Assembly (NCBI GenBank): GCA_030765065.1 | Contig: CM060986.1 | Coordinates: 74,269,573-74,333,572 of the forward strand | Direction of reading: 5' to 3' | From: Deroplatys truncata | Lineage: Eukaryota; Arthropoda; Insecta; Mantodea; Mantidae | DNA length: 64,000 nt | Part shown: piece by piece, positions 1 to 64,000 of the stretch | Layout: each line of letters begins with the position of its first letter | How positions within the stretch are numbered: position 1 is the first letter of the stretch | Made by a program: the position numbers and the translations under genes | The notes under the pieces: model-generated | What the model was told of the DNA's origin: nothing | The model's database searches: none | The model's input: the letters and a program-made list of their open reading frames with translations, nothing else

Positions 1-440
1 GCCTCACAGAGAAATGGTTCATAATCTTATGAATAGATTTAGGGAAACAAAATCTATTATTGATAAGAAACTGAAAGTAAATCACTATGTTCTTACAGAG
101 GAAAAGCTTGATGACTTTGGAGAAGAATTGGAATGAAGTTCAAAGAGAATTTTTGAGAAAGCATGCATAGAAATCAGGAATTTTGCAAACTTTAGCTTGG
201 GATGCCACTAAACTTTTAAAATTAAAACTCTATAAGATAACTGTATTTCAGGAATTGTAACCAATGACAATGTGAGTAGTGTTAATTTTTGCAATTGAGT
301 GTTGGATAATGTTAATGATTGCTCTATTGACCAGTGTTTAATTTCTTTATGGATGAAGCATGGCTTTATTTAAACATAAAGAATAAACCTGAACCTAAAG
401 AATGTGAGAAATGCATGGCAATATAAGGACATCATTTCCA
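1..440 (+). pseudogene. Decayed DDE transposase fragment (Tc3/DUF4817-like, Tc1-mariner superfamily)
   Basis: Seen: a plus-strand reading frame opens at the window edge and ends at a stop near 134 (reads ...LTEEKLDDFGEELE). Beyond that the homology continues only through frameshifts and stops: TKLLKLKLYKITV (about 200-245) and then FFMDEAWLYL (about 343-372). Known: insect transposases of this type have an HTH segment with an LTEEKL...LE motif, a TKLLKLRPYK segment and an FFTDEAWFHL block carrying a catalytic Asp. Inference: this is the middle of an old inactivated transposon copy that continues off the left edge. No terminal repeat is visible. The assignment rests on remembered family motifs. 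Confidence 0.6.
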
Positions 441-1084
441 CGTCTTCTATGATGAAGGTATGTGGTTATTGCAGTTATAATTTGCATGAGAAAGCTATGC
501 CCTTGAATTTAAAGGGCTATGAATATCCAACTCTGCTGGTAAGCAATTTGTTTCCAAATCCAAGAAAATTCCTGTTAGGCTGGCCACATGTCCAAATAAA
601 GGCTCTGTATTTGTCCAGCAGTAGTTGCCATAGCAGTCAATAATTTTATTTAAGCATTTATGATGTTACAGCTAAAATAAGCATCAATTTCAGGGTTGTC
701 TGAAAAACCAGTAGTTGTTAAGTTCATTTAAAATAAGTATACATATTAAATGATGATAATGAATGTTTAGTAATAACATTTAGATTGTGATGAAATGATG
801 AATAATAAAAAATGGTGAAACAAAAACCAACTACACCATGATTCTGAACATGCTGTTCTTCAGAAAATTTGATGTGTGTATTTAAGAATATTTTTTATTA
901 AACATACCTAAGGTACAGCTAAAAGTAAACAAAGGGGCCAATTTCTCCCAATGCCATATAAAGTCCCCCCCCTCCCAAATCTCCCTTTGGCACTGTAGTA
1001 GCTACAGCAGGCTGGCAGAATTGAGGGAGAAGATGAGTATTGCAATAGCCTGGCAATCTCAGACCTAGGGAACCCAACCTATCC
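441..1084. other. No recognisable feature
   Basis: AT-rich sequence with only short open frames. It probably lies in a downstream HFM1 intron. The next HFM1 exon after 2232 was looked for on the minus strand here and not found. Confidence 0.4.
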
Positions 1085-1205
1085 GAGCCATGGTCACAAT
1101 GAAAATCATCCTAAGCAAGAACAAATCCCATGATAAGCGTAAGAATCAAACCGGAACTCTAAAAATGATAGCCACATCTGCTGATCACTAAGCCAGAGGT
1201 TGATC
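1085..1205 (-). repeat. tRNA-derived SINE head
   Basis: On the minus strand an A-box-like CTGGCTTAGTGATCAGC lies at the right and a B-box-like GGTTTGATTC about 45 bases further on, which is the spacing of a tRNA promoter. The 3' body is not clearly delimited. Confidence 0.5.
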
Positions 1206-1234
1206 TATATATTTTTATCAGAAACGTTTATTTA

Positions 1235-1590
1235 CTGGACTTATATAAGTATTGCATTCCACCCAAAAATTTGATGCTGAGATTTCACCAGAAACACATG
1301 TTTTGAGGCTGTTTTGAGGCTCCCTGAATCCAAAAGAAGCATTTTTAGAAAAAAAACGTCTGTGTATGTCTATGAACAACATAAACCAAAAACAAAAGGT
1401 TAAGATAAGTACCAAACTTTGTATTTGGATTCAGTACCCTCCAAAGATGCGACACAAAGATTTTAAAGAAAACCCCTCACCCCAAACTACCCTTTACATA
1501 GAACAATTTTTGAAGTTGTTTATTTTCTAAAAAAATGGCTCTAACAATTTTGATTAAAATACCATATATTAAAGATATTTACATAAAAAA
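1235..1590 (+). repeat. Fragment of the ~0.85-kb interspersed repeat (putative Helentron-derived)
   Basis: Matches the 5' third of the family described at 16554-17424: GTATTGCATTCCACCC, then ACATGTTTTGAGG, AACAGCATAA-type and GATGCGACAC blocks, ending in GGCTCTAACAATTTTGATTAAAAT. Both termini are missing, so it is an old truncated copy. Confidence 0.7.
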
Positions 1591-1786
1591 ATAAAAGAAC
1601 TAAAAGAAAACATTAGGCAAGAAATTTGCTCAGTTTCAGTTATTGAACTCTCAGTGTGAATGAAAATTTCCTGAGAACATGCCAGATATATGCTAATAGA
1701 GAAGGACAACCTTTCAACATCTCTTAGGATAAGGTATGTGTTTATTATCATTGTAATTGTGAATATGAGAATGTGAGGCAGTTGTG

Positions 1787-2090
1787 GGGATATTATAGCT
1801 GTCTCGGTAATAGTTCAAGCTGTGGCAGCTGGCACGCGAGCAGCCGTACAGTGGCCACAGTATGAAGGAGAAATGCTGTATATATATATGCATTGTGATG
1901 CATTAGAGGAGCTATAATAGTAGCAGTTTAGAGTTCATGAAAACCAACTTCCCAACTGGGGGAAGCGCGGTGCTGACCATATCATCTCCCTTTATTGGAT
2001 GAATGATTGTCCACCTCTACCATGCACAGAGGCATGAGGTGGGTAGTCAGGTTGACAGGCTAAGAGCTGTCACGCCACAGATTTAACTTT
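1787..2090 (+). repeat. tRNA-derived SINE, same family as 62023-62322
   Basis: The 3' body (GCATTGTGATGCATT, a GGGGGAAG...GGTGCTGACCAT block, CATCTCCC, a CCACCTC...CATG block, TGTCA...CAGATT) matches the copy at 62 kb block by block. The tRNA-like head is worn. It lies within the HFM1 gene. Confidence 0.65.
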
Positions 2091-2231
2091 ATATTTGTCT
2101 CAATTGCTTATCGTCTTAATTGTAAAGAGCAACAATATTCATAGAGCAATTGGTTAATTGGAGAATTATGCATGAGTAAAGAAAGAGAGAGAGAAGGAAA
2201 TGTTTTGTACTTTTATCTGCAGAATACTTAC

Positions 2232-2357
2232 TATATACAATTATAAAATCCCCTTCATATTTCAATTCATCCAGCTTCATTAATAGCTTAATAATGGCCA
2301 GTTCAAATATAACTGTCTTTCCTGATCCAGTTGGGGCTGACACTACCACTGGTGTAT
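2232..2357 (-). CDS. HFM1: HFM1 exon 3 (Walker A)
   Basis: 126 nt. Acceptor TTTTAG at 2363-2358, donor GTAAGT at 2231. Encodes TPVVVSAPTGSGKTVIFELA followed by a Leu/Lys-rich helix and FIIVY. The single base left over (A) fits the Met expected at the next codon in this family. Confidence 0.9.
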
Positions 2358-4587
2358 CTAAAATTTGAAAATAAGTATACTTTATCTACTGATTTTATTT
2401 AAATTGTTGGAAAATTTTGCCTTTATTGCTAAATAAAGTGGAAAAGATATTGCTATGTCATTTTACTTAGCAATATCTTATACACATTTGTACAGTTTTC
2501 AATATTGATATGAGGAGGCATATTGCATGAAACAACATTTTTTTCTACTAATTCATTTGTTACATTGTTAATACCAACTTCTTCATAAGTATGAATATTT
2601 GTTCACTGCTGTAACAATTTAATAGGCCTAATGTATTTATGAATGTATTTTCTTTCGATTGTCCACAAACAATGAACAGTGTAGATAATGGGTCTTAGTT
2701 CACTTCCTCCAGTCATGATCAAACTTGACCCACTCAGCAATAAAGCTCTGCTTTTATAGCTAATTATATAATATACTATTAAAGGTCTGTAAACGTCAGT
2801 GGATTCAGAGTGAAAATTCTTGGAGATTAGTAGTGCCTCAGTTCAGTTGTTGGCAGTGACATTGTGTGAAGTTTTATATATCTAACTTTCCCAAAGGTGG
2901 CTGCGGGATTATTATTTACAGAAGGGTGAAGTCCCAAAAATTACATTTTTTTTCTTTCAAATTGTATAATTTGTGTATACCCCATTAACTTCTATGATCA
3001 TATTGGGGACTCTTGGCTTGAGAAATAATGATGGTATTATTAACTTGTACTACCTATAGGTTTTAATGTTGATTTTTACCGTGACACACTCACATTCACT
3101 CCCAAACACATACTTCCAGATTCTGTGGAGGGTAGGATGTGATGCTAGTTAAAGAAAAATTCCTTTGCTCCTGGTGGGAATCAAATCTATTAGCCACCAC
3201 CACCACCATTGTCAGTCATCATTCATAAAGTGAAAGATAAAGATATTTTATCTCCAACAAATCATTCTTTCTAAATTCATTTTTTGATTCAATAACTTTA
3301 AAACCTTTATGAATACTCAGTATGGACTTTTACTGATTAGAGTACAGCAAAGCTAGCATGTTGCGTTTTAGCATCTACTACAACACTGGTGTTTCATTTC
3401 AGCAGACAAAAAATGTGTGGTTATTTTAATATTAACATATACTGAATTAGCTATAATCAACTTGAAAATTTAAGACAAATTACAGTTCAAGGGCACAGGA
3501 TATTTTTGAATACTTAGCACATTACCACAATCAAACCACAAGAAGGCTAAGTTATTATAGTTGATGCATTGTGCATTTATTAAATACTATAATGAACATG
3601 TAACATTATAAGAATAATTACTTTTGGATATGCAACTGTTATAGCAACATAGAGAAGCCTGAGAATTTTCAAGTTACACGATATAGCAATAGCTAACAGT
3701 GCTAGTGTATCTTGCATAAAGTGAAAAAAAATATCTTAGGAGAAAGAATTAGAATGAATGTATTAATATAGCTCTGATGAATTCTTTTTTAAAAAATTAG
3801 ACATCATAGTATTTATTTTTATTTATAAAATATTCTATAAGTAATATATGATTAAAAATTTTATTGGCAATTAAAATTACATAACTACCAATGTATTAAA
3901 TGCATATACATACCAGAATACAGAACATCATCCAGAACCTTTGACTGTACAGAATTAAAACAAGGATAACTATTGAATATATCTCTGTATTTCCTAGCTG
4001 TTTTAAATTAAGGAAGCAAATTAGCAAAAGGTAGAAGAAGAATGATTTATAATTATCTGTTAATTCTGTCAATAAATTATATTCTGTTTTATGTTAGGTG
4101 ACTGCTTAATGTTTAATCATTGAATGAATAAATAGAAGAATTTTATCAAATATGTTACTAATTATATGATAAATATTTTATATTTTCATAAGGTCTTACT
4201 ACGGTTTGATGGTAGTTTATTATAGCTGCCTTTAAGTAAATTAACATGTATGGCTCATTTGTAGTGAATGAACTGTAAATCTGTTTGGTCTTAACTTTAA
4301 ATATAAACTATCTGAAGGATACGTATTTCATAAACTGAACATAATTCCCCTTCAACTCTTGGTTGTAGAGTTACATGTGTATGCTTTTGTGAAAAAGTTT
4401 TGCCATGGTAGGACCTAATGCTTGGTATTTCAGGTGTAGAACTAAGGGAAACTGGCATAGAGTCATTATAGTACTCCTCCATAACATTTGTAGTACGGTG
4501 ATTTTTGGTGTCACCAACATCATCATCGTCAGAAAATGGAGGGGAATAATTGATTTCATCATAGCTCAACGATGATCTTTGAAACAT
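2232..4587 (-). CDS. HFM1: HFM1/MER3 meiotic DNA helicase, 5' part of the gene (three coding exons)
   Basis: Known: HFM1/Mer3 is a Ski2-like superfamily-2 DNA helicase acting in meiotic crossover formation. Seen: three minus-strand exons, 4587-4323, 3997-3914 and 2357-2232, with GT donors and AG acceptors, join in one frame. They encode an acidic, Ser-rich N-terminus (about 88 residues) running into E-I-P-R-K-Y-R-D-I-F, then FNSYPCFNSVQSKVLDDVLY (the Q-motif region) and SAPTGSGKTVIFELAI (Walker A, motif I), ending in IVY before the expected motif Ia. The E-I-P-x-K-[FY]-R junction and motif I match vertebrate HFM1 closely from memory. The start is the first ATG of exon 1. Later exons lie left of the window or in unread DNA at 1-2200. 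The gene is divergent from LST8, 0.5 kb away. The family call is firm; expression is not testable here. Confidence 0.88.
3083..3200 (-). repeat. Partial tRNA-derived SINE, same family as 50373-50556
   Basis: Shares the blocks TCTGTGG, GGTTAAAGAAAAATTCC-like, and GGGAATCAAA-type B-box complement with the complete copy at 50 kb, in the same orientation. The tRNA head is incomplete. It lies in HFM1 intron 2. Confidence 0.6.
3914..3997 (-). CDS. HFM1: HFM1 exon 2
   Basis: 84 nt. Acceptor CAG at 4000-3998, donor GTATGT at 3913. Encodes the segment before motif I (FNSVQSKVLDDVLY). It leaves one base, completed by AT of exon 3 to Asp. Confidence 0.85.
4323..4587 (-). CDS. HFM1: HFM1 exon 1
   Basis: ATG at 4587-4585. 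Encodes an acidic N-terminus (SDDDDVGD). Donor GTATCC at 4322; the exon ends one base into a codon, completed by CT at the start of exon 2 to give Pro in the conserved E-I-P-x-K motif. Confidence 0.82.
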
Positions 4588-5093
4588 AATGTTACATGGT
4601 ATTACACTTTTAAAAAGGCCGCGTTACTGATATACAGGATGTACACAAGCGATCATCAGGACAGTCGAAGTAGTTTTCTTTTTATAATATCTATACTTCC
4701 ACAATTATATTTGAATAGACTTAAATAAACAATTTTTGGCAGCTTTAATTCGTTGCGATAACATTCTCTGCATCTTATCAGGAAGCGATCGCAATATACA
4801 AAAGCTAAAAGCAGCTTTTACTTTTGTATCTTTGCTCAAACCGATGTTTACAGCAACGCGCTATCTAGCGACGAAGGCGAGAAGATCGGTATTTCCGATT
4901 AGTTTATGTTTGTTGAAATGCGGCGAGCGAGTAATAAAGAATTACACATTTGTAGAAAGTTAAAACATAAAAGGTTAGGCTGTTGAAGTGTCAGAGTCTC
5001 ACGTGGGAGAATTTAAAGTTCATATGTGAAATAATAATCACCCTCGGAGAAGATTCGGCTAATGTTATAGAATCTTGACACCTCGCATTTAAA
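4588..5093. promoter_or_regulatory. Putative bidirectional HFM1/LST8 promoter region
   Basis: The two start codons, both facing outward, are 506 bases apart. The interval and the first few hundred bases of LST8 intron 1 (to about 5420) are visibly richer in CpG (GCGATCGC, ACGCGC, GGCGAGAAGATCGG, GCTCGCGG) than the AT-rich surroundings. No canonical TATA box was assigned. Inference: shared promoter with the 5' UTRs of both genes; transcription starts cannot be placed from sequence alone. Confidence 0.55.
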
Positions 5094-5219
5094 ATGGGTA
5101 CTGATGGCCAAAGCGGCAGTGAACAGGTGATTCTTGCCACAGGAGGTTATGATCACACAATTAAACTGTGGCAAGCTCATACAGGAGTTTGTCAACGTAC
5201 AGCCCAGCACACAGATTCA
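5094..5219 (+). CDS. LST8: LST8 exon 1
   Basis: Residues 1-42, from ATG at 5094. First blade ([16 protein letters not shown]). Donor GTATCC at 5220; phase 0. Confidence 0.93.
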
Positions 5220-8200
5220 GTATCCTTTATGCCAAGGAAAAAACAAAGCATCTTAAACAACGGATGCTTTAAAATCGCATATTAAACACACGTTTGTAAT
5301 CTAGCTCGCGGTTAGGTTTGTTAAAAATAATTTGGAAAAGTAAGCTCCGCGCTCTAAAATGCCCAGTTAGAAAATATTACGGCTAACACAATCTGCGGGC
5401 TATCTAGTTGAGGCCATGCGGCATTCTGTCTTGGTGCAATTTGTCATATTTTATCTAAAGATTCTTATTGTCTTGTTATTTATTATCAAAATATTAAATT
5501 TTATAATGCTGGAATATTAACTGCTTTATCAGATCGAGTTGGAGATGTAGCTTTATTAATAGCAATTTCATGAATATTAAATTTTGGAAGATGAAATTAT
5601 ATTTTTTATTTAGATTGTATATTAAATGAGAGTGAGTTATGTGTAATTTCATTTACAGTTCTGGTGACGGCTTTACATACTTGACAAGACAGAGTTGTGA
5701 GTTTTTACCCCCTTTTCCCCCCCTCTCTTTTCTTTGCTTTCTTCCCGAAAGACAGAACAGAGTAAATTGTGTTGATTGTACTCTTGAGTGACATTAGATT
5801 ATGGTGACACCTAGTAGCTTAGGCTCACAGCATGCACATTGTAACTCAGCTGGATGAAAATTACGATATCTTACAATTAAACCATCCTTGACCAGATAAT
5901 TGTTCAGTTTTCCGAACTGGATGTAGCTTTTAAGTTTCACATAGTGTATTATGAAATATTTCAGATTAAAGGCTTTAGATTGGGCACAGATTTGTTGTCA
6001 AACTCAGTGTATTCTACACTTCATCATATATGACCATGTGGAAATGTTAACAAAGTGCATTAAAGCAAATACAAGACTTTAAATTCCTTTATCGATGAGA
6101 GATTTAAAATTAACACTGATCATAGCTCTGTTGTTTTGCAGTTTGCACATTTTTTGCTTTCAAATAACTGAAAACTATAAAGTTAATTTATTGTGCAATC
6201 TGAGTTGAAAATAAGCACATTTTTGTGTTAGAGAAAAAAGCTGTAGAAGCAAAATCTGGCATTTGAAGTAGAAATGAATATAGAAATCTTGTCAGATGAT
6301 TAGGAATACTATTCTTCTTTATGAATACATAGGTACAATTTTCTGTGGATATTTTATGTATATAATAAGCCAAATGTGGTTAGTACTAGCATACTCATGG
6401 CAGAAAGAAAATCCACATAGACTGATTTTCGTGTTATGTTGCAATTGAAAAGGAATTAGTTATGAGTATGTTATAATTAGGCCCCGGATTCTTAGATTCT
6501 GACCTATTTTATTCCTGACCTCATACACTCCAAACTTCGGTTTATATTAATGTTTTAGTCACCGAGTAATATACTTTAATTTTATAGAACCTAAATTGAC
6601 CTAATTTTACGTTAGGACCTAATAAAACCTGTTTTTCGTGATAGAACCTAAAAGTGCCTAATTCGGTTATTTCAGCAAATAAGAGTAGATTTATGAATAT
6701 AAAAGTATTTTTAAAATGAAGGGAATAAGGAAACTATTAAATAATTAGATTATGAAATCTTCCGCAGTACCTTACAATAATAAACTTTAATTAAACCATC
6801 TGCCACAATAATAAAGTAATTAAAACGTTCGCCGCCTTCAGTTATCATTTTGTAGCTATAGTCGAAAGAGGTGGTCAGTGGCACGCAGCATTTCTGAAAC
6901 GTGTGATGTTTACATGCCGTAACAATAGGTGAAAGCTAGAGGCAAACATTTTAATAGCGCTGTTGAATAGTATGCATTATTGCTTCTTCCATTATAGGGA
7001 GTTTCTAACACGACATTTTTGAATTTGGTACTTTCAAATATATACTAAAGTTACAGTTAATTTAACTTTTTACAATTTAAAGTTAGTGTTTTAAACAAAC
7101 TGCCCAGAGATTTGCATGAATATGTATATATATATATATATATGCCAAGGATCCTATAAATTTCCCTAAATTCAACATATAAAATCCTATAAAATCCTAA
7201 TACACTGATACACAGAACCTAATTTTAACTTTTTAGGACCTAAAAATCTGGGGCTTAGTATTAATGTTCTTTATTCTTCCCCAAATCCTAAGTTTTGCCT
7301 TAATGTAGCTGCTGTTTAAGAATGTGTATGTAAAGAGACCTATTATTCTTTATATGCTATAATAATGACAACACACGTTGTTGATATGTTATAACTGTAT
7401 AGATATACATATGTTAATTTGTATATAAATATGCACATAGGTAATTATTTTTCTTTACACCTGTATAATACAGGTGTAAATGATTCATAAATGTCAAAAT
7501 TCTACTTTAATAAGTTACAAAGACTCCTGCATGATCTTATGGAATACTTTTAAGCTGTGTTCCATGGCTTGGGCATAGGGTATCTACCTCACATTCTTCC
7601 CAAGGCCGCGGGTTCAAACCCAGCGGAGGGCGATGGATTTTTTTCGGGCATAAAAATTCTTAGCATGGCTTCCTTCGGAAGGGAAGTAAAGCCGGTGGTC
7701 CCGTGTCATAGATTTACGGCACGTAAAAGAACCTCAAGCTTGATAAAAAGGCCTCTGAGCAAAATTACCGGTCTTTCACCACCAATATGGAATGGGACGC
7801 TAAAAACCATAGTAGTTAAAGAGCGTCCTTAAATAAAACTCAATTTAAATTTACCTCACATTCAAGAGGTCCCGAGTTCATATCTTGGTTAAGGTGAGTT
7901 ATTTGGATATGGTTTTCTCCAAGGCTTTTCCTTATCCCGAGAGGATGAATTTTGGGAAACTTCAAGCTCTAGAGACCTTGGGCGCATTTGAGCATCATTT
8001 CAACCCTTTTGTTCATTCACCATCAAATATGACTTACCTGGTTAAAGGACTTAAACTTCAAGCCCCCCTCCCCCTAAAATATGCTTTTGAGTGTTTTTCA
8101 TTATTAAGTCTGTCTTTCTCTCTCCCAAGGTTTGAGGGTTTGGTGTCTGCCTTTTAATTCGGTAAGCCCAAGTTTAAATTGGTTGGAGCAACTTACCTGG

Positions 8201-11200
8201 GTAAGGTTTTTACTGGGGTTTTCCCTTATTCTGAGAAGATAAATGTCAGGACCCCAGCCTCATTTGAGATTTAATTTCAATGTCTTTGCAAACCTGAGTT
8301 GCTCCAGGAAGTGTTAAGCATCCAAAAAGACATGATCTGCTACACCTGGAAATGGGCTAACTGCTAATGAGTGAGTCAAAATGTAACAAGCAACATTTTC
8401 ATTATGCCTGATTTAAACCTTTATATCTTGGATGTTAAACTGTTAATCAGACCAGCAAAATACTAGCTTAGATAATATTTACTAAGCAGCTTAGCTATAA
8501 AAGTATTTTTGCATACTTTCCTTAATAATGTACAGCAAGTTAATGCACTTGATATTACTCCTGATAAACAACTTCTTGCAGCAGCAGGTAAGTCTTCTCA
8601 CTTTGGCAACAATGGCTGAAGTTGAGTCTAGGTTCAGTATTTCATGTCACTGACAATACCATAACCATAATGTAAGAAAAGGTTATCAAGCTATTGCCAT
8701 CACCAAAGATTTGATTTATAGAATACAAGAAACAGTGGTGACTTGTGATTTGCAAGTTTGGGAGGGCGGCAGCTGATGTTTTTGTATTAAGCACCTTTAC
8801 ACAATAGGTTTTATTCTACAATTTACCAAACATAAGAGGTGTGATAAAAAAGTAATGGGAATTTTTGTTTTTCATAAATAATTTTTATTTAATCGTCAAC
8901 ATCAACTTTGTCCCCTTCAAAGTAATCCCCCTCAGATATAATATACTTGTGCCAGCGCTTTTTCCAGTCTTGGAAGCACTTCTGGAACTCATTTTTCATT
9001 ACAGTATTCAGCTCCTTCAGCGATTCTGTTTTTATCTCATCAATGGTGGCAAAACGTCATCCTTTCATAGTTCTCTTCAGCCTCGGGAATAGAAAGAAGT
9101 CGCAAGGGGCCATGTCCGGCAAATACGGTGGCTGAGGCAGTATAACAGTTTTGTTTTTTCCCAAAAGGTCACGAACAAGCATTGAGGTGTGAGCAGGTGC
9201 ATTATCGTGATGCAATTTCCATGAGTGGTTTTGCCACAATTCTGGTTGCTTTCCTCGGATTGCTTGATGCAAACGGCATATAACTTCCAGGTAGTATTCC
9301 TTATTGGCGGTACAACCATAAGGCAGGAACTCCTGATGCACTATCCCATTGTAATTGAAGAAAACAGTGAGAAGAACCGTCACGTGTGATCAAACTTGAC
9401 AAATTTTTTTCAGTCTTGGCTCTTCAGGCAGTTTCCATTGGAACGATTGGGCCTTAGTTTCGACGTCATACCCATATACCCATGTTTTGTCACCTGTTAT
9501 AACCTTCTTTAGAAGTTCTGGATTGTTCCAATGTTGTTTTTGATCGAAATTTAACAATTTCAGAACAAACTTTGCTGCTACACGTTTCATGCCCAAAACA
9601 TCCAAAAAAATTGCTTGGCATGAGCCAAAGGATATGCTGGCATCATCATCATCATCATCATCATCATCCTCTCTGATGGTGATTCGGTGATTTTCCAGAA
9701 CATTTTCTTTACTTCATCCACATTGTCATCAGTAATTGATGTGCTAGGGCATCCGGGGGCGGTCGTCGTCTTCGTCTTCTTGACTCTCTTTGAAACGTTT
9801 ATACCACTCGTAAGCTCTTGTCTTACTCATAATAGATTTGCCAAAAACCACAGTCAACATTTTGAATGTGGTGCTGCACTTTATTCCATTTTCAAGCAAA
9901 ATTTAATGCAAATTCTTTGATCCATCTTTTTTGAAAATAAAAATTTGCGAAGCACTCAAAAACACATAACTTTTTCGACTGTCAACAGTAAACTAAATAT
10001 TCAAAACAGCTGAAAATGCAAACATACATCAGGAACATGTGTGCCAACAAGATAAAACAAAAGTTTTGAATATGGGATGTATAAAGCTTGCAAAATTAAA
10101 ACATTCCCATTATTTTTTTTATATGTAACAAAACCACCATGTAAACCAAATTGTTCAGCATATAATTTCTCTTTCTCATATTTTTCAGTACATACCAAAT
10201 CCTATACATTAGTGCAATTCAGAAATAAAATGTGCACTAAAACAAACCTATCAAAGTGAGCATAAATTAAACTATATTAATAATTATAGTACTATTTTCT
10301 TCAGCAAAAGAAACCATTTTGTCATTTATATTATGCAGTGTGCCCATGTGTTAATGAATATTGGTTAATATTTCAGTGGAGAACACACGGTTTTACAACA
10401 AATGGCTATTCAATGCTTGGTTTTCACAAAATAAATTATTTACAAATCTTAATCACACATACTTACGCATCGATAAGTATGTGTTTCGTAAACACATTTC
10501 TGCTAAGTTCCTGCATGGAGTTTGTTTGCTGTTTTCCCAACTTTATCTCGTATCTAAACGTGTACGTGATGCAAGCAATCAACAACACGTATTGGAAAAA
10601 TGTTCAGGAGTATAAAATGAACTATAAGAAATTTGTTATGCATGTTATGCATCTTGTATATACTTGCCTTTAAATAAAATAAACCTTGACTATAACTAAA
10701 CTGATTAATATTCTTGTAGGTGAAATCCATTCTCCTCTCCTTTTGTTCAGCAAAATGGTTGAAATCAGGGCCTTCTCAATATAACATATGGCTAAAGCAT
10801 TAAGTCTGTCTTTTTGCTATTTACACTGTTAATTACAATTTCTTAACTAATTAATTTAACTTCACTTGCACTGAATTATAACTGGTTAAGTTAGGTATTT
10901 TATACAACACATCCTTCCGAACCCTGTATTCAACTAACCTGTATGTGTGTGAATCACAGCACTATGTAAGGGAGCGTGCACTGTGACTATGTAATGTGCA
11001 AACAAAAGCCACCAACATAGATTGCAGTATAAGGGAAATTTATTTAAAGGTGAGTCGGAATTGTTACACTAACATCACTTAAGTTTACTCACTTAACATC
11101 TTTCGGGAAACGGTTGTTCCCATCCTCAGAAGCTAATCCGACTGGTCCGTGTTGTTGGTGTTTCCGTTTTGTGGACTGGATACTGTGGTGGTGAAATGTA

Positions 11201-14200
11201 CTTCCAGAGGGGACTTGGTGGCGGCAAATCAAAGTTTATTAGATGTGTGTTGTGTTTTAGAATGGTGACTAACATGCCGGAAGAAGAAATAGAAGACCTC
11301 ATACAGCTTACCAATTTGTACATTACTCAAAATTGTTTTAGTTTCAATAAGAAGCTCTATCAACAACCAACAGGTCTAACCATGGGCAACCCACTTTCAC
11401 CTTTCCTTGCAGATCTATTTATGAGTTACTTGGAAACTTTCTTTCCATACATTTTTAAAGTTTGGCACAGATATGTCGACGACATCTTTGCTGTTGTCCC
11501 TAATAGGTTCATACAAGACTCCTTAGCTTTACTAAACCTGCAGAACCAATCAATAAAATTCACCATAGAAATAGAAAAAGAAGGCATGCTACCATTTTTA
11601 GACCTAAAAATCATCAGAGAACAAAAGAATCTAACCTTTGGCATATACAGGAAGCCAACACACTACTAATTACATAAAAAAATAAGAGTTTCAATCCAAC
11701 TACACACAAACATGCAGTACTAAACAGCCTAACACTTAGACTGGTATATATCCCCTTAAATAAACAAGAATACCAGTTAGAATACCAACACATTGTAGAC
11801 ACAGCAATACATTATGGGTACAACAAAACAACAATTGACAAAAAAATTGCAAAATTCAAACGACAGAAACACATCAAAAACACAACAAATCTCAGCCAGC
11901 AAGATAAACAGCTAAAGTTCAAGAAATTCACATACCACCCAGGAACATATCACAAATTTAAGAAGATTTTCATGAAACACAACATCAGCCTAACCCCCCA
12001 GAACAAATTTAACATAGAGAAATTACTTTGTAACAAGTTAAAAGACCCCATTCTACAAGACAAAAAAGCTGGAATCTACAAAATCAATTGTTCAGATTGC
12101 AATAAAGTATATATAGGTAAGACAAAAAGAAACCTAGAAACTAGGCTAAAGGAGCACATGAGATGTATCAAATACAAACAAATAGACAAATCTGTAGTTT
12201 CACACCATTTTTGATCACTAATCATAACATCAAACCCAATATTACATTAGTCAAACCAGCCAAATTTGCAGCCGAATTAGATGCATGCGAGAAGATCACC
12301 ATTCTAAAACACAACACACATCAACACGGGCCAGTCGGATGAGCTTCTGAGGATGGGAACAACCGTTTCTCGAAACATGTGATGTTAGTGTAACAATTCC
12401 AACTCACCTTTAAATAAATTCGATACACATCACTGTTTCTAGCTTCTTTTCAAATATCAATATAAGGGAAATTATTTATTTTCTGCTCTGAATCATTTAA
12501 ACCCTACAGTACTATATTTTAAGTTGCAGTATAATTGCCACCACTGCAGAGAAAGGTGTTTCAGCAAACACTGATCTTATGCATTCCTTGTTATTTTGTG
12601 CAAAGTAATATCTTAGTGTAGCAGTACAGAAAACTAATAACATGGTTTCTTTTTAATGAATTTTAAGGTTATCAGCATATTCGAATGTATGATCTCAGCT
12701 CAGGGAATCCTAACCCTGTGATCAACTATGAAGGTGTTTCAAAGAATGTGACAGGTGTGGGATTTCAAGAAGAAGGAAAGTGGATGTACACAGGAGGTGA
12801 AGATTGCAGTGCCAGAATTTGGGATTTGAGGTTATTGCAACTATTTTTCCACTTTTCTGTAATTGTTTTGGGTGCATTTCTGTTTTGCGTCTTAAGGTAT
12901 CATATCCATTGGCTCAGTGTTATAGTTTTGTGTGATCATTTCACTCGAAAAGAGAAGTAGATAAATTCTCACTAGAAAATGACTCAGTAATATTAGACGT
13001 AGGCAACCAAGAAATTAGTAAACTTCTTGAAGTTGCAGAAAGCTTTAACCAATTCTTCCTGGATTTAATAAACAATTAAATATTAATTACAGAAGCTGGA
13101 GGTAGCATTAAAATTTCTGATATTATGGTTCACAAAATATGTAGTGTCTGAATTTAAAATTAGCCTAAAAATGCCTCCTGAAATAAATAAAATAATTGGC
13201 TCTTCCAGAACAAAGATTCTTTTGGTTATAAGGAAATAATAAAAATCTTAAAATCATGCTTATCCCAAATTAGGCCGCCTCCTTAATTCGGCTGCCCACT
13301 TTTCAGTGATTGCTTCTTATTCCATCTACCATAGTGTTTTTTAACAAGAAACTTAACTCGAAGTTTTTACAAATCTACAAATGTTTATCTCAATTAATGT
13401 GAAGTATATAGAAGAATAGATTTATGTAAGTCTAGTTTGTTGAATGGGTAGAGAAAGTCATGTGAATGTAACACATCAGGGTTGTTTTTGTAATTTATCA
13501 TGCACATAGTAGATAGAGAAGGTTTTGCATTCCACACAAAAATTCAATACGAAAATTACACCAGAAATGCAAGTTTTGATGTCCTTTGAATCCAAGAAAA
13601 GCATTTTTAGACAAAGGTCTATGAGAATGTGTGTGGGGCAGGGATTTTTGCATTCCACCCAAAAATTGGTATCAACTTTCCATTGGAAATACATGTTTTG
13701 AGGCCTCTGAATCCAAAAAATGTATATTTACAGAAAGGCCACGTGTGCATCTGTGAACAGCATAACTAAAAAAAAATCTGATGTGTTACACTCACATGAC
13801 TTTCTCTACTCTTGTACAAACTATTTTTACAAACGCTTATTCTCCATATGCTTCATGTTAATCGAGATATCGAGATGTCAATCTTATTAGTAATGTTCAT
13901 GTAGATGCAAGGGGAATATGCTAGATTTTAAGCGATAGTCAAATATTTTAACGCTGGTTGCTATGTGGCGCATTCCATTCTTTTTGCATGTCCAGGACAT
14001 AAAAAAATGAATAACGAATTTGAGAAAAAGTATAAGTATTGGAAAATTTAAGGGAATAACAAGCAATATCTAGAAAACGGTTCACTCAACAAAAGAAATG
14101 TGTATGACATAAATTGTGTATTTTAACGCGATCTACATTTTTTGTATAGTAAAATTTTGTCTATCTCTTATGGTTTACCAGTTATGCAAAAGTCGTTCAC

Positions 14201-16680
14201 AATGAAGAATACTTTTGGAGACATTCCCAGAAAATTCAAGATATACATTTTATTTGTCATAAAAGTATCTTAAACATATAATATTTTAATCAAAATCGTT
14301 AGAGCCATTTTTGAGAAAATTAAAATTTTCGAAAAATGTTCCATGTAAAGGGTAGTCTGGGGTGGGGGGATTTTCTTGGAAACCTTCGTGTCGCATCTCT
14401 GGAAGATACTGAACCTAAATACCAAGTTTGGTGTTTATACGACTGCTCGTTTCTGAGTTATGCTGTTCACAGACACACAGACAGACACACACACGGACAT
14501 GTTTCCAAAAATGCTTTTTTTGGATTCAGTGAGTCTCAAAACATGTATTTCCGGTGAAATCTCGGTATCGAATTTTTGGGTGGAATGCAATACTTCCCCT
14601 ACTTACTATACATAGTAGAGAAAGTAATAAAAATGAAATCTTAGATAAATACCAAACTTTATATTTATGTTCAGTATCTTCCAGAGATGTAACATGATTT
14701 TCATGAACATTCTTCCACCTCAAACTATCCTTTACATTGAAAATTTTTCATTATTTTTTATTTTCTCAAACATTTCTATTTTGAATAAAATATTTTATGT
14801 CTAAGATAATTACCCAAAATATTTATACAGAGAATAGGTTCTGCATAAAGATGGATGTGAACGGAGTCTTAAAAGCTATAAGAATACTATAGGACTTAGG
14901 CAGGGATGTAAGTTGAGCCCCATACTTTTTAATCTGTTCATAGATGATATCCTGGAAGTAATTAGTAAAGAGAATGTATATTCACCTTCAATAAATAATA
15001 GGTTGGGAGATTATTGAGAGCTCAAAATATATTGGGGGATTTTGCAGAAGTTGGGGGTTGAAGACTAGGATTATGGTTTTCAAAAAGGGATATAAATTAA
15101 AAAGAGAAGAAAAATGGAGTATGGAAGGGCAGGAAATAGCCATAGTGAGAAAAATTGAGTATTTGGGGGTTCAGTTAAGTAATAATGGAAGATGACATGA
15201 TCAAAAGAAAGCAGTTTTAGCTAAGGGTAAAATTGCCATGAAGGGAATAAGAGCATGTGTATTTAAAATACCAGGAATACAAATGAAGTGGTTAGAGTAT
15301 ATAAGGCAATATTGGAAGCCAAAATGCTCTATGGGCTTGAGGTTTCGGGATATGATGAAGGGTGGCAAGGAGTGGATTTAATATTTAGAAGTTTTGGCTT
15401 GCTAATTTTGGGTTTACAGCTGGATCACTGAAGGGAGTAGCATTGTTGGAATTAGGAAGATCAGGAAGTAAAGGGTTAATAACTGAAAGATTGACATCAA
15501 GTTTTGGCATCAGGTTAGAGCATTGGATGACCAGAATATTGTAAAACAATGTATGATTATGCAAGAGAATTGCCAGTGCCTGGTAATTGGGCCTTATCTG
15601 TACAAAATATTATAGAGGAAATAGGTATGGGAAATGTATGGAGAGAGAGACTTATTAGAAGGAAGGTTTTGGAAAGAAACCAGACAGAGTTGAGGATATC
15701 AATATACAAGATATTTTTAGCAGTATTAGGGATAAGAGAACATTGGTTTTGTACAGGCAAATTAAAAAAGATTGGGGCAGGGAAAAGTATATTGGAGTGT
15801 GCAATAAATTGGAAAGGGAAGGGTGGGCATGGTTTAGATCTGGAGCAATGAAATTAAGGGGAATGGATCCACAGAAGTGTCCATTAAGCAGGGAATGGAG
15901 AATGACCTACATTTTATTTTAGATTGTAATGAGACTAAACTATGGAGAGATCAATGGGTACAGTTAGGTGGTTGAAATTACCGAGACCAATAATTAAAAT
16001 GAGAATTGAAAAGCTTAAGAATACAGAAGAGATTATAAAGTTGGGCAGACTATTAGGAAAGACTAAAGAAAAATATAAGAGAGGAATTTCCAAATTATAA
16101 ATCTGTATAGTTTGCAAGGATGCCTATCAAGTAAATTGGTATATTTAATTAATAAGTGTGTATTACAAGTAGGTAGTTAGTGAACTTGGTGTATAATATA
16201 TTAATAACTACAGTGTTTACTACATTTATGCCAGGTGCAACTCAAGTATATATATTTTGTATATTAGAAAGGAAGAGTTGGTATATGTATATATAATAGA
16301 GATAGTTCTAGAGAGTTAATAGCTCATGTATAATGGAAGTGAAATAAATTTATTCATTCATTCAAGATAATTACATGACAAATAAAATATATATCTTGAA
16401 TTTTCTAGGAACAGCCTGTGAAGTTCTCTTCATTTGGACAGAATTTTGAATAATTTTGTTTAACTCGTTAACCATAAGAGATACACAAAAACTTATTAAC
16501 CAAGCAATGTAGATCTTTTTAAAACACAGAATGTATTTCAAATAACTTTTTTTACTTTCTCTACTACGTATAGTAAGTAGGGGAAGTATTGCATTCCACT
16601 CAAAAATTCGATACCGAGATTTCACAGGAAATACATGTTTTGAGACCTCCTGAATCCAAAAATGCATTTTTGGAAACATG

Positions 16681-16716
<36 letters not shown>

Positions 16717-19700
16717 TGTCTGTGTGTCTGTGAACAGCATAACTCAAAAACGAACAGTCGGATAAGCACCAAACTTGGTATTTAGGTTCAGTATCTTCCA
16801 GAGATGCGACACGAAGGTTTTCAAGAAAATCCCCCCACCCCAGACTACCCTTTACATGGAAGATTTTTCAAAAATTTTAATTTTCTCAAAAATGGCTCTA
16901 ACGATTTTGATGAAAATATCATATGTTTAAGATAATGTCATGAGAAATGAAATGTATATCTCGAATTTTCTGGGAATGTCTCCAAAAGTATTCTTCATTG
17001 TGAACGACTTTTGCATAACTGGTAAACCATAAGAGATAGACAAAATTTTACTACACAAAAAATGTAGATCGCGTTAAAATACACAACTTATTTTATATAC
17101 ATTTCTTTTGTTGAGTGAACCGTTTTCGAGATATTGCTTGTTATTTTCTTAAATTTTCCAATACTTATACTTTTTCTCAAATTAGTTATTCATTTTTTTT
17201 ATGTCCTGGACATGCAAAGAGAATGGAATGCGCCACATAGCAACCAGCGTTAAAATATTTGACTATCGTTTAAAAGCTACCATATTTCCCTTGCATCTAC
17301 AAGAAAATTACCAATAAGATTGACATCTCGATATCTCGATTAACATGAAGCACATGGAGAATAGGCGTTTGTAAAATTAGATTGTACAAGAGTAGAGAAA
17401 GTCATGTGAGTGTAACACATCAGATTTTTTTTGTTGGTGTGTGTGTGTGCGTGTGTGCGTGCGTGCGTGTCACCACCCATTTCTGATACATCCTTTGTTA
17501 TTGTTTTGAATTTGTTAATACTTTGTCTTGTTTTTTGAAGTGGTTATCATGAAGTTAAAAACAGTCTTTTATGCTGTTTTAAAATATTTTCGTGTGTCAC
17601 AGATCAAGGAATTTGCAATGCCAGAGAATATTTCAAGTGTCAGCTCCAGTCAACTGTGTCTGCCTGCATCCAAATCAAGCAGAATTGGTTGTAGGAGACC
17701 AGAGTGGTGTGATTCATCTGTGGGACCTTAAAACTGATCACAATGAACAGTTGGTAAATACCATTTGTGCAAATGATATCCTACTGTTTGGTTTTAATCT
17801 TAGCAGGTACTGCTTGTGTAGTATGCTGTTTTAGAAGAACACAGGTTCAGAAAAATTATGGGAAAAACAGAATTGCCAGAATATGTCTGGACTGTAAAAT
17901 TACCTTCTTTTAATCGAAATTGTTGTGGAAACAAATTGTTATTGTTCAAGGACTTTCAAGGTAGTGTGACTGTTTAAATGGCAGAAGATATCTATAAGTG
18001 AAAATTAGAATCTTCTATGGGTGACATTTTATTTTTACTTTCTCTATTACGTATAGTAAGTATTGCATTCCACCCAAAAATTCAATATCGAGATTTCACC
18101 AGAAATACAAGTTTTTAGGCCCCCTGAATCCAAAAAAAAAAGCATTTTAGGAAAAAGGTCTGTCTATGTGTCTGTGAACAGCATAACCCAAAAATGAAAA
18201 GTCGGCTAAATACCAAACTTGGTATTTACTGTCCATTCCAAACCAGAGGACCCTCTGATGTAAACAGAAGCACGTGCTTCAGCTTGTCATGAACCCAAGA
18301 ATATACTCTTACGCCAATGTAAATAGTTCCTTAATACATGTATTGCATTATGAAATATTAGAGCAGGAAAGGTATAGAACTGCACATTTTATTGCGGTTA
18401 TCATAAGAACTCATCGTTAAAGGTAATGGATATATACTAGCTGTTAAGAGATTACAAAATATGATTTTCGTCTGCTATTGCACTAACGCCGAGAGCATCT
18501 TGCTTGTTAATACCAACCATATGCACAACTGCCATTCTCTTACATATACGAGAAATGCAGCAATGAATTCCCAGAGGTGCTATCTCAGTACCGAATAAAC
18601 ACTTTGTGTAACACAGGATATGTGATAACTGATAAGCAAACAGTCATTCATAATACACTAACACACATATGCTCAGCTCAGGTCAAATCTTGTGATTTAG
18701 TCAGTTGGTATTTGAGCTCACATGGCAGAGGAAGGTGCGTGTAGTGCGAATAAACTGTTCAAACACAGAAGTGGGAAACAGTTAAAAAGTGCCTAAAAAC
18801 AAACAATACTTAATATATTCAACTCACTATTACAAAAATACCCGACACTTGCATTATTGCATATTACGAAACTAATATCGATTTTACAGGCATTTCAGTG
18901 AGAAGTGTAATGAAAACGAGCAGGGAATATAAACAGACATAATAGAACATAGAAGAGGATAAAATGTGGGAACTTGTTTTAAGTGCGACAGTGCTGTGGA
19001 TAAGCTTGGCATTATTTTGGAGAGCAGTTCTGATTTTGATACGGCAGCTGAGTCAACTTTGGAGGATTCGGATTTGGATGTTGCACTTTTACCTGAGGAT
19101 TGTGATTAACGTAAGTAATATGTTCATTGCCGCATACTTATAAAATCGATTGTTACCTCAGGTTGCATTTTGAACTATGATTCTCACGCAGGGCGCGTTT
19201 TTATAGATTAAATAGTGTTCAACAAGCAGCCATTATGGGCGGGGATTGCGAACTACTTTCGCGCGGATAATACAAAGAGTTTGTTTTCAGTAAAAGGCAC
19301 TCTGGTTTAGAATGAACAGTAGGTTCAGTATCTTTCAAAGATGCAACACAAAGATTTTCAAGAAAGTCTCCCCACCCCATTTCTCAAAAATGACTCTTAA
19401 TGATTTTTATTAAAATATCATATGTTTAAGATATTTTTATGGAAAATGAAATGTATATCTTGAATTTTCTGGAAATGTCCCTGAAAGTCCTCTTCATTCT
19501 GAATGCTTTTTGCATAACTGGTAAACCGTAAGAGATAGACATAAGTTTACTACACAAAAAATGCAGATCTCGTTAAAACACACAATTTATGTCATATACA
19601 TCTTTTTGTGGAGATGTATAGGACATTTCATATGAGGTATTTCTTGTTATTTGTTTGAGTTTTCCAATACCTATACTTTTTCTCAAATGGGAATTCGTTA

Positions 19701-22700
19701 TTCGTTTTTTTACTTTCTCTGTTATGTATAGTAAGTAGAAGTATTGCATTCCAACCAAAATTTGATATGAAATTTCACTGTAAATACATGTTTTGAGGGC
19801 CCCTGAATCTTAAAAAAAAAAAAGCACTGTTTAGAAAAAGGTCCGTCTCTATCTGTGTGTCTGTGAACAGCATAACTCAAAAACGAAAAGTCGGTAAAAT
19901 ATTAAACTTCATATTTAGGTTCAGTATCTTTCAAAGATGTTACACAAAGAGTTTTAGGAAAATTCCCCCACCCCAGACTACTCTTTACATGGAACATTTT
20001 AGAAAACTTTGATTTTCTCAAAAATGGTTGTAATGATTTTTATTAAAGTATGATATATTTAAGATATTTTCATGACAAATAAAATGTATATCTTGAATTT
20101 TCTGGGAATGTCCTCTTCTTTCTGAATTGCTTTTGCATAAATGGTAAACCGTAAGGGATAGACAAAATTTTTCTACACAAAAATGTAGAACTTGTTAAAA
20201 CACAATTTATGTCATATACATCTTTTTTGTGGAGTGAACCATTTCTGAGATATTCCTTGTTATTTGTTTGAATTTTCCAATGCTTATATGTTTTCTCAAA
20301 TGGGAATTTGTTTTTTTGTGTCTTGGGTATGCAAAGAAAATGAAATGCTCCACATAGCAACCAGCTCTTAACCAGCACCTACAGGAAAATTAGCAATAAG
20401 ATAGTTTCTGCAAATGTTTATCTTGATTAACATGAAGCAGATGGAGAATAAGTATTTGTAAAAATTGTTTGTACAAGAATAGTGAAAGTCATGCGAGTGT
20501 AATACATCAGAATTTTTTTTTATTTCAGTTAGCCTTCCTGAAAACATGCTTTCTCCTCCTTCCATGCTTCTTCCTCCTCGTTCTGCTCCCCTCTTCATCT
20601 CCCCCTCCCTTCCCCTCCTCTTTCTCCTATATTAATTTTATTGTTATTGTAATTTTAATTGTTCTTAGAATTTAATGTCCTGCCAACTTTGTAAGGTCCT
20701 TTGGGATGTTGAATAAAGTGAGTAAAATAAGTTGAGTATTTTAACTTCTAAAGCAAAAGAAAAATATAAAGAAAATTTTAACTAATAATAACTAATAACT
20801 TGTCCTGTTTGGAATTAAACTCTTACTGTTAGATATAACATTTAAGGCTTTCACAGCAATGCTAGTTAATCATGGTTTCACAGGAGATCAGCCATGCCAG
20901 AATTAAAATGTCCAAGCTTTTGCCCATGCTTAACTCTATGACCATCTTCAGGAACTGGCGTGTGGCTATAAGTGACATATATCTTGTAGGTGCAGGCCAG
21001 GCTGGTGAATCATGTATTTGATGGGCGTGGTCATTGGTTTGCTTGGGGAGGGTTTTCCCTTTGTCTTGGGTTGAGAGGTCCATGCTAAGAGTTGTGTACT
21101 TGGTGTCAGCTCTCTGTGTTCCCCGGTGTGAGCATTGCTCATTTAAGCTTTGAGGGCCTGAGTTTAATCTCATAACTCACACATGGCACTAATATGTAGG
21201 TTCAGAGCAAATATTATTCTGAGGAACAATAATTATTACAAATTTACTATCACAAATCTTTTACTTACTTTTCTCAAATAAGTAGACTTTTGTGTTCAGC
21301 AATAGCATCTGAAGAAACCATTCTCAAACCAAGGAATTCCTTTATGGAAAATTAATTTTAAACTTTGCAGCCATGTTACAGCAAATGGTACAAATTAAAA
21401 TTATATAATTCTTTAAATAAAAGTTAAGCACACGTTAAGAAAGTGCCAAATAGGAAACCTAAAATTGTTGTAGCCAGTCTTTGTTAGCCAAACTGTTTTT
21501 ATCATTAAATGCAAATAAACAAAATTCTATATTCTTATAAAGAAATTGGCTGTAATTCCTTAATTATTTACAGCTATCTCATAATGTAGGGGACTTTTTG
21601 CAGTATTGTAATGTGAAGTAAATGCTGCTTTTAGTGTTTAAAGTCTTGGCATTTTCCCATGAAGTCGGCAATTGTCTTACTGTAGTGGTATATCTTCTCA
21701 CATAACTCCTTTTTACATTTAAACTAATTCTTCTTTTCTTCCTCCCCTTTTGGCAAGATAATGTTCATTATATTTTGCTTCTGCAAGAAGCTTGTTTCAT
21801 GAATTTGCTAAGGATGCTTCTGATTTCAGATTCCAGAAGCTGAGGCGTCTATCCAAGATATAGCAATGGATCCAGAAGGTTCCTACATGGCAGCTGTGAA
21901 TAATCGAGGCCATTGTTACATTTGGAGTTTAACTGGTGGAGTTGCTGAAGAACCAACAAAATTGAATCCAAAACATAAAATAGAGGCACATCGTAGATAC
22001 GCTCTAAAATGTAAATTTAGTCCAGATTCAACGTACGTATATACCCCATTCATAAAGAAAACTAAAACAAACTAGATGAAGCTATTTGCAAGTAAAAGTT
22101 ATTAACAGAACTAGATAAATAGTAATTAGAAATTACAGAAGTGTGTGATATCCACAAGAAAAAACAAAAAAATGCTATACCGGATAGTATTATGGGATAC
22201 CTTTCAACTGGAGAGTTTGAAGATAGAAAAGTCATGGAATATTAGGCAAATAGTGTACAGATATAATGGAGAAACTCATTCTCCTAACAGGCTGCAAAGC
22301 TCTACAATCCATTTGGCACAAGAATGAGTCATAACATGAAACAGTGCACGTAGTATCACTCTGCACTTTAACGTTTCATGAATGCAAGATTCCTCTCTTC
22401 CCCCTCAATAGATGCTCAGCTGTTTACTTTCGGGAGCTCAAGAAATTATCATTGATACCTCCCAATGCTATAATCACAAGTTATCTTTTACTTTACAGCA
22501 CTGAATATTAAAGAAATACATACCCCTAAATGTGCTAATTCAAGAAAAGATGAAAATTGTTATGAAATACCTTTTATTAGTAAAACCTTACATGTTAAGT
22601 GGAGTCCTCAGGCAGTACCAAATACCCAGCTTGGTGTGATAATGCTTGAGTCATGTTCCAGGTTTTTATACCTGCCTGTCTACAACTTGATTGCAAAGTA

Positions 22701-25700
22701 TTCACAAACACACCAGTTATTTCCAATGTGAATTCAGTATCTTAACAAAAGTTATCATAGTGCTGGAACAAAAGGCTGAAGACATTCAAAGCTATTGGCT
22801 TTGCACCACTTTTAAAAGCTTTGCTACTTCTATGTTTAATTACATTGCTCTGACCTCTACGCACTCAGCCATGATTGCAACACAAACAGTACTGCATTAA
22901 CACAATCGATGCTTCCCACTAATAAACAATGAGGAATACGGATATCTGCATGGCCATGATAATAAATAGAAGTTAGTTATTTAAGTTATATTTAAGTGAT
23001 GGTGATAAGAATGGCAGTCATACTGTTTCATGAATACTGGCTGGAGGTATTTGTATCATATATGGATGTCATGATTATAGGTGACAACTAAACTCAAGTC
23101 TTTCCACAGGTTCTGCCTGGGGGTGGAGGAAGAAAGAAATGTTCATATAATAATAAAGGTGACCTTTGACTTGTAAAGTAAATATGAAGCATTTCAGGGG
23201 TCACACAATTATATTTTCATGTTTTGTGCCATGTGTATTTACTGATGCTGTTTCTTACCATTCAAAATAAATTAAGGAGATTAATGTTGATGTTTGAAGC
23301 TCCAAACTTAACTTAAAAGAATGCAAGTTATGAACATAGACAGTTAATTCTAGAGTCAAAGCTGCTGATATGAACAATGAATTAAGAAAGATTAAAAACA
23401 GAAGCGTTATTAACAGTGAAGTATTCGTCATGATGTAGATTGAGTCACACTTTTTTTACACTCACCTTCACTAATTAAAGTTACATAAAACAGGAAACGT
23501 TTTCGAGGGCATTCGTCCTCATCGTCAGCGACTGGGTGACTAAGGGTTGCTTTCTCCCATGTCCTCTTCTTCCTCATCCTGCGAATTCTGACCCTGTTGC
23601 CATCTGGTGTTTGGGGCACAAAGTTTTAACACATTGCTTACAGGCGGGATTTCAAAAACGTTTCCTATTTTATGTAACTTTAATTAGTGAAGGTGAGTGT
23701 AAAAAAAGTGTGACTCAATCTACATCATAATGAATTAAGAGTTTGAAAAATTTAATATAAAAATCTTGGGTGTAAAAAATGAAAAATTCCACTGGAGGAT
23801 TCTCACATGGCCAGATCTAAACATATATGCTTATACATATTTATATTTGAGCTGCTTTGTTTTAGCCTAGCATTATGAGGGAGCACCATATGGAGGCTAC
23901 TGTATTAATTTGGCTACTAAGTAACAAATGGATTCATCCTCCAATATTGGTATTAGAAGAAGAAGATAAAATATTCAAATTTCGAAGTTTTGTAAAATAA
24001 ATGCATTGCTAACAAATCATTGCACTACACAACCAAGGCATTAGAGGGGGGGGAGAATATATATATATCTATATATTTCATAAAGAGAGAAAATTGTGTG
24101 TGTGCGTGTGCATGTGGTAGAGTGAGTGTGTGATACTTATGCCAAAACATTTTAATGAACCTTATGCAAGAAAATTTTGCTGAATTTCGCTTGTATGTTA
24201 TAATTGATATGTAATAAAGTTGTTAAAGCCGCCAAAAGGTTACACCATGATAAAACTCTTCAAAGGGCAATAAATAAATCAAAATCCATGTGGCAAATTA
24301 GAAGTGAAATAAAATCTGAGGACAGCATAAAAAAACAACTATTGTTTGGAAAATAACGGCCAGTGTATAAGTTATCCTAAAGATATTTCCGAATTATTTA
24401 ATAAGTTCTATATAAATGTTGCAGAAAAAATGCTAAAAAATCATTCACCAGGAAGTAAAGAAAGGTCAAACCTAAGGCAGAATGAGTGCACAATATTTTT
24501 AATTTCAGTAACAGCAGATAAAATAAAAAATGTTATAACAAAATTGAAGAATAAAAAGTCAGCGAGAATAGATGGATATTCAAACTGCATTATAAAAAAT
24601 GCTCTTCATTTCTAATAGAACCACTGACATACTTAATAAATCTTTTACTGGCGAATGGGCTATTCCCCGAGAGGTTAAAATAGACAAAAGTGAAACCTAT
24701 TTATAAAAAGGGGAGGTTGAAAATTATAGACCAATATCAATAATTTCATCTTTTGCAAAGATATTTGAGCAAATAATATATAGAAGAATAGTAAGCTTCA
24801 TGGATAGATTTAAAATAATAAACGAGAATTAAAATGGTTTTAGGAAAACAAAGTCCACAAATTCTGCACTGATAAATTTTACTGAATAAGTATATTATGC
24901 ACTAGACAATAAACAGTTTAAGAATAAGCATTTTCTTGGACCTTACAAAGGCCTTTGGTTTAGTTGATCATGCATTGTTATTAGAGAAATTATCCACATA
25001 TGGTGTGAGGGGAGTAGCATTTAAGTGGTTTAAATCATATCGAGGTTGAAATTGAACATTTTGATAGAGAAACTGGTGAACTCAAAACTTGGCTTTCAAG
25101 TAGTAATACAATAAAATATGGGGTACCTCAAGGATTGGTACTCGAACCTCTTTTATTTACCTTATACATAAACGACTTCCCAGATAATGTAATATATATG
25201 ACACGTATAAATGTTACACTTTATATTATGAAGTATTGCTGATGATACTAGTATTTTTAAAAAGAGGAGAGCAAAAGCAATCCAAATCTACATATAGATA
25301 AAAGTTTGAAATACATTTTTATTTGGTTCAATGCAAACATGTTAGTTATTAAGTAAAGAGAAAACAGCAGCTCTGTGCTCCCATAATATGATAAAATAAA
25401 AATCAAATATACCCAAGACTAACTTTGAGACAATGCCAAATAAACTATGCAAAAACAAACAAATTCTTGGGTTTAATAGTAGATGAAAATATTAGTTGGG
25501 AACCACACATAGACACTGGCAAAAAAAAAAAAAAAAAAAAAACCTGAATAAAATGTGCAGTCAAATACATGTCTAGTATAAATATACTTAGGGCAGTATA
25601 CTTTGCATATGTCCATAACCTACTAGTGTATGATATTATTTTCTGGGGAAATTCCAAAAATAATGTGAAAGTATTCAAAATACCCCCCTCCCCCAAAAAA

Positions 25701-28700
25701 ATCAGAATTATGGCGAATATTTCAACTACAACTAGTTGTAAACTATACTTTAAACAATTAAGCTTATTGCCTTTGGCAGGTATCTACATATATGAAACAC
25801 TTGTTTATATAAAAGCTCACTTAAATTTATTCAAAACAAATTCAGAAGTTCATATATATATATATATATATATATAACACTAGAGCAAAGCATAATCTAT
25901 TTGTAAATTCACATAGGACTAAACACTCTGAAAACAGCTTCAAATATGCTGGTTTACATGTATATAATAAGCTACCTGAATACATAAAAAAATCTCCAAA
26001 AAATGGTGGAATCTTATACATTGAAGCAATTAATAAAATACAAATGGAGTCAATCTAAACACTTATACTAGCCTCACTCATCTATTTATTTTGCAGAACA
26101 TGTATTGTGAGCATGAGCTCACATCAACTGCCTGTTGACTGTCAGATGAACTCTCGAGTCATATTGTTGAAAGCCTGTGGTGTCCTGTGGTTTTCAAAAA
26201 TTACATAAAGAAGTTTGAAAACCGCATCATGCACTTTGATTCTCCAGAAGCAGACAACCCTCTATTTACTTTCATCCATAGTCCACCAGAGGACACCCCA
26301 GGCTTTCAACAATACAACTCGAGAGTTCATCCGACAGTCAACAGGCAGCTGACGATGTGAGCTCATGCTCATGATACATGTTTTGCAAAATAAATGAGTG
26401 AAGCTAGTAAGTGTGTTTAGGTTGACTCCACTTGTATTACATAAAAAAATATTGATTCGCAACAAAAATTTAAAAGAATGTTATTAAATTTCTAAAAGAT
26501 CACAGTTTTTATATTGTAGATGAATTTCAAAATCTGTAATTATTGTAACCTTTCATCTATGTAAATAATGTATATTATATTTGACGTATCCTACAACATG
26601 TACATGTTTTAATGGATGAATAATAAATGAAATGAATTGAGTTCATCACCAATGTACGCTAAGTAATCATATAAAGAGAGAAAACTGTGACCAGTGTAAG
26701 ATTAGAAATCAGTCAAATGATATTTTACAATCAACAACTGAGAAGGTTAAAAAATTAAAATTAAAGATTTCATGGATAGTTATTTCTCAGAATAAATGCG
26801 AAACATATGTCTCACCACAGTCCAGCCAAATCCCATCAATATTAATGCATGCTAACTACAGTTTATTTACTGGGGTACATTCTGTCCTTCATGCAGGAAA
26901 GATTCAAACCTAACTATCCTCTATTTTGGAAATTATGTCCAGTGGTGTTCAGTGCTTTAACCAACTGAGCAACAAATCCTGGTGGTAGCGGTTTTTAAGG
27001 TCACAAATGGTTACAATATCTGGTCTTTAAGAAGAATAAATAAGGACTGAAAGGATTAAAAAGATATCTCCAAATGGATGGGATATTTTTTTTTCCTGGA
27101 GTGTTTACTCTCCAGTAACTTGCAGCACCAAGAATTTGGGACTCATATGTGCCATTTATTACTTGGCCTCATCATTCTAGGTTCCTATCTTTACAAAGAC
27201 AGGTGTCTTAAAACTCTCACACAATAGAAATGGTCATGGGGCCATAATTGTTAAAAGGAAAGATGTTGAAAGCAAATAATTTACAAAACATAATAAGTAA
27301 GCTACAAATGTAAGAAGTCCATGAGATTTTGGTTTTATTTTTAGGTTGCTTGTAACTACATCAGCTGATCAAACAGCTCGTATTTGGAAGACTTCTGATT
27401 TCACATTGCTTCAAGAGTTAAAACATGAAGCACAGCGATGGGTATGGGATGCTGCCTTTAGTGCAGATTCACAGTACATTCTCACAGGTAAGACGTTTAT
27501 TAGGTCCAACACAAGTGTAGGAGTATTGTTATTGAAATGATTTTGCTTTGTGTGGAGAAAGTATTGCATTCCATGCAAAAATTTGATATTGAAATTCAAT
27601 AATAATTTCAGCATCTTCCAAGGATGTAACATGTAGATTTTCAAGAAAATCCCCCCATTCCAAACTACCCTTTACATGCAAAAACTTTTGATATTTTTTA
27701 TTGCTTGAAAATGGCATTAACAATTTTGATTAAAATATCATAGGTTTAAGATATTTGCATGATAAAGAAAATGTGTATCTAAGTTTCTGCAAATATCCAT
27801 GAAAAGCCCTCTTCATTCCTAATGAATTTTGTATAATTGTGTAACAAAAGCTTGCTGCACAAAAATGTAGGTCTCGTTAAAACCAAAATTTATTTTAAGT
27901 AAATTTTTTGCGGTATTAAGAATTTCTGAAATAGTCGTTATTAGTGGTTTGAATTTTCAAATCTTTGTGCAGTAGAGTCCCACAAACTTGACCTAATGCA
28001 TACTGAGAGGGTAACAAGTTACTGAAATGTTAAGTTTTATGGAATAAGGGTTGGGTTATTCACAACTTGTAATTTATAGATTATTGGTAATTGTTTCCAT
28101 ACCTTACATTTAGCTGTTGTGCTAGGAGTACATCCTGATAAATTTTAAGTTTCTCAATGATGAAGCCATGAATGAATGAATGCTGTTTTCTCTGAATACT
28201 GCTTTACAATGCTTGATTTGTAGAAAACAGAATAGAAGATAGGTCTGCACAATTTTGGATGTCCCATCATTTTTCCACTTCAGTATAGGACCAGAAACTG
28301 TTGACTGGGTTGTATTTAGGTCGCTAAAATCTGCCACATTGACTTGTTATACCTGTGGCCTTCCATCTTTTGATCCTGTTGGAAGTTGTAATCTCCACAG
28401 AATGACACATTCTCGTCCATTGCACTAGAGGTGGGAAAAATAGTTATCACTTTCTCTACCACATACACAGTAGGTAGAGAAGGTATTGCATTCCACTCAA
28501 AAATTCAATTTGGAGATTTCACCTGAAATACATGTTTTGAGGCCCCTTGAATCCAAAGAAAGCATTTTTAGAAAAAGATGCATGTGGATGCTTGTAAACA
28601 TCATAACTCAAAAACAAAAAGTGGAATAAGTATCAAACCTGGTATTTAAGTTTAGTATCTCTCAAAGATAGATGAGACATGAAGATTTTCAAGAAAACTC

Positions 28701-30009
28701 CTCACCCCAAACTATCCTCTACATGGAACATTTTTTGAAATTTTTGTGTTTATAAAAAATGGTTTTAACAATTTTGATTAAAATACCATATACAAAATAT
28801 ATGTACATGACAAATGAAATGTATATCTTGAATTTTCTGAGAATAGCCTGTGAAGTCCTCTTCATTCAGAAGGAATTTTGTATAATCTTGTGTGACTGGT
28901 AAGTGTTAAGCGATAGACAAAAAGCACAAAAAATGTAGATCTCTAAAATGCAGAATTTATTTCCAATGACTTTTTTTGTGGCATCAGCCATTGGTTTGAA
29001 CTGTTCATTACTTAGCCATTTTTTTAAAATCCTGCGTATTTCAGTTGTTTCTCGCAATGTCATGGAAAGAGTATGGAATTTTAAGGCCAGCATATAGCAT
29101 GCTATTCTAAAACATTTGACTATATTCCCTTTGTACCTATAACAAAATGTGTTAGGCAGCTATTTCCAGAAAGGTTTTTCTGGACTAAAATGAAATAGGA
29201 ATATAAATTTTTTTAAGAATAATTTGTATACCCACCAATAAATGATAGAGGGTAGAGAAAGTCATGCGAATGTAACGCATCAGAAATTTTTTTTCAGTAA
29301 CAGCTCCAGTTGTTCTTAAAAGGTATTACATTCCAAATGACAACATTGAAGAATGTCCACAAGTATTTAAGCATAACCATAACAGAAGATCCTTTTGGTG
29401 TGCTGTTACATTACTAGTGTGACTCAAGTTCTTTTGTATCAAGTAATGATTCTTTGACTAATATTTGAAGGTAATGCTTACCTCCCTTCTCCACTCCCTT
29501 ATAGTATGCACTGTTAACAACAGTACAGCTCTGTACTTATTATTGATTATTGCTGCTTTGACTCACATCATCATAGTGGTAACTGTCATGTATGGATTTA
29601 AAAAAATGCTAATGATTACCCAAGATGCCCAAATTGCCTTTTGCATGTGTAACATAAGAGCGCAATAGCATAATTAAATCTGATTGGCCAGAACTGTTAG
29701 AACTTTTATACATATCACAAATCTTGATCAATGCTTTTCTTGGTGATATTTCTCTGAACTAATGCTTTTATTGCTTCTCTCAAACTGGATACAAACACTT
29801 TGTTACAGTGCTCATGATAAATATTTCTGTATTCACTTTTAATTTGTACATTTCAACTCAGCTTCCATCACAGCATTTTCTTTTCAGCATCCTCAGATGG
29901 TGTGGCACGTCTTTGGAATGTGGAAACTGGTGCGATAGAACGGGAGTACAATGGACACCAAAAGGCTGTCACTGCTCTGGCATTCCGTGATGAAATTGTG
30001 AGGGACTGA
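5094..30009 (+). CDS. LST8: LST8, WD40 subunit of the target-of-rapamycin complexes (complete, 7 exons)
   Basis: Known: LST8 is a seven-bladed WD40 propeller that binds the TOR kinase domain in TORC1 and TORC2. Seen: coding exons 5094-5219, 8536-8587, 12668-12830, 17603-17753, 21830-22032, 27345-27487 and 29888-30009 total 960 nt with matching phases, giving 319 residues plus TGA. That is close to the 326 of human mLST8. The blades read in order: [90 protein letters not shown]. The C-terminus [11 protein letters not shown] is also typical. All introns are GT-AG; the donor after exon 3 (GTTATT) is weak. Introns hold a NUMT, a mariner, a Penelope-like element, LINEs and SINEs, but no exon is disrupted. 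Very high confidence in identity. Confidence 0.96.
5460..5617 (+). pseudogene. NUMT: nuclear copy of mitochondrial nad5 fragment
   Basis: Read with the invertebrate mitochondrial code (ATA=Met, TGA=Trp, AGA=Ser) the segment gives an uninterrupted nad5-like stretch: [10 protein letters not shown], then [19 protein letters not shown], then AISWMLNFGSWNYIFYL. In the nuclear code it has two TGA stops and an Arg where nad5 has Ser. The same strand is continuous over about 53 codons. Known: this block is highly conserved in insect ND5. Inference: a mitochondrial DNA insertion in LST8 intron 1, recent enough to keep the frame intact. The ends were placed only where similarity fades. Confidence 0.85.
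6480..7255. mobile_element. Non-autonomous DNA transposon (MITE-like, possibly hAT)
   Basis: The left end GGCCCCGGATTCTTAG and the reverse complement of the right end AGCCCCAGATTTTTAG form an imperfect terminal inverted repeat. Short CCTAA/AGAACCTA motifs recur near both ends, as in hAT subterminal regions. The flanks TATAATTA (6472-6479) and TAGTATTA (7256-7263) agree at six of eight positions and may be a decayed 8-bp target duplication. No transposase frame is present; a (TA)n run lies near 7125-7143. Confidence 0.5.
7556..7850 (+). repeat. tRNA-derived SINE
   Basis: Near-perfect polymerase III B box GGGTTCAAACCC at about 7610, preceded by a plausible A-box region (TGGCTTGGGCATAGGG). A non-tRNA body follows with CGGCACGTAAAAGAACC. 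The open frame of 91 codons across it is incidental. Confidence 0.65.
7851..8300 (+). repeat. Two tandem SINE-like fragments, same family as 56036-56222
   Basis: CCTCACATTCAAGAGGTCCCGAGTTCATATCTTGG is the B-box part of a tRNA-like head (about 7853-7890). A similar head and GGTTTTCCCTTATTCTGAGAAGAT body recur at 8200-8250, matching the reverse complement of the SINE at 56 kb. Confidence 0.5.
8536..8587 (+). CDS. LST8: LST8 exon 2
   Basis: Only 52 nt, residues 43-59 ([17 protein letters not shown]). Acceptor TACAG at 8531-8535, donor GTAAGT at 8588. The split Gly codon joins [10 protein letters not shown] in exon 3. Too short to appear as an open frame by itself. Confidence 0.93.
8832..9985 (-). 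mobile_element. Mariner-type transposon, inactivated
   Basis: The body contains a minus-strand mariner transposase (9921-9057). Flanking non-coding ends carry A/T-rich tails (GGTGTGATAAAAAAGTAATGGG at left). Matching terminal inverted repeats were not convincingly delimited, so the borders are approximate. Lies in LST8 intron 2. Confidence 0.7.
9057..9921 (-). pseudogene. Mariner transposase (DD34D) pseudogene
   Basis: Minus-strand frames read, in order: [12 protein letters not shown] (N-terminal helix), [17 protein letters not shown]-like remnant, then [36 protein letters not shown] (first catalytic Asp), HHDNAPAH (second Asp) and [17 protein letters not shown] (third Asp). Exactly 34 residues separate the second and third Asp, the mariner DD34D signature. 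Frameshifts near 9385 and 9610-9680, the latter at a (ATC)n expansion, and stops in the N-terminal part inactivate it. Confidence 0.88.
9986..11027. other. No recognisable feature (LST8 intron 2)
   Basis: AT-rich intronic DNA. Short open frames (for example at 10338-10673) have no recognisable motif or coding composition. Confidence 0.4.
11053..11143 (-). ncRNA. Hammerhead ribozyme motif, left arm (degenerate stem III)
   Basis: On the minus strand: AGTCGGA (11143-11137), CTGAGGA (11129-11123), stem II GGGAA/TTCCC, GAAA (11104-11101) and TCCGACT (11059-11053) closing a perfect 7-bp stem I. GAAAG replaces GAAAC and stem III holds an extra TTAAGT...ACTTAA hairpin, so it may be inactive. Confidence 0.65.
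11262..12214 (+). pseudogene. Penelope-like RT/GIY-YIG polyprotein, 5'-truncated and frameshifted
   Basis: The first frame (to 11669) has [28 protein letters not shown] (RT catalytic motif), LPFLDLKI and YRKPTHY, the RT palm-thumb segment. After a frame change near 11670 the linker continues to a second frame ending at 12214 with [20 protein letters not shown] (GIY...YIG with the CxxC zinc ligands typical of this family) and LETRLKEHM (catalytic Arg region). The RT fingers are absent. Known: Penelope-like elements join these two domains for target-primed retrotransposition. This copy is non-functional as it stands. Confidence 0.9.
12333..12404 (+). ncRNA. Hammerhead ribozyme motif, right arm of the Penelope-like element
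   Basis: CTGAGGA (12347-12353, CUGANGA core), stem II GGGAAC...GTTTCTC-like, GAAAC (12372-12376) and GTA (12390-12392) cleavage triplet. Outer stem I is AGTCGGA (12333) with TCCAACT (12398-12404), one mismatch. The mirror copy at 11053-11143 retains the perfect partner TCCGACT. Known: Penelope-like elements often carry such ribozymes in their terminal repeats. Activity is inferred, not shown. Confidence 0.75.
12668..12830 (+). CDS. LST8: LST8 exon 3
   Basis: Residues 60-113, blades 2-3 ([23 protein letters not shown]). Acceptor TTTTAAG at 12661-12667, donor GTTATT at 12831. The Arg codon is split with exon 4. Confidence 0.93.
13375..13486 (+). repeat. 3'-terminal fragment of the ~0.85-kb repeat
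   Basis: Contains only the family's 3' end: ATGTTTATCTC, GTAGAGAAAGT and the terminal hairpin ATGTG-AATGTAA-CACAT followed by CAG. It ends 18 bases before another, head-part copy starts at 13505. Confidence 0.7.
13777..14625 (-). mobile_element. Full-length ~0.85-kb repeat (putative non-autonomous Helentron), minus strand
   Basis: Begins TCTGATGTGTTACACTCACAT and ends GTAGAGAAAGT. Inserted into an A-run of the older copy 13505-16553. No coding capacity; the 73-codon frame at 14336 recurs in other copies simply because the repeat does. Confidence 0.75.
14814..16363 (+). mobile_element. LINE, 5'-truncated, with 11-bp target duplication
   Basis: Flanked by AAGATAATTAC at 14803-14813 and 16364-16374. 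The remnant RT reads [20 protein letters not shown] near the 5' end, then degraded segments with stops. The C-terminal part resembles the LINE at 41905-43294. The tail is (ATTC)n-like (TTCATTCATTC). Inserted into an older copy of the 0.85-kb repeat. Confidence 0.85.
16554..17424 (+). mobile_element. Full-length ~0.85-kb repeat, reference copy (putative non-autonomous Helentron, HINE)
   Basis: Seen: the 5' end ACTTTCTCTACTACG follows a T-run. Its inverse GTAGAGAAAGT lies 24 bases before the 3' end, an asymmetric terminal inverted repeat. The 3' end is a hairpin ATGTG-AGTGTAA-CACAT followed by CAGA and a T-run. A (TG)n tract sits inside at 16686-16714. No protein coding. Known: Helentron-derived elements have such asymmetric inverted repeats, a 3' hairpin, internal microsatellite and T-T insertion. 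Inference: this family is a Helentron-associated element. A SINE or MITE origin is not excluded. Confidence 0.7.
17603..17753 (+). CDS. LST8: LST8 exon 4
   Basis: Residues 114-164, starting [12 protein letters not shown] and ending [11 protein letters not shown]. Acceptor CACAG at 17598-17602, donor GTAAAT at 17754. Near-identical in wording to animal LST8. Confidence 0.94.
18037..19706 (+). repeat. ~0.85-kb repeat copy interrupted by a DNA transposon
   Basis: The 5' part is 18037-18228 and the continuation 19320-19706. The break falls in the GGTATTTAGGTTCAG block. A second plus copy then begins in the T-run at 19712, truncating this one. Confidence 0.75.
18229..19319. mobile_element. TA-flanked DNA transposon with 20-bp terminal inverted repeats
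   Basis: The ends are CTGTCCATTCCAAACCAGAG and the inverse of CTCTGGTTTAGAATGAACAG (two mismatches in 20). The TA at 18227-18228 is duplicated at 19320-19321. The uninterrupted repeat sequence in other copies shows the empty site, so both borders are exact. Inside, a short acidic frame (reads [20 protein letters not shown], near 19020-19105) ends in a stop before GTAAGT. No DDE motif was recognised; TA duplication suggests the Tc1/mariner/pogo superfamily. Confidence 0.8.
19712..20511 (+). mobile_element. Full-length ~0.85-kb repeat copy
   Basis: Starts ACTTTCTCTG after a T-run in another copy. Ends with GTGAAAGTC, the terminal hairpin region (ATGCG...) and CATCAGA. Moderately diverged. Confidence 0.7.
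20855..21180 (-). repeat. Unclassified repeat with a hammerhead-like core
   Basis: On the minus strand CCTGAAGATGG (around 20957-20947) provides CUGANGA. It is followed by GTCAT...ATGGGC that could form stem II, then AAAAGC where GAAA is expected, and GCCAG/CTGGC segments that could form stem I. One core base is off. Listed as a repeat remnant, weakly supported. Confidence 0.3.
21830..22032 (+). CDS. LST8: LST8 exon 5
   Basis: Residues 165-231, blade 5 ([20 protein letters not shown] onwards). Acceptor TTTCAG at 21824-21829, donor GTACGT at 22033. The Thr codon is split with exon 6. Confidence 0.94.
22033..23375. other. No recognisable feature (LST8 intron 5)
   Basis: AT-rich, only short open frames without motifs. 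The same holds for 21181-21829 in intron 4. Confidence 0.4.
23388..23728 (-). mobile_element. Small RT-less Penelope-related element with hammerhead motif and 12-bp target duplication
   Basis: Perfect 12-bp duplication AATGAATTAAGA at 23376-23387 and 23729-23740. Nearly perfect inverted arms of about 75 bp lie at 23430-23508 and 23645-23728. On the minus strand a hammerhead core precedes a tail (23428-23388) containing TTCACTGTTAATAACGCTTC, similar to the tail of the full Penelope-like element at 12.4 kb. No protein coding. Lies in LST8 intron 5, opposite strand. Confidence 0.8.
23443..23541 (-). ncRNA. Hammerhead ribozyme motif
   Basis: Minus strand: AGTCAC (23541-23536), CTGACGA (23528-23522), stem II GAGG/CCTC, GAAA (23504-23501), GTA (23459-23457) and GTGACT (23448-23443) pairing with the first segment. 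GAAAAC has one extra A relative to the usual GAAAC. Same architecture as the motifs at 12.3, 26.3 and 55.7 kb with a different stem I sequence. Confidence 0.65.
24055..24075 (+). repeat. (TA)n microsatellite
   Basis: Short interrupted AT dinucleotide run, followed by TG-rich DNA at 24096-24132. Confidence 0.5.
26036..26437 (+). mobile_element. Foldback element with ~150-bp inverted arms and a hammerhead motif, inside a LINE
   Basis: The left arm 26036-26193 and right arm 26288-26437 are inverted copies (blocks GGAGTCAA, CATGAGCTCACATC, GCCTGTTGACTGTC, GATGAACTCTCGAGT, GTTGAAAGCCTG). The arms have diverged by several substitutions and indels. No protein coding. No target duplication was identified. 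Confidence 0.7.
26336..26427 (+). ncRNA. Hammerhead ribozyme motif
   Basis: AGTCAAC (26336) pairs perfectly with GTTGACT (26421-26427) as stem I. CTGACGA is at 26349-26355, stem II is GTGAGC-TCAT-GCTCAT, then GATAC (26373-26377, one change from GAAAC) and GTA (26407-26409). Confidence 0.6.
26873..26985 (-). repeat. tRNA-derived SINE head
   Basis: Minus strand: A-box-like TTGCTCAGTTGGTTAAAGC and B-box-like GGTTTGAATC at tRNA-like spacing. No intact tRNA fold, so not a tRNA gene. Confidence 0.5.
27345..27487 (+). CDS. LST8: LST8 exon 6
   Basis: Residues 232-279 ([35 protein letters not shown]). Acceptor TTTTTAG, donor GTAAGA at 27488. Confidence 0.94.
27555..27965 (+). repeat. Truncated ~0.85-kb repeat with internal deletion
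   Basis: GTATTGCATTCCA, then a jump to CATCTTCCAAGGATGTAAC and on to the AAATGTAGGTCTCGTTAAAAC block. Both termini are lost. It starts only 65 bases after LST8 exon 6. Confidence 0.65.
28449..29284 (+). mobile_element. Full-length ~0.85-kb repeat, older subfamily
   Basis: Starts ACTTTCTCTACC, ends GTAGAGAAAGTC then ATGCG-AATGTAA-CGCAT and CAGA. The hairpin stem differs from other copies by a compensatory pair (TG/CA to CG/CG type). The middle (GAAGGAATTTTGTATAAT, GGCATCAGCCATT) defines a second subfamily shared with 43295-44104 and 56960-57635. Confidence 0.75.
29888..30009 (+). CDS. LST8: LST8 exon 7 and stop
   Basis: Residues 280-319, [20 protein letters not shown] then [18 protein letters not shown] and TGA at 30007. 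Acceptor TTTTCAG at 29881-29887. Confidence 0.94.
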
Positions 30010-30973
30010 GCTCCACTTTGTGCTTCTTCAAGAATGAACAAAGAAAGTGGGTATGTATCTTGTGCCTAGGGCTGCCCATGTGGGGAAATCATGGTTCAAG
30101 TTGCGCTATCAGGAACATTTTGTGGGGAATTCAAAATTTTTGGAAATACAAAAACATTTAAGTAAATTAACACAGGTAATATAAACACATTTATTAGATA
30201 TTAATAAAATTCAAGAAAATTATCTTGAAAGAGTAAAGTTAGTGTGTTGCCACTAGAATTTTATTAATATTTTAACTACTTCACTGTGTTTCCCATTAAT
30301 TGTTATGTTAACATTTAATATAATTTTTAGTGTCAAGTATTGTAATTGTTAACTCAATTTGTATCTTTAAGTATGTTAATTTAAATGTGCTGCATCCCCC
30401 CAAAAATAATGTCAAGTACAATTTATACTATATGGTATAATGTGGCATATCAAATCATAATTTTTGGAAATGTACAAAAGGGACTATAACATTATAGATA
30501 GGTATGTAGTTCAGAATGTGCTTACTATATTGGTAAGTATATATAGTTACACATATTATATTAAGTCTATTTGGGTAGATACATTGAAATACCAGTAATA
30601 ATATACACCACCAGCCATATATTTTGTTTGTAGTTTTTGCTGTAAATATTATAATTTTTTTTTATTGATTTTAACTTTCTAATTATTTGTTAAAGCTTTT
30701 ATCGTGTACCATTATCACAGTAATTACTACACTATGTGTAAGACAGCACCTTTGCAAAGCTTTCCAACAACATAGTAAAGGAGCTAAGGTGTGTTGCAAA
30801 ATGATAAGACCAACTAATGAAACTCGTCATGTATAGAGAAAAACTGAAATCTAATATATTTTTACTTGTGCACATAATATTGTGTAATTTTTATGAAATG
30901 GTTATTTACAAATAAAAAGCGTTCGTTTCACACACTGCTGAATACAAGTAACAATTCTGTTGCAGAATGATAT
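30010..30973. other. LST8 3' flank
   Basis: AT-rich DNA after the LST8 stop, probably 3' UTR then intergenic. AATAAA-type signals occur (for example near 30915) but the cleavage site cannot be chosen. Confidence 0.4.
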
Positions 30974-31460
30974 TGTCGTATGCCTCACTTTGTATTATTT
31001 TTCAACTTCAGAGGAGAGCTACTCGCTTGCGAGAGGGATCGTTAACCAAACAAAGAACTTTAATTTACGAGGCAACGACGAAGGGCGCAGCTAAGTTAAA
31101 TCACAGAATAATTACTACACCAACACAATGCCTGGCTTAAGGGAGAGGAAAGGATTCTATTCTACCATAATTAAAAGTTAAAAAGCGTGGATGGCACACA
31201 ATTTATTGGATGAAGTTAGTTACATACCTTTGCCCATTGCCTGCCGACGAGGACATCGTGTGTTAGCAGTTTCCCGTCTGTCTCACCCGAAGCCTACTCA
31301 CTGAATGTTTTAAGAAGCTACGCCAACTTGGCGTCAGTAACGCTATCCCCACCTAGACACACTGTTTCCCCTGACTCGCCCCTACTCACAGACAAACTGC
31401 CGTGTCTAACCTTCGGTGACCAGAGAGCATCTTGTCAATATTATCTGTGCACATGCCACA
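30974..31460 (-). repeat. 3' LTR of the young LTR retrotransposon
   Basis: 487 bp. On the plus strand it starts TGTCGTATGCCTCAC and ends GTGCACATGCCACA. Reads GTGTTAGCAG and AACTTGGCG where the other LTR has GTGGTAGCAG and AACTCGGCG. Confidence 0.92.
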
Positions 31461-31468
31461 TCTCCCCC
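31461..31468 (-). other. Polypurine tract
   Basis: GGGGGAGA on the minus strand immediately before the 3' LTR, the expected plus-strand priming site. Confidence 0.65.
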
Positions 31469-33043
31469 TGGCCACCGAAGTCGACGCCCTCGTCGACACA
31501 AGGAAAATAAAGATAATAAGAAACATGAAAAGAACAAAACAAAATGACATACAAAAATGACATACACATGTGTGATGAACCAAAATATAACAATAATATA
31601 CATATGTGATAAGCACCCAGACGACGACACAATGTTGCTGGGCGATGTGGAGACACGAGAAACTAAAGTGCTGTCGACTAATATTGTTAATGCACTTATA
31701 TTTGAGCACCCTGCACACGCACACACCACGCTGCCTCAGTTCACAGGCACACTACACTGCGCAAAATATCGATGGTCTGCTGTAACTGTTTGTGGGTGAT
31801 TTTATACAGTGCCCACAACGACGATTTGTCCTGGTGTAGAATTATCACTGCAGATCTCTGGTGATGACAACAGGGTGGGCAGTCGCTGGCTTGGACTGCC
31901 CCCCGACATGGTGGCTCCTTATGCCATGGCAGTGTAGTGGCTGCCCGACAGCTTCCCTGTGGTGTTTCTTGACTTCTGGTGTGCTACGGGGATGCTCCTG
32001 GATGTTCTCGAGCTCCGCCACAGCAAAAGACTAGAACAAAACCACCAAACAATAAAAAAGGTGCTCCCACAAACAATCACACATAAAAGGAACGGTATGT
32101 CATGTACAATTAAAGATTTTAAAGGTTGAAAAGTTTACACTAAAAATTCTTTTGACATGGGCAAAGAAAGAGAGAGAAAAAAAAATAAGTACAAATTGGT
32201 ATAAGAACTAGATATTATAGAGAGTTGCCATCCAAAATTTAACTCACAATGCTTCACAAACCAAATAAAACAGTAAAACAGACTCAGAATACATTAACAT
32301 GACAGAAAAAACATAACCTTATTTGGGATCCCAATATTAAATCTTAATAACCAGCTGGTATCACTAACAAAAGAAAATAAGTGCACTTACAAAACAATCA
32401 CACATGACAATGCAATGAACTCATTCACACTGACCATGGCCCAAATTACACACAACACTCACTTAACTATCTACTCAAACTAGTGTATGCATAACTACAA
32501 ACTACATCCCCAATACATCTCTAAACTACGCCACGTGACATGCTTTCAACTACTATTGTCTTACTCTGGTCACTAATACAGTTTCTCGTCCACAGTACTA
32601 TCTTCCTCATCTCATTATGATCATCAATATTTCAATCATCATCATTAGTTCAGTCATTAACATTTTCATCTCAACTTTCAATTTTCTCTTCAAAACAAAA
32701 CATCTTCACTTACGTGTCTCATTTAACATGCTGTAAATTCAAAACATCTAACATAGGCATAACCTTCAAGAAATCACATTAAAATTTCAGGAATGACACA
32801 AATAACATGACATTATACTGTTGCATCCACATCCTCGAAATGAAAATTAAGCTGGAAAACAGGTGGTATTAAAATTTGCTATCTAAGATGGTAATAAACT
32901 TGTTGCATAAACAGAAAAAAAAATTATTTTCATTACATTCACTTCCATCCATTTAATCTCTCGTGTGAATTCATCACACACGCTATACTGGGCACGTTAC
33001 AGCAACACCAATAAGCCAAAATCTCTGAAATCATACAACAACT

Positions 33044-33240
33044 GTCGGGGTTACACTGTGGCACTTCCACCGAAGCTGACATCATCTCGTCTCTTCTCAT
33101 CTCTCCTCATCTCACATCAACACCATCGGGGTTACTCTTACGCACATCCACCGAGGCAAATCTCAACTCACATGTCTTACATAACCTCACACTACGCCAT
33201 CGGGGTTACACTTTGGCACTCCCACCGAGGCAAATCTCAC
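33044..33240 (+). repeat. Three direct repeats inside the LTR element
   Basis: A unit built around ATCGGGGTTACACT...GGCACTTCCACCGA recurs near 33045, 33128 and 33202, about 75-80 bases apart, with AATCTCA after two of them. Function unknown; possibly packaging or leader repeats. Confidence 0.6.
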
Positions 33241-34058
33241 ATATATCACATAACCTCAAAGACACACATACATACACACACTATTCATGCAACAATTTCC
33301 TGCAAATAAAGATCACAGCATCATTATGAAACCCAAAATCACATCAAGTCAAATCAAATCAAATCATATCATATCAAATCGAATGCAACAAAACAACATC
33401 ACATCATTACTCAAAACAATATTGTCACATAACATTCCTGAAAATGAAAGCTCAATTAAGCACATAGTACACATGAAACACATTCCTGCAGCATAACACA
33501 ACAACAAAACAAATGATTTGCAGTTCCCAAAACATAATTCAAAATTTAAGTTACACCCACAATAATAATACACTTTTAATTTAGCAGAGACATTCATATC
33601 ACATATTCCTGAAAAGTAAAGCTTAATTAAGCATCAGTCAGTGAAACAATAAATTTAGCATACCTGTGTGAGTTGTGAAACTGTTTCATTCGTCCAAACT
33701 TTAGCACTCACAATGTTTACATACTTACAGGTGATGTTTCTTTCTTTTCTCTTACTCGTTTACCACAAAATTCCAGTGCAAATTTTCCAAAATCTGGTAA
33801 CACACGTACAGCTGGTTCATCAACATCCACATCGTACTGGTCCATATTAGAAGCACATCAAACCTAATTAGGTGCAGATACTGGCAAGGTTGGTAGCTCC
33901 TGAAACTTTTACTTACATGAGTAACTGCGAAAGATTTTTCCCTAAAAATATGCATTGCGGAATTAAATAAACCAAACTGGGCAACGGTAAAGCAAAATTA
34001 TCATCATTATTATTTTCTCAGAGCGGCCATTAGCAGTAGTAGCGAACATTTCAAAATT

Positions 34059-34289
34059 CTAAAATAACTCATACGCCGACAACTTGCTGGAATTCTCCAC
34101 GTGAGAGGGGTCAATGACCGGGCGGCAGACAGCTGGCTGCGTTGCACTGGCCACACCGGGCGGATTAGACATCGCTGACAACTGAGTAACAACAGGCGTA
34201 CTAACACTGGACATAGATTCTACTTCACTGTGCTCGCTAACTGGAGCAATTGCTATATCAGATTTCTGTGCAATACATCGCTTAGGCAT
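34059..34289 (-). CDS. Short frame in the LTR element leader, possible gag remnant
   Basis: A 76-codon minus-strand frame (starts MPKRCIAQK, rich in Ser, Val and Pro, ends SKLSAYELF) lies about 1.2 kb inside the 5' LTR, where gag would begin. It has no capsid or zinc-knuckle motif. It may be the start of a truncated gag or a chance frame; unrecognised. Confidence 0.25.
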   Translation of the reverse strand: MPKRCIAQKSDIAIAPVSEHSEVESMSSVSTPVVTQLSAMSNPPGVASATQPAVCRPVIDPSHVENSSKLSAYELF

Positions 34290-35428
34290 GATTGCAGCAC
34301 AAAAGATAACCAGTAAATAAACAGTATGACAAGGCGATACAAATTACACCAAACTAAACAGTTATAGCATCACATGAATGTAAGTAGCAAGATCAGAACA
34401 TAGCCAAATAAAACAGTTCCAGAAAGAATACAATTAAGCGCCCGCGGCGAAATATCAGAAAATTATACTAACACACGTCTACACAAGCCACTTGGACACA
34501 ATACCAAGATTTTTAATCAGAATGAACACATGGAAGAAAACAAAATGATAGCTTCAGTGAGAAACCTCGAACTGGAAGTTAAAAAAAACCACGTCACACC
34601 TACTGTGACCACCGCTAACATTATCTCAAAAGGAGCAGAATACAGACTTGTAATTTATACGTAGCACACAAAAATTCCTTCTCTCTTTTTTTTTTAAAAC
34701 AAATGTATCTGATCTGAAAATACACACGCAAATAAACGCGCCAAAACACGTGCTGAGGAAGACTGGTTTCACAAGCTAAAATTATTGCTGAAATGCATGA
34801 CCACGCGGGAATTACATAACACACGTGCGTACATAAAAGTTACACGAAAAATGTCCCAGAAGAGTATAGTAAACAGCTAGAAATCACAATCACTGGAATA
34901 TAAAGTTATATGTTTCCAAACCACTGCTAATAAGCACAGAAAACAAGATTTTCAACTAGATGGCCAACACGTGACGAGCACATTTTCAAAGTTACAACTA
35001 TCTCGCTCGTTATCTCACTCGTGTCACAACTCAACTTTCACAAAAACATTTTTGAAAATAACCAGCACGAACCACTTAGCACAGCAATACAATTTAAAGG
35101 AAATGAAGCCAAAACAAGGGGAAAATGGAGTCAGAAGTTTTAGCGTCACGCCGGCAGACAATGGGAAAAATGCAAAAATGAGCTCAAAATTAAAATTTCG
35201 AAACCAGACTTTCAGATATGATAATAACAAAATTTAGAATAAGAGAATCACAAATTAAAGCATAAAAATCCTTACCCTTAAGCCAGAAACAAATTTAGAT
35301 TTTTCGCGACCACGTGGAGGACCACAACCGTTACATTTTAGAGGGAAAAAAAAAATTTTACACTTAAAAATCTCACAACAAATTCAATTATACCAGCCAA
35401 ACTACTCGGTGCCTCACACCAATTACCT

Positions 35429-35443
35429 GGCGACTCACGCCAA
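35429..35443 (-). other. Candidate primer-binding site
   Basis: Minus strand TTGGCGTGAGTCGCC starts just inside the 5' LTR; TGG matches the CCA end of a tRNA. The tRNA species was not identified. Confidence 0.5.
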
Positions 35444-35444
35444 T

Positions 35445-35931
35445 TGTCGTATGCCTCACTTTGTATTATTTTTCAACTTCAGAGGAGAGCTACTCGCTTG
35501 CGAGAGGGATCGTTAACCAAACAAAGAACTTTAATTTACGAGGCAACGACGAAGGGCGCAGCTAAGTTAAATCACAGAATAATTACTACACCAACACAAT
35601 GCCTGGCTTAAGGGAGAGGAAAGGATTCTATTCTACCATAATTAAAAGTTAAAAAGCGTGGATGGCACACAATTTATTGGATGAAGTTAGTTACATACCT
35701 TTGCCCATTGCCTGCCGACGAGGACATCGTGTGGTAGCAGTTTCCCGTCTCTCTCACCCGAAGCCTACTCACTGAATGTTTTAAGAAGCTACGCCAACTC
35801 GGCGTCAGTAACGCTATCCCCACCTAGACACACTGTTTCCCCTGACTCGCCCCTACTCACAGACAAACTGCCGTGTCTAACCTTCGGTGACCAGAGAGCA
35901 TCTTGTCAATATTATCTGTGCACATGCCACA
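35445..35931 (-). repeat. 5' LTR of the young LTR retrotransposon
   Basis: 487 bp, same length and nearly identical to 30974-31460, followed by the ATAT target duplication. Confidence 0.92.
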
Positions 35932-35949
35932 ATATGACCACTAGTTTTT

Positions 35950-36530
35950 AATATTCTATAAATGAACCTTTTTCAGAACTAACTGAAACACATGACCCAT
36001 CATGCTCTCTACAAGTTTCTGTAACACTGGCAGTTCAAGTACATTCCATGCAGATATCACAGAGGTCTTTAATTCCTGCACATTAGCATATTGCTTTCCA
36101 TCATGATAAACTGATCTGCATAAGATTCCCCATATATTCTCCATGGGGTTTAGGTCTAGAGAAACGGCAGACCATTCTATAACACTTAACACCTTTGTGA
36201 TGAAACCAATTCCTTGTGGATCCAGCAGTGTGGATACTTGCATTGTCCTGCGTAAGTATCCCTTCCACTGTTCCAATCCTCTGTGCAACCGGTAAAAGAT
36301 GCTCTTCAAAACAATGTCTTATAGTGTATGGCTTTCATACGACCTGCAGGGAATGCAAGTTGTGCTTTCCCTCCATATCCGAATCCACCTGATACCATCA
36401 GAGATTGCCCCCTTGCTGCCACTTTGAAAACACTTTCTCTTCTTTTCTGAGGTCATGCAAGTGGTGTGCCAGCCATCGGAAGCTCTAAGTTGAATTTCCT
36501 TTCATCAGTGAATTTAGTGGAATCTCATTA
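35950..36530 (-). pseudogene. Tc1-like transposase remnant
   Basis: Minus-strand reading from about 36520: FTDERKFNLE, a VMVSGGFGYGGKAQLAF-like block, then frameshifts, then IEWSAVSLDLNPMENIWGIL (the final catalytic Glu in PMEN) and a C-terminal KTSVISAWNVLELPVLQKLV helix. These match the Tc1/Tc3 order FSDEKKFN / VMVWGAFG / WPAQSPDLNPIENLWG. The N-terminus is missing. The young LTR element sits directly beside it. Confidence 0.85.
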
Positions 36531-36791
36531 GCACGTTCCTCATTAACACGTTTTCCCTTGTATGACTAATTAATAAAATTCCGGCACCAAATGCAATAAA
36601 TAGTGTTTGTTTAGTACATTTTCTGTTCCTGCTTACTACATTCGAAGTTTGATGTCCTCATTTGCTACTTTGGTCAGTCCAGTTGGGGTGGAGACCGGTA
36701 GCCAATGACAAGCATGTATGTACATATTTGTGTGGGTGGAATAGAGAACACTTTGGCTTGGTGTGGTAAACGCCAACGATAGATTCTACTG

Positions 36792-37376
36792 TTGAGTGTT
36801 GACCAAACATGTAGATTCTTTTGTAACTTTTCATTTGCAATGGAGAAAAAGAAAGTGCAGCAAATAACCAACAGTGAAAAACTGAAAATCCTTGAAGTAA
36901 ATCGCAATCCAAATACGAAATGTGTGGATATAGTACAGAAGTTAAACATTTCCTCATCAACCTTAAACACGGTTATTAGCAAATATAAACTAATTGAAAC
37001 TGCTTTTGAAGAAGGGAAAAATGTAAAAGAAAATGTAATCGCCCTGGCCAGTTTCCAGAGTTAACTGTTCTTCTTAAGTGGTTTACACAAGCAAGAACTT
37101 CAAATGTGCCAATAGATGGTACTGTGGTTTGAGCTCAGGTGACACATTTCACAGAAGATGGGACTGGATGATTTCAAAATGTTGCCCATTGTTTTCCTTT
37201 CTGTTCAGTTTCCACTCTTGAAGTATATTGAACCAGCCTTAGCAGCTCTTTTCTGCAGGGTAAAGATTTTGTTAAAATTAGCTTTGGTGGCTTTGCTTTA
37301 CAGTTCTATGACATGTATGATGTATGCTTTATTAAGAGAAAAGGATATCATTCTAGTAGCATTATTAGGTCTAAAA
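36792..37376 (+). pseudogene. Tigger/pogo-like transposase remnant (CENP-B DNA-binding domain)
   Basis: The frame MEKKKVQQITNSEKLKILEV...KCVDIVQKLNISSSTLNTVI (from 36840) fits the psq/CENP-B HTH at the N-terminus of pogo-type transposases. After a break, LKWFTQARTSNVPIDGTVV fits the second HTH (LLEWFKQARSKNIPISGPIL type). The catalytic domain is lost. CTCATTAGCACGTTCC...CATTAACACG near 36526 may be the transposon end. Confidence 0.65.
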
Positions 37377-37423
37377 TAAAATAAGCTTTTACTAATTAAA
37401 TATTATAATAGAGTTTTAGCAAC

Positions 37424-38303
37424 ACTTCACTTGCTTCTCTTACCTAGTTATAAATAGAACCTGTTTCACAGGCTGTTGCTTGCAGCGTCAGCTACCATCC
37501 ACTGATGCATCCCAGGAATTATCCAGGTAAGGTAACTCTGGTGCTGGTTTTAGGAACTTGGAGGTTGAAATATCTTCTGGGATGTCAAAATTTGAGTTAT
37601 TTCTCCTGTTTCTATATGTAAATTATCTCTCAAATGTTTAACTCATTCACATTGTTTATTTTTTCATCAAATGTATTTCCCTTTTTGTGTCATGATGTTC
37701 TTTCCCAAAATGATGAGCAACAGCCAATTTATTCTACTTGTTTGAATTTTAAGTTCCTTAGATGTTCCTTAAATCTCATATCTAAATTTCTTTTCATCTT
37801 ACCAATGTACCATTTAAAGGTACTTTATCAACTTTCTTGGAATTTAAGCAATTTTTTATACTTTTTATATCTACTGGAGCCAAGAAAATTCATGTCCAAA
37901 TGAAAAATCTGGAATCTATCAAATAAAATGTGCCAATTGCAGCAAGATGATGAAAACAAATTTATTTATCAGATTGAAAGAACATCTAAGGAGCCTAAAA
38001 TTTAAACAAGTAGAATCAATTGGTCATCGTTCATCATTTTTGGGAAGAAAACACAACATAAAACGGGAAGTACATTTGATGAAAGAAGTAAACAATGTGG
38101 ATGTTTAGTCTCACACTAGGGAGAAAATTTACATAAAGAAACATGAAAAATAACTCATGAATTGTGATATCCTGGAAGAATTCTAACGTCCGAATTCCTA
38201 ACACCAGCACCAGAGCTACCTCATCTGAATAGCTCTTTGGATGCTAGGAACAGGCTACGAAACAGGTTCTAGTTAAAACTAGGTAAGCAAAGCAAGTGAA
38301 GTA
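37424..38303 (+). mobile_element. Second Penelope-like element fragment (GIY-YIG part) with inverted ends
   Basis: Inverted ends CACTTCACTTGCTTCTCTTA...GAACCTGTTTCA (37424-37471) and GAAACAGGTTCTAGTT...GCAAGTGAAG (about 38258-38303) enclose a degraded GIY-YIG domain. Both ends carry degenerate hammerhead-like cores (CTGACGC with GTGAAAC at left on the minus strand, CTACGAAAC and GGTA at right). No RT is left. Confidence 0.65.
37903..38110 (+). pseudogene. GIY-YIG endonuclease fragment of a Penelope-like element
   Basis: Reads KSGIYQIKCANCSK (GIY with the CxxC of this family), the YIG position altered, then LFIRLKEHLRSLKFKQVESI (Arg and His of the catalytic helix) and GRKHNIKREVHLMKEV. Similar in order to the domain at 12.1 kb but clearly a different family. 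Confidence 0.7.
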
Positions 38304-39649
38304 TTTAAAGTCAATTGTAATATCGAGAATTTTTTAATAGCTTCGCTGTGTGAAAGTCCCCACATAATTTAATTTTTACAAACTGTTGTTCCCCATCTTT
38401 CTGCATGACTATCATAGTTAAATGTTCTGTCTAAAGGTGAGTCCTATCAGATTTGCAGTTGCCTTACATTAAGGGTGAAAACAAATTGCCCTTCACTTAC
38501 CTCACTGCCTTCTTATTCATGATTATTTAAGCTTAATGTCATTAACAACGCAGTCAACATGTTTCCTTCTTACTGCTTTAAAATGAGGTGCTCATGTGCT
38601 TGAAAGGAAAATATGCTGATAGGCATCTTAAGGGATATCAAAAGAAAGTATTTTAGTGTTCTGGAATTAATGTGGTTGCTTCATTTTATAGCCATGTTCC
38701 TGTTGTGATGCACTGCTGTCAGCTGGTGATTGCTACAAATGCAGAACTGTATTTTATGCCTTCCACAAAGAGTTGCATCAAAGAACATCATCTGCAAGAA
38801 ATGTGGAATGTACTACAAAAGTGAGATGGGCTTTGAGAGTGAAATGAGCCATGATAGTATTGTTAGTGATGTCATTGTTATAATATTATATTATATAATT
38901 GCAGCATTGCTTTATAGGAGTTTTGGAAAGGAAGTGGTAGAAATATATTTGCACAGGTGAAGATACTTTCTTTACCTCAATTGCCATTTAACACACTTGT
39001 AATTGCAGATCTCAGAGCAGTGTATGAGGACTTAAAGCACTATCAAAGGAGCAGGATACACAATAAGGTTTTGTAATCAGCTCTTATTGAAAGTGCCTTG
39101 AGAAGAGAAAATGGCGCACGTAAGACATCCACAGTACTAAAGAGTTGTAGCTCCACCTTCAAGCAGGAGAGCAAATTTGTTCATTGGAGATGTTGACTAG
39201 AAAAACAATGTTCCTTCAAAATTAACAAATGATAGCGATGATACAGGTTGCTATCAATGCACATAAATATACAATGCCTTGAACTTCATTGCTTGCTATT
39301 CAAGAAGTTAGGAGGGTGAAATCTTCAAGGTATGTTATTCAGTCATGCTATTTTAGGGACAGATGCTGCCATGTGTTTCTCAAACTGTGCACCTATCTAA
39401 TAGACAGTTCTGCTGGATATGGCAAAGGATTATAATTTAATATGGCTGAGAGTTATGAAGGAATGTAAAATATTTTGACTAGAATAAATTATTTCTAATA
39501 TAGAGATATGTTGCCATTACTTTTTCCAATCCTAACCATTATTAATGGTTTCCAATGTGGATTGCCATTATCCAAAAATTTCCCTGAAGTACTGCATATT
39601 TTCACACATGCTGATGCATTACCTATTACTTTAAGACAGGCATCCATTA
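38304..39649. other. No recognised feature
   Basis: Contains a few short Cys-rich frames (reads CCDALLSAGDCYKCRT near 38700) that I could not place. Otherwise plain AT-rich DNA. Confidence 0.3.
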
Positions 39650-39729
39650 AATAAGTGCGAAGGTTTTCACGGCTGGAGTTAATTGATAAAATATTAAGAT
39701 CTTCCGGGCTGGAAGGCCGTGGTCTAAGG

Positions 39730-39810
39730 GTAAAATTACTAGCACCCGACGTTTTGGTCAACTCTTTGGTTGCCATCTTCAAGAGTGTAACACCCAGGAC
39801 AGCTTGAGAA
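39730..39810 (-). ncRNA. Hammerhead-like motif a
   Basis: Minus strand: CACTC, TTGAAGA (first core base U not C), stem II, then AAAACGTC. The triplet GUC and the self-complementary ACGT in place of stem III resemble dimeric minimal hammerheads. GAAA is mutated to AAAA. Confidence 0.4.
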
Positions 39811-39828
39811 TGACTGTCAATGGGCAAC

Positions 39829-39900
39829 AGCTGTTACACTCTTGAAGATGGCAACCAAAGAGTTGACTGAAATGTTGGGTGATAGTAATTTTACCCTTAG
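39829..39900 (+). ncRNA. Hammerhead-like motif b
   Basis: CACTC-TTGAAGA-stem II-TGAAATGTTGGGTG. Same layout as the neighbour at 40034 with GAAAT for GAAAC. Confidence 0.35.
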
Positions 39901-40033
39901 ACCACGGCCTTCCAACCTGGAAGATTTTAATATTTTATTGATTAATTTTGGCCGTGAAAGCCTTATTTAAATCGTTTCTACGGGGAGGAAGACTGTTGCC
40001 TAGTTGACAGTCATTGTCAAGCTGTCCTGGGTG

Positions 40034-40100
40034 TTACACTCTTGAAGATGGCAACCAAAGAGTTGACCGAAACATTGGGTGCTAGTAATTTTACCCTTCC
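40034..40100 (+). ncRNA. Hammerhead-like motif c
   Basis: CACTC-TTGAAGA-GGCAAC/GTTGACC-GAAACATT-GGGTG: all parts of the core except C to U at the first position of CUGANGA. Confidence 0.4.
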
Positions 40101-40124
40101 AGCCCGGAAGATTTTAATATTTTT

Positions 40125-40273
40125 TAAATTATGAAAAATTAATTGATGTTAAGCTTTCATATTGTTCCACTATCAAAATACTGGCAGGATATGTTTCGAG
40201 GACCTATCGTCCTGCCAGTATTTTGGTAAGTGGAGCAATATGAGGGAACGTTGATTCATTTTCCATAATTTAA
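40125..40273. repeat. Foldback repeat, ~65-bp arms
   Basis: The left arm (AAATTATG...CATATTGTTCCACT...AAAATACTGGCAGGA) and right arm (TCCTGCCAGTATTTT...AGTGGAGCAATATG...CATAATTT) form a long imperfect hairpin with a short loop. The loop on the minus strand has GGACGATAGGTCCTCGAAAC, again close to a hammerhead core. Confidence 0.7.
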
Positions 40274-41904
40274 TTCTTCGCTTTACTGCATGCAAGCTTC
40301 AGTGATTTTAAATTCATTGCTTTGTTTTATATGGACTGTTGAGTGATGAAGTGGCGTAACACTTATAGTTTTACAGGAGAAAGCAAGCGTTTTATGTTTC
40401 AGCTTTAGAAAAAATCTTGTAATGAGAGCCTTAAGTAAGGATGGTTTTATTCAAAGAAAATGATGCAAATATAAATTACCTGAGCACAGTAAGTTAACAA
40501 TATAGGCATTATTATTATTTTTACCACTGTATCTGAGATGCTGCTTAGTTGGATTCTGCTCTTTGAAAAGTGCCACTTGGTCATCATAAAGATTTATGTA
40601 TTCCATTTTGCCCATGAAGGCATTTCACCAAGAAGTATTGAATTATGGTAGTAGGAGTTCATTTGGCTTTCACAAGCAAGGTTTAAAAGTAATGATGTGA
40701 TTAAAAGAGTGAGTTTCATGGAGCTTGACATTTAAGCAATGGTAGTAACAACATTACCATCACTTGAAGATAAACAATGTTGCAAGACTTCTGTTTGAGT
40801 CCTGATTTGCAAACATCCAAATTGCACAATCACCACTAGGTTCTTAGTGCTTGACTTGATGGTATAGGCATAAAAGGTGGGAGCATCAATGCATCAATCC
40901 CTTGGTTCAATTGCTTCTTTCACTATGAATGTATTTTCTGATTTGGCAATATTAACAGTCAAAGAGACTGTTATTTATGTTCTTTTGACTGGAGCTACCT
41001 CATGGTTTTTTAAAATAATGGTGCACGGTTCTTTTGGAGCATGGGTGAAGAGATTGGAACATTTTCAAAAGGCGGCCTCAATAGCAAGGTAATGTACTAA
41101 TTGTAGAAATCTATAAAATAAGAACTATAAACTGTGATGTTAGCTTCATTGAATTTTAACCAAGTCAGTAGTGCTGCAAGTGTTTGTATTTGACTCATTT
41201 TCTTTTTAATAATGTATAAAACTACTTTGGTTCCCTCTTTGCACCTTGTATCTAACCATGTGCGAGGTAATGAAGCTACTTTGGCCCCTCTTTCCTCCCC
41301 ATGTCCTATCCAGCAATGCTTGCCTGTTAGCTACAACTTTATTTTACATTTAAGCATACTGGAGGGAAAGTCTTGAAATAAATGAGTGCTCGGTGTAAGT
41401 CAGAAATCAATTATTTATGAAATGATTTAGATGACCACCTCTCAAAAAATTATATTTATCCCAATGAAATACATTTATTTTGGTATTATGTACATTGTTT
41501 TGGAGTTCATCAGATTAAGTATGTGCTGTGCAACCAATCTCTGGTTGGCTAGCTTGCAGTCTTGTTATTGAACATCATATGTAGATCTGTATTGAAAGTC
41601 CTGGAGCTAGAATTTGTTTGTTTATTGAGTCTTCTATTATGTGTTATTTTCTTCAATTTTAGTTTTCAAAATTGTTTATTTAAATTCAATTTTCAGATAA
41701 TGTAGGTTTGAATGATTGTGATTCCACTATAATTTTCAGCAAATTCTACTGACATAATAACCAGCAATAATGACGAATTACACAGTAAATCACAATAGCA
41801 ATGATTTCATAAGCTTCTCTATTTTCATCCAAATTGTCATTGTAACTGATTGCAATATAATAATCAATAAGTTCAGTGTTATATGACCACTAATGGTGAC
41901 AGAG
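40274..41904. other. No recognisable feature
   Basis: AT-rich intergenic DNA. The longest frame, 71 codons at 40877, has no motif. Confidence 0.4.
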
Positions 41905-43294
41905 CAGAAATGTAATGTAATATTTATTTCATCATTATTACAATAATACAAATAAAGCTTACATCTAAAACTTATGTCTAGTGCACCAGTTTTCTAGCTC
42001 CCCCATATTTAGCCCCTAGGCTGTATATATGGGATAAAGCTACTATACCATCTCTCCACTTTACAAACTATGCTCGATCAGCTGTACCTTTCTTAAGCTC
42101 CTTATCCACTTATCCCTTGTGTTGCCTAAAAATGTCCCCATCATTTTAATTGTTTCTACTTTTGTGCTTCCCAACATTCTTAATGCTACTGCTTCTTTGT
42201 TTAGCTTATCCCATTTTTTATTCCATATAACCTCTCTCCACCTTTTAACCTTATCACATTCTATTAGACAATGAAAAGTACTACCCGATTCATCACACAT
42301 AATACATCTCCCCGAACAATTATATCCATTCCTTTTTAAAAATATTACTCCTGTGCGCATCCACGCAAGACCTACTCTACCAAATTGATTACATATATCT
42401 ACATACTTCTCCCTTCCCCAATTTCTTTTAACTGATTTATACAAGATCAATGATCTTTTATCCTCAAAACTAGCCCATATCTCTTGTTTCTCGATATCTT
42501 CCACCCTCAATCTCACTTCTTTCCAAAACCCACTGTTATTATATTTATCTAATAGGAAAATATTCCTCATGCCAATTTCTTTTAGGACATTTCCCAACTC
42601 CCCTAACCAACACTCTTCTCCTAGGACAGCTTTTTGAAACTGTATACATTCTTTTAATATATTATTATCTTCTAAATTTAAACATCTATACCAATACTTC
42701 AAAATTCTTTCCACTATTATACCTTTTCTCCCTACCCTTCCTAGCTCTGCCAGTGCCACGCCCCTTGGTGAACTCTTGGGTAAACCCAAAACTTCTTTAC
42801 AAAACATTCTATGGACTATATCAATCTTAATCCATCCCTTTGCCACCCCCCATATTTCTATTCCATATAATATTTTTGACTCTACTACAGCTTCATATAG
42901 CCTTTCCAACCAGTTCATTGTTAGCGTGGGTGTTTTGCACAAGCAAACTCTAACAGCTTTCATCGCTAGCTTTCCTTTCAATTGTGCATATTTAGATTGT
43001 GCTTCCCACTTCCCGTTGCTTGAGAATCTAATCCCCAAGTAATCAAATTCTTTTACCACCTCTATTTGCTCTCCATTTATATACCATCTTTCCTCTCTTT
43101 TTAATTTTGATCCTTTCTTGAACACTATTATCTTGGACTTTTTTGTATTCACCTTTAGCCCCCATTCCATACAAAATTTTGCAATTTCATTGATAGCATG
43201 TTGCAACCCTATCACTGTTACTGCCCCAGCGCAGAAATGTATTAGATTGGCCGGGAAAGGATGTACAGAAGGGCCTAGAAAATTAAACAACAAA
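41905..43294 (-). mobile_element. LINE, 5'-truncated, 3' tail at left
   Basis: The minus-strand frame 43293-42061 is followed by a 3' UTR and an AAATAAATATTACATTACATT tail near 41915-41935. The 5' edge abuts the 3' end of the repeat at 43295. Same family as 14814-16363 and 56525-56815. Confidence 0.8.
42061..43293 (-). CDS. C-terminal part of a LINE reverse transcriptase (410 codons, open)
   Basis: The longest open frame of the window. It covers the RT thumb and C-terminal region: EWGLKVNTKKSKIIVFKKGS, INGEQIEVVKEFDYLGIRFS (typical LINE post-palm block), a long helical connector, and a zinc-finger-like CIMCDESGSTFHCLIEC (CxxC-x7-H-x4-C). The stretch LIHFCAGAVTVIGLQ stands where the FADD catalytic box should be, so the key Asp residues appear lost. 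The frame is intact over 1.2 kb, suggesting a fairly recent insertion. Fingers, palm and endonuclease are missing through 5' truncation. The ATG is not a genuine start. Confidence 0.8.
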   Translation of the reverse strand: MLFNFLGPSVHPFPANLIHFCAGAVTVIGLQHAINEIAKFCMEWGLKVNTKKSKIIVFKKGSKLKREERWYINGEQIEVVKEFDYLGIRFSSNGKWEAQSKYAQLKGKLAMKAVRVCLCKTPTLTMNWLERLYEAVVESKILYGIEIWGVAKGWIKIDIVHRMFCKEVLGLPKSSPRGVALAELGRVGRKGIIVERILKYWYRCLNLEDNNILKECIQFQKAVLGEECWLGELGNVLKEIGMRNIFLLDKYNNSGFWKEVRLRVEDIEKQEIWASFEDKRSLILYKSVKRNWGREKYVDICNQFGRVGLAWMRTGVIFLKRNGYNCSGRCIMCDESGSTFHCLIECDKVKRWREVIWNKKWDKLNKEAVALRMLGSTKVETIKMMGTFLGNTRDKWIRSLRKVQLIEHSL

Positions 43295-44104
43295 TCTGAT
43301 GTGATACATTCACATGACTTTCTCTATCCTCTATCATTTATTAATGGTTATACAAACTAGTCTTACTAAAGCTTATTTTTATATCTACTTCATTTTAATC
43401 CAATAAAGTTTTGCAGAAGTAGCTTACATTACACACTTTGTTATAGATATAAAGGGAAAAGTCAAATGTTTAAGAACTGGAAGCTATACTGGCCATAAAA
43501 GTCCATAGTGTTTCAATAGAATTGCAAGAAACAAGTGAATGTTAACAGGATTTTAAAAGAATGGCTAAGTATTGAACAATTCAAACCATTAATAACGGAA
43601 AGGCTGATGCCACTAAAAAGTTATTTGAAATATATTGTGTGTTTCAAAGAGATCTACATTTCTTGTGCAGTACATTTTTTGTCTATCACTTGATGTTTGC
43701 CAGTTATACAAGATTATACAAAATTTCCAGAAAATTTAAGATATACATTTTATATGTAATGTAAATATCTTTAATATATTAATATTTTAATCAAAATCAT
43801 TAAAGCCATTTTTTTAGAAAAATCAAACATTTCCAAAAATGTTCCATATAAAGGATAGTTTGGGGTAGGGGGATTTTCTTGAAAATCTTTTTTTTCGCAT
43901 CTTTGGAAGGTACTGAATTTAAATATCCAGTTTGGGTTGATCTGACTTTTTGTTTTTGAGTTACACTATTCACGTGAACCTTTTTCTAAAAATGCTTTTG
44001 TTTTGTATCCAGGGGGCCCAAAATATGTATTTCTGGTGAAATCTTGGTATAAAATTTTTGGGTGGAATGCAATACCTTTTATATCTACTAGCTACGTGGA
44101 AAAT
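43295..44104 (-). mobile_element. ~0.85-kb repeat, older subfamily, minus strand
   Basis: Starts TCTGATGTGATACATTCACATGACTTTCTC (hairpin ATGTG/CACAT intact); the far end is worn (TACGTGGAAAAT). Forms an inverted pair with the copy at 44154-45108, 49 bases apart. Confidence 0.7.
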
Positions 44105-44153
44105 AAAAATGGTGGATATGCCATTTTACCATGATGTATAGTTTTACGTTATT

Positions 44154-45108
44154 ACTTTCTCTACTACGTATAGTAAGTAGGGGAAGTATTGTATTCCACC
44201 CAAAAATTCAATACTGAGATTTTACCGGAAATATATGTTTTGAGACCCCCTGAATCCAAAAAAGCCATTTTTGGAAACATGTCCGTCCATCTGTGTGCGC
44301 GGGCATTAAAACTCAGAAAAAAACAGTCGGATAAACACCAAACTTGGTATTTAGGTTTAGTATCTTCCAGAGATGCGACATAAAGTTTTTCAAGAAAATC
44401 CCTCCACCCCAGATTACCCTTTACATGGAAAATTTTTTGAAAATTTTAATTTTCTCAAAAATGTCTCTTAACGACTTTGATTAAAATATCATATGTTGAA
44501 GAATATTTTCATGACAAATAAAATGTATATGTTGCATTTTCTGGGAATGTCTCAAAAGTATTCTTCATTGTGAACGACTTTTGCATAACTGGTAAACTAT
44601 AAGAGATAGACAAAATTTTACTACAGAAAAAATGTAGATCGCGTTAAAATACACAATTTATGTGATATACTTTTTTTTTTTTTTGAGTTAACCGTTTTTG
44701 AGATATTGCTTGTTATTCCCTTAAATTTTCCAATACTTATACTTTTTCCTCAAATGGGAATTCGTTATTAATTTTTTTGTCTTGGATATGCAAAGAGTAT
44801 TAATCTGTGGCAAAGAGAATGGTGCTGCACGTAGCAACCAGCTATTAAGAGATATGTCTATGCTTAAAGGCTACTGTATTTCTATATTGCCCTTGCAAAT
44901 ACAAAACAAGGGGAATATACTACGCCTTAAGTGATAGTCAAATATTTTTAGAATTGCCCGCTATGTGTAAAATGTAATTCTTTTTGCATGTCAAAAGATC
45001 GTTTCTGCAAATGTTTATCTCGATTAATATGAAATAGATGGAGAATAAGAGTTTGTAAAAATAGTTTGTACAAGAGTAGAGAAAGTCATGTGAATGTAAC
45101 ACATCAGA
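44154..45108 (+). mobile_element. ~0.85-kb repeat, plus strand, slightly enlarged
   Basis: 5' ACTTTCTCTACTACG, 3' GTAGAGAAAGTC with ATGTG-AATGTAA-CACAT-CAGA and a T-run. The 3' third holds partly duplicated material (two CCTTGCA blocks, one beginning GGGGAATATACTACG). Confidence 0.72.
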
Positions 45109-45349
45109 TTTTTTTCCCCTACTCTTGATACTGCTTCCCCATTGCTTTACATATCTGATATTACAGGACAGCTGAGAATGTCAACACTATCTTTACAATA
45201 CATAGCAGTGTGAGATTGTAGTCTCAATTTTTCAATGGCAGTTGCCAAAGCCATACTGCTAATTTGTTACAACAGCTATACAGATATTTCTGCCTCTCTG
45301 CTGTAGCATATCAAAGTAAGGCCCTTGGTTAACCTTTAAACAATTTTGT

Positions 45350-45625
45350 CATCTCCAATGCTCCCCATATATGGCCTATGACCTTTCAGGGGTTGCCTCA
45401 TTCCACTAAGCGATGACCTATTTCTGAGGTGGAGGCACCCAGCAGCAGAGTCCGTTTACCTTTGATGGTACGGTGATGATGAGGATGGCGGTATAATGAG
45501 AGGAGTTACAGCTTTTATCATGGAATCCAAGCCACATTGGGCCTTAGATACTTCACATGAGCAACTCAAAGGTGAGGGTGTGTATAGAGCCGAGTATCAA
45601 ACCCAGGACCTAGAACAAGAGCCAG
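45350..45625 (-). repeat. SINE-like repeat
   Basis: A B-box-like complement GTATCAAACCCAGGACC at about 45595 and a structured GC-richer body (GAGGTGGAGGCACCC) suggest a minus-strand tRNA-derived SINE; the A box is unclear. Confidence 0.35.
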
Positions 45626-47056
45626 AAATGAAACCCTGGGGCCCCCTTTAAAAATGTTGGCAATAATTTGTGATGTATGATGAGTGCTGGAATATCATGA
45701 TGAACAAAGGGTCCAGAATTTATATGAGTGGGCCTTTTAGCTCCTTTTTGATGTAATGTAGTTCATGCTTCAGCCTTTATAATTAATAGGTAGTTTATTG
45801 TGCTCAGAGATTGTTATGCCAACAACAGCCTGACTTAGCTGCTTGGAGAAATTGCTGAAAGAGGAATGCGGGTGCATACATGCAAGGGCAGCCTGTGAAT
45901 TATGAACAGTGGTGCTGCAACAGATTTTGCTATTTTAAAATTTTACTTTGGGGAAAAAAAATAAAAATACAGTGGCTAAAATGTACTTATGAAAGAAAGA
46001 AGTGTAACAAAGATACAAAAAAGAGGATTTTGTTTCTTTTTTTCTTCACATCCAGGTAACCAAAAATGTTGTAAATCCACTATGCAAGTTTTAACTCGGT
46101 AACAAATCACCACCTTTCTTCACTTCAATCTCTAATCAAGCTTGCACCAAGTTACTATAAGCTATCATACTAAAGAAACATACAGATACACTGACTGACA
46201 GATGCACAGATAGTCATATAAATTTCCTAAAACTGAAATCAGGTTTATTTTTATTTTACATGCTACATCAAAAGATCCTGTGGTCAAATTCAGAAAAGTG
46301 CAATTATTTTCATGAAAAGATAATACTACAGCAGAAGTTGATATTAATTGGGCTAAATAACTGCAGCAATCTTGTTGGACACTATATATCCAAAATCTGA
46401 ACAAATATTTACTATTTAGTTTTAATGCGTAACCTGGATTACGTATATGATTTTTTTTAACACATCCTTGGATTGGAAGTGTTGTATGTGAAGTGATTGG
46501 ATGTGTTTTACTTGGTTAAAGAAAAGGGGCCCCATTTCTAATTTAGACACAATATGAGGATTAGATATTTTTAGGAAGTAAATATGAATGTTTTTCAACA
46601 TTATAAAGTCAGAGATAATACCATTTGTTTGTGAGTAATTAAGTTTTGTACTGATAAGTTTTTCATTGCAACAAATATCTGAAAACAATTTTACTCTCTT
46701 TTGAAAGTACATAAAGGAATGTACAGAGTAAAAATAAAACAAAGTAAATGTTAGAAAACAAAATATTAAAGAGTAATGGAAAGAAAAAGCTTATATATTT
46801 GTAATTAACAAAAATTTGTGTATAACATAATTTACACACACTTTGGGTAGTCATGGACCATGTAAACATCATTAGTTTCTACATATTTGGCTGAACACAC
46901 ACAGCACAGCTCAGTTTAGTTTTATTTTCACTGGAAGTCTGTTTGTCATTAATCTCTGCACCAGTATCAAAAATCACATACAAAATCAGGGTCCAAATTG
47001 CAGTTATTTCATTAAGTTCACTTTCTTTGGTTTTATAGCATTTATGTTGTTGTTTT
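45626..47056. other. No recognisable feature
   Basis: AT-rich DNA with short open frames lacking motifs. Confidence 0.4.
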
Positions 47057-47374
47057 CTAATGTGCTGCATTTGACACCAAAATCATTAGCAGTCTTGCTC
47101 TCCAGTACTTTGCTGTCCTGCAATCTTCACTTTGTAATGCAATGCTATTGTCCAGGTGGTGTTCATCCATATCCTCTGCTCTGTTGTATAAGATGCATTT
47201 AGGAGATGTGGAGATGTTGATCCGATGCAGGTGTTTGGCTAGGCAGTCATGTACTGTTATTAGCCTGAATAGTGTGACTGCTGTTTTCCGTGGCAGATGT
47301 ATGATTTCTGGATTTTGCAACATGCATTCCCATTTTTTTAATGCATTTATTGAACCCTGGATTAAAGCATTCAT
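47057..47374 (-). pseudogene. LINE C-terminal (post-RNase H) fragment
   Basis: Minus-strand frame of 105 codons: LPRKTAVTLFRLITVHDCLA, KHLHRINISTSPKCILYNR, EDMDEHHLDNSIALQSED and KYWRARLLM. This matches the order of the widespread insect LINE tail (FRLxTGHDCL-x-HLHRIGI-x-SPxCxLC-x-E-MD-x-HL-x-C, with KYWxARxxM); the Cys of the zinc finger are largely lost. Isolated fragment without RT. Confidence 0.75.
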
Positions 47375-50371
47375 TTATTCCATAGAAGAGGATGGTTATC
47401 TATATTCACAGAGTTACAGAAACACAAAAACAATAAAATTACCTGGGATATGTATTTTCTACTTGACTCCTAAAATACAGCAGTTTTAATCGAACATTCT
47501 TGCCTCCAAGAACACAACAATGGACAGCACAAGAACAGAAAGGCACTCAGCAGGGCTACTTCTTTGGGTGAGGGAAATTATAATTAACTTAAAATATGAG
47601 AAGACCCCAGTAGAAGCTACCCTATGTACTAGATTATGGCTTAAGAAAGTAAATAAGCTTTTTGATGTAGCATTGCAATAATTAAGGGTGTGAGGGCTGA
47701 GAGTTGAGAAAGACTTCCTTTTCCTTTCTGATTTGCAAGTTACTGCAGCTTAATTGCAACCAGTGGACTATTTCAAAGTTTAACTTTCCTGCCTTACTCC
47801 CTTATTCCCTATCCATTTACTCCTGCAGTGTCCACAGACTGTTATATACTCTTCAGTTTCAACATTGTTGACTGTTGATGTGAAGAAAATGTTACTTCAG
47901 GTAACAGGATACACTATCAATTATGTAAGAAAATAATGTATTAGAAAAATTCAATTAAGAATGTCCTTAGTTGATCTTTTAATTAAAATACAGTGACAGT
48001 GCTAATTATACATTTTGCAAAGTAATGATAATCTGTTGTAAAAAACATTAGATACTTAGCTCTTTACTCTGATTTGCAATGCAAACTGTAAAAGGTCTTC
48101 AAACAAATGAAAAACCACTTATTTTAGCCACCTGTCCAGAGAAATCCTAAATTTATTTATTGAAAGTGAACAAATGCATTTTTGTAATCTGTTGTATTAT
48201 ACGAATCCTTCATATTTGTAGCTTTGATAGAAAACCCAGAAAATAGAATATTTGTTGTATGGATTTTAGGAGTAATGCACTCATAAATTTTTCTCTGAAA
48301 GTGTTCTTCTCGAGGTTTTCTTTGACAAGGATTAAAATGGTGAGAGTACATAAACAAAGCACAGTTTTAATTTCTAATCATTTAAAATGCTCACAACATG
48401 AATCTTTTGTGAAATTCTAGCATACATCTGATAATTTTCTTTTGTAATTTAAAATTATTTTGGGTTCTGTTAAGTTTCCCCATATAAGAATGCAGTAAGT
48501 ATTTTAAATATGAGTAAAAGAATGCTTAATAATGTGTTAGTGTATTTACTAGCATGCTACTGAATCCTGTGATTTTAAAATATAATAAGTGGCACATAGC
48601 AAAAGAAATTGGCATTCACTCATTTTGAGCAGTGTTTTTTCATTCCAGCAGGAAGGAGAGGAGGAGGTGGAGATATGTTTTGAAGTGAAAGTGTACAACT
48701 CTGCCAAGAATTGTCTTAAAAAATACCTGATATAGAACAGCTACATGACTTACCATTCATTTTGTGCAGATCGTAAACGCTTCATATAAAAGCCTAGTTT
48801 CTATTAATTTTAATAAATATTGGTGAAAAATTTGTTTCATTGCTACTTTAGTAATACACATTTTATGTAGCTAATGGCCTAAGGCAAGAGACAAACATTT
48901 AAAACAGATATACCATGCAAGCTGTGAGCTCTTGAGAAACAAGAATAGGTACCAGTTAAAATTTCAAAATGTATGCTTAAAATATAGGGGAATGTAAGCA
49001 AATATTTTGGAAATAAATGCCACAAAAATAGTTTGATATGAATTATTTTAATGAGTATCTACGGTTCTCTCATAGTAAGGTTATTTCTTATTTATAATGG
49101 CATCCCAATTATGCTAAAATCAAGAGACTGAAGAGAAATTCATGCAAGGTATTTATATGTTAATCATATGATCCATTTTTGAAAAAAATGAAAGAAAATT
49201 TTGCTTTTAAAGGCTATTTTGATTGGGAAAATTTAATTTGATCCATTTTTTTATAAAATAAAATAAAAAAACAATCTTGTACGTAAAGGTTAATATGAAG
49301 GAAAAAATTTGCTTAAAATGTTTGCCTTGCATAAATGAATCCTTATTAAGTATGGAATTTATATTTATCAACTTCATTTTTGAGATATGCTGCCTGTGCA
49401 GGAATACACAACTATTCTCACACACATTAAAACCGGTTTTTCTTTTTGAATTTGGGGTGTATAATAATACTGAGATTTAGACATCAGATTTTTGGTTTGA
49501 ATCCATTACTTCCTCCAACTCAAAATTAAGCGGTAGAGAAAGGAAAAAGGTATATGCTTTTATTATTTTGAGGCAATTCTCACTTGATCTAATAATGTAT
49601 TTAAAATCTGAAACTAAAATGGATTTTTAAGTCACTTATTTTAATTCCTTTTCCTGTCACTTGGCATTCACAAATATCTTTCTCTTCTAATGTTTATATT
49701 TGTCATTCCACATTCTTTGGGCATGTTTGAAAGGCTCACTAAAGTATAGTGTGTTAAACGGATCATGTGATAAATGCACTCCACAAGAAGTATTTCTAAT
49801 GGCTGCTTGCCATCATCAGCTGATACTTTGCACCTGTTATGTCTACTCTAGGAAGCTGTCCTTTGAAGACATCGTGCAATGTTATTCAGCAGCTTTTTTG
49901 TATGTGATGCATCTAGCTGTAATTAATGGTAACATATGTACTTATATACTTCAACGAAAACTGACTGCAAATCTCTACAAAAGGACTGATATGATAGGTA
50001 CTAATTATAGATTGCTAACATTTTAATACAACTTTAAATGAATGTAGGACAAGTAAAAAATATGTGGATCAAGCTCAGCTGCTTATGTTGTAAACAATGT
50101 AGATTTCTTATGGATAATCCTAAAGTAGGTAGCCAAGATAGCAGTACAGTTTTGGACTTTTATTTCTTCACCAAATATTTTCACTTTCTTGAAATATGAT
50201 CCAGTATTCTATGATTTTCAAATTAACATAAAATCTGTCATTTTTTTTAAATAATGTCTATTACCTATCAATATTTACACTTGAACATCTTAATTATGAG
50301 AAGTATTGCAGGTACAAACACAGTATTGCTCTAGCAACTCTCTTGATGATGCTTGAACTATAGTTCTCTGA

Positions 50372-50372
<1 letters not shown>
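47375..50372. other. Unique AT-rich DNA, nothing firm
   Basis: No repeat family was recognised. A possible plus-strand terminal exon (48648-48735) was considered and not accepted. It may include the 3' UTR or introns of the calmodulin-like gene on the minus strand. Confidence 0.35.
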
Positions 50373-50411
<39 letters not shown>

Positions 50412-50556
50412 TGGATTCAATTCATACCTCCAGACTCTGTGGGGAATAGAGCATGATTCCGGTTAAAGAAAAATTCCCTGCCCCAACAAGGAATCAAACC
50501 CAGAACCTTTGGGTTGAGAAGTCAGAGCGCTGACCACTCAACCACAGAGGCAGTCT
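50373..50556 (-). repeat. Complete tRNA-derived SINE with poly(A) tail
   Basis: Minus strand: tRNA-like head with A box TGGTTGAGTGGTCAGCGC and B box GGTTTGATTCC, a body with GGTTAAAGAAAAATTCCC on the plus side, and a ~32-base poly(A) tail (the T-run at 50373-50404 on the plus strand). The long pure tail suggests a fairly recent insertion. Confidence 0.85.
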
Positions 50557-51499
50557 CTCATGGTGTTATTTAAACACATAGAATGTTTAAAATGAAAAAG
50601 AAAAATGAGGATTTTATGGGTTTTAAATAAAACAATAAGAAATGTTAACTATTCTTATTTTTTTATTTCTTTATCATTACTTATAAAAATTAAAACAACA
50701 AACATAGCAATAAATGGTATCTATTTCACGCATGTTTTTGTAAATGAAAGACAGCCCGTGTGTATAACATTGGACCAGTTTTGATCTTATGGCTTTTTCA
50801 AACTATCCATTAAGTTTCTGTTATCTAGAGCAGCAGAAGGCTCCAGATTCTTGCTGTGTTAGTTGCAGTATAGCAAACTCAGTAGAAAATATATAAAAAG
50901 GTCCAACATTTGTACAAAAAATAACTTAGCCTTTCTCAAATATATTTTACAAATTGTGTCTCTACAAACAAAGGTACACAAACAACACGAAGTCTACCAC
51001 TTTCCTACAGAGAACAAGGGGAGAGTGATCTTTAACAGTTGTATTCTCACAGCATTTCTTTAAAAACAAAGTGATAATACCAATGGCAAAAGCTGCCTAC
51101 TGAGATGTACAGATGGTGGATCTTGCTGTTATAACAACAATCTTGCAAACTCTGAAACAGAAACATAATCTACATATAATAGCAAATAAGAAAATGTAAT
51201 TCAAAGAAAATTTCATAAACTACTCATACTCTTATACAGTAGTACTCCAGTCATCCAAATTAGGGATGGGTGGAAAATAACGTAATGGTTACACTGTAAC
51301 AATTATCTTAAGTAATGGTTACAGAAGTAACAGAGACAGACATTAATGGTTACAAAAGTAACGAATATAAAGTAACTAGTTACCTTGTAATGGTTAACAA
51401 ATAATGATGATAATAAGTATTAGTTATCTCATTAACAGTTACTAAAGTAACACAGTTGGTTACCAAGTCTGGGTGACATCATTCACTGTATGTTCATTA

Positions 51500-52760
51500 G
51501 TATTCCTCATCGGAAAGTAGTTCTACTTTGCATATTTCCATAGTCATTTATCATATGGTATAATATTCTGGGGAAAGTCCAGTTATAAAAATAGAATCTT
51601 TATAATACAAAAAATCTGATGTGTTACACTCACATGACTTTCTCTACTCTTGTACACACTATTTTTACAAACGCCTATTCTCCATATGCTTCATGTTAAT
51701 CGAGATATCGAGATGTCAATCTTATTGGTAATTTTCTTGTAGATGCAAGGGAAATATGGTAGCTTTTAAGCGATAGTCAAATATTTTAACGCTGGTTGCT
51801 ATGTGGCGCATTCCATTCTCTTTGCATGTCCAGGACATAAAAAAATGAATAACGAATTTGAGAAAAGTATAAGTATTGGAAAATTTAAGGAAATAACAAG
51901 CAATATCTCGGAAACGGTTCACTCAACAAAAAAAATGTATATGATATAAGTTGTGTATTTTAACGCGATCTACATTTTTTGTGTAGTAAAATTTTGTCTA
52001 TCTCTTATGGTTTACCAGTTATGCAAAAGTCGTTCATAATGAAGAATACTTTTGGAGACATTCCCAGAAAATTCGAGATATACATTTCATTTCTCATGAC
52101 ATTATCTTAAACATATGATATTTTCATCAAAATCGTTAGAGCCATTTTTGAGAAAATTAAAATTTTCGAAAAATGTTCCATGTAAAGGGTAGTCTGGGGT
52201 GGAGGGATTTTCTTGAAAATCTTCGTCTCGCATCTCTGGAAGATACTGAACGTAAACACCAAGTTTGGTGTTTATCCGACTGTTAGTTTTTGAGTTATGC
52301 TGTTCACAGACACACACACACACACACAGACACACACACGGACATGTTTCCAAAAATGCTTTTTTTGGATTCAGGAGGTCTCAAAACATGTATTTCCGGT
52401 GAAATCTCGGTATCGAATTTTTGGGTGGAATGCAATACTTCCCCTACTTACTATACGTAGTAGAGAAAGTAAAAAAGTTAAAACCCTAACAGTCTTCAGA
52501 AAAGATTTGAAAAAATTTCTAATACAGGGTTGTGTGGAAGAATATCTAGAAAAGAATTAGTTTATAAGTTTTCTTATGGAATTTTTTATGTTTATAATTC
52601 CAAAATTTAGTTTATGTACCTACTCATGTAATAATTAGGGTTTCTGTATTTGTGTATTACATCTAATTAGACCTGTTCTTTTTGTACTAATAATTGTATT
52701 GTTGAAATGAAGCCAATGTTTCTGTATTGAAATCAAATGGTGAATAAATTTGAGTTACGT
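51500..52760 (+). pseudogene. LINE 3' fragment split by a repeat insertion
   Basis: The 5' piece (to 51610) reads YFAYFHSHLSYGIIFWGKSS, like [19 protein letters not shown] in the LINE at 25.6 kb. After the inserted repeat, VKTLTVFRKDLKKFLIQG and a stop at 52558, then a 3' UTR ending GGTGAATAAATTTGAGTT. The repeat 51615-52470 separates the two pieces. Confidence 0.7.
51615..52470 (-). mobile_element. Full-length ~0.85-kb repeat, young copy
   Basis: TCTGATGTG...GTAGTAGAGAAAGT, inserted in an A-run of the LINE. Nearly identical to 16554-17424 over long stretches (for example the ATGTCCTGGACATG and ATCTCGATATCTCGAT blocks), with a (CA)n tract at 52310-52336 at the matching internal site. Confidence 0.78.
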
Positions 52761-53430
52761 CAACTGGTTACACAGTATCAAACTTCTCCGCCAGAGATGA
52801 TGAGTGGTATTGTTGATCTAACAATAAAAATGCCTACCAATTATTGGCTTTGCTACATGTATGTTACCAAATGAGATTATCTGCACATTTTATAATGTTT
52901 CTCTTTTCTAGCAACATCACCTTTCAATATGTTAATTACCATGGTTTATCTAATGTCCTACGAGAATATTTAAGTTATTGTATTCTTAATTTCAGCCATG
53001 TTGATTCTTGGCAATAGTGACGTATTCTCCTTTGCTATGTCTGCATATGTGATGTTTATATTTAGGATCCCATCATATAGCTCAGCTCACCTGTACTGTA
53101 TAAATTGTGTATATGTGTAGGAAGCAAAAGCAAGTGCAAATGCATTTTGTGATTATAAACCAAAGTAGTAATCAAAGTGTTGATGCGAAACTTCTTTTTA
53201 GATTGCATCAAATAACGAAGTAAGTCTATATTGACATTGTTCGTATTGAAACGTAGTTACAGCTAATCGTTACTGATAAACCATTAATGTAATGTAACTG
53301 CAAATGTGAATAACCATGAAAACAATCAATAACTTAATTGTCACTGGTAACCATTACGTATAACCATTAATGCACTGTAAGTGTGACAGTTGTAACCATT
53401 ACCCAAAAATAACTGTTTGTTACATTGCTA

Positions 53431-55352
53431 ATCCAAATGCTAAATGTTATTACCAATTACACAGATAAATGTTTTGTATTATTTAGCAAATATTTATCTA
53501 GTGACAGAAAATACTTTTCTTCACTTCAAAAGACTGCAATGGTTAAAATAATCACTACACCATCCAGTAAATGTAACATTAAAATAAATGATATTTACTG
53601 CAGCTTCTTTTAATTTGTTTGTTTTAACCTGCTGCACATAGAGGCTTCAAAGCAACTTTATTGAATATGTTTAAATAATAATGTTGTTATTTCAAAGTAT
53701 ACGTAAAGTTCTGTTCTGTAATGAAGTATGGACAGTTTCTTTTATTGCTTCATTGTACTTTTTAAACTCTTTGTAAATATTTTTTAATTCAACAATAGTC
53801 TAGGTATTATTTTTTACAATACAGTAAGCTGTGGCTAGATTGATTATCGTTTCTATTCACTTATACAGATTTCTGCATATCTGAGAAGGCCAATCTTTTG
53901 TTAATCTTGTTAATGAAGTTCTGTTGCATCTTATTGTATACTATTAATAAGTGTTTTTACGACTGACAAGGAAAGTTCTCACTGTAATGAGGCAAAACAT
54001 GTTCCAGTTCCAATCATTTGAGTGGTGAATAACCGTTTTTTTTTTGGTCCAGCTGAAGTTGAGAATACAAACACAAAATATGTTCTGCCAATTAAGATTT
54101 GATAGTCGATGTGTTTATTCACTCCAGAAATAAATGCAACCATACATTGGTTTTTTATTTTTATGTTTTTCCAGTTCAGTAAATTTTATTATACATTAAG
54201 TATAATGCAATTCTGCGGAAATAATGGAACAAATAAATATATAATGTCATACATACAAGTATGTACATGAACATGTGTTGAGCTTACAGGCCAGTGTCTG
54301 TCCTCATTACACTATTTCACATATAAATTGTCTTTCATTTCTATATTTAATAAGGCAGATATAGTTTTTAAATGTTAGTTGAAAAATCAATATAAGTACT
54401 GCATGAAAAATATGTTTTACATCTTGTAATTGAATTGGTATAATAGTGATACCATTGAAAAACATTGCTGTGAGAAACTGAATTGAACATTTGAAACTGT
54501 TAAGAACAGATGCTATATATGAACATTATTTCAGGTTGCAGTGCTCTTTTTATAACCTAATTTAAGAGACATTCTTATTTCTCATAAATCTTTAGATATA
54601 ATTCAGAAAAATGATTTGATTACCATAGGTATCTTATTGTAGGATAAACACTTTTCTTCATCTAAAATATCAAAACTTAACAATGGAAAAGTCAATTCAA
54701 GAGAATATTTGGAATCACGATAGAATTAATTGAGAACAGTAAAACTAAAACCTTTAACAGTAATTGACAAGTTTCGACATAATGAATGTGCCAGCAAGTG
54801 ATAGCTTGTTGGCTTAGTGACGCTTATTGGTGTTGCATAGTTTTGCCAATTCAAGATTAAATTATAATTGTGTACCTATGACTCAACACATGTGGTAAAG
54901 CAGGGACAATAATGAAATTTGGTTCAATGGGTGATTTTATTATTAAATGATTGTATCAACACTCAAGCATATTCACATTAATGCACCATACTGGCCACCA
55001 CAGTTAGTTAAAAGTTCTTAGGTTCAGTAAGGAATAAACCCAAGTCTACTCGCACAAAAGACAGGTGTTATGCCACAGGGACAGACCTTACCCTCCATAA
55101 AAATATTGTTAAGACTTGATGAATTTTAGAAATGGGTGACTCACATATCTTTTTATGTGATATTGGTTCTGTTTCAGAAATGTTAATATAGTTTCCAACA
55201 TAATCATATGATACTATATTTATTTGCACTACACTTTTCATACATTGATGTACCTATACAAAAACCTTGCTGAAGTAATTTTAATGCAGTAGACATTATG
55301 GTGGCCCACAGAATATGTTTTGTTTTCTTTTCTAGCTATAGGTAATACTAAC
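53431..55352. other. Nothing recognised
   Basis: AT-rich DNA downstream of the last identified calmodulin-like exon; probably contains its final exon or intron and 3' UTR. An acceptor followed by a frame at about 53769 was considered but its polypyrimidine tract is poor. Confidence 0.35.
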
Positions 55353-55464
55353 CTTCATAGTTAATTTTTCCATCTCTGTCAATATCAGCCATTGCCAACA
55401 TTTCATTCAATTGTACATCGGTTACACTCTCACCAATCATATCCATAGCAGATTTTAGCTCATC
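55353..55464 (-). CDS. Calmodulin-like exon, rest of EF-hand 3 and EF-hand 4
   Basis: 112 nt. Acceptor TTTCAG ending at 55465, donor GTTAGT at 55352. Encodes DELKSAMDMIGESVTDVQL and ADIDRDGKINYE. A small ribozyme-bearing element lies only 41 bases upstream of this exon in the preceding intron. Confidence 0.88.
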
Positions 55465-56269
55465 CTGAAACATAAGTACCTATCTATATTAATAAATGAT
55501 ATGTATTGACTAATTTTGAAGATTTAGAAGCTAGTAACAGTGATGTGTCATAATTTAAGATAAAGGCAGTTGAGGATTGTTACACCTCCAAATTCACCTT
55601 TGGAGGTTCATCATCCCAGCACCAGAGAACACCACTAGCCACACACATCCCCCAGACGATGACCGGAAACATCAGTTGAGAACATGCTGACGATGGGAAC
55701 AAGCCATCTCCCGAAACGCGTTCAAGTAAGAATATTTTAGTGATCTAGTGTAACAATCCTCAACTCCCTTTATCTTAAAAAATGATATGTACCTTGGAAA
55801 CTGAAGCACATTTAACTGAAATAATATAACAACAATAATATGTAGTTCCTATCGTCATCCTCATTGTCATCAACAACATAAAATTAAAAAATAGACAGCA
55901 CTCCATCGTACAATCTATGCAGAGGTTGCCTACTTGTAACTTTTTAGGCCCCAAGACATAATTCCAGTTTGTTAATGTCTTGGAGACCAACTATAATCAA
56001 TTCCATATCACTTATGTTCCTTTTTTTGGGGGGCGGCTGCTTGAAGTTTTACAGTGCTTTTAACCTAGAGCTTAGAGTTCATTCATCTTCTCACTATAAG
56101 GGAAAACCCTGAGTGGAGGGGCGGGGAGGAGAGTCTTATCCAGATAATTTGCCCTAACTGAGATTTGAACTGATCTCTTGAATGTTAGGTGGACATGCTA
56201 CCCGCACACCACAGAGGTGGGCTAGTTGTAATTACTCTAGTATTCAAATTTTACAGTTTCTCCATTCGT

Positions 56270-56313
<44 letters not shown>

Positions 56314-59300
56314 GTATTGATTAGATATAATCTTCCTTCACCATTTATTGGTTATTTTGCCCAAGTACTCTCTCATAATTTTTATTCCCTTTAATGCTTA
56401 AAATCTTTCTTGTTAAAATTTCTCCTCAAATTTACGCAACTAATTTGCCATATCTCTTGTCTCCACAACTTTGTTTATTCGCAATAGGAATGAGTACTAT
56501 GGTACTCATTCTTAGGTACACTCCAAATAACACATTCAGTTAACTAAACATTCCTCAGTCCCCTTATGTTACTTATTCCTGTTCTGGCCCAAGCAAAACC
56601 ATTGAATAATTTATCACATAGCTCTAAGTGTCTCTCTCTTCCCCAATCTTTTTAGCTCTTGATACATTCTCAGTGAACCATTTTTTCTTAAAGCTAGCAA
56701 ACATTTCCTGTTTCTCAATGTCTTCAATTCTGTTCCTTACCTCTTTCCAGAGCCATGTGTTTCTATACTGCTTATTTGCTTAAAAATTCCCATACCTATT
56801 TGTTCTAAAAGAAAAGTGTGGCCATCTAGTCATCACTGATGACTAGTCAATATTCTCCTTGAAGATGCCCATTGAAGTTATGGGCGAATACTGAGTGAAC
56901 TTTCATCTGTTCTACCATGGCCTACAAGCCTGGAAACTACATTTTATTGCATTGATATATGAGTTCAGTATCTTTCAAAGATACAACATGAAGATTTTCA
57001 AGAAAATTTTCCCATCCCAAACTACCTTTTACATGGAAAATTTTTTTATATTTGTTTTCTCATAAATGGCTCATAACAATTTTAATTGAAAAAAAAAAAA
57101 ACCTATATTTTAACGTATTTACATGACAAATAAAATGTATTATTTTGAATTTTCTGGCAATAGTTTGTGGTGTTCTCTTCATTTGGAAGCAGTTTTGTAT
57201 AATTTTAAATAGCAGGTAAATCAAAAGAGATAGACAAAAACATGTTACAGAAAAAATGTAGATCTCTTTAAAACACACAATTTATATCAAATAACTACTT
57301 TTGTGACATCAACGATTTCTTTTGGTTTGAGGTTTTCGCACTTTTGTCATTTGTTTAAAGTGCTGTTCGTTGTTCAGTTCTATCTTGCAAAATCATGGAA
57401 AGAGTGTTGAATTTCAAGGCCAGCATTAAGTGATTTGCTTTTCAATATTTGAGGTTCAGTTTCTTCCATCCCCCTTGTACCTACAACGAAATGTGTAATG
57501 AAACTATCTCTGTAAATGTTTATCATGATTAACATGAAGAAGATAGAAAAATAAGCATTTGTAAGAATAGTTTGTGGAGGTAATGTAAAAATAAAAGATA
57601 GTGAAAGGGTAGGAGAAGTCATGTTAATGTAACAGTTTTTTTCTGGTAATGTGTATTTATCTGATAATTTTTCTTTTGCATTAGCTGTGCGTAGGCAGTA
57701 AGTTCAAAAGCTGAATTAGACTTGAAAAATTCAAAGCTGCAGCTGGGACTTGAATCGTCAATCTTTGGCATTGTTTGCCAATGCTATTACCACTTGAGCT
57801 GCCATGACAAGTTATGAGTATGCACATTATAAACTTGAATCAGAAGCTATTCAATAGCCTGGGACAGATAGCTTTGTATTTGTTTATCCATGACCAAAGG
57901 AGGAACTATGCATGTTGAGAGTGATGGCTTACCAGCCACTGCACGTAAACACGATAACAGTGGCACCAAACCGAGTGTACAAAACTATATGTCCCATATA
58001 ATATTTTGCTTGCCATCTCCAAAACAACTATCTCCCTATAATTCTCACAATCATTTTATTTCGTTATATATAAGCAATATGCCATTCTTCTGGTACTTTT
58101 TCTTCATTCCATATTATAAAATATTTTATAATCATTAATGTTTAGAAATACAACTTTTTTGGTGAATGTAAGGTGTCTTATAGAATGATTTAATTCCTTG
58201 TTTTGTTTATACAGTGAAATGCCTCCATAGCAACTTGGTTTTTCCAGTGGTGTCTGAACTGTGTACCACTGGTACAAATTACCATACCCTCATCAGTTTT
58301 TAGATATTATGTTTTAATGTTACAGGTCCTAACAAAAAGTTCAGGATAGTTCTTGTACAGCAGGTAAGAACATTGGTATGGAAAACCAAAGATTTGCGAT
58401 TCAAATTCTGCCTGACAGCTGGGACTCAAATATTTAAAATCTGATTCACCCCTTCCATTGTAAGTAAGTAGTTAAATTATTGACTGTCACTAATTGTGTT
58501 AAATGACATTTGTCAACATGTCTAAGAAAAGCAAGGATTTAAAACCTTTAGGAGGCATTGCATTCTAGCAGGATTGGAATTACACATTCTGCTTTTGCAA
58601 CTGGCCATGGAATAATGATGCAGTTAACTTTAACAAGGAATTGCTGTTGAAGTTGTTTACAGCACTTGTTTTAGTAACATATAACCCATTTTTTCAGACT
58701 TACTCAAGTCTTTGTATTTATTGTCATAAATATTTTAAGGTACTTTGAAGATATTTAAGACTTTGAGTATGGATTTGATCATACATATTTAGTAATTCAG
58801 AACCTTGTAACTATGCACTTCAGAACACTTGTGCAGTGCTGTACCTTGGTGATATAACCATTTGAATCCCTGTCAAACACCCGGAACGCTGCTATGAGGT
58901 CCTTTGTGATGTCATCAGGGTCATCACTGCTAGTGTCTTGAGTAAGAGCTTGGATGCGGCTTACCCACTGCAGAAATTCTGTCTCATTTATTAGTCCATT
59001 GCCTGTAATAGTACCAGAAATAATGCTTCACAAAACTAATTTCTTTCTGTAAAAATAAAATAATATAATAACCATTATATGGGGTGTTTCTAAATTAGAC
59101 TGACAAACTTTGGGATCAGATACATAACCTCCTTTGAAGCACTTTTTGTTAAGGCATCTTTGGGCTATGATGCTTTACTTCAGTGCAATGGGTACTTTGC
59201 AGTACATTGCAACTGTGTTGAAAGTATTTGTTTTAATTGATATTTCTGAATAAATGGACAAGGGCTGAAATATACATATTTACTGAAAATCCCTGGCATA

Positions 59301-59977
59301 TTTCCTTGGAAGATATTTGACATAAATACCAAATGTATATATATATATACATGACTTAAGGTTTTTGATTTGTGCAGCTCATAGTCTTGCATACATATAA
59401 GGACCTTTTTTAAAATGCCCTTTTTGAATTCTTAGGGAGTCCTTAAAGCACACATTTTTGGAAAGTCATGATACTAAAATTTGAGACAAGTATAGCATTT
59501 CTGCCATACGTGACAGGCATGTGCTGCGGGTGCATCCTTTATTCTCCTGTGTAAAGGCTTGTGTACTTTTTAGCTGTTAGTGCGATTAGAAAAGGTTGAA
59601 GCACAATATTTTTAACTTCAGTTTTAACTAGCAATGTTATGTCCCCTTCTCTGTGAGATACTTACAAACTGCATGACTTCTTGTGCAGTGCACATCGCAG
59701 AATTAGCAATGGTAGTAGAGAATGCAGCAAATAGCTTAGAAGAGTACTTAATTTGTTTGCAAAAATAAAACAAGACATCTGTCTTTAATTTTGGAACAAT
59801 AAAATAAACAATTTAAATACACAGAATACATACCTGAATGACTAGCTTCATTGAGAAGGTCATGAATGAGTTCATCTCTCACTTGGATTCCCAGGTTCTG
59901 CAGCATAAACTGAAGCTCACTTGCTGTCACTCGGCCATCTCTGTTCCTGTCCAACAACCCAAATGCTGTCCGCAGAT
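55353..59977 (-). CDS. Calmodulin-like EF-hand protein (three internal exons)
   Basis: Exons 59977-59834, 59002-58845 and 55464-55353 join in phase to about 138 codons. Order: LRTAFGLLDRNRDGRVTASE (EF-hand 1, canonical loop), a degenerate EF-hand 2 (ASHSGNGLINETEF, first loop Asp residues replaced by Ser), an insert with DTSSDDPDDIT, AFRVFDRDSNGYITKDE (EF-hand 3) and ADIDRDGKINYEG (EF-hand 4, up to the penultimate loop codon). Known: calmodulin-type proteins bind Ca2+ through DxDxDG loops and regulate targets. The wording recalls insect neo-calmodulin-like proteins rather than calmodulin itself; that is from memory. The first exon (Met) and last exon (after Y-E) were not found, so the gene may extend beyond 60 kb and below 55.3 kb. 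Confidence 0.88.
55506..55779 (-). mobile_element. Small Penelope-related element (274 bp) with hammerhead motif and 12-bp target duplication
   Basis: AAATGATATGTA at 55494-55505 is repeated at 55780-55791. Inverted ends TTAAGATAAAGGCAGTTGAG (55556 on) and its inverse at 55758-55777 match with one mismatch. The left tail (minus strand ACACATCACTGTTACTAGCT) is nearly identical to the tail of the full Penelope-like element at 12.4 kb (ACACATCACTGTTTCTAGCT). The right arm carries a full hammerhead motif on the plus strand. No coding. Confidence 0.85.
55674..55765 (+). ncRNA. Hammerhead ribozyme motif (best-preserved copy)
   Basis: AGTTGAG (55674-55680) pairs perfectly with CTCAACT (55759-55765) as stem I. 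CTGACGA (55687-55693), stem II TGGGA...TCTCCC-type, GAAAC (55713-55717), stem III GAAACGC with GTGTA, cleavage triplet GTA (55750-55752). All core bases match CUGANGA...GAAA...NUH. Confidence 0.75.
56036..56222 (-). repeat. tRNA-derived SINE, same family as 7851-8300
   Basis: Minus strand: CTGTGGTGTGCGGGTAGCATG (A box) and AGTTCAAATCTCAG (B box), then a body with CCACTCAGGGTTTTCCC and GTGAGAAGATGAATG. Confidence 0.7.
56275..56311 (+). repeat. (CT)n microsatellite
   Basis: About 18 CT units. Confidence 0.95.
56525..56815 (-). pseudogene. LINE fragment, same family as 41905-43294
   Basis: The plus-strand text (CTTCCCCAATCTTTTTAG, GCTAGCAAACATTTCCTGTT, TCTCAATGTCTTCAATTCTG) aligns with 42410-42560 (CTTCCCCAATTTCTTTTA, CTAGCCCATATCTCTTGTTT), that is the connector between RT and zinc finger. 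Full of indels. Confidence 0.65.
56851..56905 (+). ncRNA. Hammerhead-like remnant
   Basis: TTGAAGA (56859-56865), perfect stem II GCCCAT...ATGGGC, then GAATAC and TGAGTG. Resembles the 39.8-40.1 kb motifs; stem I is not evident. Confidence 0.3.
56960..57635 (+). repeat. ~0.85-kb repeat, older subfamily, 5'-truncated
   Basis: Begins within the CAGTATCTTTCAAAGAT block and runs to GGAGAAGTCATGTTAATGTAACAG, where the terminal hairpin is worn. Confidence 0.7.
57690..57815 (-). repeat. tRNA-derived SINE-like sequence
   Basis: Minus strand A-box-like GCAGCTCAAGTGGTAATAGC and B-box-like GATTCAAGTCCC. A second, plus-strand B-box-like GATTCAAATTC lies at about 58398. Neither folds as a full tRNA by eye. 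Confidence 0.45.
58845..59002 (-). CDS. Calmodulin-like exon, EF-hand 2 (degenerate) and start of EF-hand 3
   Basis: 158 nt. Acceptor TTACAG ending at 59003, donor GTACAG at 58844. Ends in phase 0 after YITK. Confidence 0.88.
59834..59977 (-). CDS. Calmodulin-like exon, EF-hand 1
   Basis: 144 nt. Acceptor TTTCAG at 59983-59978, donor GTATGT at 59833. Starts with two bases of a split codon, ends with the first base of Gly. Confidence 0.88.
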
Positions 59978-60119
59978 CTGAAACATAAGGCAGATTAATC
60001 AGTTCTAAATTTCTTGTTCTGTGGTGTTCCTTTGGTAATGCTAAATGGACTACAACACAGGCATGCTTCCCATTGCAGACTTTATATTGGGAAGCCAGAA
60101 GGAAAATGATGCAGATCAA

Positions 60120-62022
60120 TTAATCCCCAGTGCCATTGATGAATGACAACAACAACAACAAATTTCTTGTTCTTAGTTGCAGCCTCAATCTGGCCATGCT
60201 AACTAAACAATGTACATTGTGTTGCACAGATATATACCTCAATAATTTGGGTGACTTATAGTACATGTTAACAACTTGATAAAGTCCTGGTACTTTGGTG
60301 CCTTCTGTGCTATAACTATACAGCTGGATCCCTAGTGATTGAGCATTCCTACTATGGAGGTGTAAAGTCCTTGTAAACTTTCATTTCTCTGTTTCTTATC
60401 TGTCTGCATTATCTAAAGATCTAGGAAGAGCAGATGGCTCATAGACATGTTACGGCAATTCAATACCTCCAGAGCCTGCTTGCCCACATTCACCCTTTTC
60501 TACACATTCAGAGAAGTAATCTTTTTCTAAAGTTCTGATTGACAGCCCAGTCTTTTATTGTGTATTTGCCTGAAGGTAACTGTAGGTTTTGCCATAATGT
60601 AGATCCCTTACTGTGTGGCTAAAGTGAGGTGCCAGCAAATGAGAATTTCGACTAAAAATTTGGGTTTTCTAAGTCCATGCTTCTTTGATCCATCCAAATT
60701 GTTGCACAGTATCTTCATACAGTATGTTGTATCAGACATGCAGAACTGGACACACTTGTGTGCCTACTACATCAGGAACCAAATACATTATCTATTCTCT
60801 CCCTGAACGTTCAGGGTGTCATTACCACTGGCTTGTGTATGTATGATAAAGATGCCCTAGTCTGTGCGTACATTATGTAAGAAGAGTGAGGCTTTCCCAC
60901 CCCTTTCACTCTTTCTTTACTAGTTTTTCACCAGTGTACAGAGAAGGTTTGCTCTTTAGCCATATGGGAAGTACAAGAATTGTCAATAAAAAATTAGACA
61001 TGTTAAAAAAAAATATGCTTAAAAATGCCACCATACATGATTTAATAATTTGGAACAAGGGCAAAATCATGTTCTTCAAAGGAGATCAGAATTTTAGAAC
61101 AGAATAAGTTTTTGCCATCAGTAATGTAACACATTCAAATTTATAAGCAGAACTATAAGAAACACTCTGAATAAAATGGTCGTAAAGAAATCCAAATCAG
61201 GTTTACTGAAGTAATGGCTATCCCTACATTCACATATATATCTTAAACATGACTTCAAGAAAAAGAATAGTCAAAGGGATAGAAATAGAAAATGAAATTT
61301 TTAAGGAACATAGCATGGGATATACTTGAATATAACATGGCGAGGCACTTGAAACTACCATTTATTTACTCAGATGTGGCAAAAGTGCCTTCCTTCACTG
61401 AGTCCTAGGAATAGACAACTTGTTATGATATTTCCTATATATAGCAGTGTGCACTCTATAAATGGTGGGGACTGCTATTCTGAAGGGAACTTGCGGAGGG
61501 AGTCCAAATGTCTGAAATCACATTTTCACTGCCTCTGCTGTAACCAATAGTGACTGATTGCCTATAGCAAATTTTTGTTATGCAGAAAAAAGTAGTTTTG
61601 AGCTTAAAGTTTCAGTTTTTAAAATGGAGCAATAGCCTTAAGTGCAGCAGAAATTAAATAAAATCAGAACATTATTGACTTTTATGTCATTTATCATGAT
61701 GCAACTTGAAAAGACGACTGTCAAGTAACTCTAAGTTCTATGGGCTTCAGCCCCAGCTCATTTGAATGTCATATTATCTGTTTAATTCACTCACCTTCTG
61801 CAAATTATTTGAATATGTCTTAGCTTGGTAATGTATAAAAGTTTAAAATAGCTATTTACTTGTTAATTATTTGCACCAGAAACATAAATGGTAAACAGCA
61901 ATATTATTCTAATTTTAAGCAGTTTAATTTCCGCGACAATTAAATACTATTGTTTCATTAAAAAACTAAACCTCGTGCTCAAAACATTATTTGTTTTAAA
62001 TAATGTTAATGTCTATAGACTA
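60120..62022. other. Nothing recognised
   Basis: AT-rich DNA, probably upstream intron of the calmodulin-like gene. Its first coding exon was looked for on the minus strand and not found. Confidence 0.35.
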
Positions 62023-62320
62023 GTGGTGTAGTGGTTGGAGCCAACGTTCCAGCTCCTAGAAATGTTGTATGTGTAAGTTTGAGCCCATCCAATGGGTATG
62101 TGGATTTTTCGGCCCACTAAGCATTGTGATGCATTTGAGGACCTATGATAGGTAGCGGTCGATAGGTCACGAAAACTAACATTCCAGCTGGGGGAAGCAT
62201 GGTCCTGACCATGTCATCTCCCCATACTATCTGGATGATCATACACCTCCGCCATGTATATGTGTGCATGATGTTGACACCAGGTTGGTAGGCATAGGTC
62301 CACAAGGGTTGTCATGACAG

Positions 62321-62322
<2 letters not shown>
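62023..62322 (+). repeat. tRNA-derived SINE, complete copy
   Basis: A box GTGGTGTAGTGGTTGGAGC and B box AGTTTGAGCCC at tRNA spacing, a body with GGGGGAAGCATGGTCCTGAC and TGTCATGACAGATT, and then an (ATT)n tail. The same body occurs at 1787-2090. Confidence 0.8.
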
Positions 62323-62383
<61 letters not shown>

Positions 62384-62455
62384 GGCAGAAGAAGAAGAAG
62401 AAGAAGAAGAAGAAGAAGAAGAAGAAGAAGAAGAAGAAGAAGAAGAAGAAGAAGA
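62323..62455 (+). repeat. Compound (ATT)n-(AGA)n microsatellite
   Basis: About 20 ATT units (to 62382) and about 21 GAA/AAG units (62387-62455), which give a spurious poly-Ser/poly-Asn frame on the minus strand. Probably grew from the SINE tail. Confidence 0.95.
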
Positions 62456-64000
62456 CAACTTTAGGTGTCCTTCAGCCCAGTGAAAATAATTAGTCAATAT
62501 CAGCTCTAGTACAGAATATTTTAAGGTGTTAATTTTAAGTAATTCTGTAATCCTAAAACATAATTAGAGCAGGTGTATTTAATCTGAATGACAGAGTGGC
62601 AGACAAAGAGAGTTAATTGAAACTCTGTGTTATAAAGGCAGATACGAAATTATTTGTAATGAAACTTTTAATTCGTGAGACTAAAGGAACAATTAATATG
62701 CAGTTCATATGGCACTTAACTGACAGGATCAGTAAATTTTTCAACACATCTGGTGAATAAATTGACCAAGTATGATGATGATGATAATGATGATGATGAT
62801 GATGATGATGATAATAATGAGGAGGTGCATAAGGGTGGCAATTATGTTGAGCAAAATGTCATAATTTAATGTTTTTTACTTTGTGATGAAAAATTAAGAG
62901 ATATGAGGGGCATATGATTGATATTGATTTACATTTTTTGCCGCTATCCATAACGTTATGTTATATTTGTCAATGACAGTTACTGGTAGCTATACTACCA
63001 TGGTCTAGGTCTGTTAAAAGAACAGGTCTGTTGCAGTTTGCAGTGAATATATATAGTGCATCCTTCAGTTGTTGTTGATATACGGGCAGTCATCATAAAG
63101 GATAATCAACATCAGGTTTTCTCTGGAAAACTTAAAGCTGCAGGTGATAGGTGACAGAGTTTGTGCAGGATCAACCATCACATAACTGGGTGAAAAGGAG
63201 AAGGGGGAGCCATATTTTTGGTATAATATCAAATATTATGCAGTATAATACATGGTATCATGTGGTTGTATTGGTGACGTGAATGTTTGTAAAGAATATG
63301 AACATTATTTGTTTTGCAAAATGATATTAATTTTCTTCTGCCAATAGTATTATAGCTTTATATGCATACTCAGAGGAAGAAAATCAATTATTATTTATTA
63401 CTTAATTAAATATATGTGTAGCAATATTAATAAACCCAAAATCAAATGACTGTTGCAATATTTTGTGTGACATTACTTGGCTTATAGTTTAACAAAAAAT
63501 AACTGTGCTGATTCTTGCAAGGCGAAAATACCATTAAATACTCTTTCACAACAGATTTCATGAAAATTTAGAAAGCAAAGCAGAATTGTGACGCTTTTAT
63601 TAAGAGCTGCTACAATTCCCAAGACGACCTCTTAATCAGATGACAATTAAAGTTGTTGATTTTTAACTGGCTTTGTGCATTTACATGGTCATCCTTGTAT
63701 TGGAGATTCCATTGTACCGAAACCAGCTTATCTGTTATTGGAGGAGAAAATCTGTTCCCGGTTTTTGTGTGGATTCGTTCATGGGTAGATCAGTTGCTCT
63801 CAGTTATGGTTGATGACGGTGGTGCTCAGAAGTTTAGATGCCCAACCTTATCGGTTGTATGCAACACACAATCCTCTCTGCCAGGAAGAAAGTGAGACAT
63901 GTTGAGCAACTACCCACAAAGTGCTTGAGACAAACTGTCATCACTAGCTATAAATTCGGCAAAGTTAAACATGATTATTCCACTGTTATGCTGTTGCTTA
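62456..64000. other. Nothing recognised apart from a (GAT)n run
   Basis: AT-rich DNA. An interrupted (GAT)n microsatellite lies at about 62772-62820. No convincing frame to the window edge. Confidence 0.4.

Follow-up and report, generated by a model that had tools for sequence, protein, structure and literature searches.

Penelope-like elements (PLEs), their ribozymes and their inverted pLTRs are already known, and several described systems resemble the locus examined here. In the available text on Adineta vaga, the Pen families have inverted pLTRs with a tail optionally on one of them, and the EN-containing PLEs of that species share with ours head-to-head pLTRs, an optional single tail, a short target-site duplication and 5′-truncated copies (PMC3846280). 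The Poseidon PAc enzyme of Anolis cuts and extends both target strands, and its reverse transcription begins at two adjacent internal start sites with the tail between them; in vitro, the start site was no different between strands and ribozyme mutants were without effect on insertion (PMC11167929). As in our case, where the start sites are proposed, that element combines an RT and GIY-YIG protein, a hammerhead near the pLTR-ORF junction and two start sites flanking the tail (PMC11167929); its ORF start overlaps the ribozyme, whereas here the ORF stop lies inside it (3′ copy). Similar, too, are the minimal type I hammerheads known from PLEs and Terminons, which in the excerpted source have a pLTR core that lacks a real stem III and is thought to be dimeric (PMC7761336). 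Metazoan retrozymes likewise are short, bear a ribozyme and hold no full gene, but the accessible part of their description presents tandem repeats of about 300 bp with canonical type I hammerheads, in contrast to the single, head-to-head PLE fragment with a minimal core found here (PMC7229834). How PLEs integrate, why their copies are inverted so frequently and what role the ribozyme has are left open in the available portions of this literature (PMC3846280, PMC11167929, PMC7761336).

In this study, we relate these accounts to a 274-bp insert in a 64,000-nucleotide stretch of Deroplatys truncata DNA (the window) and to its sister insertions elsewhere in the genome. Taken alone, the insert is a PLE insertion of the ordinary sort, though an instructive one. 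More interest attaches to its sisters, which hint at how Penelope elements copy themselves into DNA and yield predictions that can be counted: a tail on exactly one arm of each two-arm insertion, target duplications about 12-13 bp long, a single template for both arms and a common stop site. Unlike the A. vaga account, as far as its available part goes, we counted tail placement, duplication length and the sharing of a template over dozens of insertions, and found half of the short-insertion arm ends to stop at one site (PMC3846280). The main text on Poseidon PAc gives no in-vivo count of paired ends, which were counted here (PMC11167929). A literature search covering titles, abstract openings and part of the journals found nothing on the paired-tail or start-site points, and the counted regularities may be new.

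Anatomy of the insert

The insert at 55506-55779 consists of two head-to-head pieces from the 3′ end of one PLE family. The left one bears the PLE 'tail'; the final 30 ORF codons, the ribozyme and the pLTR end are in the right one. Read 5′ to 3′, it comprises a tail (42 nt, inverted), a pLTR end (38 nt, inverted), a filler (11 nt) and a sense arm (183 nt). The perfect 12-bp target duplication described in the initial annotation is indeed exact on both sides. Arms are placed on a genomic reference copy (L012; ref), and the features are as follows.

55494..55505, no strand: left target-site duplication AAATGATATGTA, exact match to 55780-55791
55506..55547, minus strand: PLE 'tail', inverted, confined to the left arm; sister insertions have 42-nt tails that are the same or almost the same
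55548..55585, minus strand: inverted arm, the last 38 nt of the pLTR, 92% complementary to 55748-55785 and placed at ref 1727-1758
55586..55596, no strand: junction filler; the junction is single in the genome
55597..55690, plus strand: sense-arm start with the last 30 PLE ORF codons and UGA stop, frame LWRFIIPAPENTTSHTHPPDDDRKHQLRTC and stop, agreeing with the ORF end of L008
55672..55677, plus strand: initiator-like TCAGTT with proposed RNA start A55674, at the inner-end pile-up of short sister insertions
55674..55680, plus strand: AGTTGAG, 5′ strand of a long-range helix with CTCAACT at 55759-55765; three further PLE families in the window keep the complementarity with differing letters
55687..55722, plus strand: minimal type I hammerhead core, with stem II at 55695-55698/55709-55712, a palindromic CGCG tetraloop and cleavage predicted after 55722
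55723..55779, plus strand: remaining pLTR to the tail-less end, the putative second start site for reverse transcription, from arm comparison with sister insertions
55780..55791, no strand: right target-site duplication AAATGATATGTA, exact match to the left one

Inverted ends of 20 bp, as had been annotated, are real, although their length was understated, the complementarity extending over 38 nt; the two outer ends are nevertheless unlike each other, the 42-nt tail being on the left arm only. At the arm junction, the 9 nt at 55584-55592 recur without mismatch, in inverted orientation, at 55599-55607. The insert had also been described as lacking protein, yet 55598-55690 encodes the end of the PLE ORF, in a frame that agrees with ORF ends read by hand from the genomic copies L008, L012 and L043. 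The UGA that ends this ORF is the UGA of the hammerhead CUGACGA, an identity also found, by hand, in the inverted arm of the PLE at 11 kb, not in its right arm. This ORF end, with its stop in the hammerhead, identifies the insert as a severely truncated PLE in the inverted pLTR arrangement published, in the text available, for A. vaga (PMC3846280). Near-identity to the PLE tail at 12.4 kb did not hold up: similarity to the 11-12.5 kb element is 78-89% in pieces of 28-88 nt (BLAST), and nearer relatives elsewhere in the genome reach 96-97% over 183 nt.

These features agree with those of EN-containing PLEs, namely a pLTR with an inverted copy and optional tail, a short duplication (12 bp here, most often 12-13 bp in the sisters) and an autonomous partner encoding RT and GIY-YIG, of whose protein the window copy holds only the last 30 codons. 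The sister locus L043 has an 809-codon open frame from stop to stop that matches RVT_1 (E 1.5e-11) and GIY-YIG (E 2.4e-5). A protein search gave five relatives, one of them named Diploptera; a PDB sequence search with the PLE proteins gave nothing useful.

Sister insertions in the window and the genome

BLAST, repeats and ORF relatives revealed four further PLE loci, of related families, in the window, at 11.0-12.5, 23.4-23.7, 26.0-26.5 and 37.4-38.3 kb, all of them head-to-head inserts. The first three have duplications of 12-13 bp and a tail on one arm only (the tails are divergent and were matched by eye). In the first, the RVT_1 match is below and the GIY-YIG match above the curated cut-off.

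11028..12473, plus strand: PLE family B, inverted pLTR and ORF end, RT/GIY-YIG ORF remnant, pLTR and tail; 13-bp duplication TATAAGGGAAATT
23376..23740, minus strand: PLE family C, a second short insert, built like that at 55506-55779; 12-bp duplication AATGAATTAAGA, tail only on the sense arm
25981..26450, plus strand: PLE family D, head-to-head insert; 13-bp duplication TACATAAAAAAAT, tail only on the inverted arm
37421..38305, no strand: PLE family E, two GIY-YIG ends placed head-to-head, too old for duplication and tail to be read

A search of the genome assembly (4.29 Gb, 818 contigs) with the 274-bp sequence gave 2,294 candidates. Among the 40 of these that were scored, seven including the window copy were full-length-like matches, differing in arm stops and flanks; two of the six others (L005, L007) are the 5′ ends of full-length PLEs. 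For the first set of sisters, 33 more loci were added to L001-L008, giving 41, with L008 and L041 being the same place; all were chosen by similarity to the window copy. In the reference copy L012, bases 1-153 are not PLE and other copies match from 154. Another copy, L011, had been considered as full-length reference and was dropped, its upstream sequence not being PLE.

This first set contains 29 two-arm insertions, and a sense arm only was found in 11 of the 33 further loci and in one extra arm of L029 (12 sense arms in all, the partner being sought within the fetched stretch). The tail is on exactly one arm in all 29 two-arm insertions (19 inverted, 10 sense; corrected Fisher p = 5e-8), and leaving out L001-L007, which were selected by a tail-bearing query, it is so in 22/22 (p = 1.5e-6). 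L005 and L007 had at first appeared as two-tail exceptions (2 both, 17 inverted only, 10 sense only, 0 none; p = 3e-6), a reading we discarded when longer stretches (L042, L043) showed their true right ends to be tail-less. Target-site duplications scored at least 9 in 23/29 insertions in the first run, compared with 2/300 mispaired controls, rising to 25/29 with the L042 and L043 ends and to 26/29 with L033 by eye; their length is most often 12-13 bp (scored range 8-18). Arms of one insertion agree at 88% of diagnostic bases, versus 71% between insertions (n = 25; 0/20,000 permutations as high). Where arms abut or overlap, 15 of 18 junctions overlap by 1-4 nt (p = 7e-4), a count that leaves out L009, whose inner end was not entered, and that BLAST ends may inflate. 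No inverted arm of this set ends at ref 1700-1706, and the sense arms there were selected to be longer.

Some loci of this set merit separate mention. The PLE insertions at 3049-3758 of L015 and 3169-3760 of L019 lie in what is apparently the same target, around TTAAAATACACAATTTAT, inside a common repeat; a target preference is possible. In L009, L015, L020, L033 and L040 the inverted arm is in two gapped pieces, as though the centre of a longer palindrome had been lost following insertion, and L033 has a run of A near 3788, between the truncated tail and the right duplication.

Similarity to the window copy played no part in the choice of a second set. Genome-wide, the 23-nt pLTR end is matched exactly at 3,468 places (control, 0), of which we took the first 100 by coordinate, all on one contig, requiring the exact 23-mer on both arms. 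Of these first 100 listed ends, 58 form 29 head-to-head pairs within 2.5 kb, and none is tail-to-tail. Pair offsets are 112-204 in 22 cases and 405-1785 in seven, with none between 204 and 405; this separate short class rules out a smooth length range with short inserts at one end. The remaining 42 ends are without an exact head-to-head partner; among 11 that were read, six have a degraded one (at most 5 errors, offsets 48-189) and five have none. As the unpaired ends of both sets show, some insertions are one-ended or have lost an arm.

We read every one of the 22 short pairs, and one long pair. Of the 44 inner ends of the short pairs, 22 fall at ref 1649-1659 and one below (p = 1e-9), with 11 at 1660-1699, five at 1700-1706 and five beyond. 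The pile-up surrounds ref 1653, the A of TCAGTT, whose CAGT is 13 nt ahead of the ribozyme. The window copy differs from this commonest type, its sense arm running 77 nt beyond the initiator-like start. By script, 20 of these 23 insertions have one tail and three have none; on reading, all 23 have one, L085 and L091 bearing a tail with a small deletion and L065 a tail-bearing outer end further right. Duplications scored at least 9 in 19/23, compared with 10/300 mispaired controls.

Two of the short pairs, L063 (C1:21172599-21172810) and L065 (C1:21875187-21875507), are near-duplicate loci with a common left flank and common breakpoints and would be one if counted strictly; in L065 a second sense copy is appended, giving an inverted-sense-sense order. 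The ends at ref 1700-1706 (L069, L083, L086, L087) form a slight excess by the predicted cleavage site at 1701/1702 (5/44, p = 0.04 uncorrected), so that occasional use of cleaved RNA is conceivable.

Hammerhead core and distal helix

The annotated hammerhead core is present, as CTGACGA, stem II and GAAA, with a short or absent stem III as in the minimal type I. Reportedly, Cervera 2014 and Lunse 2017 are the works cited for such hammerheads in PLEs and Terminons. A strict search for core and stem II gave three matches in the window, compared with an average of 0.09 over 100 dinucleotide-shuffled windows; all three lie in PLE ends and have an extra U following A9. Among 63 genomic copies, the core alone is intact in 51 and core plus stem II in 43, and CGCGTT directly follows GAAA in 46. 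No Rfam hammerhead family matched at E ≤ 10, in the whole window or in 55450-55830 alone; such a match is a library test and, in the accessible parts of the minimal-hammerhead papers, not a defining feature. Possibly the models miss this core owing to the extra U. Cleavage had been placed at GTA 55750-55752, a version in which the bases adjoining the core are unpaired; the core instead predicts it after 55722 (A-CGCG-U-U|C).

The annotated 7-bp perfect stem I is a true complement, AGTTGAG/CTCAACT, which we retain as a distal helix instead. An initiator-like A lies 13-14 nt before the hammerhead CUGA in window families A (that of the insert), B, C (there within TTAGTC) and D, and family E has a CAGT at a similar place on one arm. 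TCAGTT resembles the arthropod initiator, consensus TCAGTY. Counted from this A, the first 6-7 nt are complementary to a stretch that starts some 84-94 nt further downstream, immediately ahead of the pLTR end, and both strands vary in concert from family to family: AGTTGAG/CTCAACT (A), AGTCGGA/TCCGACT (B), AGTCAC/GTGACT (C) and AGTCAAC/GTTGACT (D). In L043, of family A, the match is 6 nt; none was found in the right arm of B, in either arm of E or in a further old copy in L020. The extra U and this helix, which would connect the pLTR end with the putative 5′ end of the RNA, set the present core apart from the PLE and Terminon hammerheads as described in the accessible passages (PMC7761336).

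In folding calculations, the monomer prefers another hairpin (-9.0 kcal/mol, versus -2.3 for the hammerhead stems), and two RNA copies are predicted to pair through AACGCGUU. This computed dimer is in line with reports, in the portion of the source available, that minimal cores of the PLE type may act as dimers (PMC7761336).

Origin of the insert and a proposed route of integration

We regard it as very probable that the insert is a one-off PLE by-product. Its mobilisation by Penelope machinery, proposed in the initial annotation, is borne out by the target duplication, the inverted pLTR ends and the hammerhead core; the accompanying view, that it belongs to a non-autonomous, ribozyme-bearing family of mini-elements copied as a unit by Penelope RT, now appears very improbable. 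That view could draw on the 3,468 exact PLE ends and on short head-to-head inserts being the commonest two-arm class (22/29 pairs, in the sample of the first 100 listed ends). However, the 20-nt arm junction has one exact match in the genome, 0 with one mismatch and 15 with two (reversed control, 11 with two), so that the insert represents a single event, and a replicating lineage for the window copy is excluded. The genome-wide search that had been suggested did yield candidates, but none with the same junction: the six look-alikes each have their own junction and flanks. There are thus no several insertions with one internal structure; the short inserts that were read vary in breakpoints, fillers and target duplications, except L063 and L065, and the arm pieces of L001-L007 match one ordinary PLE copy at 89-98%. 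Slightly less probable still is a metazoan retrozyme, in which a self-cleaved or circular RNA, as had also been envisaged, would be reverse-transcribed and then inserted. The core intact in 51/63 copies and the few inner ends adjoining the predicted cleavage site would fit such an origin, but the outer ends of the insert lie at the pLTR end or tail end, matching PLE reverse-transcription starts and not the ribozyme site. In addition, the window copy has inverted arms and shows no tandem or permuted form as signature of a circular RNA, the monomer folds preferentially into another hairpin, and ribozyme mutants leave in vitro insertion unchanged (PMC11167929). Annotators may take the case as a warning: a short insert that bears a ribozyme, a target duplication and inverted ends can be a one-off by-product rather than a new mobile family.

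With good confidence, we explain the whole as a single insertion of an EN-containing PLE (RT and GIY-YIG) truncated to its 3′ end. The PLE protein would cut both target strands, usually 12-13 bp apart, to judge from the duplications observed. Each strand's 3′ end may then prime on the same PLE RNA at one of two different, adjacent start sites, which would leave the 42-nt tail on one arm only; the tail pattern is observed, and the priming is modelled on the published lizard enzyme. The one-tail rule implies that the strands of a two-arm insertion use different sites, beyond what independent choice gives. Both cDNAs would head for the RNA 5′ end and be joined head-to-head, often with the 1-4 nt overlap or short filler seen at junctions. 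In short insertions the arms often stop at what may be the RNA start, where the pile-up lies, and the RNA 5′ end would be the A of TCAGTTGAG; the hammerhead would be carried along within the PLE leader. The window sense arm extends past this point, so its RNA template reached upstream of the proposed start. We judge a template 5′ end at CAGT to be likely, and priming at both ends to be rather likely.

Several observations weigh against parts of this scheme. The absence of a strand difference in start site in the lizard system in vitro leaves the one-tail rule without direct support there (PMC11167929), and gene conversion between arms would imitate a common template. The 9-nt inverted patch at the junction would fit a published idea, set out in the available text on A. 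vaga, that the inverted arm arises when the first cDNA, or an antisense RNA, folds back and primes itself, and not from a second target primer (PMC3846280), and the bases that arms of one insertion have in common would fit it too. Fold-back, however, predicts the same outer end on both arms; the tail is on exactly one, and in most insertions the arms stop at clearly different reference positions, and we therefore consider this origin doubtful. The pile-up before the hammerhead, in turn, could mark reverse transcriptase halting at RNA structure and not an RNA 5′ end, since it is located at the base of the long-range helix (+1 to +7). Such a halt would rather be expected where the enzyme first meets the helix, at its 3′ strand, and not after it has copied the whole ribozyme, and an initiator-like CAGT or TAGT stands 13-14 nt before the core in four families; a structural stop seems unlikely, if somewhat less so than fold-back.

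Returning to two-ended priming, we tentatively propose, as a scheme that could well be right but falls a little short of probable, a coordinated reaction with one start site per strand on one RNA, cDNAs running to a CAGT 5′ end, and that end paired to the pLTR end near the start sites. With cDNAs stopping at the RNA 5′ end, the commonest two-arm product would be a 'leader hairpin' of about 185-275 bp, holding the ribozyme and the initiator-like site and not a copy of the gene. If the two-ended reading is true, this insect genome may contain several hundred to a thousand or more leader hairpins, extrapolating from the 44 of the first 100 listed ends that belong to short pairs, and full-length copies would need an RNA with a second pLTR downstream.

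Other features of the window were noted in passing. A 420-aa frame at 42061-43323 (minus strand) has a weak RVT_1 match below the curated cut-off and looks like a LINE remnant, and a frame at 35956-36318 (minus strand) containing DLNPMENIWG, without Pfam match, is presumably like the end of a Tc1/mariner transposase. Just downstream of the 11-kb PLE, a stretch at 12.67-12.8 kb, read by hand, is one that we take to be an LST8 exon. The insert itself lies in the intron between EF-hand exons at 55352-55464 and 59748-60119 (both minus strand), which we assume to be like those of insect Eip63F-1. The duplication nearer the 3′ splice site (AG 55465-55466) starts about 28 nt away from it, and splicing may therefore be affected.
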